Origin: Simmondsia chinensis
Taxonomy: Eukaryota; Streptophyta; Magnoliopsida; Caryophyllales; Simmondsiaceae
NCBI GenBank assembly: GCA_018398585.1
Contig: JAGTTD010000007.1
Span: 35,182,911 to 35,246,910, forward strand
Length of the DNA stretch: 64,000 bases
Direction of reading: 5' to 3'
Part shown: positions 1-64,000 of the stretch, piece after piece
Numbering within the stretch: position 1 is the first letter of the stretch
How the letters are laid out: the number at the start of each line of letters is the position of its first letter
Program-made: the position numbers and the translations under genes
The notes under the pieces: generated by a model
Seen by the model: only the letters and a program-made list of their open reading frames with translations
What the model was told of the DNA's origin: nothing
Databases searched by the model: none

Positions 1-538
1 GTATGATTCATTACCTGGTGATGATCTTCCCTTAGCTTGGTTATACTTCAAGACCCCAACAAAATGAGTAATCCATGAATGGAGAATGATATCACCTTCA
101 GAGTTGCAAACTATTAAATAAACAATGGTATATTTGGTGTCAAATTTCGTTGTGAGAGCTTGCCTAATAAGTTGAAATTCCGAAGGGAAATTACTAAGAT
201 AATTCTTGCCCGAAAGGAAGAATTTGGAGACCCAAATCCTTTAATATCCAAAGCTTCCCTAATTTGGCCATGTCACAAAGTCTTCAAATGAAAAAGCAAT
301 TACAATCCTTAATTTCCAATTTTCCTAGTGCTCATGTGCATATTACTCAAATCTTCATGATATAATTTCCTCTGATAAAATCCTTGCCATAAACATCAAC
401 TCTGGTTGTTCTTCAATTATTCCCAAGTCAAACTCGGAGCATTAAAAAAAAAAAAATTCTTTCCAAAATAATTGGACTTCAAGCCATGACATCAAGGTGC
501 ACAAACCGCATCCGTCCTAACTTGAAGTGGGGGCAATT
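1..538 (+). mobile_element. 3' end of internal region of an LTR retrotransposon
   Basis: I see no coding domain here. The stretch ends in a purine-rich tract (GAAGTGGGGGC at 524-534) directly before a TG-starting LTR at 539, which is the expected position of a polypurine tract priming plus-strand synthesis. It is therefore read as the 3' untranslated end of an element whose body lies outside the window. The family is not assignable. Confidence 0.5.
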
Positions 539-664
539 TGTAGACATGAAAATTTTTTCACGTTTATATATTTAATGCGCGCCTCGAAAAAGAAGCAATT
601 TAAATAAAAGTCAACATTTGACTAAGATCAAGTTCTTAAAAGTCAACATTTTGACTAAATTCGG

Positions 665-990
665 TAAGCTCAAGTAACCTCAAACCCAAAATGACTTCTA
701 AGTCCAAATCCAAATATCTCTCAAGTCGAATCTAAAATGGCTCTCGAGTTAAAGCCCAAGCCCAAAATGACTCTCAAGTCAAAGTCCAAGTCCAAATGAC
801 TCTCAGGTCGAATCAAGGCCAGATGACTCCTAAGTCGAAACTAAAGCCAAAAGGATTTACAAGTCAAACCCAGGCCAAATGACTCCCAAGTCAAATCAAA
901 CACAAAATGACCTTAAAGTTGAACCTTAAACCCAAATGATTTCCAAGTCGAACGTAGACCCAAACGACTTCTATGTCAAAGGTCAAAGGT
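665..990 (+). repeat. Degenerate tandem repeats in LTR U3
   Basis: About a dozen imperfect units of roughly 25-30 bp, each built around AAATGACT..AAGTC, lie upstream of the LTR TATA box. Such U3 repeats often act as enhancers in plant LTRs. The enhancer role is inference. Confidence 0.6.
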
Positions 991-1280
991 TAAGCCCGCA
1001 AAGCCTAAGGCCAAAGTAAGCTTGAGTCCGTGAAGCTTTAAATCTAATTCGGGCCTACTACTACAAAGTTAAGCCCTTGTCAAAGAAGGACTCTTCCTCT
1101 ATAAATAGAGGAGCCCCCTCTTCATTTAGGGGGGCTGGGAAAAACAAAGGAGCCAAATACTCTCCCAAGGAAAATAAAAGAGAACTACTTGTACTTTCCT
1201 TTCCAAAGCCTCCAAATTCAAATAAAATAGAGATTAAGCTGCATGCCCTCTACCTTCAAAGTTAGAACCAAAATCATCCT

Positions 1281-1475
1281 TCAAAATGGAGATCAAGTCA
1301 TGGGCTCTCTACTTTGAAGAAAATCACTTGATTGAGATCAAGCTTCATTTCCTCCTTCAAGTTTCCAAGTTTCAAAACTTAAATCATTCTTCAAGACGGA
1401 GATCAAGCCATGAGCCCTTTACTTTGAAGAAAATCACTTGATTGAGATCAAGCCTCGTGCCCTTTTTCAAGTTTT
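1281..1475 (+). repeat. 110-bp tandem duplication inside the LTR
   Basis: The block beginning TCAAAATGGAGATCAAG at 1281 recurs as TCAAGACGGAGATCAAG at 1391. The two copies are collinear over about 80 bp and share GAAGAAAATCACTTGATTG. The offset is 110 bp, downstream of the TATA box. Confidence 0.7.
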
Positions 1476-1813
1476 CAAGTCCAAGCCATCAACAAAGGAC
1501 TCATCAAGTATCGTGGAGATCGAATCAGAGGATTTTCGTATATTTATAATTAGTATATGTGTACAAAGATTGTACCCATTTTCTATTGAAGAAATACAAG
1601 AAATACTACTTTGTGGTGCATTTATTTTGTTCATTTACTGCCTTCGAAATTTTGTGCTTTACACTGTCTAACTCCTCTTTTGCACCGAAAGAGATAGTTA
1701 CCGGTGAATTGTCATATGGAAGTTGATAGTGTGACACATGCCTTAAAATGTTATGAGCCAAATTTGTGCTTCTGTTAAAGAGTGTCCAGTACTAACTTCA
1801 TTTATATGGTCAG

Positions 1814-2020
1814 ATGAAGTTAGAGAAGAAGAGATCATCATCACTGGACAAGATTATGAAGAAGCTCCGATCAGCTCAGAAGAAAGCACAGGAAATGAGA
1901 AGTGTAGTATCAGCCAACCAGTCCAAGCAGGCATGTAAATCCTCCTCCAGAGCTATATCGTTTCGTAGAACGCGTCAGATGGGCTCCCTCAGTGGCTGTT
2001 TTACCTGCCATGCCTTCTAG
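1814..2020 (+). CDS. Last exon of a remorin-like protein
   Basis: A splice acceptor (ATGGTCAG, AG at 1812-1813) is followed by 68 in-frame codons and a TAG stop. The peptide starts with a basic, coiled-coil-like helix (KLEKKRSSSLDKIMKKLRSAQKKAQEM split over residues 2-28), then SFRRTRQMG, and ends GSLSGCFTCHAF. This pattern resembles the C-terminal end of plant remorin-family proteins, which bind the plasma membrane through a C-terminal anchor, here the cysteine-containing tail. Upstream exons are not in the window. The LTR at 539-1671 sits in the presumed preceding intron. A CAG|GTAATT donor right after the stop (about 2027) could start a 3'-UTR intron. The family call is from memory of the C-terminal motif and is moderate. 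The exon itself is well supported by its acceptor and frame. Confidence 0.55.
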   Translation: MKLEKKRSSSLDKIMKKLRSAQKKAQEMRSVVSANQSKQACKSSSRAISFRRTRQMGSLSGCFTCHAF

Positions 2021-2414
2021 TTGTCAGGTAATTTCTTCCTATTACCTCTTTATTTTATTGTGTTTCATTGCCCGTGAATCATTCTAAGCTGAATTAGAGG
2101 GTTTAGGGACTATATCATTTCGTCTCTTTGGTTATTGTCTTGGAGATGCTTCTTGATGCGGAAAGGAAATGCAAAATTCGAATCGAGCATGTCCAATTCG
2201 AAAAATAAATTCGGAATCCGCCTAAAGAAAAAAAAAAGGGTAAAATACAGAAAAATCCCCTGTCTTTTGCTTCAAAAATAAATCCCCCCACAAATAAAAG
2301 CACTCACAAAACCCCCTTACTTTTAAAAATTTATCACTTAACCCCCACGAAACTTACTTTTGACCATTTTGCCCTAATGTTTAATTTTGTTTTTAGAAGG
2401 GGCTTTTTATATTA

Positions 2415-2532
2415 AAAAGGAACGTACCCAGTGCCTCAAGGGCTCCCGCCTACGCAGGGTCTGGGGGGGACGGATGTACGCAGCCTTCCCCCTTCAGGGT
2501 ATTAACCTGAAGAGAGGCTGTTTCCCAGTGTC
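2415..2532 (-). mobile_element. 5S-headed SINE copy 1, head missing, 43-bp TSD
   Basis: It contains only the 3' half of the family: on the minus strand, the purine-rich core, CCTGAAGGGGGAAGGCTGCGT, the CAGACCCTGCGTAGG block and GCACTGGGTACGTTCC. It is flanked by a perfect 43-bp direct repeat (2372-2414 and 2533-2575, beginning CCCTAATG and ending TATATTA). A truncated 5' end with an intact TSD is classic target-primed insertion. Confidence 0.85.
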
Positions 2533-2765
2533 CCCTAATGTTTAATTTTGTTTTTAGAAGGGGCTTTTTATATTATTAGACAAAATTAAAAATTTTATAT
2601 TTTTAGCAAAAGGATTAAGGAAATTTTCTATATTTATGAAAATATAATTATTTTAATTAATTATAGAATATTATTATAAGTTCAGAAGATAAAAAAATAT
2701 TTTTAAAATTTTCATAAAAAATAGTATGAGATAAAATATAATAATTTTTTTGTTAATATTATAAT

Positions 2766-2973
2766 GGAACATACCCAGTGTCTGGAGGGGGCAGATGTAC
2801 GCAGCCTTCCCCCTTCAGGGTGTTAACCTGAAGAGAGGCTGTTTCCCAATGCCCCCAACCTGAGGGTGAGGACTTCCCAGGAGGTCACCCATCCTGGTCC
2901 TACTCTCGCCCAAGTACGCTTAACTTCGGAGTTCTAATGGGATCCGGTGACGGCATGTTGGTGCCCTCTTTGG
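2766..2973 (-). mobile_element. 5S-headed SINE copy 2, full length
   Basis: On the minus strand it starts CCAAAGAGGGCACCAACATG and continues into a 5S rRNA-like block (CCGGATCCCATTAGAACTCC, GAAGTTAAGCGT, GGATGGGTGACCTCCTGGGA). It ends with the plant-SINE-like 3' region (AAGGCTGCGTACATC, ACTGGGTATGTTCC). A 20-bp target-site duplication flanks it (2746-2765 and 2974-2993). The internal control region of 5S genes (box A, intermediate element, box C) lies in the retained part, so pol III transcription is plausible. Confidence 0.9.
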
Positions 2974-3265
2974 TTTTTTGTTAATATTATAATATCACTA
3001 CTATAATTAATTAAATAATAATTTCTATAAATATAGAAAACCCTCCTTTTTAAAAATATAAAAAAAATCCTTATTTTTTTTTTTTAAAATATAGAACCCC
3101 TACCAGAAAATAAAATCAAACACTTAACCATTTTATTTTGAGGGACAAAATGGTCAAAAAAAAGTTGTTTGAGGGCAAAGTGAAAAGTTTTCAAAAGTGA
3201 GGGTTTAGTGAGGGGGGTTTTCTGTTATTGAAGCAAAAGTCGGAGGGATTTTCTGTAATTTATCC

Positions 3266-3700
3266 AAAAAACTAGGAATTTGTATTATTGAAATTGATGA
3301 ATGAATTAAGCAACAACAAAAGTGAGTATTTATAGGCAAACTAGAAACCCTAAAACGCACAATTACGAAAATATCCTAAAATATGAAATTACGAAAATGC
3401 CCTTAAACTATGCGGAAAACATAAAAGTGGCCCGAAAATACGTTTAGAGACCGAAATTTGGGGAAAATAGGTGGGGCCATGGTGAAGCATCTTGGGTTGC
3501 ATAGTTCGGTTTGAGGGCTTCGTTTTAATAGGTTACGGGCCCTTGAACTCTTTATGGATAAAAAGTTATGACTGTTTGAAGTTGTTCGCGCAAATTAGTG
3601 CTTCCGATTCACCTGTTTGAGTTTCTGGCGGTCCAACTTCTCAACTTTTTTGCTTACCGGTCCTACATGACTTCTTTATACTGAATTGGATTTCTGTGAC
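3266..3700 (-). mobile_element. Probable LTR or leader fragment
   Basis: Read on the minus strand, the sequence carries GCCTATAAATACTCAC (TATA at 3334-3327) followed by a leader-like stretch, with a GC-richer upstream part. This looks like U3-R of an LTR interrupted by the foldback element at 2238-3265. No partner LTR is visible. Confidence 0.35.
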
Positions 3701-4253
3701 AGTAGGAACAAATACTCAATTACTTGTTTCTAACATTGGATTGAGTTGTCAATAGGCAAGAGATATAGTTTGAATACGTCCATCTATTTTGTCTTATGGC
3801 AGTACATTCTGATTTGAATAAATACTTATTTCAAAAGTTTAAGATACTGGATAAAGGCTTAGGAATGATTTTATACTCTAACGTTGCCCCCTCATAGGAA
3901 TGCCAATTGGACTTGAAGCGTGAATAGTGAATATACCCATCTCATACATTGTACTTAAATTATATTCGTATTTAAAATGGAGGTTCTAGGGATTTGACTT
4001 CGTGACCACTTGGTCAACAGGACTCTAATACTTTGTCAAGAAACCAAATGTCTCAGAAGTTTAAACTGATGAGTAAAAGTCAGGAATAGTTTTATACTCT
4101 AACAAAGAAAACCTCCTACTGTTTTGCTCAAAATCAAATCGACTCCTTTAATAATTATTAGTTTGTAACTAGTAGACACCCTATTGTAATTTGTTCCTAA
4201 GTTATAGGCTTGTACATTTGTAAGTCTACGGCTCTTTACAACATAACACTATC
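3701..4253. other. Non-coding stretch, nothing recognised
   Basis: There is no long open frame, repeat or family motif that I can support. The phrase 'ttatactctaac' recurs twice (about 3871 and 4091) in a similar context, suggesting an old local duplication. Confidence 0.4.
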
Positions 4254-4396
4254 AGGTTGGGGGGTCCTCGGAAATAGTCTCTCGTCAAGGTCTCACCCTG
4301 ATGGGGTAAGGCTGCGTACATCTTACCCCTCCCAGACCCTGCGCAAGCGGGAGCCCTTGTGGCATTGGGTATGATGATGATGATGACGACGACATT
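4254..4396 (+). mobile_element. 5S-headed SINE copy 3, head missing, GAT/GAC tail
   Basis: This plus-strand copy starts at the core (GGTTGGGGGGTCCTCGGAAA) and runs through GTAAGGCTGCGTACATC, CCCAGACCCTGCGCAAGC and GGCATTGGGTATGATGATG. It ends in a GATGATGACGACGAC microsatellite tail. The 5S part is missing. The tail differs from the TTG tail of its subfamily relatives. Confidence 0.8.
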
Positions 4397-5082
4397 TGTA
4401 AGTCTTCATTACGTATATTACTATGTTTGCTTATTCTTTAACAAAAAAGTGAGCATAAATGAATCTAAATTGTCAAACATTTTTGTTCCAATAACTAAGC
4501 TTTAGCTTGTATATCCATACTGTTTGTCTTGAAGTAATATCTCAGAACATACTCTAGAATATGGTAATACTCCAAATCAGATTAGAGAGTAAATGTCCAG
4601 AAAAAAAAAAAAAAAAAAAACAACAGCTGCCAGTTAATGTTATTTTCCAAATCTAAGATTGCAGTTCTTTGGTATATTTGGCTTGAAATGAATGGTGGGA
4701 TTTTTAAAGATCAACATGCCCTGTTAATTTTTTAGGAAAAAGGTGATCTTTTTAGGAGCTTTAAGGACAAAGAGTTTTGGAGGTTTCGCTAATATAACCT
4801 TATTGATTTGCAAAGGTACTAAAGGGCTTTATGTTATAAGTTTATAATTTTGAAGACATCTCGTTCTTAACTTTTGTACATGATCTCTCTTAATATTACT
4901 TCTTTTTCCGTTCAAAAAATAAAAATAAAAATGACAGGCGCATTAGAGAAACTAGGGTCCTGTTCAATTAGCGAAAATCAGCATCCATTGTCGATGGCGT
5001 GCCATCATGCTGATGTGTGTAAATATGGAGAGCAACTCTTTGTAAGGTTGCTCTGCTATTATACGCGTTAAATTTGATGGTG

Positions 5083-5230
5083 AATCTAAGGCTTGGTTCA
5101 AATGGTAAGACACCTGGACTTGACAACTCATGAAATGTTATGCCCAGGGTTTGAAAACTGTCATTGAGCACAAAAAACTCTCCGAGTCCACCCACTGAAT
5201 CTGTTGGCCCTAACTTAAACTGTTGCATTT
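5083..5230 (+). mobile_element. Possible tRNA-derived SINE relic
   Basis: GGTTCAAATGGTAAGACACC resembles a pol III box A region, and GGGTTTGAAAACTG about 50 bp later resembles a decayed box B. I find no clear tail or TSD. The flanking DNA (4397-5082 and 5231-6240) has no gene I recognise. 5260-5640 is higher in complexity and could be untranslated sequence of the remorin-like gene. Confidence 0.3.
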
Positions 5231-6240
5231 CTTGAAACTTTCTAATGGAACGAGCGTGTAATCTGACATTCTGCTTACTAAAATTAAGTTGTTAGGGGTA
5301 AAACTATGTATATCTCTCAGTAAACTGTATGGGAGGCTAGTGTATCGTTAACTGAAGCGCTAATAGAAGCTCTGCATGCCAATGTCACATGTCCATGCAG
5401 GTTGAATAGTGTACAGATGACATCATGAGGAACAAACTGCTATGAAATGGAAATCGGTGTCTGTTCAGTTTTGGCAATTCGAAGAATGTCTCGAATTCGT
5501 GCATACAAGTTCTGCACTGCTGCATCAGGTTTCTGTATTTCCAGCACTGTGTTTAGAAGGAACCACATGATTTGTAATATCCCTTGGTTTTTATGCAAAA
5601 GTTGGGAGTTTTTGTTAGAATAAGTGAACTATTCATTGTTGTTTGTATTGGGCGCGTGCTTAGTCAACAAGCTCGGTTTCAGGAAGTTGGATAAGCTTAG
5701 TGAGTCGAGTTTGAATAAGAGTTGATTGTCTGATTGAAGCATGTAAACTGTTTGTTAAATGTTCGTCAATGGTTTATTCGCTTGATAATAGATAGATAAT
5801 GACTTGTTAAAATCTTGAACTTGTATTAAATAATGCTACAGTACAGAACCATTCTCGGCTTTCATCCACCAATTTAGGCTTTTGATATAGTTGATTTTTT
5901 AAGATTGCATCAGTTTTGTTGGCCACAAAGTCATGATTTCTACTCCCAATAGTATCACTCTATGCTGACATAGTTTCATCATAAGATATGAGTTGTTCAT
6001 GTGTACTATTCATGCTTTAAGCCCAATGAGAATTTGCATGAGAGGACATTACTTGAGTATAGAACCATTTTTATTCTTCACCAATTTGCTTAAACTCGTG
6101 GAATAATTTGTTCTCAATAAATGTCAGCCATTAGCCATTAGCTAATGGCTTATTAGTAGCTCGGATACCTTGCCTCAGTCCAATGATTCGAGTCAAATAG
6201 ATCACTGAGAATACTAAACTAGATTAATTTAGCTCACTCA

Positions 6241-6497
6241 CACCACCATCACCACCACCAACAATAGACTTAGTGCCTCAAGGGCTCTCGTCTAAACACG
6301 GTTTGGGGGCGGATTTACCCAGCCTTAACCCTTCAGGGTGTTACTCTGCCGAGAGGCTGTTTCCGAGGACCTTCGACCTTATGGGGTTGGCAACATGAGG
6401 ACTTCCCAAGAGGTCACCCATCCTGGTACTACTCCTGCCCAAACACGCTTAACTTTGGAGTTGTAATGAGATTCAGTGCATTAGTGCCTGATAAATG
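6241..6497 (-). mobile_element. 5S-headed SINE copy 4, subfamily with TTG/GGT tail
   Basis: On the minus strand it starts near GATTCATTTATCAGGCACTA and continues through a diverged 5S block, the ACCCCATAAGGTCGAAGG core, and AAGGCTGGGTAAATCC. It ends in a TTGTTGGTGGTGGTGATG tail. Diverged direct repeats (around CTCACTCACACC on the left and CTCATTCACGCC on the right) look like an old TSD. It lies just 3' of the lipase gene and in the same orientation. Confidence 0.85.
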
Positions 6498-6557
6498 AAT
6501 CTTAACTCATTCACGCCATCAAGTGAAATCAAGAGAAGCCCTTTACCCTATCCGGGT

Positions 6558-6563
6558 TTTATT
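6558..6563 (-). terminator. Poly(A) signal of the OBL1 gene
   Basis: AATAAA on the minus strand lies about 95 nt after the TAG stop at 6659-6657. The sequence fits a plant near-upstream element. The cleavage site is not determined. Confidence 0.5.
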
Positions 6564-6656
6564 CGAATAGACAGTACATAACAAAACAACACAACACACA
6601 CAACCAACTTATCCTCACTTTTCAAACTTGTTCAAAATACTCGAAACACATACCCC

Positions 6657-9600
6657 CTACACAATGTCAGCATAAGAAAATTCCTGCAACTTGATTGAAT
6701 AAGGTTGCGTCTCGGGGATGTGAGAGAGAAGAGCGGGACCCAAGCGAGTTAAGTTACAATAATCTTGAGGACCGTGAGCCGAAACTCCGGGGATTAGCAA
6801 CCCAAATACCCTGAATATCTTCAGAACCCAACCTTCTTTGTAGTCCTTTCCTCTTGTAAATGGAAGTATGAAACCTCTAATCAGCTCCCATAACGCGGTT
6901 AAGTGGGCCGGTATGATCCAAAGTGGTGAGAAATAGTTCTTGTTTGGCTCATTTTCTAACACCTGCAATTTTGTATTTCACAATTAGCATATGATACTGT
7001 ATAAAAAAGCAACATTCCCAGTGCCCAAAGGGCTCCCACCTAAGCAGGGTCGGAAGGGGGGGGTTGGATGTACGCAGCCTTCCCCCCGCAGAGTGCTACC
7101 ATGGAGGGAGGTTGTTTCCGAGAACCTCCAACCTGAGAGTTGCAACACGAGGAATCCCCAGGAGGTCACCCATCTTGATACTACTCTCGCTCAAGCATGC
7201 TTAACTTCGGTATAAGGTTCACGTATACATCTAAGTAGGATTCTGTCCTAGTGGAAATAAGGGGAATTGAGGGGAACGATTGTCCTTTGCAGAATAAAAG
7301 TGTTGTTGAAGATATTTGAAAGATGTTACAGGAGTTTGATATGGTAAGTTTCTCATATATTTCAAGAAGGTAATTAGGCAGTTGAGTTGACTAGGTGGGG
7401 TCGGTTGGGTACAACTGTCAAGGGTAAGGGAGGATAGATGAAAGCATGCATATGTCAGGCACTTCATGAGATTATCTATCATGATATACTGTTTAGGGCT
7501 ATGTTCAGATAGTTCTGTTAGTGTTCTTCTATTTTATCTATGAGATGGGGAAGTAGGTTTGAGAACGCTGAAATGTGATTCTTCACCTAATATCTATTAT
7601 GGGTTTAAATGAGTTGAGCCAACTCGCAGGTAATTAGAAGCAGTTTTTTTTTTCTTTTTATTCGATTATTTATAGTACAGGTCTTGAAAAGCACGAGTAT
7701 ATAGAGTAGTAAAGCAAATACTTGTATTAGAAAGTGAATGGTCTTGGATATGGAGCCGATTTGTTATTTCTGTTAAAAAGCTTTGACTTGTTTTAAGTTA
7801 GAGTTGAGTTGAGTCCACTTGTTTGGCTAAGAAAACTAAGCGTAAACACGTAAAATTTGTGCCTTTTGGCTCATTAGTTCAAAGAACCAATGTTTAGCTA
7901 AGTTATGAATGTAACTATTCCGAGCTAAGTTTGAGCTTAAAAGGGCTTAAGTGAACCCAATTCAAGCCTCTAAGAATATATACCAGTCAAATTTAACTCG
8001 AAGATTGCCTAGTTGGGTTCTAACTCAATCAAGCCTAGCCCGTGTAGAGCAAAGCACCAGAGAGCTAATCCTCATGCCTTACAAAGCACAATCTCTACTT
8101 GACTTGACTTTGCTCATTTACGCCCCATTAACAAGACTAACAATACATGTAAAAGCACCCATTACTTAACACACACTCACATACGAGTTCTGATGCATGA
8201 ATATACAAAAGATAGGAAATAACGTACCTTCCCTTTGTATAGGCTATTATAGTAGAGGCAGGGCGAGAAGTGCTTATAAAAGAAGCACGTGTCATCGAAG
8301 GGAACTCGAGGCACAATATCATTACCATAAACAAACCTACCATGCTTGACTTTATAAGCCTTCATTTTGTGCACCATAAACTCCCCAAATCTCTCATCCC
8401 CAACCCTTGGTTGCCCAAAAGTGTAGACCCCTTCTAATCTCTCCAACAACTCTTCCTCCTCGTGTAACATCAACACAAACACGAACAAGATCGCCAGTGC
8501 CCCTCCCAGACTGTGTCCCGTTACTATGAACTTTGTCCTTTCGTTTTGTCGAACAATATCTCTTAGCTGTTGCCTGATGGTGTAATAGGCAAACTGGCGA
8601 GTCGGGTCCATGTGGATCTCTTTGGGCCAGCCCGTTCCCTTTTGTAGGCCTAGTGCTTTCATGAATCCGCTGTGAACCTTGCCCACCTTTTGTAGCTCAC
8701 ACCACGAGATGTCAAGGTCTGTGTTGATACCGTAAGCGTCGAAGGGGTTGGTGCCGGTGAACGAGACCACAGTCAGATTGGAGAAGGGATCTGGGCTGTG
8801 GAACATGAAGGCGTGGGTCGAGTTTGTTCCTTGGAAGTCTGTAACAAAATCATCTCTTTCAGAACAACTAAGAAGAGGACGACGATAACAACAACAACAA
8901 ACTCAGTGCCTCAAGTGCTCCAGCATATATAGGATCGGGCCGCGGGGGAGGGTGGGATGTATGCACCCGTACCCTTTCAGGATGCTACACTATAAGGAGG
9001 CTATTTTCTGGGAACAACTTAAAAGAAGAATTCAACCTAATTCAACAACCAGAATTTGGTGATGAAAAATATTTTCCGTTCCCCTAATATATATATATTT
9101 ATATTTTTTTAAGCTAACTACTAACTTTTCTTTAAGGAATTGTTTTGAGACTTAGGATGTAAGATCAAAACATAAATCGTTTTCTGTTTCATTATAACAA
9201 GGGAAAAACTTTTTGTCAAATCAAACAGAGCGTAAGTGATACCACCCTTGTGTAATACGGAAAATGCAAAATGGATATTTATTTTATGGTTATTTATGCC
9301 AAAGATTCATGTATTTTTCTCATTTTGTCAATTTAACCTATGTACTTTCAATTGTGTCAATTCAATCATTATATTACTCATATTGTGTTACTTTAGTCTT
9401 TTGGTCAAATTCAAGTTAAGTTATTAATGTAATTTTTAATGGCATAATCATGTTAGATGCAAATGACCCACTAAAAATCCACACCGTGACTCAATTTAAC
9501 CCATCCATGTCGAACCATTGAAAATTTTATTAAAAATATGACATAAATTTTACTCTAAGGATCAAATTGGCACAATATCAATTGTGTAGGGACTAAATTG

Positions 9601-12600
9601 ATGCTTTTAAAAATATGGAGGGTAAATTGACATAATATGTAAAGTATAGAGTCCTTTGGTATAAATAACCCTTTATGTTATATTTTATATTTCTAATGAT
9701 ATAACCTGCAGGCTTTACATGTGTTCAAAATAAAAATAATATAATAAAGTTTAAAAATGATATTATATTAATCAAATTTTTAAAAAGAATATTTTAGTAA
9801 TTACCTTTTACAAATTAATAAAGTTAACATAAAAACACTAAAACAACATAAAGCAACATTTTCAATGCCCCAAGGGCTCCCGCTTAAGCAGGGTTTGGAG
9901 GGGTGAATGTATACAGCCTTCCCCTTCAGGCGAGAACCCTCAATCTGAGGGGTGCAATACAAGGACTTTCCAGGAGGTCACCCATCTTTGTACTAATCTC
10001 GCCTAAGCACGCTTAATTGCGGATTTTTAATAGGATTCAATGCTTGCGTGTTGGCACCCTCTTAGGTTAACATAAAAACGCTACTAAAGTCAATATCTTT
10101 ACCGTTCCAGAACTTGTATACGTCCAGTATATCCATCTGCATAACAACATTGAAAGATGAGAATGAAACGCATACATGAATCTTAACCTAACAATTTAAA
10201 ATCTCATAATAGAATTTCTACAATAAAAAAGCATAAATTTAAATTTAAAACATCATTAATTTAATTATTAATGTAATTTAAGACAAATAATATGATAAAG
10301 ATATCAACCCTTAAAAATTTTGGGGTGAAAAATTCATTAACAAGGGCATCGTAAAAAATAATTATTTTTCGACCATATTTAGTTTAAACAAATTTTAATC
10401 TTTCATTATATGCACAGGGGTGGCGTTCTTATGAGAGTGAGAACGTGAGAGGGGCGAATCCTAGTCCTCCATTGTAATGGACGGCCAAGATTTGTTGAAC
10501 ATTAAAAAAAATTAACAACTTTTGACCAAGATTTGTTGAGTATTTAAAAAAAAAACAATTTTCTTCTCTTTTCTTTTCTTTCTTTTCTGCCCCATGAATA
10601 GGGTATGGGCTGTAAATTATTTTTTTTAATGTTCAACAAATTTTAGCCGTCTATTACAATAGAGGGTCAGGATTCGCCCCCTCTCACGCTCTCATCCTCT
10701 CATAAGAACATCACTCTATGCAAGAGCGGGTGCTCGAAAAGATACTAAAAAATATTTTTAAGATTAGCTTCCAAAAAATGCTATTTATCCAAATGACATT
10801 TAAGTCATCTTTAATATTTTTTATTCTTTTTTTATTTTTAAACTTTTTAAAAAAAGCAAATATCAATGTAAGCTTTTCAATACATGTATGTATGTTTATT
10901 TATTTAAAATTCATAATATTTGTATACTTATAACAAATAAATTAAATTATTTATACACAAACTTAGACTTTATTATTAGAACTCTTTAATTATATTCATT
11001 TGTTCATATAATGTCGAACGTAAACTAATACCATCGAATTAATATTGAAAACACCATATAATATGTTAAATTAAATTATTTAATTGAAATTTTTACATTA
11101 AATTATTCCTTAAATTATATTTTTAATTATTACTAGGCATTCAATTTTTTGAAAAAGAGTAAAAAAGAATAAAAAATAACATAAATGTTATTTGAGTAAA
11201 TATTTTTTTCGGAATGTTAGTTTTGAAAATATTTTTCTTTTATTATTTGGACACTAGCTCCAATGCAATGACTATAATTTAAAATATCTAAAAATTTTAA
11301 CTTTATAATATCTAAATAATTTGAGAAAATTATTATTATGAAAACAAAAATTATTATTGCTAAAATGATAACATGACTTACTGTAAATAATAGTCATAAA
11401 ATTACCTTAAAAATAATAATTTTTCTCTAATTATAATATTACCGCATTTTTATAAAGACAATAATTAAATTATGTTATTAAACATTACATTGGAAATATT
11501 TGAATGCATAATTTTAAATCCATAATACAATAAAGAAAGGAAAAGACAAAAATATCACTATATATTATTATTTACAAGCAACATTTTTAGGGCCCTAAGG
11601 GCTCCCGTGTAAGCAGGGTCTGGGGTGGATGTACGCAGTCTTCCCCCTTCAGGTTACTACTCTGAAGAGAGGTTGTTTTCGAAAACTCCCAACTTGAGGG
11701 GTGCAACACGAGAACTTTTCAGAAGGTCAGTCATTTTGGTACTATTCTTATCCAAGCATGCTTAACTTTAGAGTTCTAATAGGATCCGGTACTTGCGTAT
11801 TGATAAAACTTTTCGATACTATATATTATTATTTATGATGGCTTTAATTACGTCACTAATGTAAATGTCCTTACGTCAATTATAGATATTTGCCATACCC
11901 CCTTGTCAATGTCATTTTACACGTTTTTTAATGCATAAAATATATTTGCAAAAACATATAGTCTTTATTTAATTTTTTTTTTGAACAGTACAAACGCCTT
12001 AAAGGCAGAAAAAGGGGGGATGCCGGGCCTCGAACACTGGATCCCGTGGGTGGCAAACGCCTACCCAACCATTTGGGCCAGGAGGGCTTTGGCTCTTTAT
12101 TTAATTTATGTCATAAATAGTCTCCATATAGGGTTGATGATAGAAATGGCAGTTAGGCCCGAATTTTTCAGATATCCATCATATTCGATCTATTTATGAC
12201 TGATTTAGATGCGAAAAATAAATTTTAAATAAATTTGAATTTAGATGCTGATAAATGAGTTTTGAATCGGGGTTTGATTTGGATGGCAATAAATCTAACC
12301 TAGACTTGTCCCAAATTCGACTTGAAATTATATTTAGTGTATAAAGATTATTGGTTAAGAGTTTTCTGAGTAATTGTCTAATATTATATTACTATAATTA
12401 TAAATATTAGATAAAAAAGAAAAAGACGTAATAGTTAATCTAAATATTAACTTTAAATGTACAATTATTACATTATTATTATATATATTAATAAATAAAT
12501 TACAATATTATAATTTTTTTTAAGTTTTAAATGAGTTATAGATTTAAATCGAGTATCTGTTTCATCCAATACATTTAGATTTGGGTTAAATTTTTATAAA

Positions 12601-15600
12601 ATAAATAATTTTTTTTAGATTCGGTTGGGGGGCATGGATCAGATGTACCACTGCTAATTATGCTGCGTGTGTTCTTGACAAAAATACCCATCTTTCTTCT
12701 GCCCTTTAATTGCTTGTCTGCATCTTTTACTCTTTTTTTATTATTTTATTTGTTTTTATATTTTATAGCATAAATATATTAATTATTTAGATATACATAT
12801 ATAAAAAGGAAAGGAACATATTCAGTGCCTCAAGGACTCCCGCCTACGCAGGGTCTGGGGGGAGAGGATGTACGCGACCTTCCCCCTTCAATAAAAAGGA
12901 AAGGAACATATCCAGTGCCTCAAGGGCTCCCGCATACGCAGGGTCTGGGGGGAGCGGATGTACGCAACCTTCCCCCTTCAGGGTGTCAACCTGAAGAGAG
13001 GCTGTTTTTCAGTGCTCCCAACCTGAGGGTGAGGACTTCCCAGGAGGTCACCCATCTTGGTACTACTTTCGCCCAAACACGCTTAAATTCGGAGTTCTAA
13101 TGGGATCCGGTGACGGCGTGTTGATACCCTCATATATACTATAATTAAAAGATAATTAACTATAAAACTAAAATTAATTAATTAGTCATTATAATTATAG
13201 TTTTATTTTATATATATTATATTAATTTTTTTCCTTTTATAAAATATAAGTCTTTCACTTAAACTGTAAAAAAAAAAAAAAAAGTCTTTCACTTGAAGGT
13301 AACAAATCCGTCTCGACTCAGAAATCTAACAGGATCAATACGTAATTCGACCTAATCTAAAACGACAATTTGCCTTAAATAATTAAGTCAAAAATTGAAA
13401 TGACCTGACCTAAATTCACCCAACTCACTTTTCACTTAACTTAAAAATCACCGGATATTCAATTTGGCCTTATTTGACTCACCATTGACCTGAACCATCC
13501 TGACCAAAATTTCACACAAATTCAAATCATTGCCATTCCTAATAGAGGATAAGGTTGTGTACATTTCATATTTCCTATGCCAAGCCATAGCGGGGAGTCT
13601 CCCTGAGGCCGTGAGTTTATTATTGTTGTTGATAAAAATCAAAAGAATTTTCAATACATATGTATGTGTAATCTTTAAACTTATAATATTATTTAGATTA
13701 TAAAAAATAAATTAAATTGAATTAATTTAATTTAAATTTTTAGTAAATAATTTAATTTAATTTATTTTTTATAATTAAGAAAATATTATTATTTACACCA
13801 GAGGTCTTTTTACATTACTTATTATGTTAATTTAGTATTTATACTTTTAATTGCGTCAATTTAGTCCCAGAATAATTGATATTATTTCAATTTGGTCCTT
13901 AGAATAAAATTTATGTCAAATTTTTAATAAATATTTTAATAATTCGGCTATAAGTTAGTTTACAATGAGTCAAGGGATGGATTTTTAATGGATTACTTGC
14001 ATCTAACGTGATTGTACCTTTAAAAATTATGTTAATAACTTAGATTGAATGATCAAATTGACACAATATGAATTATAGAGAAATTAAACTGATATAATTA
14101 AAAATATAATAATTAAATTAATATAATAAGAAAAGTATAAACATCTTAGGTGTAAATAACTCTTTGAAAAATTATTCATGTATTAAAAGTTGGGCACTAA
14201 AATTCAATTTTCTAAAAAAAAAAAATAAAAAGCTAAATAATAACATAAATATCATTTAAAAAAATATTTTTATTAAAAGTTCATTTTAAAAATAGTTTTT
14301 AATTTAATATTATTTCGGGATTTGGCCCCACCATAATTCTATTTGGGGGGGGGGGGGGGGGGTGCCCCCACCTACTATCGGCCTTTAAATTCCAATAACA
14401 TAATAGAAAGATACCGTAAAATTATAATATATATTTTTTTGCTAATACTTATACCAGAACAAAAATATTAACATTAAAGTATTTTCTTAAAATTTTTTTG
14501 ATTGGAATTTTACAAAAATTTAAGTCTACTATTTACTATAAGTTATATTATTACTTTGATAATAATATATTTTGTCCTAATAATAATAATACTATTTTTT
14601 TTAATTCTTGTCCTAACAAATTAATACTTATTTTTTGAATTATGTCATTTTGGAAATTTATTTTAATATAATATTTTTATTGTTAAATTTTCACCGAGCC
14701 TTTTAGGCCTAATTTATGGAGTTGGTATTCATGAGATCCACATATAATCTTAAGCGAGTTTTCATCTTAAAATTAATTGACAATAGGTAGAGTAACCTAC
14801 AAGACTTATAAATTAATTTTTTACTCTCACAACTCCATGTAGGATTCATATTCAACTCATATGTGGAGTTCTTACTCTTAATCTCTCTCTCTCTCTCTAT
14901 ATATATATGTTTATATATTTGTCTAAATCACAAAATTAATACCGAATTCACGTGAGGACCATCTTGCGACTATTTATGAATAGAAACTAGCTTGAAATAA
15001 TTTAAGTATATAATAACCTACAATATAAATAATGCTTTACTTTAAAAACATAATCTACCTATCCAAAAATAAAAGGAAAAAAAAATCTAGGGCAATTACG
15101 ATATTATTTTTTGTTTGTAATTTTTATTTTTGAGAAACTAAGAATTTTATATTTTAAAATTATTTTTTTGTTTTTATTTTTGTTACAATTATAATAAAAT
15201 TAAAAAAAATAAATTTTAAAACATCATTTTCAATTTTCAAAGAAAATTTAGTTTGAGGTTTGGTATAAATTTAAAGTATTCTTTGAACATAAAAAATATA
15301 TTTTACATATCTGAAACACTTTTTAAAATATTTTTAATATTTTTTTATTAGTCAAAATATTTTTAAAAATATTTAGAACATTTTTAAAGATTTAAAATAT
15401 TTTTTCAAAATTTAGAGAACAATTTAGCTTTTTAAAATGTAAGTATCAAAATTTTTTAGACAATTTTTAAAATTGGAGTTAGGTAAAGAGTACTTGAAAA
15501 AACATTAAATTAAAAATAAAAATATGTCATGAAAAACATTTTAAAACCCCATTTACCTAAAAAATATATTATCCAATCTCAAATTACTTGAACAAATTTT

Positions 15601-18600
15601 TTTATTGCTAAAAATTATAAACAGAAAATGATATAGATACCTGCCAATGGTGCTTGACGATGGATTTGGTGAGAGCAGCGTTCTCATAGGCAAGTTTGGA
15701 GGCCATGATCGAGAGTGCCCCGTTATAATTTGGGTGACCAATCTTGATTTTTGGGTCCAGTTTTTCAAGCCTTGTGTCTAGATACGCTATTAGTGATCTG
15801 AATGTCTCACTTTCCGCATCTGGTATTTTTACCTTTCCTACATTTATTACATACTCTGTCAGTAAAATAGGTGTATGATACATATATATTTTAGACATAT
15901 ATTTGTACTTTTTTTTTTTTAACTTAAAAGAGCATTTTACAGTACGGAATTTAGTGTGTCTTGAAATATTGTTGTTTTTATTTTGTTTCGTGCTTCTTTT
16001 TAAAAGCATGTGATGTATTATTAAGGATTTCATCTTCTTATTACTTAAAAAGAGCGTTTATGTATAGTTTCCAATAATATATAGAATATGAATTTTCTTG
16101 ATGTTAGTTGTATAATACACTAGGGTTTTTTAAAAAAAAACCAGTTAGATTTTCTAATTTTTTAATATCACATCTATATTTTCAAAATTTTTTAATGTCA
16201 CATTTTAATGCTATTAATACTGTTAGTTCTTGCTAATGTGTATTTTTTTAAAAAGAAGAATAATTTGAAAATTCGAATTTAAATTCAAAATATTTTAGAT
16301 ATTTTTTAAAAATATTTTAATCTAAAAAATTTTGTAAATATTTTTAAAAATAATTTTTAAATTTTAGAAAATATTTTTTTAAATTTCATGTCAGCAAAAG
16401 CTAATGGATATTAACAGCATCACATTTAGGTATGACATTGAAAATTTTTTTGTAGTTTAGGCATGACATTAAAAAAGTAGAAATTCTAGTTATTTTTTGA
16501 AATTGAACATAAAATTTGGGTGATTTTTAATAAAAATCAAATACACTATTATAATATGAATTTGTATTTTTCTCATTTAAAAATAAATGATAGTAAAAAT
16601 AAACAATTCCTACATTTCCTAAATTAAATATTTATATTCTATATTTAATTAAATTTGTTGCTTTAACTCTCAATTGATTGTACCAACTATGTGTTATGCT
16701 TCTGCAATTTCTATTATGACTAATATTATCCTTTACTTTTATATGCCAACGAACTTTTGACTGAAACTTTCGTGTATGAAACTGAATAATACAAGAACGA
16801 ATTAAATTTTCTCTAATTTACTGTATTTTACTGTAAAATGGGAACTACAAACACCGTTGTTCTTAATTACCTTATCAATAATAAGCTTTTTGCATTGGTT
16901 TAGCGGCTAAAATTTTCGTTTACTTTAGAATAGATCCTAAAATTGTAGCTCATCAATCACTTCTCTTCTAGTTGCTGTACCGGATTAGAAAAAATTATTT
17001 TTTCGATAATTAGCGAAAAGATCTCAATACAGAAGTCGGCATCCAACAAGAGTAGAATCCGAGAATCACACCAAAGTGTAGAAGAGATTAAAAGAAAAAA
17101 AAAAATCAAACTCTTGCCCTTTATAAAAAAGACTAGGGCTGCGTATATTTTTTGGGATAAATTGTAGAAAACTCAACCGTCTTTGCCTCGAAAAGGGAAA
17201 ATCCTCTAACAAAAAACCGAACACTTTATCCCATCATGTTTCAAAAATTGAAGTTTCAATTTGTATATTGATAACTAAATCTATTTTTTATGACAAATTT
17301 ATCCCTTGAAAGTCAGGGGTTAAAAAATATTGAGTTTTTTTATTTGTTTTATAGACAATTGTCTTTAAAAGTTGTCATTTTAAACTTAATTGCCATAACT
17401 TTTTAGTTAAAAAATCGCCTTTAAAAGTTTAATATTTTTCAATCAAGCACCTAGATTGATGCCTTCAGTTTTTTGTTAAGCTACACGTGTAATTTACACT
17501 TTCTTATACAAAAAAGTGGAGATATGTTAGTGTGAACTTATTAATTGGTAAAACATTAAACGGAGGTAATTTTTTAAAATAGCATATTTTGATATTTTTA
17601 TTCTAAAAAGAGCACGTAAAAATTTAAAATTATTAAAATAGCACATAAAAATTGAAAATTACCAAACTAGCAAGCTCAGTCAGCATGCCATTGCCACCTA
17701 AGTAAGAATATTTTGGTCATTTTACTTTTTTCAAAATTTAAAAAAAGAAAAGTTTTTTGTAAATTTTTTTACTACTGCAACAACTTTTCACCAAAATGTA
17801 AAAAAATAAAAATGAAATGTTGTCTAAATTTTTAGCATTGTATTATATAGATACTATTATTTGATATGTCTAAATTTATCAAAATTTTAAAATTTATTGT
17901 AAGAAAAAAGTATATTTACTATTATTAGTATTGTTATATATCTAAGATTATATGTTATACAAAAAATTTAGGCAACATTTAATTTTTTTCTTTTTTACAT
18001 TATGGTGAAATGTTGTTCCAACTATTAAAAATAATTTTTTTTTTAATTTTTATAAAAGTAAAATGACCAAAATGCCCTTAGATGGCAATGGCATACTGAT
18101 TTGCGTGCTGCTTTGGTAATTTTTAATTTTCGTGTGCTATTTTAAATTTTTGTATTGCATTTTGGGAATAAAAATGTCAAAATATGCTATTTTAAAAAAT
18201 CACCCATTAAACAGTCTGTATGTATATGTTCGAATCCAACTAAATGCTTATGTGTATAGAGATTAAATCGGTGCGTAAACTTTATAGTATAATGCTTTAG
18301 TAAGTTAAAACCATCATATGTTATGTTTCTCTTGATATTATATATAACCTTAGCAAAATTACACATGAACTTCTATGGGATACTAAAGCATTAATATAGG
18401 TGGCTCATTAAAAATATTTACATTCTTCAAGTTGCTTTTTTGAAAAATTAAAAAAAATTGATGGATAAGTTAAAAATGACAATTTTTGAAGATGGTTTTT
18501 TTTTTTTTTTTTTTTTTTTTGTGTAAAAAACCCTAAAATCTCTAATTTTATTTTAAAATATATTTTTTATTTTTAGGCAAAACTTTGAAGAGCTTTTTAT

Positions 18601-19609
18601 TTTTAAGAAAAAAATAGAGAGTTTGCCACACTTTTCCAAAATATCACTCATTTATTTAATTGAGTATCTATTTTTTTTTTTTGTTGAAAAAATACTTTTA
18701 CAAAATAAAAAAGGGGTTGACTCATGGGTCTGACCCAGATCGACCTATCCATCTAGGAGATGGAAACTCGAGAAGAATCAGGTCTGAGATTATTTTCTTT
18801 AGACAGGCTTTGTTCGACTTGCCCTCTTGAAAGTTGGACAAATGTTAAATGAACGGATCACAATGGGTTGGGTCGACCCATTTGCCACCATTAAGTGAAC
18901 CCACACAGCCGCTCCAAAGATTTCAAAAGAAATTGAACTGTCTTAACAATTTAAGATAAAGTGTAAAGACCTCATATCTGTTTACGGATAAAGTGTGAAG
19001 ACCTCATATCTATTTACACTTTTACATGTCCCATTAAATGAATGTCCATTAGGTCTCAAGGATGAATAATCTACGGACAAACGTTAAACCTTATGTTCAG
19101 ATTACGTTCATATCGATAGGGGAGACTAATGTGATTCAAACCCTCCTCTTATACCGTTATATATGAAGAACGCATTTATACTTTACCCAAAAACATAAAA
19201 CTTATAGAAAAACGACACCCGTGTCATATAAAACGACAACATGTCAGAATACCAAGATGATATCCGATACCATAACAAACTGCATGAAATAATTACCTCT
19301 AATGAAATCAAACAAGAGACGAAAGAAACCACCATGAGTAGCAAGAAGACTGAGGAGAACAAGCAAGCAATACCCTCCAAAAGCCAAAGGTTTTCGAATT
19401 AAAAGGAAAAATTTTTGCAAAATTACTGACAAAAATATAATCCATCTTTTTTTAAATCCTCTCAGTTCTTTTCCTTCTGGTGTCAACAAGAACTTTCTCT
19501 CTCCTATTTTATGGGACCATAACAGTGCTACCAGTTCAAAGAAACCGGCTGCTTCCGGTTTCACCACTAGGTAGTCACTGCAGAATCCCTCGTGGTCTTG
19601 GCTCAGCAT
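6657..19609 (-). CDS. OBL1: Triacylglycerol lipase OBL1-type (oil-body lipase, class 3), five exons
   Basis: Exons on the minus strand are 19609-19297, 15855-15641, 10136-10103, 8838-8228 and 6962-6657 (TAG). All introns are GT-AG and all phases agree, giving 492 residues. The length is normal for plant OBL1 lipases, which hydrolyse triacylglycerol and other acylglycerols on lipid droplets. Exon 1 (MLSQDHEGFC...) carries a strongly hydrophobic segment (about residues 62-100) that fits membrane or droplet association. The class 3 lipase core in exon 4 has FTGTNPFD, the nucleophile elbow GHSLGG (Ser about 297) and NDIVPRVPFD (Asp about 361). Exon 5 has PGVSAHGPQDY (likely catalytic His about 454). 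The ATG at 19609 is chosen because a TATA box lies 82 nt upstream, and the farther ATG at 19756 lies before that box. Exon 2 could instead start at 15837, removing six residues. Introns of 3441, 5504, 1264 and 1265 bp are full of SINEs and foldback elements. No stop or frameshift is seen, so the gene looks functional. Confidence 0.87.
7006..7212 (-). mobile_element. 5S-headed SINE copy 5, in OBL1 intron 4
   Basis: On the minus strand it contains CGAAGTTAAGCATGCTTGAG, GGGTGACCTCCTGGGGATTC, GTTGCAACTCTCAGGTTGG, AAGGCTGCGTACATCCAACC and GGGCACTGGGAATGTTGC. The first 30 or so bases of the 5S head are missing. It is in the sense direction of the host gene. Confidence 0.85.
8885..9020 (-). mobile_element. 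5S-headed SINE copy 6, head missing, in OBL1 intron 3
   Basis: Only the 3' part is present, with decayed versions of CATCCTGAAAGGGTACGGG and TGAGGCACTGAGTTTGTTGT and a TTGTTGTTATCG tail. Divergence is higher than in most copies, so this is an older insertion. Confidence 0.7.
9288..9671. mobile_element. Foldback MITE, family B
   Basis: The left end GGTTATTTATGCCAAAG and the right end (reverse complement GGGTTATTTATACCAAAGG) are inverted repeats that continue inwards with TTGTGTCAATTTA-type motifs on both sides. No ORF is present. Related copies lie at 13798-14166 and 53100-53803, and a half copy sits in each unit of the tandem array at 21321-26616. Confidence 0.65.
9841..10065 (-). mobile_element. 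5S-headed SINE copy 7, next to the OBL1 microexon
   Basis: This copy has an 18-bp target-site duplication (9823-9840 and 10066-10083, one mismatch). On the minus strand it starts CCTAAGAGGGTGCCAACACG and carries a diverged 5S block and a truncated core. Its end is only 36 nt from the donor of the 34-nt exon, in sense orientation. Confidence 0.88.
10103..10136 (-). other. OBL1: 34-nt microexon of OBL1
   Basis: Exon 2 ends in phase 0 (HHWQ) and the lipase exon starts in phase 1 (ac-TTC, FQGTNS), so a short exon must bridge them. At 10136 an acceptor TTATGCAG is followed by 34 nt and a GGTAAAG donor. They encode MDILDVYKFWN plus the first base of Asp. This fits the short FYNFWNDFQ-like stretch between the N-terminal part and the lipase core of OBL1 proteins, as I remember the family. 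The exon is flanked by a 5.5-kb intron and a 1.26-kb intron. A SINE body ends 36 nt inside the downstream intron. Confidence 0.85.
10415..10716. mobile_element. 302-bp MITE in OBL1 intron 2
   Basis: Inverted ends share GTTCTTATGAGAG, CGTGAGAGGGG, CGAATCCT and TTGTTGAACATT over about 100 bp. The element is flanked by TATGCA on both sides (10409-10414 and 10717-10722). It has no coding capacity. Confidence 0.7.
11575..11817 (-). mobile_element. 5S-headed SINE copy 8, in OBL1 intron 2
   Basis: A perfect 18-bp target-site duplication (ACTATATATTATTATTTA, 11557-11574 and 11818-11835) flanks it. The 5S part is recognisable but mutated (AAGTTAAGCATGCTTGGATA). The 3' part has GACTGCGTACATCC and CCCAGACCCTGCTTACACG. 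Confidence 0.88.
11976..12093 (-). mobile_element. tRNA-derived SINE, 118 bp, with TSD
   Basis: On the minus strand it starts GCCAAAGCCCTCCTGGCCC, has a box A-like TGGCCCAAATGG and a box B-like GTGTTCGAGGCCC, and ends in a poly(A) run. A perfect 14-bp duplication TCTTTATTTAATTT (11962-11975 and 12094-12107) flanks it. This shows that ordinary tRNA-headed SINEs also occur in this genome. Confidence 0.8.
12141..12656. mobile_element. Probable hAT-type MITE
   Basis: The ends TAGAAATGGCA (left) and TAGCAGTGGTA (right, reverse complement) match the TAG-GTGGCA style of plant hAT inverted repeats, with an AT-rich body without ORF. An 8-bp TSD is not clear. Confidence 0.4.
12801..13129 (-). mobile_element. 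5S-headed SINE copy 9 with duplicated 3' part
   Basis: The segment at 12801-12890 repeats the 3' end of the SINE at 12891-13129. Both start ATAAAAAGGAAAGGAACATA and run to CTTCCCCCTTCA. The right unit is full length with a 5S head (GGATCCCATTAGAACTCC, GTGTTTGGGCGAAAG). This could be tandem duplication of about 90 bp or insertion of a 5'-truncated copy into the tail of an older copy. Confidence 0.85.
13545..13632 (+). mobile_element. SINE 3' end with TTG tail (tRNA-SINE type)
   Basis: GGATAAGGTTGTGTACATTT, then ATAGCGGGGAGTCTCCCTGA and a TTATTATTGTTGTTG tail, look like the 3' domain of Au/TS-type plant SINEs. No 5S part is present. The head is missing or unrecognisable. Confidence 0.5.
13798..14166. 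mobile_element. Foldback MITE, family B
   Basis: The pairs TTGCGTCAATTTAGTCCC / GAAATTAAACTGATATAA and AATTTGGTCCTTAGAATAAA are arranged as in the 9288 and 53100 copies. It is decayed. A run of 18 G follows at 14345-14362. Confidence 0.5.
16123..16539. mobile_element. Foldback MITE, family C, 417 bp, in OBL1 intron 1
   Basis: A perfect 9-bp duplication AATACACTA (16114-16122 and 16540-16548) flanks inverted ends that share TTTTTTAATGTCA, TCTAATTTTTTAATATC and GCTGTTAATA-type motifs. A 9-bp TSD fits Mutator-like elements. A relative lies at 47748-48425. Confidence 0.7.
17155..17345. mobile_element. Fragment of MULE-like foldback family A
   Basis: GGGATAAATTGTAGAAAACTC and TTTATGACAAATTTATCCCTT match the left inverted repeat of the 2238-3265 element in order and spacing. 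The other end is missing. Confidence 0.45.
17564..18205. mobile_element. 642-bp near-palindromic MITE in OBL1 intron 1
   Basis: The ends share TTTTTTAAAATAGCATATTTTGA as inverted repeats continuing for more than 170 bp (ATGGCAATGGCA, TGACCAAAAT). The centre is also self-complementary. The flanks ATTAAACGG and ATTAAACAG form a 9-bp TSD with one mismatch, fitting a Mutator-type non-autonomous element. The transcript of this intron would fold into a long hairpin. Confidence 0.72.
18206..19296. other. 5' part of OBL1 intron 1
   Basis: It holds a 23-T run near 18498, a stretch near 18712-18895 whose GGTTGGGTCGACCCATTTGCC end resembles a hAT-type inverted repeat, and a two-fold 34-bp direct repeat near 18955-19015 (AAGTGT.AAGACCTCATATCT). 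I see no additional exon. Confidence 0.4.
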
Positions 19610-19690
19610 TGTGTATTTTTGACTGGGTACCGGGAAATTAGGGTTTGAGAGTGGAGTGCTACTGCATGGGTTGGGTTGTTTGGCGGGGTT

Positions 19691-19700
19691 GGTATTTATA
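19691..19700 (-). promoter_or_regulatory. TATA box of OBL1
   Basis: TATAAATACC on the minus strand lies 82 nt upstream of the chosen ATG. Transcription would be expected to begin near 19665, leaving a short leader of about 55 nt. No other TATA-like box lies closer. Confidence 0.6.
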
Positions 19701-20387
19701 GGAGAGTGTGAATGTATTGTAGAGACGTGTAATGTCTTTTTTCTTTTACTTTTCAAGGAAAATATAGTTAAATGTGAACATAAAATTTCACGATGAATAA
19801 TTGTGTTTAAAATTTTAGATTAAAATGACATATCTAAAAACAAATTTTAGGCCACATATTCGATTAAAATGAAAAAAAGAGATGATGTTTAAATGGGAGA
19901 AAGATGATATTAGTAGGCAAATGAGTGGTCTATAATATTTCCTCACTATCTCATAAAAGTCAATACGCTATATATATATATATATATATTTAAAGTTTGG
20001 TGTATCATTTTTTTGGTCTATAAATTTTGTGAAATAATATTTTAGCCCGAAAGTTTATATATATTTAATAAAATAGTTCAAAGAATGGTGTTAAAGGGTG
20101 AAAAACTTGCCTTTATTTGTTGGTCATTCCACTATTTCCAAGTTCTCTTATCCCATGCATGAACCGCAATGTAGTCACCGGTGAGATTGATAATGAAGAA
20201 AATATGGATGAGAGGCTTATTTTACAGTACCCTTACACATTGTTGTCTAAATTATTTTATTAAATACATGTAGTTTTTAGACAAAAATATTATTTTATAA
20301 AGTTTATGAAATAATATGCCAAATCTCAAGGTATTATATATATAGTTTACCCCTTTATTCATTTACTAGTGGTTTCCTAGGCAATGT

Positions 20388-20475
20388 TTTTTTTTTTTTC
20401 AATAAATAACGAGCAAGGCTTGGAATACATCAAGCGGCGACCTAGATGAAGGGACCCAAGAGACAGCCAAACCAA
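20388..20475 (-). mobile_element. LINE 3'-end fragment with poly(A)
   Basis: On the minus strand GGGTCCCTTCATCTAGGTCG is followed by GATGTATTCCAAGCCTTGCT and a poly(A) run. The same module, diverged, occurs at 28739-28808. It is read as a 5'-truncated LINE or LINE-dependent element tail. Confidence 0.5.
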
Positions 20476-20512
20476 ACAATAAAAATAAGCAAAAGACCAA
20501 TTACAATCCCAA

Positions 20513-21129
20513 TGTGAGGAAATGCGGAATCCCAATTACTTAATTCGAATCAAATACTATGATCAAACGATAAATAATACAGATAAAAGAGAACAAAAAA
20601 TAAAAATATAATAATTTACGTGGAAACCCCTCTTCAATCGAGAGGGGAGAAAACCACCGGTGGAGATAGAGACTTTTATTAATTTAAGAATAGAAGAATT
20701 ACAATCTACTTCTCTCTCTCTCTTTCTAAAGAATGACGGCGCTCGCTTTGAATTGGATATTGAACACATGAAACCTAGCGCTGTTTTTATAGCCCCATGG
20801 AAAAATAGACTCCCGATCGATTGGGGGGTCCCAATCCATCAGCAATTCTCCGATCAATCGGTGGACCAGCTGGATGTAGGATTTTTCTACGTACATTTCC
20901 CGATCGTTCGGGGTACTCCCCCCTTGCCTCCACTTAGAACTAAATTTTTGAAGCATATTCCTAGCACAGATTAACATCACTACAATAAAGGAAAAAGATA
21001 ATATAGAAAGAGTGGTGGTCTTTCTCAAGAACAAAATAATTCTCAAAGTATTGAGTTTTCGCCATCCCAATTCCAACACAAAGATAAAATCGAAGCTATT
21101 CCTTTCTATTTGCCAACTTATCTTCAACA
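20513..21129 (-). mobile_element. Copia-type LTR, related to the LTRs at 54085 and 56493
   Basis: On the minus strand it starts TGTTGAAGATAAG and ends CATTTCCTCACA. It contains ATCGATCGG-type motifs, TTTATAGC..GGTTTCATGTGTT, TCTCGATTGAAGAGGGG and TTTCCACGTAAATTA. The last two also occur in the LTRs at 54085-54680 and 56493-57107. TTGGGATTG directly after it resembles the primer-binding site of that family, so this is probably a 5' LTR whose body is lost. The flanks do not form a TSD. Confidence 0.6.
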
Positions 21130-22003
21130 ATAATGACTAATTTTTGTCACTCTTCAAAAAATCTCGAGATTAAGGTCACTAATCGTTCTTTTTCAAAGTT
21201 ATTTTCTCTATTTTATGAAAATTGTAATCTCCTTATTAATATAGAAAAATCGACAGGATTATTCTGTTTTGTTATCGTTTTAGGGAAATGCCAATCGATG
21301 TGGCTGGCGCGTTGGCTAAGCAAGAGATGCACATATCGTCTTCTTTTCTATGTGTGACTATGTTGTTCAACAAAAAGTGCCTTCTGAGTCATAGAGCGTG
21401 TGTCATATAAGGTGGAAAGCATATAATTTTGGCCACAAAGTGTTCAAAACAATGTGTTTTCGAGACGTCGACTTTAGAGTGCTTAAATGTTGATCGATCT
21501 TCCATTCAATGAGAACTGTGCTCACCTATCCCATGCTGTTATGTTTTGATTAATATATCTGCTTTTGCTTCTTTCCTTTGGATTTTCGTGGGTATACTGT
21601 GTGGTGGACTATGTCCGTCTTCCATTTTGCTTGTCTCTTTTGATGCAAAGCAAAAAATATTATTGATCTAATTGGTGCCTTGACATAATATCAGAGTCAT
21701 ATTAATCAAGAGATCAAGTAAGAATCCCAGCTACCCACACTCTTATATATTAAGTTTAGCATAGGATTCCTTGGCACATAGCCTGGCATGGTCTTTGTCG
21801 GTGGTGAGCTTACAAGCACCAAATTCAGATTTAGATCGGTAAAAATATGAAGAGTTATTTATACCAAAGGTTCTTGTACTTTATCCATTGTGTCAATTTA
21901 GTCCTTGTATTTTTAATTGTGTCAATTTAGTCCCTGTATAATTCAACATGTGTCACTTTGGTCCTTAGAGAAAAATTTATGTTAAGTTTTAATGGTTCGG
22001 CCA

Positions 22004-22558
22004 TGAGAGACCGGAGAGAGCGTAACGGAGGAGCTCACGGTTAGAGACCGGTGAGTCTATGGCGGCCAGGTCATCGGCTATAGTTTTGAGTTCGGTGAGG
22101 TAGGTGGTCATGGATTTATTTTCTTTACGTAAAGTGACAAATTGAGAGTGAAGTTCGAACTCCTTAGCAAGGGAGCGGTCACGAAAGCATCTATTTAGGG
22201 CGGTCCACATGTCTCGGGAAGTAGGGTGGTGGATGACATTATGTAGGACCGGGCAAGCAAGAGAGGTAGACAGACATGCCCTAATGCTTTGATCTATACA
22301 GGACCATGTTATAGCGTAAGAGTTGGGGATATATTGGCCCGTGGGTGTTGAAATTTGGTCGGGGGGACACGGGTGTGAGCCATCGATGAAACCCATAAGT
22401 CGTTGAGCATGGAATGCCAGGGAGACTTGTTCCCGCCATGTACTATAATCGGTGGGGGTTTTTAGTTTAATAGTAACCAGACTTGTAATAAAGGAGGGAG
22501 GAAGAGGAGTCACAGGGGGGGGGGGGGGGGGGGGGGGGCGCCGATAGGGACGACACAA
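22004..22558 (-). pseudogene. Copia gag fragment, array unit 1
   Basis: The minus-strand frame reads [51 protein letters not shown], and TYLTELKTIADDLAAIDSPV. These match the gag N-terminal region (UBN2-like) of the Copia at 36376. It is cut after NRELLRYALSGLS, where family-B MITE DNA begins. A run of 24 G (22515-22538) encodes the proline stretch. Confidence 0.8.
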
Positions 22559-23323
22559 CAGTCATGAGGGGGGACGAGTAATTGGAAAAATTAAAGGAGG
22601 GTAAGGGAAGACCAATATTATACCCAGAGTGTGGGCTAAGCAAGAGATACACATATCGCCTTCTTTTCCACGTGTGACTATGTTGTTCAACAAAAAGTGT
22701 CTTCTGAGTTATAGAGCGTGTGTTATAGAAGGTGTAAAGCATATAAATTAGTCACAAAGTGTGCGAAGCAATGTGTTTTCGAGACATTGACTTTAGAGTG
22801 CTTAAACGTTGATCGATCTTCCTTCAATGAGAACTGTGCTCACCTATCCCATGCCGTTATGTTTTGATTAATATATATGCTTTTGCTTCTTTCCTTTGGA
22901 TTTTCGTGGGTATACTGTGCGGTGGACTATGTCCGTCTTCCCTTTTGCTTGTCTCTTTTGATGCAAAGCAAACAATATTATTGATCTAATTGGTGCCTTG
23001 ACATAATATTAGAGTCATATTAATCAAGAGATCAAGTAAGAATCCCAGCTACCCACACTCTTATATATTAAGTTTAGCATAGGATTCCTTGACACATAGC
23101 CTGGCATGGTCCTTATCGGAGGTGAGCTTACAAGCACCAAATTCAGATTTAGATCAGAAAAAATATGAAGAGTTATTTATACAAAAGATTCTTGTACTTT
23201 GTCCGTTACGTCAATTTAGTCCTTGTATTTTTAATTTTGCCAATTTTGTCCCTGTACAATTCAACATGTGTCAATTTGGTCCTTAGAGAAAAATTTATGT
23301 TAAATTTTAATGGTTCGGCCATG

Positions 23324-23972
23324 AGAGACCGGAGAGAGCGTAACGGAGGAGCTCACGGTTAGAGACCGGTGAGTCTATGGCGGCCAGGTCATCGGCTATA
23401 GTTTTGAGTTCGGTGAGGTAGGTGGTCATGGATTTATTTTCTTTACGTAAAGTGACAAATTGAGAGCGAAGGTCGAACTCCTTAGCAAGGGAGCGGTCAC
23501 GAAAGCATCTATTTAGGGCGGTCCACATGTCTCGGGGTGTAGGGTGGTGGATGACATTATGTATGACCGGGTGAGCAAGAGAGGTAGACAGACATGCCCT
23601 AATGCTTTAATCTATACAGGACCATGTTATAGCATCAGAGTTGGGGATATATTGGCCCGTGGGTGTTGGAATTTGGTCGGGGGGACACGGGTGTGAGCCA
23701 TTGACGAAACCCATAAGTCGATGGGCATGGAGTAACAAGGAGACTTGTTCCCACCATGTGCTATAATCTGTGGGGGTTTCTAGTATAATAGTAACTAGAC
23801 TTGTAATAGAGGAGGGAGGAAGAGGAGTCACATGGGGGGGGGGGGGGGGGGGGGGGAACGTCGATAGGGATGACGCACCAGTCATGAGGGGGGACGAGTA
23901 ATTGGAAAAATTAAAGGGGGGAAGGGTAAGACCAATATTATACCCGGAGTGTTGGGTAAGCAAGAGATACAC
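23324..23972 (-). pseudogene. Copia gag fragment, array unit 2
   Basis: It has the same content as unit 1, with a stop between the N-terminal part (23607-23972) and the TYLTELKTIADDL part (23307-23528). The G run is 23834-23856. Confidence 0.8.
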
Positions 23973-24639
23973 ATATCATCTTCTTTGCTACGTGTGACTA
24001 TGTTGTTCAACAAAAAGTGTCTTCTGAGTCATAGAGCGTGTGTCATATAAGGTGGAAAGCATATAATTTTGGCCACAAAGTGTTCAAAACAATGTGTTTT
24101 TGAGACGTTGACTTTAGAGTGCTTAAATGTTAATCGATCTTCCGTTCAATGAGAACTGTGCTCACCTATCTCATGCCGTTATGTTTTGATTAATATATCT
24201 GCTTTTGCTTCTTTCCTTTGGATTTTCGTGGGTATACTGTGTGGTGGACTATGTCCGTCTTCCCTTTTGCTTGTCTTTTTTGATGCAAAAATATTATTGA
24301 TCTAATTGGTGCCTTGACATAATATCAGAGTCATATTAATCAAGAGATCAAGTAAGAATCCCAGCTACCCACACGCTTATATATTAAGTTTAGCATAGGA
24401 TTCCTTGGCACATAGCCTAGCATGGTCTTTATCGGTGGTGAGCTTACAAGCACCAAATTCAGATTTAGATCGGTAAAAATATGAAGAGTTATTTATACCA
24501 AAGGTTCTTGTACTTTATCTGTCGCGTCAATTTGGTCCTTGTATTTTTAATTGTGTCAATTTAGTCCCTGTACAATTCAACATGTGTCAATTTGGTCCTT
24601 AGAGAAAAATTTATGTTAAATTTTAATGGTTCGGCCATG

Positions 24640-25270
24640 AGAGACCGGAGAGAGCGTAACAGAGGAGCTCACGGTTAGAGACCGGTGAGTCTATGGCGGC
24701 CAGGTCATCGGCTATAGTTTTGAGTTCGGTGAGGTAGGTGGTCATGGATTTATTTTCTTTACGTAAAGTGACAAATTGAGAGCGAAGGTCGAACTCCTTA
24801 GCAAGGGAGCGGTCACGAAAGCATCTATTTAGGGCGGTCCACATGTCTCGGGATGTAGGGTGGTGGATGACATTATGTATTACCGGGTGAGCAAGAGAGG
24901 TAGACAGACATGCCCTAATGCTTTAATCTATACAGGACCATGTTATAGCATCAGAGTTGGGGATATATTGGCTCGTGGGTGTTGGAATTTGGTCGGGGGG
25001 ACACGGGTGTGAGCCATCGACGAAACCCATAAGTCGATGGGCACGGAGTACCAAGGAGACTTGTTCCCACCATGTGCTATAATCGGTGTGGGGGGGGGGG
25101 GGGGGGGTTTAGTTTAATAGTAACCAGACTTGTAATAAAGGAGGGAGGAAGAGGAGTCAATTTGGGGGGGGGGAGGGGGAGGGGGGAACGCCGATAGGGA
25201 TGACACAACAGTCATGAGGGGGGACGAGTAATTGGAAAAATTAAAGGAGGGTCCGGGAAGACCAATATTA
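24640..25270 (-). pseudogene. Copia gag fragment, array unit 3
   Basis: It has the same content as unit 1. The frame is broken by an 18-G run at 25090-25107, where the other units have only five G, and by an altered proline tract at 25164-25186. Confidence 0.8.
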
Positions 25271-25975
25271 TACCCAGAGTATGGGCTAAGCAAGAGATAC
25301 ACATATCGCCTTCTTTTCCACGTGTGACTATGTTGTTCAACAAAAAGTGTCTTCTGAGTCATAGAGCGTGTGTCATATAAGGTGGAAAGCATATAATTTT
25401 GGCCACAAAGTGTTCAAAACAATGTGTTTTCGAGACGTCGACTTTAGAGTGCTTAAATGTTGATCGATCTTCCATTCAATGAGAACTGTGCTCACCTATC
25501 CCATGCCATTATGTTTTGATTAATTTATATGCTTTTGCTTCTTTCCTTTGGATTTTCGTGGGTATACTGTGCGGTGGACTATGTCCGTCTTCCCTTTTGC
25601 TTGTCTCTTTTGATGCAAAGCAAAAAATATTATTGATCTAATTGGTGCCTTGACATAATATCAGAGTCATATTAATCAAGAGATCAAGTAAGAATCCCAG
25701 CTACCCACACTCTTATATATTAAGTTTAGCATAGGATTCCTTGGCACATAGCCTGGCATGGTCTTTGTCGGTGGTGAGCTTACAAGCACCAAATTCAGAT
25801 TTAGATCGGTAAAAATATGATGAGTTATTTATACCAAAGGTTCTCGTACTTTGTCCATTGTGTCAATTTAGTCCTTGTATTTTTAATTGTATCAATTTAG
25901 TCCCTGTACAATTCAACATGTGTCACTTTGGTCCTTAGAGAAAAATTTATGTTAAGTTTTAATGGTTCGGCCATG

Positions 25976-26493
25976 AGAGACCGGAGAGAGCGTAATGGAG
26001 GAGCTCACGGTTAGAGACCGGTGAGTCTATGGCTGCCAGGTCATCGTCTATAGTTTTGAGTTCGGTGAGGTAGGTGGTCATGGATTTATTTTCTTTACGT
26101 AAAGTGACAAATTGAGAGTGAAGGTCGAACTCCTTGGCAAGGGAGAGGTCACGAAAGCATCTATTTAGGGCGGTCCACTTGTCTCGGGGAGTAGGGTGGT
26201 GGATGACATTATGTAGGACCGGGCAAGCAAGAGAGGTAGACAGACATGCCCTAATGCTTTGATCCATACAGGACCATGTTATAGCATCAGAGTTGGGGAT
26301 ATATTGGCCTGTGGGTGTTGGAATTTGGTCGGGGGGAAACGGGTGTGAGCCATCGACGAAACCCATAAGTTGATGGGCATGGAGTACCATGGAGACTTGT
26401 TCCCGCTATGTGCTATGATCGGTGGGGGTTTCTAGTTTAATAGTAACCGGACTTGTAGTAGAGGAGGGTGGAAGAGGAGTCACATGGGGCGGG

Positions 26494-26524
<31 letters not shown>

Positions 26525-27045
26525 AGCGCCGATAGGGCCGACGCACCAGTCATGAGGGGGACGAGTAATTGAAAAAATTAAAGGAGGGTAAGGGAAGACC
26601 AATATTATACCCAGAGGAGGAGGCACCGATATTAGTGGATAAAAAAGTTGGATCGGCATGAGAGGAGGAGAGAGAGGGGAGCGAGAACCTGTGGGTGAAC
26701 CCAGAAGAGAGAGAGGCCGACGTAGGCATGGCCGGCAGCAGGGGTCGTGGCGGTGGCTGGATGAGGGAGGGCGGTGGCCGTGCGGCCGCTGCTGCTGCCG
26801 GTGACGGGGGGGAAGGCGTCAACATTGGAGAGAGAAGGAGAGGAGGAGGTAGCAGCCATGCAGATCGAAGCAGTGGCGATTGGCGAACGGGCAATCGGGG
26901 CGACGACGGGCGATGGGTTGACCTCGAAATAGAGAACAGGGGCAACCGGAGCAACGATGGGCGACGGCGAGCCTGGGGCCGGAGCAGTCCGGTGGTGGTG
27001 GCGGCGGCGGCTGTGTGGTTGGGTTTAGGGTTAGGGTTTCTACTT
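25976..27045 (-). pseudogene. Copia gag, array unit 4 plus the gag 5' region
   Basis: Unit 4 (25959-26390) reads MGFVDGSHPFPPDQIPT and on to DDLAAIDSPVSNREL. Beyond the array end the element continues as a serine/proline/alanine-rich N-terminal region (26550-26954), and the AACCCTAACCCTAAACCC leader motif is shared with the Copia elements at 36376 and 57438. A 29-G run (26496-26524) interrupts it. Open frames on the plus strand here are antisense shadows. Confidence 0.7.
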
Positions 27046-27049
27046 TTGC

Positions 27050-27843
27050 TAGAGAAATGGTCTAATCGTAATAAAAATTATACTAGAACACTTCTATAAA
27101 ATGCAGTAGAATACTGTTATAAATGACAGTATTATTGTACTATAAATTTTTGTAAAATATTGCAGTAAAATAAGCAAAAATTCCATTAAAAATTCAATGA
27201 AAGTTGCTGCTGAAAATTGGCAACGAAAACACAGTAAAAATACTGAAAATAGCAGAAATAATTCATAAATAATTATATAAACATAGCAACAAAAGAGAGA
27301 TAAATTAGAAAGATCTCACAAAAGATGATATCGCGCCGTGGTAAATGCCACTGTCCTAAAAGAAGATTTCGCCGTTGCTCCGGTGCACACAGTATAACCG
27401 GCGGCTTTCCTCCAGGATTAACGCTATCCGACTCTTAACGTGCGCTAGTTAATTGCCGGGTAGGAGCGCCTTGAACTTTGCCCAAATTTACGGAGAGAGA
27501 AAAACCGAGAAAGAGAGAGACTGAGAGTCCGCGAGTGTATGTTTTTGGTTGTTATAGCTAATGGCATATATACAGTGTAGAAAACGTTAATAGCCATTAA
27601 AAAGACGGGTGCAATGAATTCCAACGGCTATAAACGGTAACAAGCATTAAATCAACTGCTGTAATAAATTCTAACGGCTATAAACGGATGTAATAAATTC
27701 AACGGCTATATTGTCATTTATTTCCCAACGGTTGCAATTTTAATGACCTTAAACGACTAATAACGGTAAGCGGCCAGCAAATAGGCACGGTTAGAATATT
27801 TTTCCATAACACTTAAGTTTAACTTGTATCATTTTCCCAACAA
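27050..27843 (-). mobile_element. Possible LTR
   Basis: On the minus strand it begins TGTTGGGAAAATGATACAAG, contains AACGGCTATAAACGG-like motifs repeated three times (27620-27720), a TATA-like TGTATATATGCC and a leader-like TCTCTCTTTCTC tract. This is the shape of an LTR. The 3' boundary is not certain and no partner is seen. Confidence 0.35.
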
Positions 27844-28156
27844 CTTTCACCCTTGTGGTGGTCCGCTGCTTGTGGATTTGCCCTCTTTTTTTTTTTTTTT
27901 TTTCTTTTCCCTTTCCTGTAAGGGTTGGTATGTTTTAATACAACGTAGGAATATGGACTAGTGAAGCATACCTAATAGGGTTACTGAGGCATATATTTAA
28001 AATAAAAAGTACAAAAATAATTACAGAATATTATTAGAATAATATTAATAGAATATATCCTAATACCTAACATCTTATTGTACAAGCAACCCATACTTAT
28101 CACAAAGTACCAACCCTTTCCCGCAGTAAGGATAAATGGGCAAAGATAAAGTGCAG

Positions 28157-28728
28157 TGAGCAAAACAATGCTAATCGTGCAGTGATGAAGCAGGAGAGAA
28201 GTGAGGCAGGAGGAGAGAGAAAGGGAGGGTTTTTTTTTTTTTAATTTTAAAATTTAATTAAGAGGGTTTAATTTTAAAATTTATAAAAAATAATTTTAAA
28301 ATTTAATTTATTTACATAAATTTATATTTTGATTATTTATTGATAAGATGTTAGTTAAATTTTTATTATCATTTGATATTTTTAACAAAATTTAACAGAG
28401 GTATGTTAAATTTTGTTAAAAATATCAAATAATAATAAAAATTTAACATATATTTGATCAATAAATAGTTAAAATATAAATTTATATATTAAATTATATA
28501 AATAAATTAAATTTAAAATAATTTTATATAAATAATTTAATTTTTACAACATAAATTTAAAGTTATTTTATATAAATAATCCCAATTTTATAATTTTAAA
28601 ATAATTAAATTTTAAAATTAAAAAAAAAAAAATAAAACAAACACCCCCCCCCCCCCCCTCCTCTCTCTCTGTGTCCTCCTGCCTCACTTCTTTCCTGCCT
28701 CGCTGCACAATTAGCAGTGTTTTTGCCT
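28157..28728. mobile_element. 572-bp near-perfect foldback MITE
   Basis: The ends share AGAAGTGAGGCAGGAGGA and CTGAAT/GCTAATTGTGCAG as inverted repeats (28158-28226 against 28660-28728). The AT-rich body is also self-complementary around AAATTTAACAGAGGTATG near 28396. It contains a 15-C run at 28644-28658. No TSD is clear because another insertion abuts the right end. Confidence 0.7.
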
Positions 28729-28738
28729 AGTATAAATT

Positions 28739-28808
28739 TTTTTTTTGGATAATATCGAGCAAAACTCGGGGTACAGAACACGGCGTCCGAAAAAGGACCC
28801 GAAGGCCC
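28739..28808 (-). mobile_element. 70-bp LINE-type 3' end with TSD
   Basis: A perfect 10-bp duplication AGTATAAATT (28729-28738 and 28809-28818) flanks GGGCCTTCGGGTCC, TGTACCCCGAGTTTTGCTC and GATATTATCC followed by poly(A), read on the minus strand. It is the same module as at 20388-20475. Confidence 0.7.
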
Positions 28809-28810
28809 AG

Positions 28811-29110
28811 TATAAATTATAGAAAATTTTTCTATCTTTTACTTTAATAACAGAAATATCTATAACAATCACTTTACCCCCAATCAATTTTTATGACCAT
28901 TTGTCCCTCAAAAGTGGGGGTTAATGTTTGATTTTAATTTTTTTTAAAAAAAATTTATGTTTTTATCAAAAAATTAGGAGCTTTTATATTTTTAGCAAAA
29001 AATAATAGAGTTATTTAATTAATTATAAGAGTACATTACAAGTTTAGAATATGAAAAAATACTTTTGAAATTTTCATGAAGAATTATTAGAAAAAATATA
29101 ATATTTTATT
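28811..29110. mobile_element. Fragment of MULE-like foldback family A
   Basis: TATAAATTATAGAAAATTTT, ATGACCATTTGTCCCTCA and AAAAGTGGGGGTTAATGTTT match the TIR of the 2238 and 48849 copies. The right-hand TIR is missing. Confidence 0.5.
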
Positions 29111-29601
29111 GTTTAAAATAATTTTCATGTGCTGCATGCATTAAAAGAGAAATTTCTATCCCGCGTGTGAAGTGCTTGGTAAGTTGTGACAGGGGAATAA
29201 AGAAGATGAGCTTATGCTCTTAATGGACCTGAGTATATATTGTTATTGAATATCGTGTTGAAGGGACATGATAAATAGGGTCCACCTTAATGAGTATGAA
29301 GTTTGGCCACTTCAAAAGAGTGAGTTAATGATTAAGGGTTGACTTTGAAACACTCATAAAGGGTACAGGACACAAGACCACAAATGTGTTGATATGGGAG
29401 ATGAGTACGTGTGTCGGAAGTAAGTCTTGTGCGTGAAGGTTCAAAGCTTAGTTTACCATTTTTATTCGGATTAACTGTAATGTGTCTTCACTATGTGAGA
29501 GCTCAATCAAAAGACACTCTCATTGATGTATAATGAGACTTTCTATTATTTTGAGATGTTGTAATATGAAAATGAATGTATTTTGAAAGTGATGGGAGAA
29601 T

Positions 29602-29979
29602 GTTAATGTATTTTCAAAATTAAGTATTTAATGAAGTATTTAAGAAGTGTTTCATACTTGTTTTAATGTATTTTCGCTTAAGTATGGTGTGTGTCCACTC
29701 ATGTGTTGAATGTGTCGGTGTGCAGACCCACATCTGTATAGTGACACACAGGGTAGTTTTGACCATTACTTTGCGTTATTTTTTCTATTTTTGGAGTTTG
29801 GTTTTGGATATACTTCGGGACGTCTTTACATCACTTTTTCTATAAATATGCCCCCTTTATTTTTTGAAGAACATATACAAAAAGACTTGTATTGATTTGA
29901 TAGAAAGAATTTGCGAAAGTCTTGTAAAAGTGTCTTGAAAGTTCATTCTCACTTATATCTCTTGTATTCCTTCTTACAC
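29602..29979 (+). mobile_element. Possible LTR
   Basis: GATGGGAGAA precedes TGTTAATGTATTTTCAAAAT. A TATA box (TCTATAAATATGCCCCC, about 29840) and an end in TTCTTACACA fit LTR structure. No partner or PBS is seen, and 29111-29601 upstream holds no recognisable domain. Confidence 0.35.
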
Positions 29980-29984
29980 AAACT

Positions 29985-30272
29985 CTACTTTATTTTTGGT
30001 TGCCGTTGTATCTCTGAGACTATTTCGTTACATAGAAATAAGTATAAAGGAAAGTGATCACACGGCCTCACCACCTGATGAGATCGTTTGGTCACCCGGT
30101 TCGTAAAGAATTTGTCCATCGACTTATCCACCACCTTAGCATGAACCGCCACCATATCATCAACTACAACAGGAACACCATTGACCTTGCAATATTGGCA
30201 ATCCATCCAATATATGGGATCACCGGCAACCATATCAATTTCTTTAGAATTACCCCGACCGCCAGCGGATAA
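29985..30272 (-). pseudogene. Unrecognised open frame, about 95 codons
   Basis: The minus-strand frame has a complex composition (MVAGDPIYWMDCQYCKVNG, VPVVVDDMVAVHAKVVDKSM) and continues upstream as ALSAGGRGNSKEID. I recognise no family. It may be a retroelement gag piece or an exon fragment. The overlapping plus-strand frame looks like its shadow. Confidence 0.2.
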
Positions 30273-30299
30273 AGCAGTGGTATAAAAGTTAAATATATG

Positions 30300-30528
30300 T
30301 AATACTTAAAAAAATGTAAAAAATAAAAGGGAAATTTCTCGAAAATAACCGTAAAATGTCAATGGATACAATACGATAGAGAAAATTTTTAAAAATACAG
30401 AAAAAGTCCCAAAATATAGAAAGTACAAAAATTGTCGGAAACATAGAACACTATAGAAAATTATGAAAAATATAGAAAATTTCTGAAAATTTCAAAAAAT
30501 ATAAAAAATATGAAAAAAGTGTCACAAT
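30300..30528. repeat. A-rich degenerate repeat tract, part 1
   Basis: Dozens of variants of AAAATATAGAAAA, AAAATTTC and AATGTCA follow each other. The same texture continues at 36111-36375 and 41561-41740, so one tract was split by the two Copia insertions. Confidence 0.6.
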
Positions 30529-31260
30529 TGTCATAAAACTATAGAAATATTATACTCTATAGGAAGGTAATAAAAAGACAAACCCAAATATAATTAACGA
30601 AAAATAATAAGTATTTTATATCATAACGAAACTATTTTATTTAATCTTTTTTCTCTTCTTGTTTCTTTCTTTCTCTCTATCTTTTTCCTTTTTTCCTTTT
30701 TCTTGCTCTTTCTTTTTCTCCTTTTTATCTTTTGTTTCTAGCTATATTCTGAGTGCATATATATATATACACACACACACAGGAGGGGGGAAAATGAGTC
30801 ATCAAATGATGGCTCAAATAGTTATAAGTGCCACAATTTATACAAATATCTATTTATATATATGTATATGTATATATATGTAAATAGATATTTTACATAA
30901 TTTTTAATTTTTTATAATATTTAATAATATCCAAACTCGACTCTAAAATTTGTACCCAAAAAAATCCAATATTTACGGCACTCCCCCTTTGAATATTTTT
31001 CGTTATAACGGGACATAGTGTCCAAGCTAAATACGCCTGCCTCGTTAAAAACCTTGCTAGGAAAACCTAGGGGGAAAAACCATAGCGAAGGGAAAAGAGT
31101 ACAGCTCATATTTAACTCCCCTTCATAAGAACATATTAGTAAGAGGCGTTTCTGAGTCGACGCATACCAACCTTATGAACTAACTTCTCAAAAGTTGATG
31201 TTGGCAAAGCTTTCGTGAACAAATTTGCTAGGTTCTCACTTGAGCGAACTTGTAGAACAT

Positions 31261-34200
31261 TTATTTCACCCATCTTCTGAAGCTCGTGTGTAAAGAAGTA
31301 CTTGGTGAGATATGCTTAGTTCTGTCGCCTTTAATGTATCCACCTTTGATCTGAGCAATACATGCAGCATTATCTTCACATAGTATTGTTGGCTCTCCTT
31401 GATCGTTGGAAGACTGCATTCTTCTTGAACATGTTGAATAAGGGATCTCAGCCATAAGCATTCCCTACTTGCTTCATGAAGGGCAAGTACTTCGGCATGA
31501 TTTGAAGAAGTTGCCGCTGTTGTCTACTTAGTAGATCGCCAAGATATAGCAGTGTCACTATAGGTGAATAAATATCCTGTCTGTGAATGGCCTCTATGTG
31601 GATCAGACAAATATCCTGCATCTGCATATCCAACCAATCTCGGACTTGATTGTCTCTGATAGTGTAATCCCATATCAGATGTTCCATGGAGATATTGAAA
31701 GATATGTTTAATTCCATTCCAATGTCTCCTTGTAGGCATTGAGCTATATCTTGCTAATACATTAACTGAAAAGCCTATAACTGACCTCGTATAGTTAGCA
31801 AGATACATCAGTGCATCTATGGCACTTAAATATGGCACTTCAGGGCCAAGAATTTCTTCATCATCCCCTCGAGGTCGAAAAGGGTCCTTTTTCACATCAA
31901 GTGATCGGATGACCATCGGGATGCTCAACGGATGTGCCTTGTCCATATAAAAACTTTTAAGCACTTTTTCGGTATAAGTAGATTGATGGATTAAAATTCC
32001 ATCTGATAAGTGTTCTATCCGCAGACCAAGACAATATTTTGTCTTTTCGAGATCTTTCATTTCGAATTCTTTATTCAAATATGCAACAGCTTATTTAATC
32101 GCTTCAAGCGTTCCTATGATGTTCAAATCTTCAACATAGACTGCTATTATAGTAAATCCACAATTCGATTTCTTAACAAAAACACATGGGCTAACAGGAT
32201 TGTTCACATATCCTTCTTCTAGAAGGTATGTACTAAGACGATTGTACCACATTCGCCCTGATTGTTTCAATCCATACAGTGATCTTTGTAATTTAATTGA
32301 ACACAACCCTCGAGGTTTTGAGCTATACGCTTCTGGCATTTGTAGCCCTTTAGGGTCTTTTATATAGATATCATTATCAAGTGATCCATAAAGGTAAGCC
32401 GTTACTACGTCCATAAGATGCATGTGGAGTCTTTCAGAGACTGCCAGGCTTATTAGAAATCTGAATGTAATTGCATCCATTACAGGTGAATATGTCTCTT
32501 CATAGTCAATTCCTGGCCTTTGTGAGAAGCCTTGAGCTACAAATCGTGCTTTATATCTCATGACTTCATTCTTTTTATTTCTATTTCGCACAAAAACCCA
32601 TTTGTAGCCCACAGGTTTCGTATTTTCAGGCGTTTGGACTACAGGTCCAAAAACTGCACGTTTCACAAGTGGGTTTAACTCCGCCTGTATTACTTCTTTC
32701 CATTTTGGCCAGTCATCTCTTCTTTGACATTCTTGAAGAGATTTAGGTTCAAAATCTTCACCTTCTGTGGTCAAATTAGCGGCCACATTGTATGCGAGCA
32801 CTTGATCGAGAATCGTTTCATTTCGATTCCACCGCATGCCAGTAATAGCATAGTTTATCGAGATTTCTTCATTCTCGATATTTTCATCACTTTTACAATT
32901 CTCAGGTGTTTGATGCCCTTGAGGAGCCATTTCATCCTCTGTTTTCTTTTCTATGGATTTGCATTTGTACCATTTTCGGGGTTTTCTCTTCAGGAGTTTT
33001 AATAAAAGAGCTAACTTGTTTATGTTGCTCTCTTTTCTTTCTTGGATTCTAATCTTTAGAACCAACAGGTCTACCACGCTTCTGGCGTGCAGTAGATATA
33101 TTTGCCAATGTCTTAGAAGAATGTTCGTTCGGAATATCATTCGAACTGGGGCATTCATAGCTGGGACATGTGACTTGATCACTCTTTTCGTGTCAACGAA
33201 TGCATTTGGCAGTTGATTCGCAATATTTTGTAAATGGATAATCTTCTGGACTTCCATTTCACATTGATTCGTATGTGGATCAAAATGTGATATAGATGAT
33301 GCATTCCACACGATTTCACGCTTTTCCGGCTTTAGCTTTTCTCCCCCTAATTCTAGGAACATTGTTTCGTCAAATTTACAATCTGCAAATCGTGCAGTAA
33401 AAATATCTCCAGTCAATGGTTCAAGATATTTAATAATTGACGGGGACTCAAACCCAACATAAATTCCTAGTCTCCTTTGGGGACCCATCTTTGTGCCCTG
33501 GGGTGGAGCAATTGGAAAATATACCACTCAACCAAAAGTTCGTAGATGGGATATATCTGGTTCTTGACCAGACACGAGTTGCAGTGGGGAGTATTTATGG
33601 TAAGCAATTGGCCTAGCATGAATAAGTGCTGCAGCATGATATATAGCGTGTCCCCATGCAGAACTAGGCAGCTTTGTTTTCATGAGCAATGGTTTAGCAA
33701 TTAGCTACAGACGTTTAATCAGAGATTCTGCAAGACCATTTTGTGTATGTTGGTGAGCCACAGGGTGCTCAACTGTAATCTCAATTGACATATAATAGTC
33801 GTTAAAAGCTTGGGACGTAAATTCTTCTGTATTATCAAGATAGATCTTCTGAATCACGTAATCCGAAAATTGAGCCCGTAATCGGATTATTTGTGCAAGT
33901 AGTCTCGCAAATGCCACGTTGCTAGTAGATAATAGGCAAACATGTGAACAACGTGTTGAGGCGTCTATCAACACCATAATATATCGAAATAGTCCACATG
34001 ATGGAATAATAGGCTCACATATGTCTCCTTGTACCCTTTCAGGAAAATTAGGAGAGTCAATTCTAATTTTGGTTGGGGATGGCCTAGTAATCATTTTGCC
34101 TTGAGCATATGCAGCACATGAAATCTCATCAGGAGAAAGAATCTTCAGGTTCTTTAATGAGAGCCCATGAGAACTTTCAATAATTTTTCTCATCATTGTT

Positions 34201-34508
34201 ACACCTGGATGGCCCAAACGGTCATGCCACAGGGTGAACATTCTGCAATCAGTTAACTTTTGGTTAACTACTGTATTTGATTCAATCGGGTTTATGTAAG
34301 TATAGTATAACCCGGAAGAAAGTGCTGACAATTTTTTCACTATTTTCTTTCTTCCTGAAGATTCTTTATCGCCCTCATTTATTATCTCAATATGATAACC
34401 ATTTCGACAAATATCTCGAAAACTGATTAGGTTTCTCTGTGAGTAGTTTTGTCCCTTTAGGGAACATAACATGTGCTCTTCCGGAGCCTTCAACCAAATT
34501 TGAAACAC
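31261..34508 (-). pseudogene. pol of Copia element 1 (integrase, RT, RNase H)
   Basis: Integrase (33705-34508) shows the LWHDRLGHPG zinc-binding start and YIMVLIDASTRCSHV core. RT (32091-33527) shows YKWVFVRNRNKKNEV, KARFVAQGFSQRPGIDYEET, LMDVVTAYLYG and SLYGLKQSGRMWYNRL. The active-site YVDD reads YVED. A frameshift near 32085 leads into MKDLEKTKYCLGL and RNase H (31261-31800, ending with CEDNAACIAQIKGG). Several frameshifts and the YVED change make it inactive. Confidence 0.85.
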
Positions 34509-34739
34509 CTGATATAAAAATCTTCTGGTTCTTTAATGAGTGTGAGAATTCCCAACGATTCTCTTAACAATATTTATACCCGGATGACTCAAACAGTCAT
34601 GCCATATAATAAAAGCCTTTTGGGTCTGTTAACTTCTTGTTAACTATCCCAACGAGTATATCAGAATTAAATATTATTTCTTCAGGAAATATGATATATG
34701 CTCTTCTGGAGCCTTTAATAAAATATTAAATAGATTGGC

Positions 34740-34885
34740 CAATAAGTGTAGCCATATGAATAACTGATAATAAGTAGGCGATATAGCTGACCATATGAAT
34801 GACTAATAATAAGTAGGCGGCATAGCCGACCATATAAATACTGAATAAGTAATAAAAAGTAGGCGGTTTAACCAGCCATGAATAT
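34740..34885 (-). repeat. 40-bp minisatellite in the gag region of Copia element 1
   Basis: ATAAGTAGGCG with a GACCATATGAAT partner recurs at 34769, 34809 and, less exactly, near 34850. The repeat sits between the integrase and gag remnants. Confidence 0.6.
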
Positions 34886-35379
34886 GCAAAGTTGAAAATA
34901 CGAAAAACTAAAGTTTTTCTTTTTCTTTCATTTCCTCGTTATTAGTGAACATTTTAAATTTTGGTCCAATCAGGGTACCAAAGTACCAGTTATTATGACT
35001 GCGACTATAGCCTCATCCACGGCCCTGACCATGTCCACGTTTACAACCTTGACCATGTCCCTGCTGGTCATATGTCAAAGCATTTACTTCAAAGAATGGT
35101 TCACATCCAGTTGGTCATGTCTAATGATTTTTCATCAACAATTCATAGCTTTATTCAGCAACGAGGAGAAATGATATTAACTCTGAGTATTTTTAAATCC
35201 CCGTTCTCAAAATTGCTGCTGCAGGGTCATATTCGAAACACGAAAAGGAGAGAGTATTTTCTCTAACATATCCTCATCAGTAATATTTTTACCGCATAAT
35301 TGCAGTCGGGAGGTAATTAATACTAAACATTGCAGAGTTATACTAGCTTATAGTTTTAAAATCCTGCAACCGCAGGTGA

Positions 35380-35660
35380 ATTCATTCATTGCGAACTTTA
35401 GGGGAATCACATACTTTGGTGATCGAACCTCTCCTTTAAATTCAGTCAAAGAATGTATGAATCCTTTACTGTAATATACTCAGCTTTCAATCCTTCAGGG
35501 ATATGATGCCCGAGAAATATCATTGCTTTTGACTCGATCCTGCAGGAATGCGCTATTACCCTTTTTAACCGTTTGAGATTCACAACATCGGGGTGGATCT
35601 CAAAATCAGGGGTCTAAGGCAAATAATGTTTGCCAGATATATTAAGAGCAATAAACTCAA
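35380..35660 (-). pseudogene. gag remnant of Copia element 1
   Basis: The minus-strand peptide HHIPEGLKAEYITVKDS is the conserved gag motif found upstream of this type of Copia pol. Frames around it are broken, and 34530-34739 and 34886-35379 show no clear domain. Confidence 0.6.
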
Positions 35661-36551
35661 AATTAATAAAATTATAAATCACAAAGATTAGAGAAGGTAA
35701 ACTTACCTCAAGCTTATATAATCTTTGTCTGGGTAGAGACTCGTGCTGATAACGTGTTATAAAACTATAGAGATATTATACTCTATAGGAAGGTAATAAA
35801 AAGACAAACCCAAATATAATTAACAAAAAATAATAAGTATTTTATATCAGAACGAGACTATTTTATTTAATCTTTTTTTCTCTTCTCGTTTCTTTCTTTG
35901 TTTCTCTCTTTTTCCTTTTTCTTTCTCTTTTTTTTCCTTTTTCTTTCTCTTTCTTTTACTCCTTTTTATCACTTGTTTGGTGCTGTGTTCTGAGTACATA
36001 TATACATACATAAATAGATATTTTATATAATTTTTAATTTTCTATAATATTTAATAATATTCAACTTGACTTTAAAATTTGTACCAAAAAAATATCCAAT
36101 ATTTACAACAATAATAACAAAAAGAATTAACAAATGATAGAGAAAAATGTCAAAGTTTTTTAAAATACAGAAAAAATATCAAAATCATATAAAATATTAA
36201 AAAACAAAGAAAAGCATAAAAAAAGAGTTTTGTCGAAAAATAACGAAAACGTCAAAAGAAATGCAACACACACAAAATATTGTCAAAATAAAAGTTGTCA
36301 AAAAATATGAAAAAATATAGATAATTTAAAAAAACAAAAATCGGACACAAAATTATAAAAAATTGCAACGAACACTATTAGGGATAATATTTGTATTGAT
36401 ATTATATTGATTATATATTGAAAATATTCTGTAATTATTCATACTCTTTCTATTATAAATACATGCCTCAGTAACCCTATTGGATATGCTCACTAACTTT
36501 CTTTCTCACAGGTTATCAAAGCATACAAAACCTTAAACATTAATCCCTTCT

Positions 36552-36584
<33 letters not shown>

Positions 36585-36599
36585 CGTGGCAGGTCTGAA

Positions 36600-38566
36600 A
36601 CCCTAACCCCAATCCTAACCTAGCCGCCGCCCACCACCGGCGACCCCTCTCGGCCACTGCTTTGCCTCCTCTGTCGCTGCTCCCGGCCGCCTCAGTCGCC
36701 CCTGCCTATGCCGACTCTGCTTCAGCGTCGACCCGCCCTCCACTGCCAGTCCTACCTTACCTCTGCTTCGTCATTGCCACTCCTCTTCCTCGGTCCGACA
36801 GCCATCGACCTCCATGGCCGCCTCCTCCTCCACCTCCTCCTCCCTTCTCTCTCTCTCTCTCCAACATTGACATATATCCTCCCCCCTCACCGGTCACCGA
36901 CCCTCTCCACTGGACACGGCACCCTTTGCCCCTCTCAATCGGGTCCTACTACCGCCGTGCCCTCCTCCCCACTAGTGGTTGCCGCCGTGCCCGCCGTGCC
37001 GTCGTCTGCCTCTCCCGCACCTGGTGGGTTCTTGTTACTGCCACTTCCCTCATCTTACATTGATCCGGTCATGTCATCTACATCTCACGGTCTCTACTCC
37101 TCCGAGTATAATCTTGGACTTCCCCTTTCGTCTTTTAATTTCTCCAGTTATTCATCCCCTCTCATGACTGGGGCACCACCTCTCACGGCCCTCCCTCCCC
37201 ATGTGAGCCCTCTTCCCCCCTCCTCTATTACAAATCTCGTTACAATTAAGCTGGAAACGCCAACAGACTATACCACCTGGTTAGAACAAGTTTCCATTGT
37301 TCTCCGTGCCCATCGACTCATGGGTTTCGTCGATGATTCATACCCTTGTCCTCCTAATCAAATCTCCACACCCACGGGTCAATATACCTCAAATCCTGAT
37401 GCCCTAACCTGGTCCTATATAGACCAAAGTATTAGGGCTTGTTTGTCTGCATCCCTAGCTCAACCGGTCCTCAATGATGTCATACATCATCCCACATTTC
37501 GTGAGATGTGGAACGCCCTCGCAAAAAGTTTCCGTGACCACTCTCTCGCTAAGGAATTTGATTTACGCTCTCAACTTGGAACCTGACGTAAAGACAACAA
37601 AACCATGACCGCCTATCTCACTGAACCTAAAACCATAGCTGATGACCTGGCGGCCATAGATTCTCAAGTCTCAAACCTTGAGCTCCTTCACTATGCTTTG
37701 TTTGGTCTCCCACCGAAATATGCCGCGTTTAACATGTTTACTCGCCAGTCGTCTAGTGACCCTTCTTTTGAACAACTCAAGACTGTACTCCTATATGAAG
37801 AGGCTACGCTTTCCCGCATTCATGCTCGATCCCCCGCTGACCACGGTCATGCTCTTGCTCAGTGTGCCGCCAGATTCCTCGGGGTCAAGTCGGAGTTGTG
37901 CAGGGCGTGCTTGCAAGGGTCATGGACGCAACAACAACAATCGCAATGGGAATAGTGAGGGACGTGGATCCCATGGTCAACCACCCCCATCACAATTCTG
38001 GTACAGATATGGCTTCCACTGGTGCTCCAACTTATCCACAGAACTGAGGTTGTCCCGCAAGTATGAATACTCATCCACCTCATGATGGTATACTCGGTAC
38101 TGGTCCCTTAGTTTGTCAAATTTGTCATCAAACTGGTCATGCAGCCTCTCTTTGCCCTCACCGCTTTGTCCACTGGGATCTCTCCCAATCCCTCTCGTCC
38201 ATGTCTGTTAATGATGATGCTGATCCTACATGGTACCCTGACTCTGTAGCGTCTAATCATATGACATCCAGCTCAGGTATTTTAAATAAACACACTGTTT
38301 ATCGTGGTTCAAAATTAATTCAAGTTGGCAATGGGTCCTTACTACTGGTCACTCCTGTTGGTTTCTCCAAAATTCGTACTAAAACTCGTGACCTCATGCT
38401 TCCTAAGGTTATGTTGGTTCCTGGTCTCACATTTAACCTTTTGTCTATTAAGCAGTTGTGTCATGATAATAATTGTGTAGTTGAGTTTGAATCCTCCTTT
38501 TTTTGTGTCAAGGACAAGGCTACGGGAATGCCTCTCCTTAGGATACACAGTGAAGGCCCTCTGTAA
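36600..38566 (+). pseudogene. gag and protease of Copia element 2
   Basis: A proline/serine-rich N-terminus is followed by SITNLVTIKLETPTDYTTW, MGFVDDSYPCPPNQI, and EFDLRSQLGT followed by a stop. The zinc knuckle CQICHQTGHAASLC is intact (about 38117). The protease motif reads WYPDSVASNHMTSS, so the active-site DSG is DSV. A 32-G run (36553-36584) lies in the leader. Stops and frameshifts near 37586 and 37955 break the frame. Confidence 0.85.
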
Positions 38567-39821
38567 GGGTTTTCTCCGCACCCCACTGGACTTGTTGCAC
38601 AGACCGTCTTGGCTGAGCTCTGGCATAGGTGCTTAGGTCATTTAGGGCATGCTGTTCTAGACACCTTACGTACTCGTTCTTTGATTCCTGCTATTTCTAG
38701 TTCCAGCTCAATAAAACATTGTCACGCATGTTGTTTGGGAAAATCACGCTGCTTACCGTTTTCACGTGTGCTATATGATACAAGTTTACCTTTGCAAATT
38801 AATTCATTCAAATGTTTGGCAATTTCCGGTTGTGTCTGATTATGCATTTCGTTACTATGTGTTATTTGTTGATGATTTTACTCGCTTTACTTGGCTTTAC
38901 CTGATGCAATAGAAGGATGAAGTGTACTCCATCTTTTTAGATTTTAAGACCCTCGTTGAAAACCAGTTTAATCTCAAAATTAAATGTTTTCAAAATGATG
39001 GAGGCCACGAGTTTGACAATAGGCCTATGGCTACCCTTTGTGGCACCCACGGCATTCACTTTCGTCTTTCCTGCCCTGATACTCCACGACAAAACTGGGT
39101 AGCAGAACGAAAGCATCAACATATAAGTGAAATGGTACGGACCCTACTTTTTTAGGCACGCCTCCCTCCTAAATTTTGGGCTGATACTGCTCGTTACATA
39201 ATTAATAGGTTGCCTACTCCACTTTTACAAAACTGATCCCCCTTTGAAAAACTGTTTAAAAAGGCGCCTGACTTTTTGGGTCATTGGGTGTGCTTGTTAC
39301 CCTAACATCACATCCCGTACTCCTCATAAACTGGCTCCCCGCTCTGTATCCTGCGTCTTTATTGGGTATGCAGGACGGTATAAGGGGTATCGCTATTTAG
39401 ACCCCACTAGTGGTCAAGTCTATACTAGTCGACATGAGTATTATGTTGAGCATTTATTTCCCTATCCTGACATTGTGTCTAGTATGCATGCGCCGCCACG
39501 CTTAGGCCCGACCTTAGTTGACATCCCGTTGCCTAGGCTCCTCCTTGCCCATGCTCACCACACACTGGGCCCGTACGCTTCGGGAACTCCTTAGGTGATC
39601 CCACCTGTGCTGGACCCTGGTATTGTCATGGCATCCCCTATAGCTGCACCTCTGTCCCCCGCCCCCCCTCTCGGCCCCTTCCCCGGAACCCGCAACCGTC
39701 GTTTCCACGATCGGGACGCCTGAAGGTGTCGCTTCAGGGGGCGCACATCAAAAACCCTAGGCTGGACCTTCTGTGGCCTCCTTGGACGGTCTTCCTGCTC
39801 CCTCCCCTATGCCAACCAGGC

Positions 39822-39854
<33 letters not shown>

Positions 39855-41410
39855 ACCGGTGTCCAATGTCCATCCCATGCATGCCCATCTTAAGGATGGG
39901 ATTCGCAAATCCAAACACATTCTGTCCCTTAGCTTGGTTGTTGTGGTTCAGGAACCTACTTATTGTTCTCAGGCAGCTAAGAATCCTCAGTGGCAGGAAG
40001 CCATGGCTGAGGAATTCAACGCTCTCATTCAAAACCAAACATGGGACCTCGTTCTTGCCTCTTCTTCTCAAAATGTGGTCGGTAGTACTTGGAAGTACAA
40101 AGTCAAGTATAAACCTGATGGCTCTGTTGATCGGTTTAAGGCTCGTCTTGTTGCTCAGGGTTTTCACCAGCGTGAGGGCCTTGACTACTTTGAAACATTT
40201 AGCCCTGTTGTTAAACTGACCACCATCAGGTTCATCCTTGCCCTCGCTATCACTAACAAGTGGCCCATTCGCCAACTCGGCTTTAAAAACGCCTTTTTAC
40301 ATGGTTTTCTAAATGAAGAGGTATACATGAGTCAGCCTCCTGGGTTCATCCACCCGAAATTTCCCACACATGTATGCTACCTGCGTAAGGCTCTGTATGG
40401 CCTTAAGCAAGCACCACGAGCTTGGTTTCATATTCACTTTTCATACATCGGTCCCCTGCTGCCATTGTGTGTCTCCTACAGTACGTGGATGACATTGTCC
40501 TCACTGTTTCCGAACCTTCCCTACTTGCTTGCCTCGCTGCCTCTCTTTCAACCTAATTTGCAATGAAAGATCTCAGCCCCCTTCATTACTTCCTTGGCAT
40601 CAAAACCAAACGCACCTGCCATGGCCTTTTCCTTTCTCAACATAAGTACACCCTTGACCTATTAGGTTGGTATGACAAGCTTGAGGCTAAACCTGTACAA
40701 ACCCCCTAACCAGCTCGGGAGCAACCTTCTGTGGGTAATGGGTCTCTACTACCTGACCCGACCGAGTTCCGTAGTGCGGTAGGTGCTCTTCAATACCTAA
40801 CCATGACTTGTTCGGACATTGCATACACGGTTAACCTTGTCTCTCAGTTTATGCACGCTCCCACTACTTCCCATTGGTAGATGGTTAAACGCATCCTCCG
40901 ATACTTGAAGCTCACGCCTGACCACGGCCAGACCATCGCACTAGGCTCCTGCACCTCTATTATCGCATATGCTGATGCTGACTGGGGTGGCTGTCCTGAC
41001 ACGTGTCGCTCCACAACAGGGTTTGCCTTGTTTATCGTGGCGTGCTAAGAAGCAGCCTACAGTTGCCAAGTCTTCCAATGAGTCTGAATATGGAGTTGTT
41101 GCTAAGGTTGCTGTTGAATGTGACTGGATCCGCTATCTCATGCGTGACCTAGGCTTGCGTCACTCAGGCCTGATCGTTGTGTACTGTGAAGACGTTTCTG
41201 CTATTTACCTGGCTACTAATCCTATTTCTAATGATCGTAATAAGCACGTCGACGCTGACTTTCACTATGTTCGTAAGAAGGTTGTTAAGGGTGATATCAA
41301 GGTTCGATACACTCCTACCATCAAATAGGTTGCTGACATATTCACCAAGGGGTTGGCTAGTGATCGCTTTCGCTACCATAAAGTCAATCTGCATGTTGGT
41401 CCCTCTCGCA
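38567..41410 (+). pseudogene. Integrase, RT and RNase H of Copia element 2
   Basis: Integrase shows LWHRCLGHLGHAVLDTL, HCHACCLGKSRCLPF and the core piece CPDTPRQNWVAERKH. RT (39859-40566) shows [39 protein letters not shown] and [13 protein letters not shown]. The LDVKNAFLHG aspartate region reads [10 protein letters not shown], so one catalytic Asp is lost. YVDD survives in another frame at about 40483. RNase H ends near VRKKVVKGDIKVRYTPT. A 32-C run (39823-39854) lies in the integrase-RT linker. Confidence 0.85.
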
Positions 41411-41560
41411 CAGATTGAGGGGGCGTATTAGGGATAATATTCGTATTGATATTATACTAATTATATGTTGTGAATATTCATAAATTATTTCTACTCTTTC
41501 TATTATAAATATATGCCTTAGTAACTCTATTGGGTATGCTCACTAACTCTCATTCTCACA

Positions 41561-41740
41561 AAGACAAAAGAGAAAATCATCTGAGAAAAATCGGAAACAT
41601 ATTGAAATGCAGAAAATATTAAAAAGATGAGAATTAAAGCAAAGAAATTTATAAAAATATTGAGAAAATGTAGAGAAATACAAAATAAAAAAGTCAAAAA
41701 ATAGAGTATTTTCTATAAAAAAAAAAAAGAAAAAATGTCA
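41561..41740. repeat. A-rich degenerate repeat tract, part 3
   Basis: It continues the texture of 30300-30528 and 36111-36375 (AAAATATTGAGAAAATG, GAAATACAAAATAAAAAAG). Confidence 0.5.
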
Positions 41741-41785
41741 AAATTTGTTGAATAATACACAAGCTAGTTTATTCTCTTACGATTC

Positions 41786-43075
41786 ATGGGTGTTGTTTTC
41801 TTTTCGAGTCTTCTATTGTATTATTTTCCATCATCAAGATCCATTATTCTAAAGTTGCAAAGGAGATTGCTCAATTTCGACTTGACTTCTTTTGGGAGGA
41901 TCTTCACAATCTCGAAAGCAAAGTCTGGCAAGATGGAGTATTATAGAACTCCTGAAAGAGCTAGGTAGACTTAGCATTCCAAATTTCTCTAGCCGAAATT
42001 CTTCTCTTCTCTTCAAATGGTGGTGGAATTTCAATGTGGAGGACTCATCCCTCTGGAAAAGAATCATACAAAGCCAAATACGGTCCATATCAATTACATT
42101 CCACCGCCGCTCCTTATGTGTCAAAGATGGGACTCTGGAAAGACATATGTTTAGTGCAAAACATCTCAGACCCAATTAATTCCACTATAACATTTAGGCT
42201 CCATTATTAGATTGGTGGCGGTAATAAAATACTTTTTTGGGCAGACACTTGGATTGGAGGTCATTCCCTAAGGAACAAATATCTAGGACTTTTCTCCATC
42301 TCTACCCAATAACTTGCCACCACGGTGCATACAAGCTTTTGGGATGGTATTAAATGACACTATAACTTAGGTTGGCATCGTGAGTTACTTGAATGGGAAG
42401 TCTAGCTAAGAACAGAGCAAAACCTTGACCTACAAACAGCTTCTCCCTCTCCTGTAGCTAATGCTGTCTTGACTTTGAAACAAGATCCAAAAAGTAGCTT
42501 CTCAGCCAACTCTTCTCACAGGGCTGCAATTTTTGTGGTAACTCAATCACAGAGCAGGTCAAAGAGTTTGGCGTGGGCTCGTTTCCCTCTCTATTGAGCT
42601 ATTGGCTTGGTTGACCCTTCTTGAGAAATTAAACACAAGAGAGAGGTTTGTGAGAATTGAGATTCTCAACAATAATCAAAATTTTCGCCCTTTTTATTCA
42701 GATAGCATTGAATTGTGCATGCATCTTTTTCTTATTTGGAGGTCATCTTGGAATTTTTAGACCACTGTAATGCAATGGTAGTTGATCACTCTATTTGCCC
42801 AAACAACCTCAAAAACTTGATCCAGCAAAGGGAATTTCTTTTGTTAAAGGCTCATCCAGGAAAGTATGGCTCATGTCTTTCTCCGTGGTAGTCAACGCAA
42901 CTTGGGAGTCAAGAAATGATACGTCTTCCAGAACTTTGCTCCAGATTGGACACACATTATTAACACTATAAAATTAAAGGTCATCATCTGGTTCCTAGCA
43001 ATAGTTGGTTGTACTAACATAGCCATTCATCACTACCTGAAAAGACCCCCATGGATTGATTTTCGATACAACTCC
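41786..43075 (+). pseudogene. L1-type LINE relic, C-terminal reverse transcriptase region
   Basis: Broken frames read NFSSRNSSLLFKWWWNF, EDSSLWKRIIQSK, then GGGNKILFWADTWIGG and SLRNKYLGLFSIS. This is the zf-RVT-like segment at the C-terminus of plant LINE ORF2. Many stops follow. 43076-43620 shows nothing I can name. Confidence 0.7.
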
Positions 43076-43625
43076 CAAATGCAGATCCAGATCGAGATTG
43101 ACTATCACACATATCTCTTAGCTACCTTCTTAGACATTGACCATGGGTAAAGTTAGATGTTTTAGCTTGGCTTTGGCCATACAGTGCAACTATATCGAGA
43201 TATTCTTTCCTCCGCTTCAATTCTTTCCTTTTCTTTTTGCGGTTTCTTACTCTTTTAAGAACCTCTTTACATACTTTTCTATGGACCCAGTCCTCATAAT
43301 TATTGAAAAATAAGGTTGGTGTCCACATTTTACACACCCACAAAATTAAGTTAATTATTTGTCAACATCTATAAAGATTTGGGAGAAGAAAACTTTTCCT
43401 TAAATATAAAATAAAAATTAATAAACAAAGGATCATATTTTTCTTGCTTCTAATATACCAATCATTACAAATACTTACAAAACTCAACACGTTTTGGATT
43501 GTTTAAATAATTTGAATACACAATATAGAAATTACATAATGCAAATGCAATCATAGTTGGTATAATAATATGAATGACACTTCTGATATATTTTGAGTTG
43601 CTCAACAATTAACAAAATATATGAA

Positions 43626-43863
43626 CAAAAGCAACATTCCAGTGCCCCAAGGGCTCCCGCCTAAGTAGGGTTTGGAGGGTCGATGTACACATCCTTACCC
43701 CTTTAAGGTGCTACCCTGGAGAGATGCTATTTCCGAGAAGCTCCAACCTAAGGGGTGCACGAGGACTTTCTAGGAGGTCGCCTATCTTAGTACTACTCTC
43801 CTCTAAGCAAGCTTAACTTTGGAGTTTTAATGGAATCTGGTGCTTACGTATTGATGCCCTCTT
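43626..43863 (-). mobile_element. 5S-headed SINE copy 10
   Basis: On the minus strand it starts AAGAGGGCATCAATACGTAA and carries AAGCTTGCTTAGAGGAGAG and GTAGCACCTTAAAGGGGTAA. It ends CACTGGAATGTTGC. It is full length but diverged. Confidence 0.85.
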
Positions 43864-43878
43864 AATACCGATCATGAA

Positions 43879-44038
43879 TATTAGGATATATTAGATTATA
43901 TTGATTTTATTCTGATATTATCCTGATATTATTCTGATATTATTCCGAGAATATTCTGTAATTATTCTTGTACTGTTTACTATAAATAGATGCCTCAGCA
44001 ACCCTATTGGGTATGCTCCACTAACTCACATTCTCACA
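43879..44038 (+). mobile_element. Solo LTR of the short-LTR Copia family
   Basis: TATTAGGATATATTAG to CACATTCTCACA, with ACTATAAATAGATGCCTCAG, matches the LTRs at 36376 and 59722. Perfect 5-bp duplications ATGAA (43874-43878 and 44039-44043) flank it, so it formed by LTR-LTR recombination. It has an internal GATATTATCCTGATATTAT triplication. Confidence 0.85.
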
Positions 44039-44229
44039 ATGAAGTATGCAACAAAAATAGCCAATTAAAATACATAAAATAAGAAGATTTTATCGTGTTC
44101 GAGACATGCAAAACTCTGTTGTAGAAAATTGATTTTTGCCGCTCTTCGAAAGTCTGGAAGAGCGGAACCAACATTTGGCTTTGAAGAATACATATATATT
44201 TCCATTCAAAATGTTATTAAAAATTAGTG

Positions 44230-44690
44230 TTATTTACATTTTAGTACTCGACGTCTTTAAAAATGATGGAAAGGACCATGATGTTTTCTAAATAATTAAA
44301 AAGCCTCTAAATTTGTATTGTATTAATAAAAAGGCTACTCTTTAGCGTGATGGCATTATTTTTCATTGATAGGTTGATGTGACAACTATTTTTTCATTAA
44401 TACTGTAGTAAGATGATAAAAATACCCTTTAATACTCTTATTTTTACTTTAGCACTCTTATTGAAGGGCATTTTTTATCATTCTACTGGAGCATTAATAA
44501 AAAAACAGATGTCACTTTAACTCTGTTGACAAAAAATGACATTATCACATCGGAGAGTAGACTTTTTATTAATACGACAAATAATTAGAGGCCTTTTTAT
44601 TAGTATTGCAAAAACTTAGGGGCCTTTTTAATAATTCAAAAGGCCAAAGTCCTTTTTATTATTTCGAAAAAGGTCAGGGTACTAAGGCTG
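44230..44690. mobile_element. Foldback MITE
   Basis: Inverted arms share ATTAAAAAGCCTCTAAATTT / AATTATTAAAAAGGCCCC, TTAATAAAAAGGCTACTCT / AAAAGTCTACTCTCC and a central AAGGGTATTTTTATCA / GAAGGGCATTTTTTATCA. No ORF is present. The TSD is not clear. Confidence 0.6.
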
Positions 44691-44699
44691 CATTTGGTT

Positions 44700-46300
44700 C
44701 AGTTTTTTAACAGCTTAAGATTGTGAAAAAGCTCTAGTTGATTGCAAGACTTGTATTTAGTTGGCATAAAAAATCTTTTTACAATTTATAGAAAGATGAA
44801 AAACCTGTTTTATAACTACGTAAAAAAAAAAGCAAAGCTGGATATTTTTCTTAGCTTATTCTAGAAAAATGTTTTATAAAACATTATATTAAAATTAAAT
44901 ATTCACCACCATGGTCTACTTTTACTTGTTATTAGTACTCCTACAGATCACCACACCTTTTACGGTCATGGGTCACTACACTCACCACTTTCCACTACTA
45001 TAACTAACTATTATCATGATTCTCTTTTACCTACTATTATTAGTTAAGGTGAAATCCGTGGTGGGATTCCTCGAAAAAGAAGAAGCTTCAAAAGAAGGCA
45101 TGTTGTTCTTCTTCATCCTCCGTCATACCCTGATGGCGTTGGCGCTCTATGCATGGATTACTTGGGGTAGTGCTTGTGGTAAGTGGTTCTCATCATACGA
45201 AAAAGGTGCTCACGTTTGAGATTGTTGGCATTTGATCTGTGCTGTCCTAAGTAAGATGAAATGCCATCTTTATCAATGGTACTCATTTTTCATGTTCAGG
45301 GATTTTTGCTTAGATTGGTGTGGCCCACTCGGCGTTTCGTGTCCTGAGAGTTGGTGTAGGTGTGTTTCTAGGCGTCTATAGACTTTAGGCTCTTTTGTTT
45401 TGTTTTGCTTTTTTCCTACTCGTGCGAGCTTCCTTAGGCTCCACTTTACTAGGTAAGCTGGCTTCTATTAAGAGCTTTCTCTCTAATTGTCAAAAAAAGT
45501 AAATATGTTACTCTTATAAACTTGTATCAAAACGCTTTATTCTATAAAAAAAAAAAAAAAAAAAATCTTTCTGCACTGTATAACCAAATACTTCATTGTA
45601 AGAAAATACATGTTTTAAATGGACAAATCTTTTTGAAACAAATAAGTTAAAAATAGATAAGTTAAAATAAACTGAACTAAATGCACCTAAAACGTAAATA
45701 ACCCAAAAAGTTATGGTGTCTTTTATTGATATGTACAATATGATTTATCCAAATTAGACTGTGAAACAAAACCATATATCAAAAAATAAATAATCTATTC
45801 CACATGTCTAAAATATAATTAGAAAACAGAAAAAAAAAAAAAATTTCTTAGGCTCTGATTGGAATAAGAAAAATTGAAGGAATAAAAAAAGTAACGAAAA
45901 AAGTTGAAGAGAAAGAAAATGAAGGGGAACAGTTTTTTTTTCCATTTAAAAAATATGTTTTCATGATCAAAATTTTTTTTTACTTTGTTTGGTTGAGAGA
46001 AAATCAAAAGGAAAAAATAATTATTGTCTAACTTGATAAGCCATATTCTCTTTATATTATTTAAATTATGCTTTTTTTAACGACCGTTCTTGATATTGTT
46101 CTATTAAAAATTTATTATTTAAGCACCCTAAGTTTAATTATCACATATGTAATGTATCTGACATTTTAATACATACTATTAAAGGTCTTAAAGCTTAAAA
46201 ATTTCAGAAAAATTTGATTTAGGTATATGATTTCAAAATATTTTTTAAAGTATTAATATTTTTTAATATATTAAATACTTTTGAATATATGAACACTTTT
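44700..46300. other. AT-rich intergenic stretch
   Basis: One open frame (45016-45219, hydrophobic start) matches nothing I recognise. 45290-45500 ends in a short A run after GGCTTCTATTAAGAGC and may be an old LINE tail. The rest (45500-46300) is AT-rich without features. Confidence 0.3.
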
Positions 46301-46304
46301 TATT

Positions 46305-46464
46305 GCCCATCATGAGGGTGTCTCAGTTGGTGGCGTTTCCTACCCATACAGTCATCGGCCAGAGGTCAGGAGTTTGATTCTCGGTGAGGATATACTCATG
46401 ACTTACCTGCTCATGGGGGTTTATGGGCTGTTCTCATGGGCCCCTCGTCACCAAAAAAAAAAAA
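46305..46464 (+). mobile_element. tRNA-derived SINE with poly(A)
   Basis: GGGTGTCTCAGTTGGTGGC resembles box A. GGTCAGGAGTTTGATTCTC resembles box B, 55 bp downstream. The body ends CCCTCGTCACC before a 12-A tail. The head is tRNA-like, not 5S-like. The TSD is not resolved. Confidence 0.6.
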
Positions 46465-46566
46465 GACATTTTAGATAATTATTATTATTTAAAATATTTT
46501 AAGGATTTAAATATTTTTTAAAATTTAAAAATATTAGAAAACTTAAAATTATTATAAATATAAGAA

Positions 46567-47091
46567 AATTTATCACTTAGATATCATGAGGTCTGAGCAC
46601 TTATCATTTGAATACCATGACATTTTAATATACACGATGTGATGTACGCCAAGCTTTCAAAACTTCATCACTTAAGTAACCTATGCCGGAATATTGATAT
46701 AATACATGATTACAATAATATATACGAGTTATATCAATGTTGTCAAACGAAAATCTAGCTGATCAAGAAAATTTTTTTATTGAATTATGACGAAAAATAT
46801 TTATATATTAGGGAAATAATACATCATATTAGTATTTTACAATAATAAATCAGAACGTTATGATAGAGGACAAATATATATTGTGATTAATATGTTTCAC
46901 ATTAGCAATTTCGAATAAAAATCTATCGAGTTTTGGAAAATGATACATAATTGATAAAATTTTAAAAGTCCAGGGTACCTAAATGATAAATTGTTTAAAA
47001 CTCAAAGTACCTTATTATATATATCAAAATGTCAGGGTACCTAAATGATAAATGTTCAAACCTCAGGGTATCTAAATGATAATTTTCCCTT
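46567..47091. mobile_element. Foldback MITE
   Basis: TTATCACTTAGATATCATGA and ATCATTTGAATACCATGACA on the left pair with reverse complements of TGTCAGGGTACCTAAATGAT and CTCAGGGTATCTAAATGA on the right. It is non-coding. Related motifs continue to about 47310. Confidence 0.55.
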
Positions 47092-47747
47092 TTTTTAAGT
47101 GCAAGTCAGCATAAAGTAATAGAACCGTAACAAAGTTATGCATATGGAAGCTAAAAAAAGTTTACAAAGTTAAACGTATCTCAAAACATTTCAAAATTTT
47201 AAGATACCTAAAATTATGTTATCAAACCTCAAGGTACCTGAATTAAATTTTCTAAAGATTATCAAATTCAGGTACCTACAGTTTAAACGTTTCGTCAATT
47301 GAGTATTTTAAATGGTAAATGCTCTATTTAGTTTATGCTTTTTATATATACTGAACATACGTAATCAATGAACTTATGTGACAAACAAAGCAAACCGTGT
47401 TGGTTAAACATGAAGCTAAGATCAAGTCCAATACATAGGAGATTGAGATGGTTTGGGCCAAAATTTATTTTTTTACCCATTTTCCTCTTCATTTTAAGAG
47501 AAAAATTGTTTTCCTCAAACTCTATTATAAACTTTTAAGATTTTCCATCGAATTTTTTTCCTTTATATATCCATGTACTCCAAACATGGAAAAATCACTT
47601 TTCTCCAATTTTTTTTCCTTAAATATAAGATATATATTCAAAAATTTGAACTGAAAACTAATGCTATATATAAAAAAGGTGATGTTATACATTTATAGTC
47701 TAAACAATTAACTTACAGATCTCAACGTACTAAAGCTATAAAAAAGG

Positions 47748-48425
47748 GTTTTTTTTTTTTTACACTAAAAATCACATAAATTTTAAATACAGTTTTAAAA
47801 AATCACCAATATTTTCTAATTTTTTTAATGTCACATCTAAACTTTTTAAATTTTTTAATATCATACCTTAATATTAACGACGTTAACATCTGTTACTTCC
47901 TACAGATGTGAAATTAAGAAAATATTTCTTTACATATAAAAGTATTTTTTTTAAATAATACAAATTTTTTTTAAATTTTAAAATAATTTTTTAAATATTC
48001 AAAGTATTTTAAATGTAATATAATTTTCTAAAATTAGAGTTCATTTACCAAGCATTAAGGAACCTAATCCCATTAAAACTCCGAAGTTAAGCGTGCTTGG
48101 ATGAGAGTAGCATCAAGATGGGTGACCTCCTGGAAAGTCCTCGTGTTGCCAACCCCATAAGGTTGGGGATCTTCGGAAATAGCCTTTCGGTAGGGTTACA
48201 CCCTGAAGGGGTAAGGCTGAGTACATCCACCCCTCCTAGACCCTACTTATGCTGGAGTCCTTGAGGCACTGAGTTTGTTGTTATTGTATAATTTTTTGAA
48301 ATTATTTTCCCTTTTTTTTTCAAAATTCATATTAACAAAAACTAATTATTGTTAGACATTAAAATATTTAGAAAAACTTAAGGACGACATTAAAAAATTT
48401 AAAATTTTAGATAATTTTGTTAAAA
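47748..48425. mobile_element. Foldback MITE, family C, with SINE copy 11 inside
   Basis: Left-arm motifs TTTTTTAATGTCACATC and CCTTAATATTAACGACGTTA pair with right-arm motifs TTGTTAGACATTAAAATA and GACGACATTAAAAAAT. It is related to 16123-16539. A 5S-headed SINE splits it. Confidence 0.55.
48037..48286 (+). mobile_element. 5S-headed SINE copy 11, plus strand, TTG tail
   Basis: The copy reads directly: TTCATTTACCAAGCATTAAG, CCCATTAAAACTCCGAAGTT, AAGCGTGCTTGGATGAGAG, GATGGGTGACCTCCTGG, AAGTCCTCGTGTTGCC, the CCCATAAGGTTGGGG core, GTAAGGCTGAGTACATCC, and GAGGCACTGAGTTTGTTG. It is flanked by an 18-bp duplication with two mismatches (48019-48036 and 48287-48304). Confidence 0.92.
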
Positions 48426-48548
48426 TTATACCTAAGATTTAAATAATTTTTAGTAATAAATCTTTTAAAAATTTTCTTCCATTCCTCAAGTAGGGGGTGA
48501 ATATACCTGGTTGTCAGAGTTGTCTCCCTCTCAATCATTACATAATGT

Positions 48549-48793
48549 TTATAACAACACCAGACCTAGTGCTTTAAATGCTCCCATATAAATGGGATCT
48601 GAACACACGCAGTCTTATCCCTTTAGAGAGTAACCCTGCTGAGAGGCTGTATCTAAGGACTCCCAATTTTATAGGGTTGGCAACACGAGGACTTTCTATA
48701 AGGTCACCCATCCTGGTATTACTCTTGCCCAAGCACGCTTAACTTTGGAGTTCTAATAGGATCTGGTGCCTTAGCGCCTGGTAAATCAACAAT
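48549..48793 (-). mobile_element. 5S-headed SINE copy 12
   Basis: A 16-bp TSD (AATCATTACATAATGT at 48533 and AATCATTACATGATGT at 48794) flanks it. On the minus strand it starts TTGATTTACCAGGCGCTAAG and ends GGTCTGGTGTTGTT. It is tail-to-tail with copy 11. Confidence 0.9.
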
Positions 48794-48848
48794 AATCATT
48801 ACATGATGTAAACAAAGAAAAATAATATCTTCTATCCATATAACTTTA

Positions 48849-49524
48849 GGATAAATTATAGAAAATTTCCCTGCTTTTTACTTCAAAAATAAGAAACTCT
48901 CTCACAAATAAAAGTAATTATAAAACCCTCTTACTTTTAAAAATTTATCACTTAACACTCATGAAATTATTTTTTGACCATTTTACTCCTTAAAAGTGAG
49001 GGGGTTAAATGTTTAATTATATTTCAGAAGGAGGTTTTATATTATTAGTCAAAAATTAGAAAAATTTTATATTTTTTGCAACAAAATTAAGGTAACTTTT
49101 TATATTTATAAAAAAAATATAATTATTTTAGTTAATTATAGTAATAATATTATAAGTTTAGAAGCTAAAAAATATTTTTAAATTTTTCATAAAAGATATT
49201 TTAAGATAAAATATAATATTTTTGTTAATATTATAATGTTATTACTATATAATTAATTAAAATAATATCTTTTATAACTATAAAAAATCCCTTTTTTCTA
49301 TAGATATAAAAAAATTCTTATTTTTTCTCAAAATATAAAATTTTAACTAAAAAAATCAAATACTTCATTATTTTATTTTGAGGGGCAAAATAATCCAAAA
49401 AAAGTTATTTGGAGGTAATGTGATATTTTTTTTAAAAATAAGGAGGTTTAATGAGTGATTTTATTTATGAGAGAGGTTTTCTATTTTTAAAACAAAAGTT
49501 ATGAAGGTTTTCTATAATTTATTC
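48849..49524. mobile_element. MULE-like foldback element, family A, second copy
   Basis: GGATAAATTATAGAAAATTTC on the left pairs with TTTTCTATAATTTATTC on the right, continuing through ACTTTTAAAAATTTATCACT / AAAAATAAGGAGGTTTAATG. It is collinear with 2238-3265 without the SINEs. Confidence 0.65.
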
Positions 49525-49625
49525 TAAAATTAAAAGAATATGTATTTTATTTTGTGTTAAATGATGTTTTTTTATTATTTTAAAATAAAATAGATTTTTA
49601 CAACGGGATTGTTGGTGACGGATTT

Positions 49626-49690
49626 GGCTGCTTGATGATAAAAGGAACATACCCAGTGCCTCAAGGGCTCCCGCCTACGCAGGGTCTAGG
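49626..49690 (-). mobile_element. 5S-headed SINE copy 13, 3' part (split by hAT)
   Basis: On the minus strand this is the 3' end (ACCCTGCGTAGGCGGGAGCC, GGCACTGGGTATGTTCC). Its 5' part resumes at 52893. Confidence 0.88.
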
Positions 49691-52600
49691 TAGAGGTGGC
49701 CAACGGGCCGGGCCGGCCCGGAAACCGCACCAGCCTGGCCCGGCCCGAGGTCCCCTGGGCCGGGCCTATATTTATTTTCGGTCGAGCCCGGCTTGGGCCC
49801 CGGGCCCAACGGCACTAAAAAGAGCCCTTGGGCTCGTTTTGAAGAGCCGTTCAACAGCTCTTTTATTAAAAAAAAAATTTATATATTTTTTTTTCCTATA
49901 AATACTTAAACCTTTCCAACTTATTTTCTCACCAATTCTTCAATCCTCTCTTCTTTCTCTATACATTAATCATCTCCCATCTTCTCTAACTTTGCTAATT
50001 GCAAAAATTGTGCTCTAAAGTTCGAAGTTCGTAAAGTATTTGGGTGAAGTTCCAATTTCATTGTTCTCTCGTTTCGGTAATTTTAGTATCGCAATTTTAT
50101 TTGATTCACATTTTTAGTTATTTAATTTGCATTACTACTTGCATTTTATAAATACTAATCACTTATACTAATATGGCACACAACTCTTCATCATCCTCTG
50201 GAGCCGGTCGTGCTAGTTCTAGCTCTTCTCGGCCACCCAGAATCCCTAAAAGGAGTAGAATTGTCTTACTTAATACTGAAGAACGAGCTTTTATACAACC
50301 ACACCCAACACCCCCATACACTGATGATAGCATAGACTATGACTTTTCACAATAGCAAGATTATCATGAGTCAGGTGGTGGTGGGATTGGAGACTTACAA
50401 ACTGAGGAGGAACCCACCCCCACCACTGTAGCCCAGGCTGAAACTAGTACCTCTGCTAGCAGGGGTACAACTAATGGGGTATGGAAGCACTTTACCCTTA
50501 ATAAGACAACTAGTAAAGCAACTTGTAAATTATGTGACCCACCTAAGGATTTTAGCCATCAACCTGGTAGTGGGACGGGCACATTAAACATTCATATACT
50601 TAGGTGCCACCCCGAGCAATTCCCAGAAAAGAGCCAACAACGTCTAGTATAGCAAGTGACCGGTGCACTTGCTAATTTTAGGTTCTCTAAGGAGAGCAAC
50701 CGAAAGGGGCTAGCTAAATATATAATTATGAGTGAAAGGCCTTTTAATACCGGCGAAGACCCAAATTTCGTCAACTACCTCCAACGAAATGTTAATCCCG
50801 CCATTGTGAGGATTCCTCGAAACACCGTAAAGTGGGACGCTTTTACGTTGTACCACGGGATGAAAACTGGGGTCTTCACACATTTTGCGACGAACACGAG
50901 CATGTTCTCGTTGACCTCGGACGTATGGACGTCGAAACCCGTCCAACCTTATATGTGCATAAAGGCACACTGGACCGATGAATCCTTCATCATGCAAAAG
51001 CGGATAATTCATTTTGGACTTTTAGATTGCCCCCACAATGCCGAGGTAATTACGGGTGTGATTATGTCGGCAGTCCGCGACTGGGGCATAGAGCGACGTA
51101 TCTTCAGTATTACGTTTGACAATGCTACCATTAACACTGCAGCCGTTACACATTTAATTAGGCAAATGAGACCCATGTTAGGTGGGAAGTGTTTCCATAT
51201 TCGTTGCGTTTGTCACATTTTGCATTTAATGGTAACGGATGGTTTAGATCTCATAAAAGCATCCCTTATCACCTTAAGATCGGTAATAATATCTGTAAAA
51301 TTATCCAGCACTAGAAAAAGAAAATTTAAAAATTTATGTAGGTTGCATAACATAGAATATAAACAATTCAAATTAGACTCCCAAAATAGGTGGTCGTCTA
51401 CGGTAGAAATGTTAGAGCGCCTTCTACCATACAAAGACGTTCTAATGGAATACGCCCAGTAAAATCGTGTAGAATGGAGCGATTACAACCTGGCCGGTAT
51501 AAATTGGGAGACAATAGATCAAATTTGTAACTTTTTTAGCATGTTTAAAGAGGTAACAACATTTTTTTCGGGTTGCTACTATCCGACCATGCCTCAAGCA
51601 ATATCAAGATTGCTTCGATTCAGGCAATGAAAGAAAAGTTTGCCAAATATTATTTTGAACTACCTCTTACATACCGCTTTGCAACTATTTTAGACCCTCG
51701 TTGTAAACGCTCGGGTTTCAACTTGTTTTGCCAACATTTTTTCACGTATTTGAATCCTACTCTTAATATCGACACTTTCATTGCCGATGTCGATAACAAC
51801 ATGCATAGTTTATTTTCTCAATATTCCCATCGATTAGCTTCCAATAATCCTAGTACTGTTGCAGTAGGATCTTCCACATCTAGTGGAAGTAGTTCACACA
51901 CGTCATATTCGTGGAAGCTGTTGGAGCAATTTACGCCCACAGCAGCCCCCATATCATGTGATGAGTTAGATTATTATTTACGGACACCGATGGTCCATAT
52001 TTTCGGGCCACCGGCCAACCCGAAATTTGACCTGTTACAATGGTGGAACACAAACCAAACCCAGTATCCCGTGCTTTCCACCATGGCACGTGATATACTA
52101 AGTTGTCCGGTGTCTTCAGTAGCATCGGAGTGTGCTTTCAGCCTTGGTGGCAGGTTGCTTGGAACGAAGAGGGCGAAGCTATCGCCATCAAGCTTGGAGA
52201 TTTCCGTGTGCTTGAAGGATTGGCTGCTAGCAGAGGCAAGAGATCAACAGAGAATGAAGCTGGATTCATCGAGCGATGAAGAAGACTACCGTACAACCGA
52301 TACCTCAAATGATGGCCTAGATACCCCCGAAGGCGACTGATATCAACACTTTTGTATGTCAATTATTTACTTTTGAATATTAACGTCCAAAGACGACTGC
52401 ACCCCCCATATACCTCAAAAGACGACCGCACCCCCCATATGTCAAACTTTGTATTTGTACTTATATTTGTTATGTTATTTATGTACCATTATTTTTTTTG
52501 ATAAGATATTTACCATTACTTATTGTGTATTTTATTTTATTACATATATTTAATGTATATTTAGCATTATTAGTGCTTGAAAAAAAAATGTACTTATATC

Positions 52601-52892
52601 TCATATTATTTATCAATGAATTACAATAATTTTAGTACAAATGACTTTGTATTATAGCTCTTTTTTTTTCCTTTAGTACAAAAACGACTTTAGTACAAAA
52701 AATCGGGCCCAGGCCCGGCCTGGACCTGCCCGCCCGCACTGTAGAGGGCCCGGGCCTGACCCTCGAGGCCCCTTGGCTGGGCCGGGCCAGGTCCGGTTCC
52801 CAGACGGGCCTCGGCCCGGCCTGGCCCGCTACAGTGCGGGCCGACCGGGCTTCGGTCCAGGCCCGGCCCGGCCCGCCCGTTGGCCACCACTA
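49691..52892 (+). mobile_element. hAT transposon inserted into a SINE, 3.2 kb
   Basis: Terminal inverted repeats TAGAGGTGGCCAACGGGC and TAGTGGTGGCCAACGGGC (right end reversed) are followed by GGGCC-rich subterminal repeats on both sides. The 8-bp TSDs GGTCTAGG (49683-49690) and GGTCCGGG (52893-52900) differ at two bases. The element carries a transposase pseudogene. TIR sequence, 8-bp TSD and transposase agree on the hAT superfamily. Confidence 0.92.
50173..52340 (+). pseudogene. hAT transposase, broken by three stops and a frameshift
   Basis: The frame starts MAHNSSSSSGAG. A BED zinc finger follows (GVWKHFTLNK, CKLCDPP, LNIHILRCH, about residues 100-155), then the catalytic core with LTSDVWTSKPVQPYM and SITFDNATINTAAV, and CFHIRCVCHILHLMV. 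The C-terminal dimerisation region reads YPVLSTMARDILSCPVSSV followed by ASECAFSLGGRLL. Premature stops are TAG at 50353, TAG at 50650 and TAA at 51460, all in one frame. The frame shifts near 51575-51640. With so few lesions the copy is fairly young but cannot make a full transposase. Confidence 0.9.
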
Positions 52893-53097
52893 GGTCCGGG
52901 GGGGGGGGGGGGGGGGGGGGGGGGGTATGCAGCCTTTCCCCTTCAGGGTGTTAACCTGAAGAGAGCCTGTTTTACAATACCCCCAACCTAAGGGTGAGGA
53001 CTTCCCAGGAGGTCACCCATCCTAGTACTACTCTCGCCCAAGCACGCTTAACTTTGAAGTTTTAATGGGATCCGGTGATGGCGTGTTGGTGCCCTCT
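52893..53097 (-). mobile_element. 5S-headed SINE copy 13, 5' part
   Basis: On the minus strand it starts CAAAGAGGGCACCAACACGC and carries ATCCCATTAAAACTTCAAAG, TAAGCGTGCTTGGGCGAGAG, TAGTACTAGGATGGGTGACC and TCCTGGGAAGTCCTCACCC. A 28-G run (52898-52925) sits at the core, where other copies have five to seven G. Confidence 0.9.
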
Positions 53098-53099
53098 TT

Positions 53100-53803
53100 G
53101 GTTATTTACCCCAAAAGTTCTTATACTTTGGTCGCTGTACTAATTTAGTAGCTATATTTTTAATTGTGTTAACCTACGAGGGTACCAACACGCAAGCACC
53201 GGATCCCATTAGCACTCCAAATTTAAGCGTGCTTCGGCAAGAGAAATACCAAGATGGGTGACCTCATGAGAAGTCCTCGTGTTGCACCCCTCAAGTTGGG
53301 GGTTCTCGTAACTGCCTCTTTTCAGGGTAGCACCCTGAAGGGGGAATGTTGCATATATCCACCCCCAGACCTTGCTTAGGCGGGAACCATTGGGGCACTA
53401 TATATGTTGCTTTACTTTTAATTGTGTTAATTTAGTCCTTATACAATTTATATTGTATCAATTTGGTTCTTATAGTAAAATATATGTTAAATTTTTAATG
53501 AAATTTTGAATGGTTTGGCCATGAATTTGGTTAAATTGAGTCAATTATGTGGATTTGTAATAGATTACTTGCATCTAAATTAACCAAGGTACTAAATTGC
53601 GTGGTTGTCCCAATAAAAATTGACCAAGGTACTTGCATCTAACATGGTTGTGTCATTAAAAATTGCTTTAATAACTTAACTAAAATTTGACCAAGGTACT
53701 GACACAATTTGAATTGTATGGGGATTAAATTGATATAATTAAAAGCACATGGAGTAAATTGACACAATGAGAAAATGAAAGGGACCTCTAATGTGAATAA
53801 CCC
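53100..53803. mobile_element. Foldback MITE, family B, with SINE copy 14 inside
   Basis: GGTTATTTACCCCAAAAGTTC on the left pairs with GAATAACCC on the right. Inside, TTTTAATTGTGTTAATTTAG and AAATTGATATAATTAAAAGC are inverted. A plus-strand SINE splits the left arm at 53173. Confidence 0.6.
53173..53415 (+). mobile_element. 5S-headed SINE copy 14, plus strand, best reading copy
   Basis: It starts CCTACGAGGGTACCAACACG, then GCACCGGATCCCATTAGCAC, TTAAGCGTGCTTCGGCAAG, AGATGGGTGACCTC and AAGTCCTCGTGTTGCACCCC, which follow plant 5S rRNA from about nucleotide 24 to 118. The 3' part reads TAGCACCCTGAAGGGGGAAT, CCCCCAGACCTTGCTTAGGC, GGGGCACTATATATGTTGC. A 15-bp TSD TTTTAATTGTGTTAA (53158-53172 and 53416-53430) is perfect. 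It is head-to-head with copy 13. Confidence 0.93.
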
Positions 53804-54084
53804 TAATAATTATATGTCTATGTATTATACAATTAATCAATATATAATTTCAAAAGTATGAGCATATATATATCAAAAGAAATTATATTAATATCCAAGG
53901 AAGAATGATAAAAAAAAGTATCAAATTAGACATATATGAATTTTTAGCACTGTACTTGCTAAGTTAAAAGAAAAAGTATTGTACTAATATTAATGAATTT
54001 TTTGGAGGAAAAAACTAATTTTGTTTTAGCACCAAAAAGTGAAGAGTGAACTCTACTTGCCACCTTGCAAGTGAAAAAAAAAAG

Positions 54085-57000
54085 TGCTAGGATTATGTCT
54101 CAAATTACTTGTTTTAAGTTTATAGGTTGCTGAGGGGTCACCGATCGATCGGGAGGGAAGCCCGATCGATCGGGTGATTTAAGTACATTTTCGGGATTTT
54201 GGGCCGTAAGAGGTCCAATCGATCAGGTCCTCCCAAACCTGCGCCTATATATATAGACGTAGGGTTTACGTCATAAATGATCCAAATTAAGAGTGAGAAG
54301 CCGCCATTGAGAGAGAGAGAGGTGATTTTGTAATTCCTCCAATTCAGATATTCTAGTGCTACGAGAGTTAAAAGAAAGTGATTGTAATTCTTTCATAGAT
54401 TTCGTTCAGAGGAGGTGTCATTGTAATTCTTCCGTTCAGTATCAATAAAGAATCTCCATCTCCGCCCGTGGTTTTCTTCTCTCTCGATTGTAGAGGGGTT
54501 TCCACGTAAATCTTTGGGTGTTCGTGTTTGTTCTTTCTTTCTCCATATTTGTTTACTTCTTGTTTGTGTGAGTCATATTATTTGAATTGAATCAAGTGAT
54601 TAGGGTTTACGCTTCCGCATCAAGATTTTCCTAACAAATTGGTATCAGAGTATATCAGTTTGTTCCAGTTTATCCGCACAAATTGGGATCAGAGCCTTGT
54701 TTATTTCGATTTAATAATATGACGTCCGCAATTCGATCCGAAGTTGAGAAGTTTGGTGGTCAAGGGAGCTTCAGTTTATGGCAGGTTCGCGTTAAGGGCC
54801 TAGTAACTCAAAGTGGCTTGAAGAAAGCTTTAGATGGGAAAGAGAAGAAATTAGAGAATTTGACAGAAGCACAATGGGAGGAGTTAGATGACAAGGCTCT
54901 CACTGTGATTCAGATGTGTCTTACCGATGACGTTTTGACATAAGTTCTGGATGTGAAGGCCGCTAAGGAGTTATGGAAGAAATTGCAGGATATGTTCTGT
55001 TTCAAGTCTGTCTCTAAAAAACTCGTAGTTAAGCATCGGTTATTCATGTTTCGTATGTCAGAAGGTACGTCACTTAAGAATCACATCAATGAATTTAATT
55101 CAATTATTCAAGATTTGAAAGAATTGGATGATGGTCTTAAGGATGAAGATGAGACAATGTTGTTGTTATGTTCTCTCTCTGCTTCATATAAGGGTTTTGT
55201 TGAAAGCATGATTTATGGTGGTAGACAAACCATATCTGTTGATGAAGTTAAGAGAAACCTACTGAGTAAAGAACGAGTAGATAGAGAATTATCTGATTCT
55301 GTTTATAACTCAGGTTTAGTGGTTTATTTGTGAGGGGGAGAATCGAATATGTTCATAGTGGAAGCAAATCTAAGTCTAGGTATCAGGACCTAATCTGTAA
55401 CTACTGTCATAAGAAAGGGCACATTAAGAAAGACTGTTACAAGCTTAAAAGAAAACTTGAAGCAGATAACAGGTCTGACCAGAGATCCATAGTAGCTAGT
55501 GTTGTGGATGGTGAGAATGACGATCTTCTGCTGTCTGTGTCTGAACCTTAGTCCGATTTGAGAGATAGTTGGATTTTGGATTCGGGTTGCTCCTATCATG
55601 TCTGTCCCAATCGGGATTGGTTTTCCACGTACGAGTCAATTCGAGGTGAAGTTGCTTTGATGGGTAATGATACTTCATGCAAAGTTTTGGGTATAGGAAC
55701 AATTCGTTTTAGGATGTTCGATGGCACTATTAGGGTTTTAAGCGATGTTTACCATGTTACTAATTAGAAGAAGAATCTCATATCTTTAGGTACTCTTGAG
55801 TCTAAAGGATACAGGTACACAGCTGAAGGTGGAGTTTTAAGGGTCGTTAAGGGTGCATTGACAGTTATGAAGGGTAGAAGGTTAGGTACTCAGTATGAGC
55901 TTGTCGGTTCCATAGTTGTTAGATCTGTTGCAGCATTTTTATCATCCTTGTTGTTGACAGAGCCAGAGATCACAAATTCAGGGCGTTTGAGATTGGATCA
56001 TTCAGGTGATAGGGGTATTTCTGCGCACAGCGTGAGGGGCTCTTTGAGTGGTCAGTCTACAGGACTGATATTCTGTGAACAAGAGCTTTATGGGAAGTAG
56101 AAAGGTTTTCGCTTCAAACAATTCCTTACGAGTAGACGTGTCACGTTTGGTGAGTCTTCGTTATTGTCTCCATAGAAGATGTCATCAGTTGAATGTGATT
56201 CAGGTCAAGTGAGTAAGCCAGAGAGAGTTCAGTTTAAGTTAAGTAACACATTTCAGCAGCATATGGTTGTTTCAGATAATGTGTCAAGAGTCAATTTAGA
56301 GAATAAGAAGATTGGCATTGCTGATAACCTCTCAGATATGCTCACTCAGTTGCTACCTAGCAGGAAGTTCAAGCTTCACTCGGACTCGGTTAGGTTTTTG
56401 TGTTTTGTTGTGATAACCCCGTGTGTGGGGTGTTTAGTGGACAAGGTGGAGGAAATTCTTTTATGTATGTAATTTGAGCCAAGGTGGAGATTTGTTAGGA
56501 TTATATCTCAAATTACTTGTTTTAAGTTTATAGGTTGCCGAGGGGTCACTGATCGATCGGGAGGGAAGTCAGATCGATCCGGTGATTTAAGTAAATTTTT
56601 GGGATTTTGGGCCGTAAGAGGGCCAATCGATCGGCCCGGCTCCGATCGATCCGGTCCTCACAAACCTGTGCCTATATATATAGACGTAGGGTTTACGTCA
56701 TAAATGATCCAAATTAAGAGTGAGGCGCCGCCATTGAGAGAGAGAGAGGTGATTTTGTAATTCCTCCAATTCAGATATTCTAGTGCTACGAGAGTTAAGA
56801 GAAAGTGATTGTAATTCTTTCCTAGATCTCGTTCAGAGGAAGTGTCGTTGTAATTCTTCCGTTCAGTATCAATAAAGAATCTCCATCTCTGCCTGTGGTT
56901 TTCACCCCTCTCGATTGTAGAGGGGTTTCCATGTAAATCCTTGTGTGTTCGTGTTTGTTCGTTATTTCTCCATATTTGTTTACTTCTCGTTTGTATGAGT

Positions 57001-57107
57001 CATATTATTTGAATCGAATCAAGTGATTAGGGTTTACGTTTCCGCATCAAGATTTTCTTAACAAATTGGTATCAGAGTATATCAGTTTGTTCCAATTTAT
57101 CCGCACA
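54085..57107 (+). mobile_element. Non-autonomous Copia derivative (element 3), gag and protease only
   Basis: The 5' LTR (54085-54680, 596 bp) and 3' LTR (56493-57107, 615 bp) start TG(C/T)TAGGATTATATCTC and end TTTATCCGCACA. The perfect 5-bp TSD is AAAAG (54080-54084 and 57108-57112). The primer site is TGGGATCAGAGCC (54684-54696), and AGCCAAGGTGGAGA precedes the 3' LTR as polypurine tract. The 1.8-kb interior lacks integrase core, RT and RNase H. Confidence 0.88.
54719..56472 (+). pseudogene. gag-protease and 3' pol end of Copia element 3
   Basis: gag begins MTSAIRSEVEKFGGQGSFS and continues WQVRVKGLVTQSGLKKAL, ELWKKLQDMF, with stops at 54941 and 55331. The zinc knuckle CNYCHKKGHIKKDC and the protease site [14 protein letters not shown] are intact. 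The pre-integrase part (RLRLDHSGDRGIS) is degenerate. After about 56130 the sequence jumps to NLSDMLTQLLPSRKFKLHSD, the C-terminal end of Copia RNase H. Everything between is missing. Confidence 0.85.
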
Positions 57108-57437
57108 AAAAGAGTTAAATTCTAATGTAAAAATAACAATTAATAAAACATCAAACTATCTATATGTGAATTTTTTTAGCACTATAGTTAAAAATTATGA
57201 GAAAAAAGTATTGTACTACTCAAAATGAATATTTTTAGTGTTGAACTAGATATAAACTATTTTTTTTAAGCATTGTACAATATCTACCACTTGCTCGTAT
57301 ACTTGTCTCCTCTGTCATAATTTAATTTATTCTCGTTCAAAAATACTAATATGGAATATAATTTTGATAATATCTGAATATATTTTGTTGATATATTTTT
57401 AAAATAAAGTGTCTCAATTGTTTATTTGATGTGTATT

Positions 57438-59856
57438 TATTAAGATAATATCTGTATTGATATTATGTTGAGAATATTCTGTAATTATTCATACTCTTTC
57501 TATTATAAATATATGCCTCAGCAATCCTATTGGGTATGCTTACTAACTCTCATTTTCACATGGTATAAGAGCATACCAAACCCTAAACATTAATCCATTC
57601 TCCTCTTAAAAAAAAAAGGGCTTGCTGAAACCCTAACCCTAAACCCAAACACACAGCTGCCGCTGCCATCACAGGCGACCTCCCCGCTCCTCTCTCGCCA
57701 CCTGGTCGTGCTGGCGTCTCCGCCATTGCTCCAGCCCCAGGCTCGCTGTGGCCCATCGTCGCTCCGGTTGGCCCTGTTCTCTGATTTGTGGCTGGTCCTC
57801 TCGCCATGGCTCCGACCTACCTATTTTGAGGTCGACCCTCTCCCCCAGCGCTTGTTCGCCGGTCGCCACTGCTTCGACCTCCATGTCCGCCTTCTCTTCC
57901 ACCTCCTTTTCCCTCACTCTCTCCAATATGGCCATATACCCTCCCCTCTCATTGGTCACCGGTTCTCTCCACCGGCCACGGCACCCCTCGCCTCCTCGAT
58001 CGTGTGCCGTGACCTCTTCTCCACTAGTGGCTACAGCCGTTGTGCTGTCGTCTGCCCCTCCTGCCTCTGGTGGCTTCTCCCTACCATCACTTCCCTCATC
58101 TTCCATTGATCTGGTCCCGTCCTCTACATCTCACAGTCTCTACTCCTCTGGGTATAATCTTGGACTCCGCCTTTCATCCTTTAATTTATCCAGTTACTCG
58201 TCCCCTCTCATGGCCAGGGCGTGCCTCTCGCGACCCTCCCTCCCCATGTAAGCCCTCTTCCCCCTTCCTCTATTACTAATCTCGTTATAATTAAACTGGA
58301 AACACCAACTGCTTATACCACTTCGCAAGAACAAGCATCCGTGGTTCTTCGTGCCATCGACTCATGGGTTTCGTTGATGGCTCAAACCCTTGTCCTCCTA
58401 ATCAAATCCCCACACCCACAGGTCAATACATCTCGAACCCTGATGCTATAAACTGGTCTTGCATAGACCAAAGTATGAGGGCCTGTCTGTCTGCTTCCCT
58501 GGCACAATCGGTCCTTAATGATATCATACATCACCCCACATCTTGTGAAATGTGGAACGCCCTAGCTAAATGCTTTCGTGATCACTCTCTTGCTAAGGAA
58601 TTTGACTTACGTTCCCAACTTGTCACCTTACGCAAAGACAATAAAACCATGACGGCCTATCTCACTGAACTTAAGACCATAACTGATGACCTAGCCGCCA
58701 CAGTTTCACCGGTCTCAAATCGAGAGCTCCTCCACTATGCCCTATTCGGTCTTCCGCCTGAATATGCCGCATTTAACACGTTCACCTGGCAGTCGTCTCA
58801 TGATCTTTTCTTTGAACAATTCAAGACTACCCCATTAGATGAAGAAGCTGCGCTCTTTCGCATTCATGCTCGCTCTTCTACAGATCACAGTCATGCCCTT
58901 ACTGCTACTAGTGCGCCGTCGGATTCCTCGGGTTCTGGTCGGGGTCGAGGAGGGCGTGGTCATAAGAATCATGGACGTAACAACAACCATCGCCATGGGA
59001 ATTCTGGGAGCCGTGGACATCACGGTCAGCCCTCTCACCAGTCTCCGGGTATAGGTATGGCTCCCACTGGTGCTCCTCCTCCGTATCCACAGAACTGGGG
59101 TCGCTCTGCAGGTACGCATGCTCGTCCCCCTCATGATGGTATACTCGGTTTTGGTCCTTTAGTTTGTCAGATTTGTCATCAAGCGGGTCTTGCTGCTTCT
59201 CTCTGCCCTCACCGTTATGTCAACTCGGACCTCTCCCAATCCCTCTCGGCCATGTCTGTCACAGACCATGCCGATCCTACATGGTACCCTAACTCTAGGG
59301 CGTCTAATCACATGACTTCCAACTTAGGTATTTTAACTAAACACACTGTTTACCACGGTTAAAAATTGTTACAAGTTGGCAATGGGTCTTTACTACAGGT
59401 CACTCATGTTGGGCCTTTGAAAATTTGTACTAAAACGCTTGACCTTTTGCTTCCTAATATAGTGATAGTCCTTGGTCTCACATACAATCTATTGTCTATT
59501 AAACAGTTGTGTCGGGATAATAACTGTGTTGTTGAGTTTGACTCTTCTTCCTTTTGTGCCAAGGACAAGGCTACGGGGACGCCACTCCTCAAGATACACA
59601 GTGAAGGCCCCTTATACGGGTTTTCTCCTCATCCCACTGGACTCGTTGCACGGACAGTCACGGCTGAGCTATGGCATAGGCGCTGAGATCATTTAGGGAA
59701 CTCTGTTTTAGATACATTATGTATTAGGGATAATATCTGTATTAATATTATGCTGATTATATGCTGAGAATATTTTGTAATTATTCATACTCTTTCTATT
59801 ATAAATATATGCCTCAACAACCCTATTGGGTATGCTCGCTAACTCTCATTCTCACA
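57438..59856 (+). mobile_element. Non-autonomous Copia derivative (element 4), short-LTR family
   Basis: The 5' LTR (57438-57560, 123 bp) and 3' LTR (59722-59856, 135 bp) belong to the same family as element 2. The 5' LTR lacks 12 bp (GATTATATGCTG region). The perfect 5-bp TSD is GTATT (57433-57437 and 59857-59861). The primer site TGGTATAAGAGC follows the 5' LTR. The interior runs from gag to the start of integrase and then joins the 3' LTR directly, without a polypurine tract. Confidence 0.88.
57620..59721 (+). pseudogene. gag-protease of Copia element 4
   Basis: An open frame of 332 codons (58364-59362) carries MGFVDGSNPCPPNQI, WSCIDQSMRACL, EFDLRSQLVTLRKDNKTM, a GRGRGGRGHKNHG basic region and the knuckle CQICHQAGLAASLC, whose conserved His is Leu. 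The protease motif reads WYPNSRASNHMTSN, so both Asp and Gly of DSG are lost. The last recognisable piece is LWHRR and the GNSVLDTLC-like integrase start, then the 3' LTR. The product cannot be a working protease. Confidence 0.85.
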
Positions 59857-59874
59857 GTATTGGCTTAAACATAA

Positions 59875-60230
59875 TGTGTGTCGACACATACTTGGTGTCG
59901 ATATATTGCAAAATCACACTTTAGATTTTGTGTGCCAACCCATAGATACTATGTGTCAACACACAATATTATAGAAATTTAAGTTCCAAAGACTACAGCT
60001 ATGTGTCAGCAAACAGGTTTGTGGGAGTGGAAGTTATGTGTATCGACACACAATCCCAGTTTTTGGGACTGGAGTTTTTGTAATATTGTGTGTGGACACA
60101 TAGATACACAGATACACAATCCCAAAAAGCTTTTTTTGCTTTTTTTTGTGGACACACAGATACAAACAACATCTATGAGTCGACACAACATCTAGAGAGT
60201 GATTTTGTAATATATCGACACATATTTTGA
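59875..60230. repeat. Cluster of TGTGTCGACACA-like palindromes
   Basis: About ten copies or variants of TGTGTCGACACA, such as GTGTGTCGACACAT, GTGTCAACACAC, GTATCGACACAC, GTGGACACAC and GAGTCGACACA, lie within 355 bp in the loop of the large foldback element. Spacing varies from 16 to 50 bp. Confidence 0.75.
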
Positions 60231-60735
60231 AAATATATGAAAAAATATACTTATATATCCTCAAAATCATGTTGTACATTAGTATTTTTTAGTGAAAATA
60301 TATTAAATTAAGTAAAGAATACAAATATACCAGCAAGTGTTAGATACAATGCAGTGCTTAAAAAAATATTTTGTTTAGTTCAACACTGAAAAATTTATTT
60401 TGACTAGGATAATACTTTTTTTTCCTTTACTTCTGTAAGCATAGTGCTAAAATTTTTTACATATAGATATTTGGTATTCTATTAATTATTTTTCCATTAA
60501 AGTTATCTTGTTTTCCCCACTTGCAAGGCGGCAGTTGGGATTAACTCTCCACATTTGGGCAGAAAAAAATTGGTTTTCTCCTAGTGTATTGCTAAAGAAA
60601 TTTATTAATACTAATAGAATACTTTTCTTTTTAACTTGGCAAATATAATGCTAAAAAAATTCATATATGCCTAATTTGGTATTTTTTTTTTTATTATCAT
60701 TCTTCTTAATATATCCATATAAGAAAAAAAAAATA

Positions 60736-61302
60736 ACTTAATAATTCAATTATCCCCAACAAATTTCATATTTTAAATGATGTATAATATCATCAGTTCT
60801 GTTAATTTTAATTTAAAATTGGGAACGACAGCATAATAAGGGTAAATTCCATATTTGTATCTTCAGATATGGTAAAATAATTTTGTAATCCACAAACTTT
60901 ACATAACAATTTTTTAACCAAATTTGGGTAAAATAATATTTTAATCCAAACGCAGTTAAATCTTCTACAAAAATTCATAAAATGACTAAAATATCATTAC
61001 TAAAAATATTTTATACTAAACAAAAAAAATAAAAATAAAAATTCCCTCATTCTCTTCTCTCTCCTCCTCCCCATTTCTCTCTCCTCTTCCTTTGCACTGC
61101 CGCCTCCCACTACTGTGGTCGCTGGAGGAGGGCAGTGGAGGAGGGGTTGGTCATCTGGAATAGGCGATTGGCGACCCAGATAAAGGTGGGTAGAGAGAGA
61201 AGCATAGGAGATGGCCAAGTAGAAGTGGGAGAGTGGGGGTCAGGGGAGAAGGAGAGTTGGAAAATGTGGTTGCGGTTGAAGAGGGTGGCATTGGGACGGA
61301 GG
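60736..61302. other. Intergenic stretch
   Basis: It is AT-rich to 61040, then purine/pyrimidine-biased, with CT runs followed by GGAGGAGGGCAGTGGAGGA. No gene or named repeat is supported. Confidence 0.4.
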
Positions 61303-64000
61303 TATTAGACTATATTCTAGAGTATTTCTAGGGTTCTATATTTTACATTTTTGCCCTTTGACTTACGTAACCACTAGGGGTATTTTAGTCTTTTGGTCAT
61401 TGTATTTTGCTTATATATTGAGGCATCCTATGTACTCATTTATCATTCAATCATAATTATTCACATGGTATCAGAGCAATTACTCTGATTCTTTTTTTTT
61501 CTTTTCTCTTTTCTTCCGTTGTTCTTTTCTTTTCTTTTGTTGTTTGTCGATTTTTTTTTATGCAATTGAAGTGTTGAATTCTCTAGTAAGTTCTTCTATT
61601 ACTGTTTTTCTTATTCTTTTCATATTTTATTTGAGTAATGGCTTCTAATCTGAATCGATCTTACGCTAATGCCCTAACCTCCTTCCCTTCCTCCCCCAGC
61701 GCCGCCCGCTCGGTGGCAGAGCCCGGCCCTCCCCATGCCGGTCCTCTGCCCGCACCGCGGTTGCTAGCCCACCGGGGGTGGTGACCGACACTTCCATTGT
61801 CGGAACCACCACCACCGGTGTTTCTTTCTCTCGGTCGGTGGATGCCGGTGTCGCCATCTCCGGTACTCTACCACCACTTGGGAGGTCATTGTTGAACCCG
61901 GCACTTAATCTGGGCATCCCACCCTTGTCGACCCCCTTCCTTGCTCTCGCTGCACCCTCGGCTGGTGTTGGTTTCGTCGGACCCACCCTGTCCGGTGGGT
62001 TCCAGCCGGCCGATGGTGGCTCTGCTCTGGTTCTCTCCCCGACTCTCCCTCATGATGCTGGTGTGGGGCCGCCAGCCACCCTTCCCCATTACCTAAACCT
62101 TAATGTTTATAATCATCCCGCTTCCCCAATTGTTGTTCCTTTATCAAATATAACTAGCATTGTCACAATTAAACTTGAATCAACTTCTGATTATCCCCCA
62201 TGGAAAGAACAATTCAACATGTTACTACTTGCGCACCAATTATTAGGGTTTAGCGATGGATCTTACCCCTATCCTCCTGCTCAAATAACTCTCCCCATAG
62301 GATCGACTTTTTCTAACCCAGATTATATTACATGGCTACGCACAGATCAGAGTCTCTGATCTTGCATAGCCGCCACCCTCTCCCGCTCCCTTATTAATGA
62401 TATTGTCCGCTATCCAACTTCCAAAGCCATGTGGAATGCCTTGGCTAGGCGTTTTCGGGATCACTCCATGGCTAAGGAGTATGACCTCTGAACTCAACTC
62501 ATAAACCTACGTAAAGATGGCAAAACCATGGATGCCTACCTTTCTGAACTCAAATCAATTGCCGATGATTTAGCTGCCATTGACTCACCTGTTTCTGCTA
62601 GAGAATTCCAACACTTTGCTATTCATGGGTTACCCCCTGAATACGCAGCTTTTGCAACTTTCACCCGACAAACTTCAAAACTGTATTCTTATGATGAGTT
62701 AAAATCTGCTTTACTTAATGAGGAAGGTGCCCTAAACCGAAACACTGGACATCCTAATCCAAACCCCGCCCATGCCATGGTTGCTTCTGGGCGACCCCCC
62801 CAACCTAACCACTCCCATGGTGGCCGCGGCCGGGGTCGTGGTCGGAAAGGGAAAGGCGGCCGTGGGGGCAGTGGTGGTAAGCCGCCCTCCCCCGGCCCAC
62901 CATACGGATCTCATCCCGAGGCACCCCCCCCTCTAGTGCTTCTTACTCTATTCGACCTCCGGTTGGTCCCCCTTTCACTCTAATGCAGGTGTGCTCGGTC
63001 CCGCTCCCCAATTTTGTCAGATTTGCTCACAAACTGGTCATGTTGCTGTTGCTTGCCCTCATCGCTTTGACAACTCCTCGTTCCCGGATCCCAGCCAATC
63101 TTTTGCTGCCATGACAATGGGGGAACCACATGACTATAACTGGTACCCTGACTCGGGTGCCTCCAATCATATGACGCCTAACCCAGGTATCCTCTATAAT
63201 CTTCTTCCTTACTCTGGCCATAATGGTGTTCTTGTTGGAAATGGGGCATTACTGCCTGTAACACTTGTGGGCTCTACAAAAATACCGAAAACTCCCCTTC
63301 ATTTAAACAATGTCATGCTAGTCCCCAACTTAAGTCACAACCTTTTGTCAATTAAACAATTACGACGTGAAAACAAATGTCGAGTTGAATTTGACTCAAA
63401 CTCTTTTTGTGTTAAGGACCAAGCTACGGGGACACCGCTTCTACAAGTGCCCCGTAATAGACCACTATATAACTTCTCACCACATGATATTGGGCTTCTT
63501 GCTCGGGTCACTCATGGCGCATTATGGCATCAGCAACTATGGGCACCTAGGGAATTCTGTTCTTGATACTTTATGTAAACAACATTTTTGTCCTTTTGTT
63601 AAGTTTCTAGATAAATGTTCTTCCTGTTGTTTGGGCAAATCTAGGAAACTGTCTTTTCAATGTATGCTATATAATATAACAATGCCTTTGCAACTTATAC
63701 ATTCTGATATTTGGCAATCGCCTGTTTCGTCTAATTCCGCATATAAATACTATGTTTTATTCGTTGATGATTTTTCCTGATTTACTTGGCTACATCCGAT
63801 GCGACGCAAATTTGAAGTTTATGACATCTTCACCGGTTTCAAAAACTTAGTTGAAAACCAATTTAATCTGCAAATTAAAGTTTTCCAAAGTGATGGTGGG
63901 GGTGAATTCGATCATCGGCGCATGAATGCGCTATGCTGGGATGCTGGAATTCACTTTCGACTATCATGTCCTGATACCCCCGAACAAAATGGGGTGTCGG
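61303..64000 (+). mobile_element. Copia retrotransposon (element 5), 5' half, runs off the window
   Basis: The 5' LTR 61303-61465 (163 bp) starts TATTAGACTATATTC, carries TTATATATTGAGGCATCC and ends ATTATTCACA. A perfect initiator-methionine tRNA primer site TGGTATCAGAGC follows at once (61466-61477). The element is cut by the window end within integrase. It is related to elements 2 and 4 but distinct in LTR sequence. Confidence 0.88.
61638..64000 (+). pseudogene. gag-protease-integrase of Copia element 5
   Basis: gag starts at ATG 61638 (MASNLNRSYANALTSF), shifts frame near 61780, and shows SIVTIKLESTSDYPPW, QLLGFSDGSYPYPPAQI, a stop at 62357, EYDL followed by a stop at 62489, and AYLSELKSIADDLAAIDSPV. 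A GGRGRGRGRKGKGGRGG basic tail precedes the knuckle CQICSQTGHVAVAC. The protease WYPDSGASNHMTPN keeps its DSG. Integrase shows CSSCCLGKSRKLSF, YVLFVDDFS, then a stop, and CPDTPEQNGVS at the edge. It has fewer lesions than element 2. Confidence 0.85.

What the first reader, a model, noticed from the sequence alone, without database searches (positions are those of the whole stretch)
53173..53415. SINE family with a 5S rRNA head and a plant tRNA-SINE-like 3' end, at least 14 insertions
Seen: at least 14 insertions (2415, 2766, 4254, 6241, 7006, 8885, 9841, 11575, 12801, 43626, 48037, 48549, 49626/52893, 53173) share one design. The 5' half follows plant 5S rRNA from about nt 24 to 118, including the internal promoter region. 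The 3' half has GCTGCGTACATCC, CCCAGACCCTGC and GGCACTGGGT blocks and TTG, GAT or T-rich tails. TSDs of 15-20 bp are seen for seven. Known: 5S-headed SINEs (SINE3 type) were described in fish and some mammals; plant SINEs are tRNA-headed, and many share a 3' Angio-domain. Inference: a 5S head joined to an Angio-like tail is a chimeric family I have not seen described in plants.
Basis: partly seen in the sequence, partly recalled or inferred. Interest (0 to 1): 0.88.

Follow-up and report, generated by a model that had tools for sequence, protein, structure and literature searches.

The report
Plant 5S-headed SINE riding a LINE
A flowering-plant genome carries an estimated tens of thousands of copies of a short mobile element made of a nearly whole 5S ribosomal RNA joined to the tail of a LINE retrotransposon of the same genome, a head type for which no plant SINE was found in the open papers searched.

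Summary
The core observation holds: the window has 16 family matches, 11 with a 5S rRNA head. Of 50 headed copies tested in window and genome, 34 have flanking repeats of 11-23 bp, against 1.5% of mismatched flank pairs: retrotransposed copies, not 5S rDNA fragments or Cassandra LTRs. In the host genome (unnamed, 831 Mb), 25 random 10-kb stretches hold 17 headed copies, about 57,000 genome-wide (bootstrap 27,000-96,000). The head spans nearly the whole 5S rRNA with its promoter elements. The 3' half is not, as proposed, an independent Angio-SINE tail: it is the 3' end of an RTE-type LINE of the same genome, present in 7 of 7 LINE 3' ends examined, up to 87% identical, with TTG-rich tails. So this is a 5S/RTE chimera, most likely born by template switching onto 5S rRNA and moved in trans by that LINE. 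One 5S+SINE double copy may show that step. Ten library searches listed no plant 5S-headed SINE; SINEBase and Repbase could not be searched. Pol III transcription and LINE dependence are inferred.

The parts
53172..53417 (+). Index copy, type C: 5S head plus LINE-type 3' half, CTTT tail; 15-bp exact core repeat TTTTAATTGTGTTAA on both sides
   Evidence: Rfam 5S 51.3 bits
52915..53104 (-). Type A copy, 5S head present, 3' part lost at a poly-C/G tract; no repeat found
   Evidence: Rfam 5S 66 bits
2766..2973 (-). Type A copy with internal deletion of the 3' half; perfect 20-bp repeat at 2746-2765 and 2974-2993
2415..2532 (-). 5'-truncated type A copy without 5S head; perfect 43-bp repeat at about 2372-2414 and 2533-2575
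4228..4391 (+). Headless copy with GAT-rich tail and about 21 nt of unrelated 5' sequence; 14-bp perfect repeat; possibly a LINE 3' fragment (inferred)
6257..6504 (-). Type B copy (5S-like 5' end); weak 20-bp repeat with 4 mismatches
7002..7252 (-). Copy with partial 5S head; no repeat found
8888..9014 (-). Headless copy with TTG tail; imperfect repeat
9847..10067 (-). Type C copy with an internal deletion; 18-bp repeat, 1 mismatch
11574..11817 (-). Type C-like copy; perfect 18-bp repeat
12897..13138 (-). Type A copy, best 5S score in the window (71 bits); no repeat found next to it
12801..12890 (-). Second unit of a 90-bp duplication of the 3' half of the preceding copy
   Evidence: 94% identical 90-bp units
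43624..43867 (-). Type C-like copy; no repeat found
48033..48287 (+). Type B copy, TTG tail; 18-bp repeat, 2 mismatches
48551..48793 (-). Type B copy; 16-bp repeat, 1 mismatch
49638..49693 (-). 3' fragment only

Best explanation
A SINE family consisting of one near-complete 5S rRNA (nt 1 to about 118) fused directly to the last about 125-130 nt of an RTE-type LINE of the same genome. SHOWN: sequence anatomy, flanking repeats, dispersal, high copy number, identity of the 3' half with the LINE 3' end. INFERRED: the 5S head supplies an internal RNA polymerase III type-1 promoter (box A, IE, box C); the transcript's 3' end is recognised by the LINE's endonuclease/reverse transcriptase, which copies it into new sites by target-primed reverse transcription; the family was born when that reverse transcriptase, having copied the LINE RNA 3' end, jumped onto a 5S rRNA. 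Later subfamilies (A, C) changed the 5' 27 nt and swapped the (TTG)n tail for a CTTT tail.
For: 5S head: Rfam hits (11 hits in 6 of the 20 random stretches then held, all on headed copies); against the host's own 5S rDNA (arrays on C8) the type B head has 107 matches, 8 mismatches and 4 gaps of 119, type C 104, 7 and 8, and nt 28-106 match 74-77 of 79. Against a plant 5S recalled from memory: box A 15/15 in B and C, IE 5/6 and 6/6, box C 18/18 and 17/18, while nt 1-27 of type C diverged. Retrotransposition: 34 of 50 headed copies with repeats of score 10 or more, 33 of these starting within 8 bases of the model's 3' end; null 1.5% of 2450. Copy number: 32 matches (17 headed) in 25 random stretches, 0 in the reversed control; 1,776 copies of the 39-nt 5S/body junction within 3 mismatches, reversed control 0. 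LINE: endonuclease and RT domains; 15,283 first-look candidates, of which 90 were scored, at 84-100% identity; the SINE 3' half lies at the 3' end of 7 of 7 LINEs examined (L161, L142, L145, L176, L177, L178, L179); for L176 the LINE coding end was known before the downstream DNA was fetched. Identity B vs LINE L142 110/128, C vs L142 108/124. Template switch: L167 has a full 5S copy, then CTTTACAAAA, then a type A SINE, with TATATTAAA next to both outer ends.
Against: No transcript or mobility data. 16 of 50 headed copies show no repeat above the threshold. Against the host's present 5S the heads differ inside box C (position 95 in A, B and C; position 81 in A and B) and B in IE (position 67). 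Left of the junction the aligned LINE and SINE letters agree at 17-63% over 6-27 gapped positions, highest for L142 (17/27 with B), so the exact junction is not sharp in that one LINE. The 9-bp repeat around the L167 double copy lies in an AT microsatellite and could be chance. A and C tails are CTTT, not TTG. The RTE clade rests on architecture, tail and database neighbours, not on a tree. 5 of 16 window copies lack the head.
Confidence: 0.9

Rival explanations
1. One reading: a 5S head replaced the tRNA head of a plant Angio-domain tRNA-SINE, which supplied the whole 3' half; the LINE link is secondary.
For: The body aligns to a dicot tRNA-SINE recalled from memory (local scores 31 and 34 against a maximum of 28 in 2000 shuffles). 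Six of 8 fetched junction variants read GGTTCGAGGC, a B-box-like string.
Against: The LINE 3' end explains the 3' half at up to 87% identity. No tRNA-headed partner seen: 0 for two patterns and none recognised in the 8 of 13 B-box hits fetched. The B-box-like string was selected by the pattern and may be two chance changes.
Confidence: 0.07
2. The copies are LTRs or solo LTRs of Cassandra, the plant retrotransposon with a 5S domain in its LTR.
For: Cassandra carries 5S in plants (PMC10853983, PMC10886601, passages read).
Against: Repeats are 11-23 bp and variable, where an LTR element gives a short fixed one (5 bp for Helenus of plants and Ajax in PMC10886601; for Cassandra recalled); the starts are not the TG expected of an LTR (recalled rule); the non-5S part is a LINE 3' end.
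Confidence: 0.01
3. Dispersed 5S rDNA fragments or pseudogenes moved by DNA-level events.
For: The host has 5S arrays on C8 and a near-intact stray copy on C29.
Against: Same 5S/body junction in 1,776 places within 3 mismatches; flanking target repeats.
Confidence: 0.01
4. The 5S part came from a Cassandra LTR rather than from 5S rRNA itself.
For: It contains 5S-like sequence; no Cassandra of this host was compared.
Against: The head runs from the 5S 5' end region to the 5S 3' end and the junction sits there, as expected for copying of the RNA.
Confidence: 0.05

Closest known systems
Ped-1 SINE of springhare (5S rRNA promoter, BovB tail; Table 1 of PMC3747384, passage seen)
   Same: 5S head joined to the 3' end of a BovB (RTE-type, recalled) LINE
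   Different: Mammal; independent origin; different LINE
SINE3 / DeuSINE / AmnSINE1 and lepidopteran HaSE3 (passages of PMC3747384 and PMC10886601; PMC3272025 search listing only)
   Same: 5S-derived promoter head
   Different: Animal families; vertebrate ones have CR1 or RSg-1 tails; no plant family in the passages seen
TS SINE of tobacco (PMC3747384, passage seen)
   Same: 3' about 100 nt shared with an RTE LINE, TTG tail
   Different: tRNA head (recalled); Solanaceae
Angio-SINE superfamily (Seibt et al. 2020; title in reference lists and one passage of PMC9033089 seen, paper not held)
   Same: Plant SINEs; 3' end looks similar to what I recall of the Angio-domain
   Different: The review passage calls plant SINEs tRNA-derived; the domain sequence could not be checked
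Cassandra TRIM (passages of PMC10853983 and PMC10886601)
   Same: Plant retroelement with 5S promoter
   Different: LTR element; this one is non-LTR with 11-23 bp repeats

Membership tests
SINE (non-autonomous non-LTR retrotransposon) | Short, noncoding, dispersed in many copies | tested here: met
   About 245 bp; 17 headed copies in 250 kb random sequence; 1,776 junction matches
SINE (non-autonomous non-LTR retrotransposon) | Variable-length target-site duplications | tested here: met
   34 of 50 headed copies, 11-23 bp, null 1.5% of 2450
SINE (non-autonomous non-LTR retrotransposon) | Transcribed by RNA polymerase III | not testable with these tools
   Promoter elements largely conserved, no expression data
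5S-headed SINE (SINE3 class) | 5' part derived from 5S rRNA with box A, IE, box C | tested here: met
SINE/LINE pair with RTE clade | 3' end shared with a LINE of the same genome | tested here: met
   7 of 7 LINE 3' ends examined
SINE/LINE pair with RTE clade | LINE belongs to RTE clade | tested here: inconclusive
   Endonuclease plus RT, TTG-rich tail, nearest database proteins plant RT frames, catfish at 46-50%; no clade tree made
Angio-SINE superfamily | 37-bp Angio-domain at the 3' end | not testable with these tools
   Defining paper not held; recalled sequence only
Angio-SINE superfamily | tRNA-derived head (plant SINEs as described in PMC9033089) | tested here: not met
   Head is 5S
Vertebrate SINE3/DeuSINE | CR1- or RSg-1-type tail (PMC3747384 table passage) | tested here: not met
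   Tail is this genome's RTE-type LINE
Cassandra TRIM | Short fixed target duplication of an LTR element (5 bp, recalled for Cassandra) | tested here: not met
   11-23 bp variable repeats
Cassandra TRIM | Two LTRs with primer-binding site and polypurine tract | not tested
   No paired units were looked for systematically

The most novel reading that the evidence does not exclude
RTE LINE 3' ends are the common docking module of many plant SINEs, including what is called the Angio-domain, and any pol III RNA can be turned into a SINE when the RTE reverse transcriptase jumps onto it; in this lineage it jumped onto 5S rRNA, made a family of tens of thousands of copies, and occasionally still fuses fresh 5S rRNA to existing copies (L167). 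Such 5S SINEs would be candidate donors of the 5S promoter found in Cassandra LTRs.
Probability: 0.4. Interest if true: 0.82.

Novelty: new variant of a known kind. Interest (0 to 1): 0.68.

Why it matters
Plant SINEs are described as tRNA-derived (PMC9033089, passage). A 5S-headed family with tens of thousands of copies, and its LINE partner in the same genome, would extend that rule and add to the few plant SINE/LINE pairs (PMC3747384, passage, counted three in flowering plants in 2013). It makes two open points testable: which LINE moves plant SINEs whose tails are not poly(A), and whether Cassandra's 5S domain could come from a SINE insertion, as Kojima (PMC10886601, passage) says has been speculated.

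Tried and rejected
Searching viral contigs for tail motifs gave 102 and 9 stretches, taken as chance and not examined. One genome-contig scan gave 0. ARAGORN found no tRNA in the window or in the 8 fetched B-box-like loci. A motif scan for LINE reverse transcriptase in the window and L113-L159 showed, by eye, only LTR-type frames; it missed the LINE remnants in L142, L145 and L154 that the later LINE query found. The idea that headless copies form another SINE head type was dropped when two of them proved to be LINE 3' ends. One of 48 matches in window plus random stretches starts inside the 5S part (model position 97). The host species was not identified: among 120 listed of 2048 lipase matches identity is 53-66%; for the PPR frame the best full-length match is 64%, partial ones 71% over 78% (Amaranthus) and 75% over 30% (Quercus). 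The frequency of 5S+SINE double copies could not be counted: that search did not complete. A one-mismatch pattern for LINE-like junctions did not complete either.

Caveats on counts: random stretches were drawn from the 17 of 35 contigs whose lengths I knew, weighted by length; the first 25 of 60 drawn were fetched. The 27 genome copies L113-L139 were among the best hits to one window copy, so they favour young type C copies. One headed copy (L148_6) was dropped from the repeat test because its flank was cut. Of the paper searches, two looked for sequence strings and one search listed 20 of 755 papers; what I saw are listings with abstract starts, and passages of four papers.

Full report
What is in the window. 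A model built from the repeats finds 16 matches in 64 kb (again). Rfam's 5S covariance model independently recognises the 11 headed ones, 9 above its gathering score and 2 below; five matches have only the 3' part. The index copy at 53172-53417 is a full copy with a 15-bp exact core repeat on both sides. The copy at 2766-2973 has a perfect 20-bp repeat and the headless copy at 2415-2532 a perfect 43-bp repeat.

Where the window lies. It is part of contig C2 of an unnamed 831-Mb genome in 35 contigs. Its lipase exon matches named flowering-plant proteins, at 53-66% identity among the 120 listed of 2048 matches; a PPR frame from L119 has 64% at full length, 71% over 78% and 75% over 30%. The host is most likely an angiosperm; its species was not identified.

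Retrotransposition. For 50 headed copies with enough flank (27 among the best genome hits, 11 of the window, 12 of random stretches; one dropped for a cut flank), 34 have a flanking repeat of score 10 or more, 11-23 bp long; 33 of these begin within 8 bases of the model's 3' end and one lies 25 bases further, behind a T run. Among 2450 mismatched pairs of flanks 1.5% reach that score. This is the mark of target-primed reverse transcription and speaks against Cassandra LTRs and DNA-level 5S fragments.

Copy number. Twenty-five random 10-kb stretches hold 32 matches, 17 of them headed; the reversed sequences give 0. Scaled to the genome this is about 106,000 matches (57,000-166,000 by bootstrap over stretches) and about 57,000 headed copies (27,000-96,000), with 2.2% of the sampled bases. 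The matches include LINE 3' ends, so only the headed figure is a SINE count. The 39-nt junction between 5S and the 3' half occurs 1,776 times within 3 mismatches, 0 times in the reversed control. First looks, which are not counts of copies, gave 51,838 candidates for the 5S model and 7,823 for the index copy.

The head. Host 5S rDNA lies in two arrays on C8, with units of about 437 and 421 bp. Against the unit of the first array that I fetched, the type B head has 107 matches, 8 mismatches and 4 gaps of 119; type C 104, 7 and 8; in nt 28-106 the identity is 74 and 76 of 79, and 75 and 77 of 79 against the second array. Inside box C the heads differ from the host at position 95 (A, B, C) and 81 (A, B), and B differs in IE at position 67. 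Against a plant 5S sequence recalled from memory, box A is unchanged, IE differs at most at one base and box C at most at one base, while nt 1-27 of type C has drifted. Host and SINE share T39, where the recalled plant 5S has C39; the host has T95 where the SINE and the recalled sequence have C95. This suggests an origin from the host lineage's own 5S before its latest changes; it is an inference that depends on the recalled sequence.

Subfamilies. Clustering of 51 headed copies separates type B (5 copies, mean pairwise divergence 24%, 5S-like 5' end, TTG tail) from a large group with types A and C (44 copies, 18%, CTTT tail) and two single copies. B looks oldest, with the caveat that 27 of the 51 were picked by similarity to a type C copy.

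The 3' half is a LINE 3' end. Locus L161, a random stretch, contains a LINE with endonuclease (PF03372) and reverse transcriptase (PF00078) reading frames, and the SINE 3' half lies at its 3' end, followed by TTG repeats. Searching the other loci with this LINE found coding remnants in L142, L145 and L154; in L142 and L145 the SINE-like 3' half lies about 300 and 260 bases downstream on the same strand. For L154 the stretch ended inside the LINE, so I fetched the continuation, expecting the segment there: it is present about 196 bases after the coding match, E 5e-28, with TTG repeats. Three further LINEs, the next by rank, also carry it: 7 of 7. Identity over the segment is 110 of 128 (B), 108 of 124 (C) and 104 of 125 (A) with L142, and 71-83% with the others; left of the junction agreement is 17-63% over 6-27 gapped positions, highest for L142. 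The LINE is abundant: 90 scored matches at 84-100% identity out of 15,283 first-look candidates. Flowering-plant RTE LINEs are reported to end in (TTG)n or (TTGATG)n, and nearly all L1 LINEs in poly(A) (PMC3747384, passages seen), so RTE is the best assignment; among the 120 listed of 3597 protein matches named plant entries have 47-59% identity, an unnamed one 61%, and catfish proteins 46-50%.

A snapshot of the joining step. At C29, locus L167, a near-intact 5S copy is followed by CTTTACAAAA and a type A SINE, and TATATTAAA stands immediately outside both ends of the pair. The simplest reading is that the reverse transcriptase finished the SINE RNA and jumped onto a 5S rRNA. The repeat is only 9 bp and lies in an AT microsatellite, so this single case is suggestive, not proof. 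How often it occurs could not be counted.

Headless copies. In window plus 250 kb random sequence, 28 of 48 matches start in the first 30 model positions, one starts at 97, and 19 start at 113 or later. Three of the 19 are shown to be LINE 3' ends (L161, L142, L145). Of 16 headless copies tested for repeats, two start right at a long repeat and so are truncated copies (43 bp at window 2416, 24 bp at L148_7652), and three have 21-50 extra bases between repeat and body (window 4249, L149, L147_4234); these may be LINE 3' fragments, which was not tested one by one.

Comparison with known families. Ten searches of the open-paper library (two of them for sequence strings) and passages of four papers show 5S-headed SINEs in vertebrates, insects and a fungus, but list none in plants; [quoted passage not shown] The Angio-domain paper was not held. 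The closest analogue in build is Ped-1 of the springhare, 5S plus a BovB tail (PMC3747384, table passage). Absence from these listings is not absence from print: SINEBase, Repbase and most subscription papers could not be searched.

Verdict. The feature is real, abundant and retrotransposed. Its mechanism follows from its parts: a pol III promoter from 5S rRNA and a recognition tail from a LINE. What is new is the host kingdom, the identified LINE partner and the possible snapshot of head capture; the principle is known from animals.

Noticed in passing
L167 (G000:C29:34924300-34925299), 435-797: Near-intact 5S copy fused to a type A SINE, with TATATTAAA on both outer sides; possible template-switch product.
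   Followed up: partly
G000:C8 4.685-4.702 Mb and 6.396-6.414 Mb: Two 5S rDNA arrays with units of about 437 and 421 bp; the one 5S sequence read from each differs at a few bases.
   Followed up: partly
window 12801-12980: 90-bp tandem duplication of the SINE 3' half (94% identical units) at the end of one copy.
   Followed up: no
window 2372-2575: Perfect 43-bp target repeat around a truncated copy, much longer than the 11-23 bp of the headed copies.
   Followed up: no
L168-L173: Six copies with 5S sequence read GGTTCGAGGC, a tRNA B-box-like string, at the 5S/body junction; found by a pattern that selects for it, so chance is possible.
   Followed up: partly
L176, 1314-1440: A second family member just downstream of the LINE, flanked by repeats of TTTGTAAGTCTATT; seen by eye in the printed sequence.
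   Followed up: no
window 8177-8902 and 19244-19819, minus strand: Class 3 lipase exon (Pfam; OBL1-like by one database name) and a second frame that I read as a lipase exon, without Pfam hit.
   Followed up: partly
window 50653-52340 (+); 32091-34532 (-); 36599-40566 and 57594-63566 (+): hAT transposase remnant (Pfam on 51549-52337) and several Copia-type fragments (Pfam on four of the frames, the rest by eye).
   Followed up: partly
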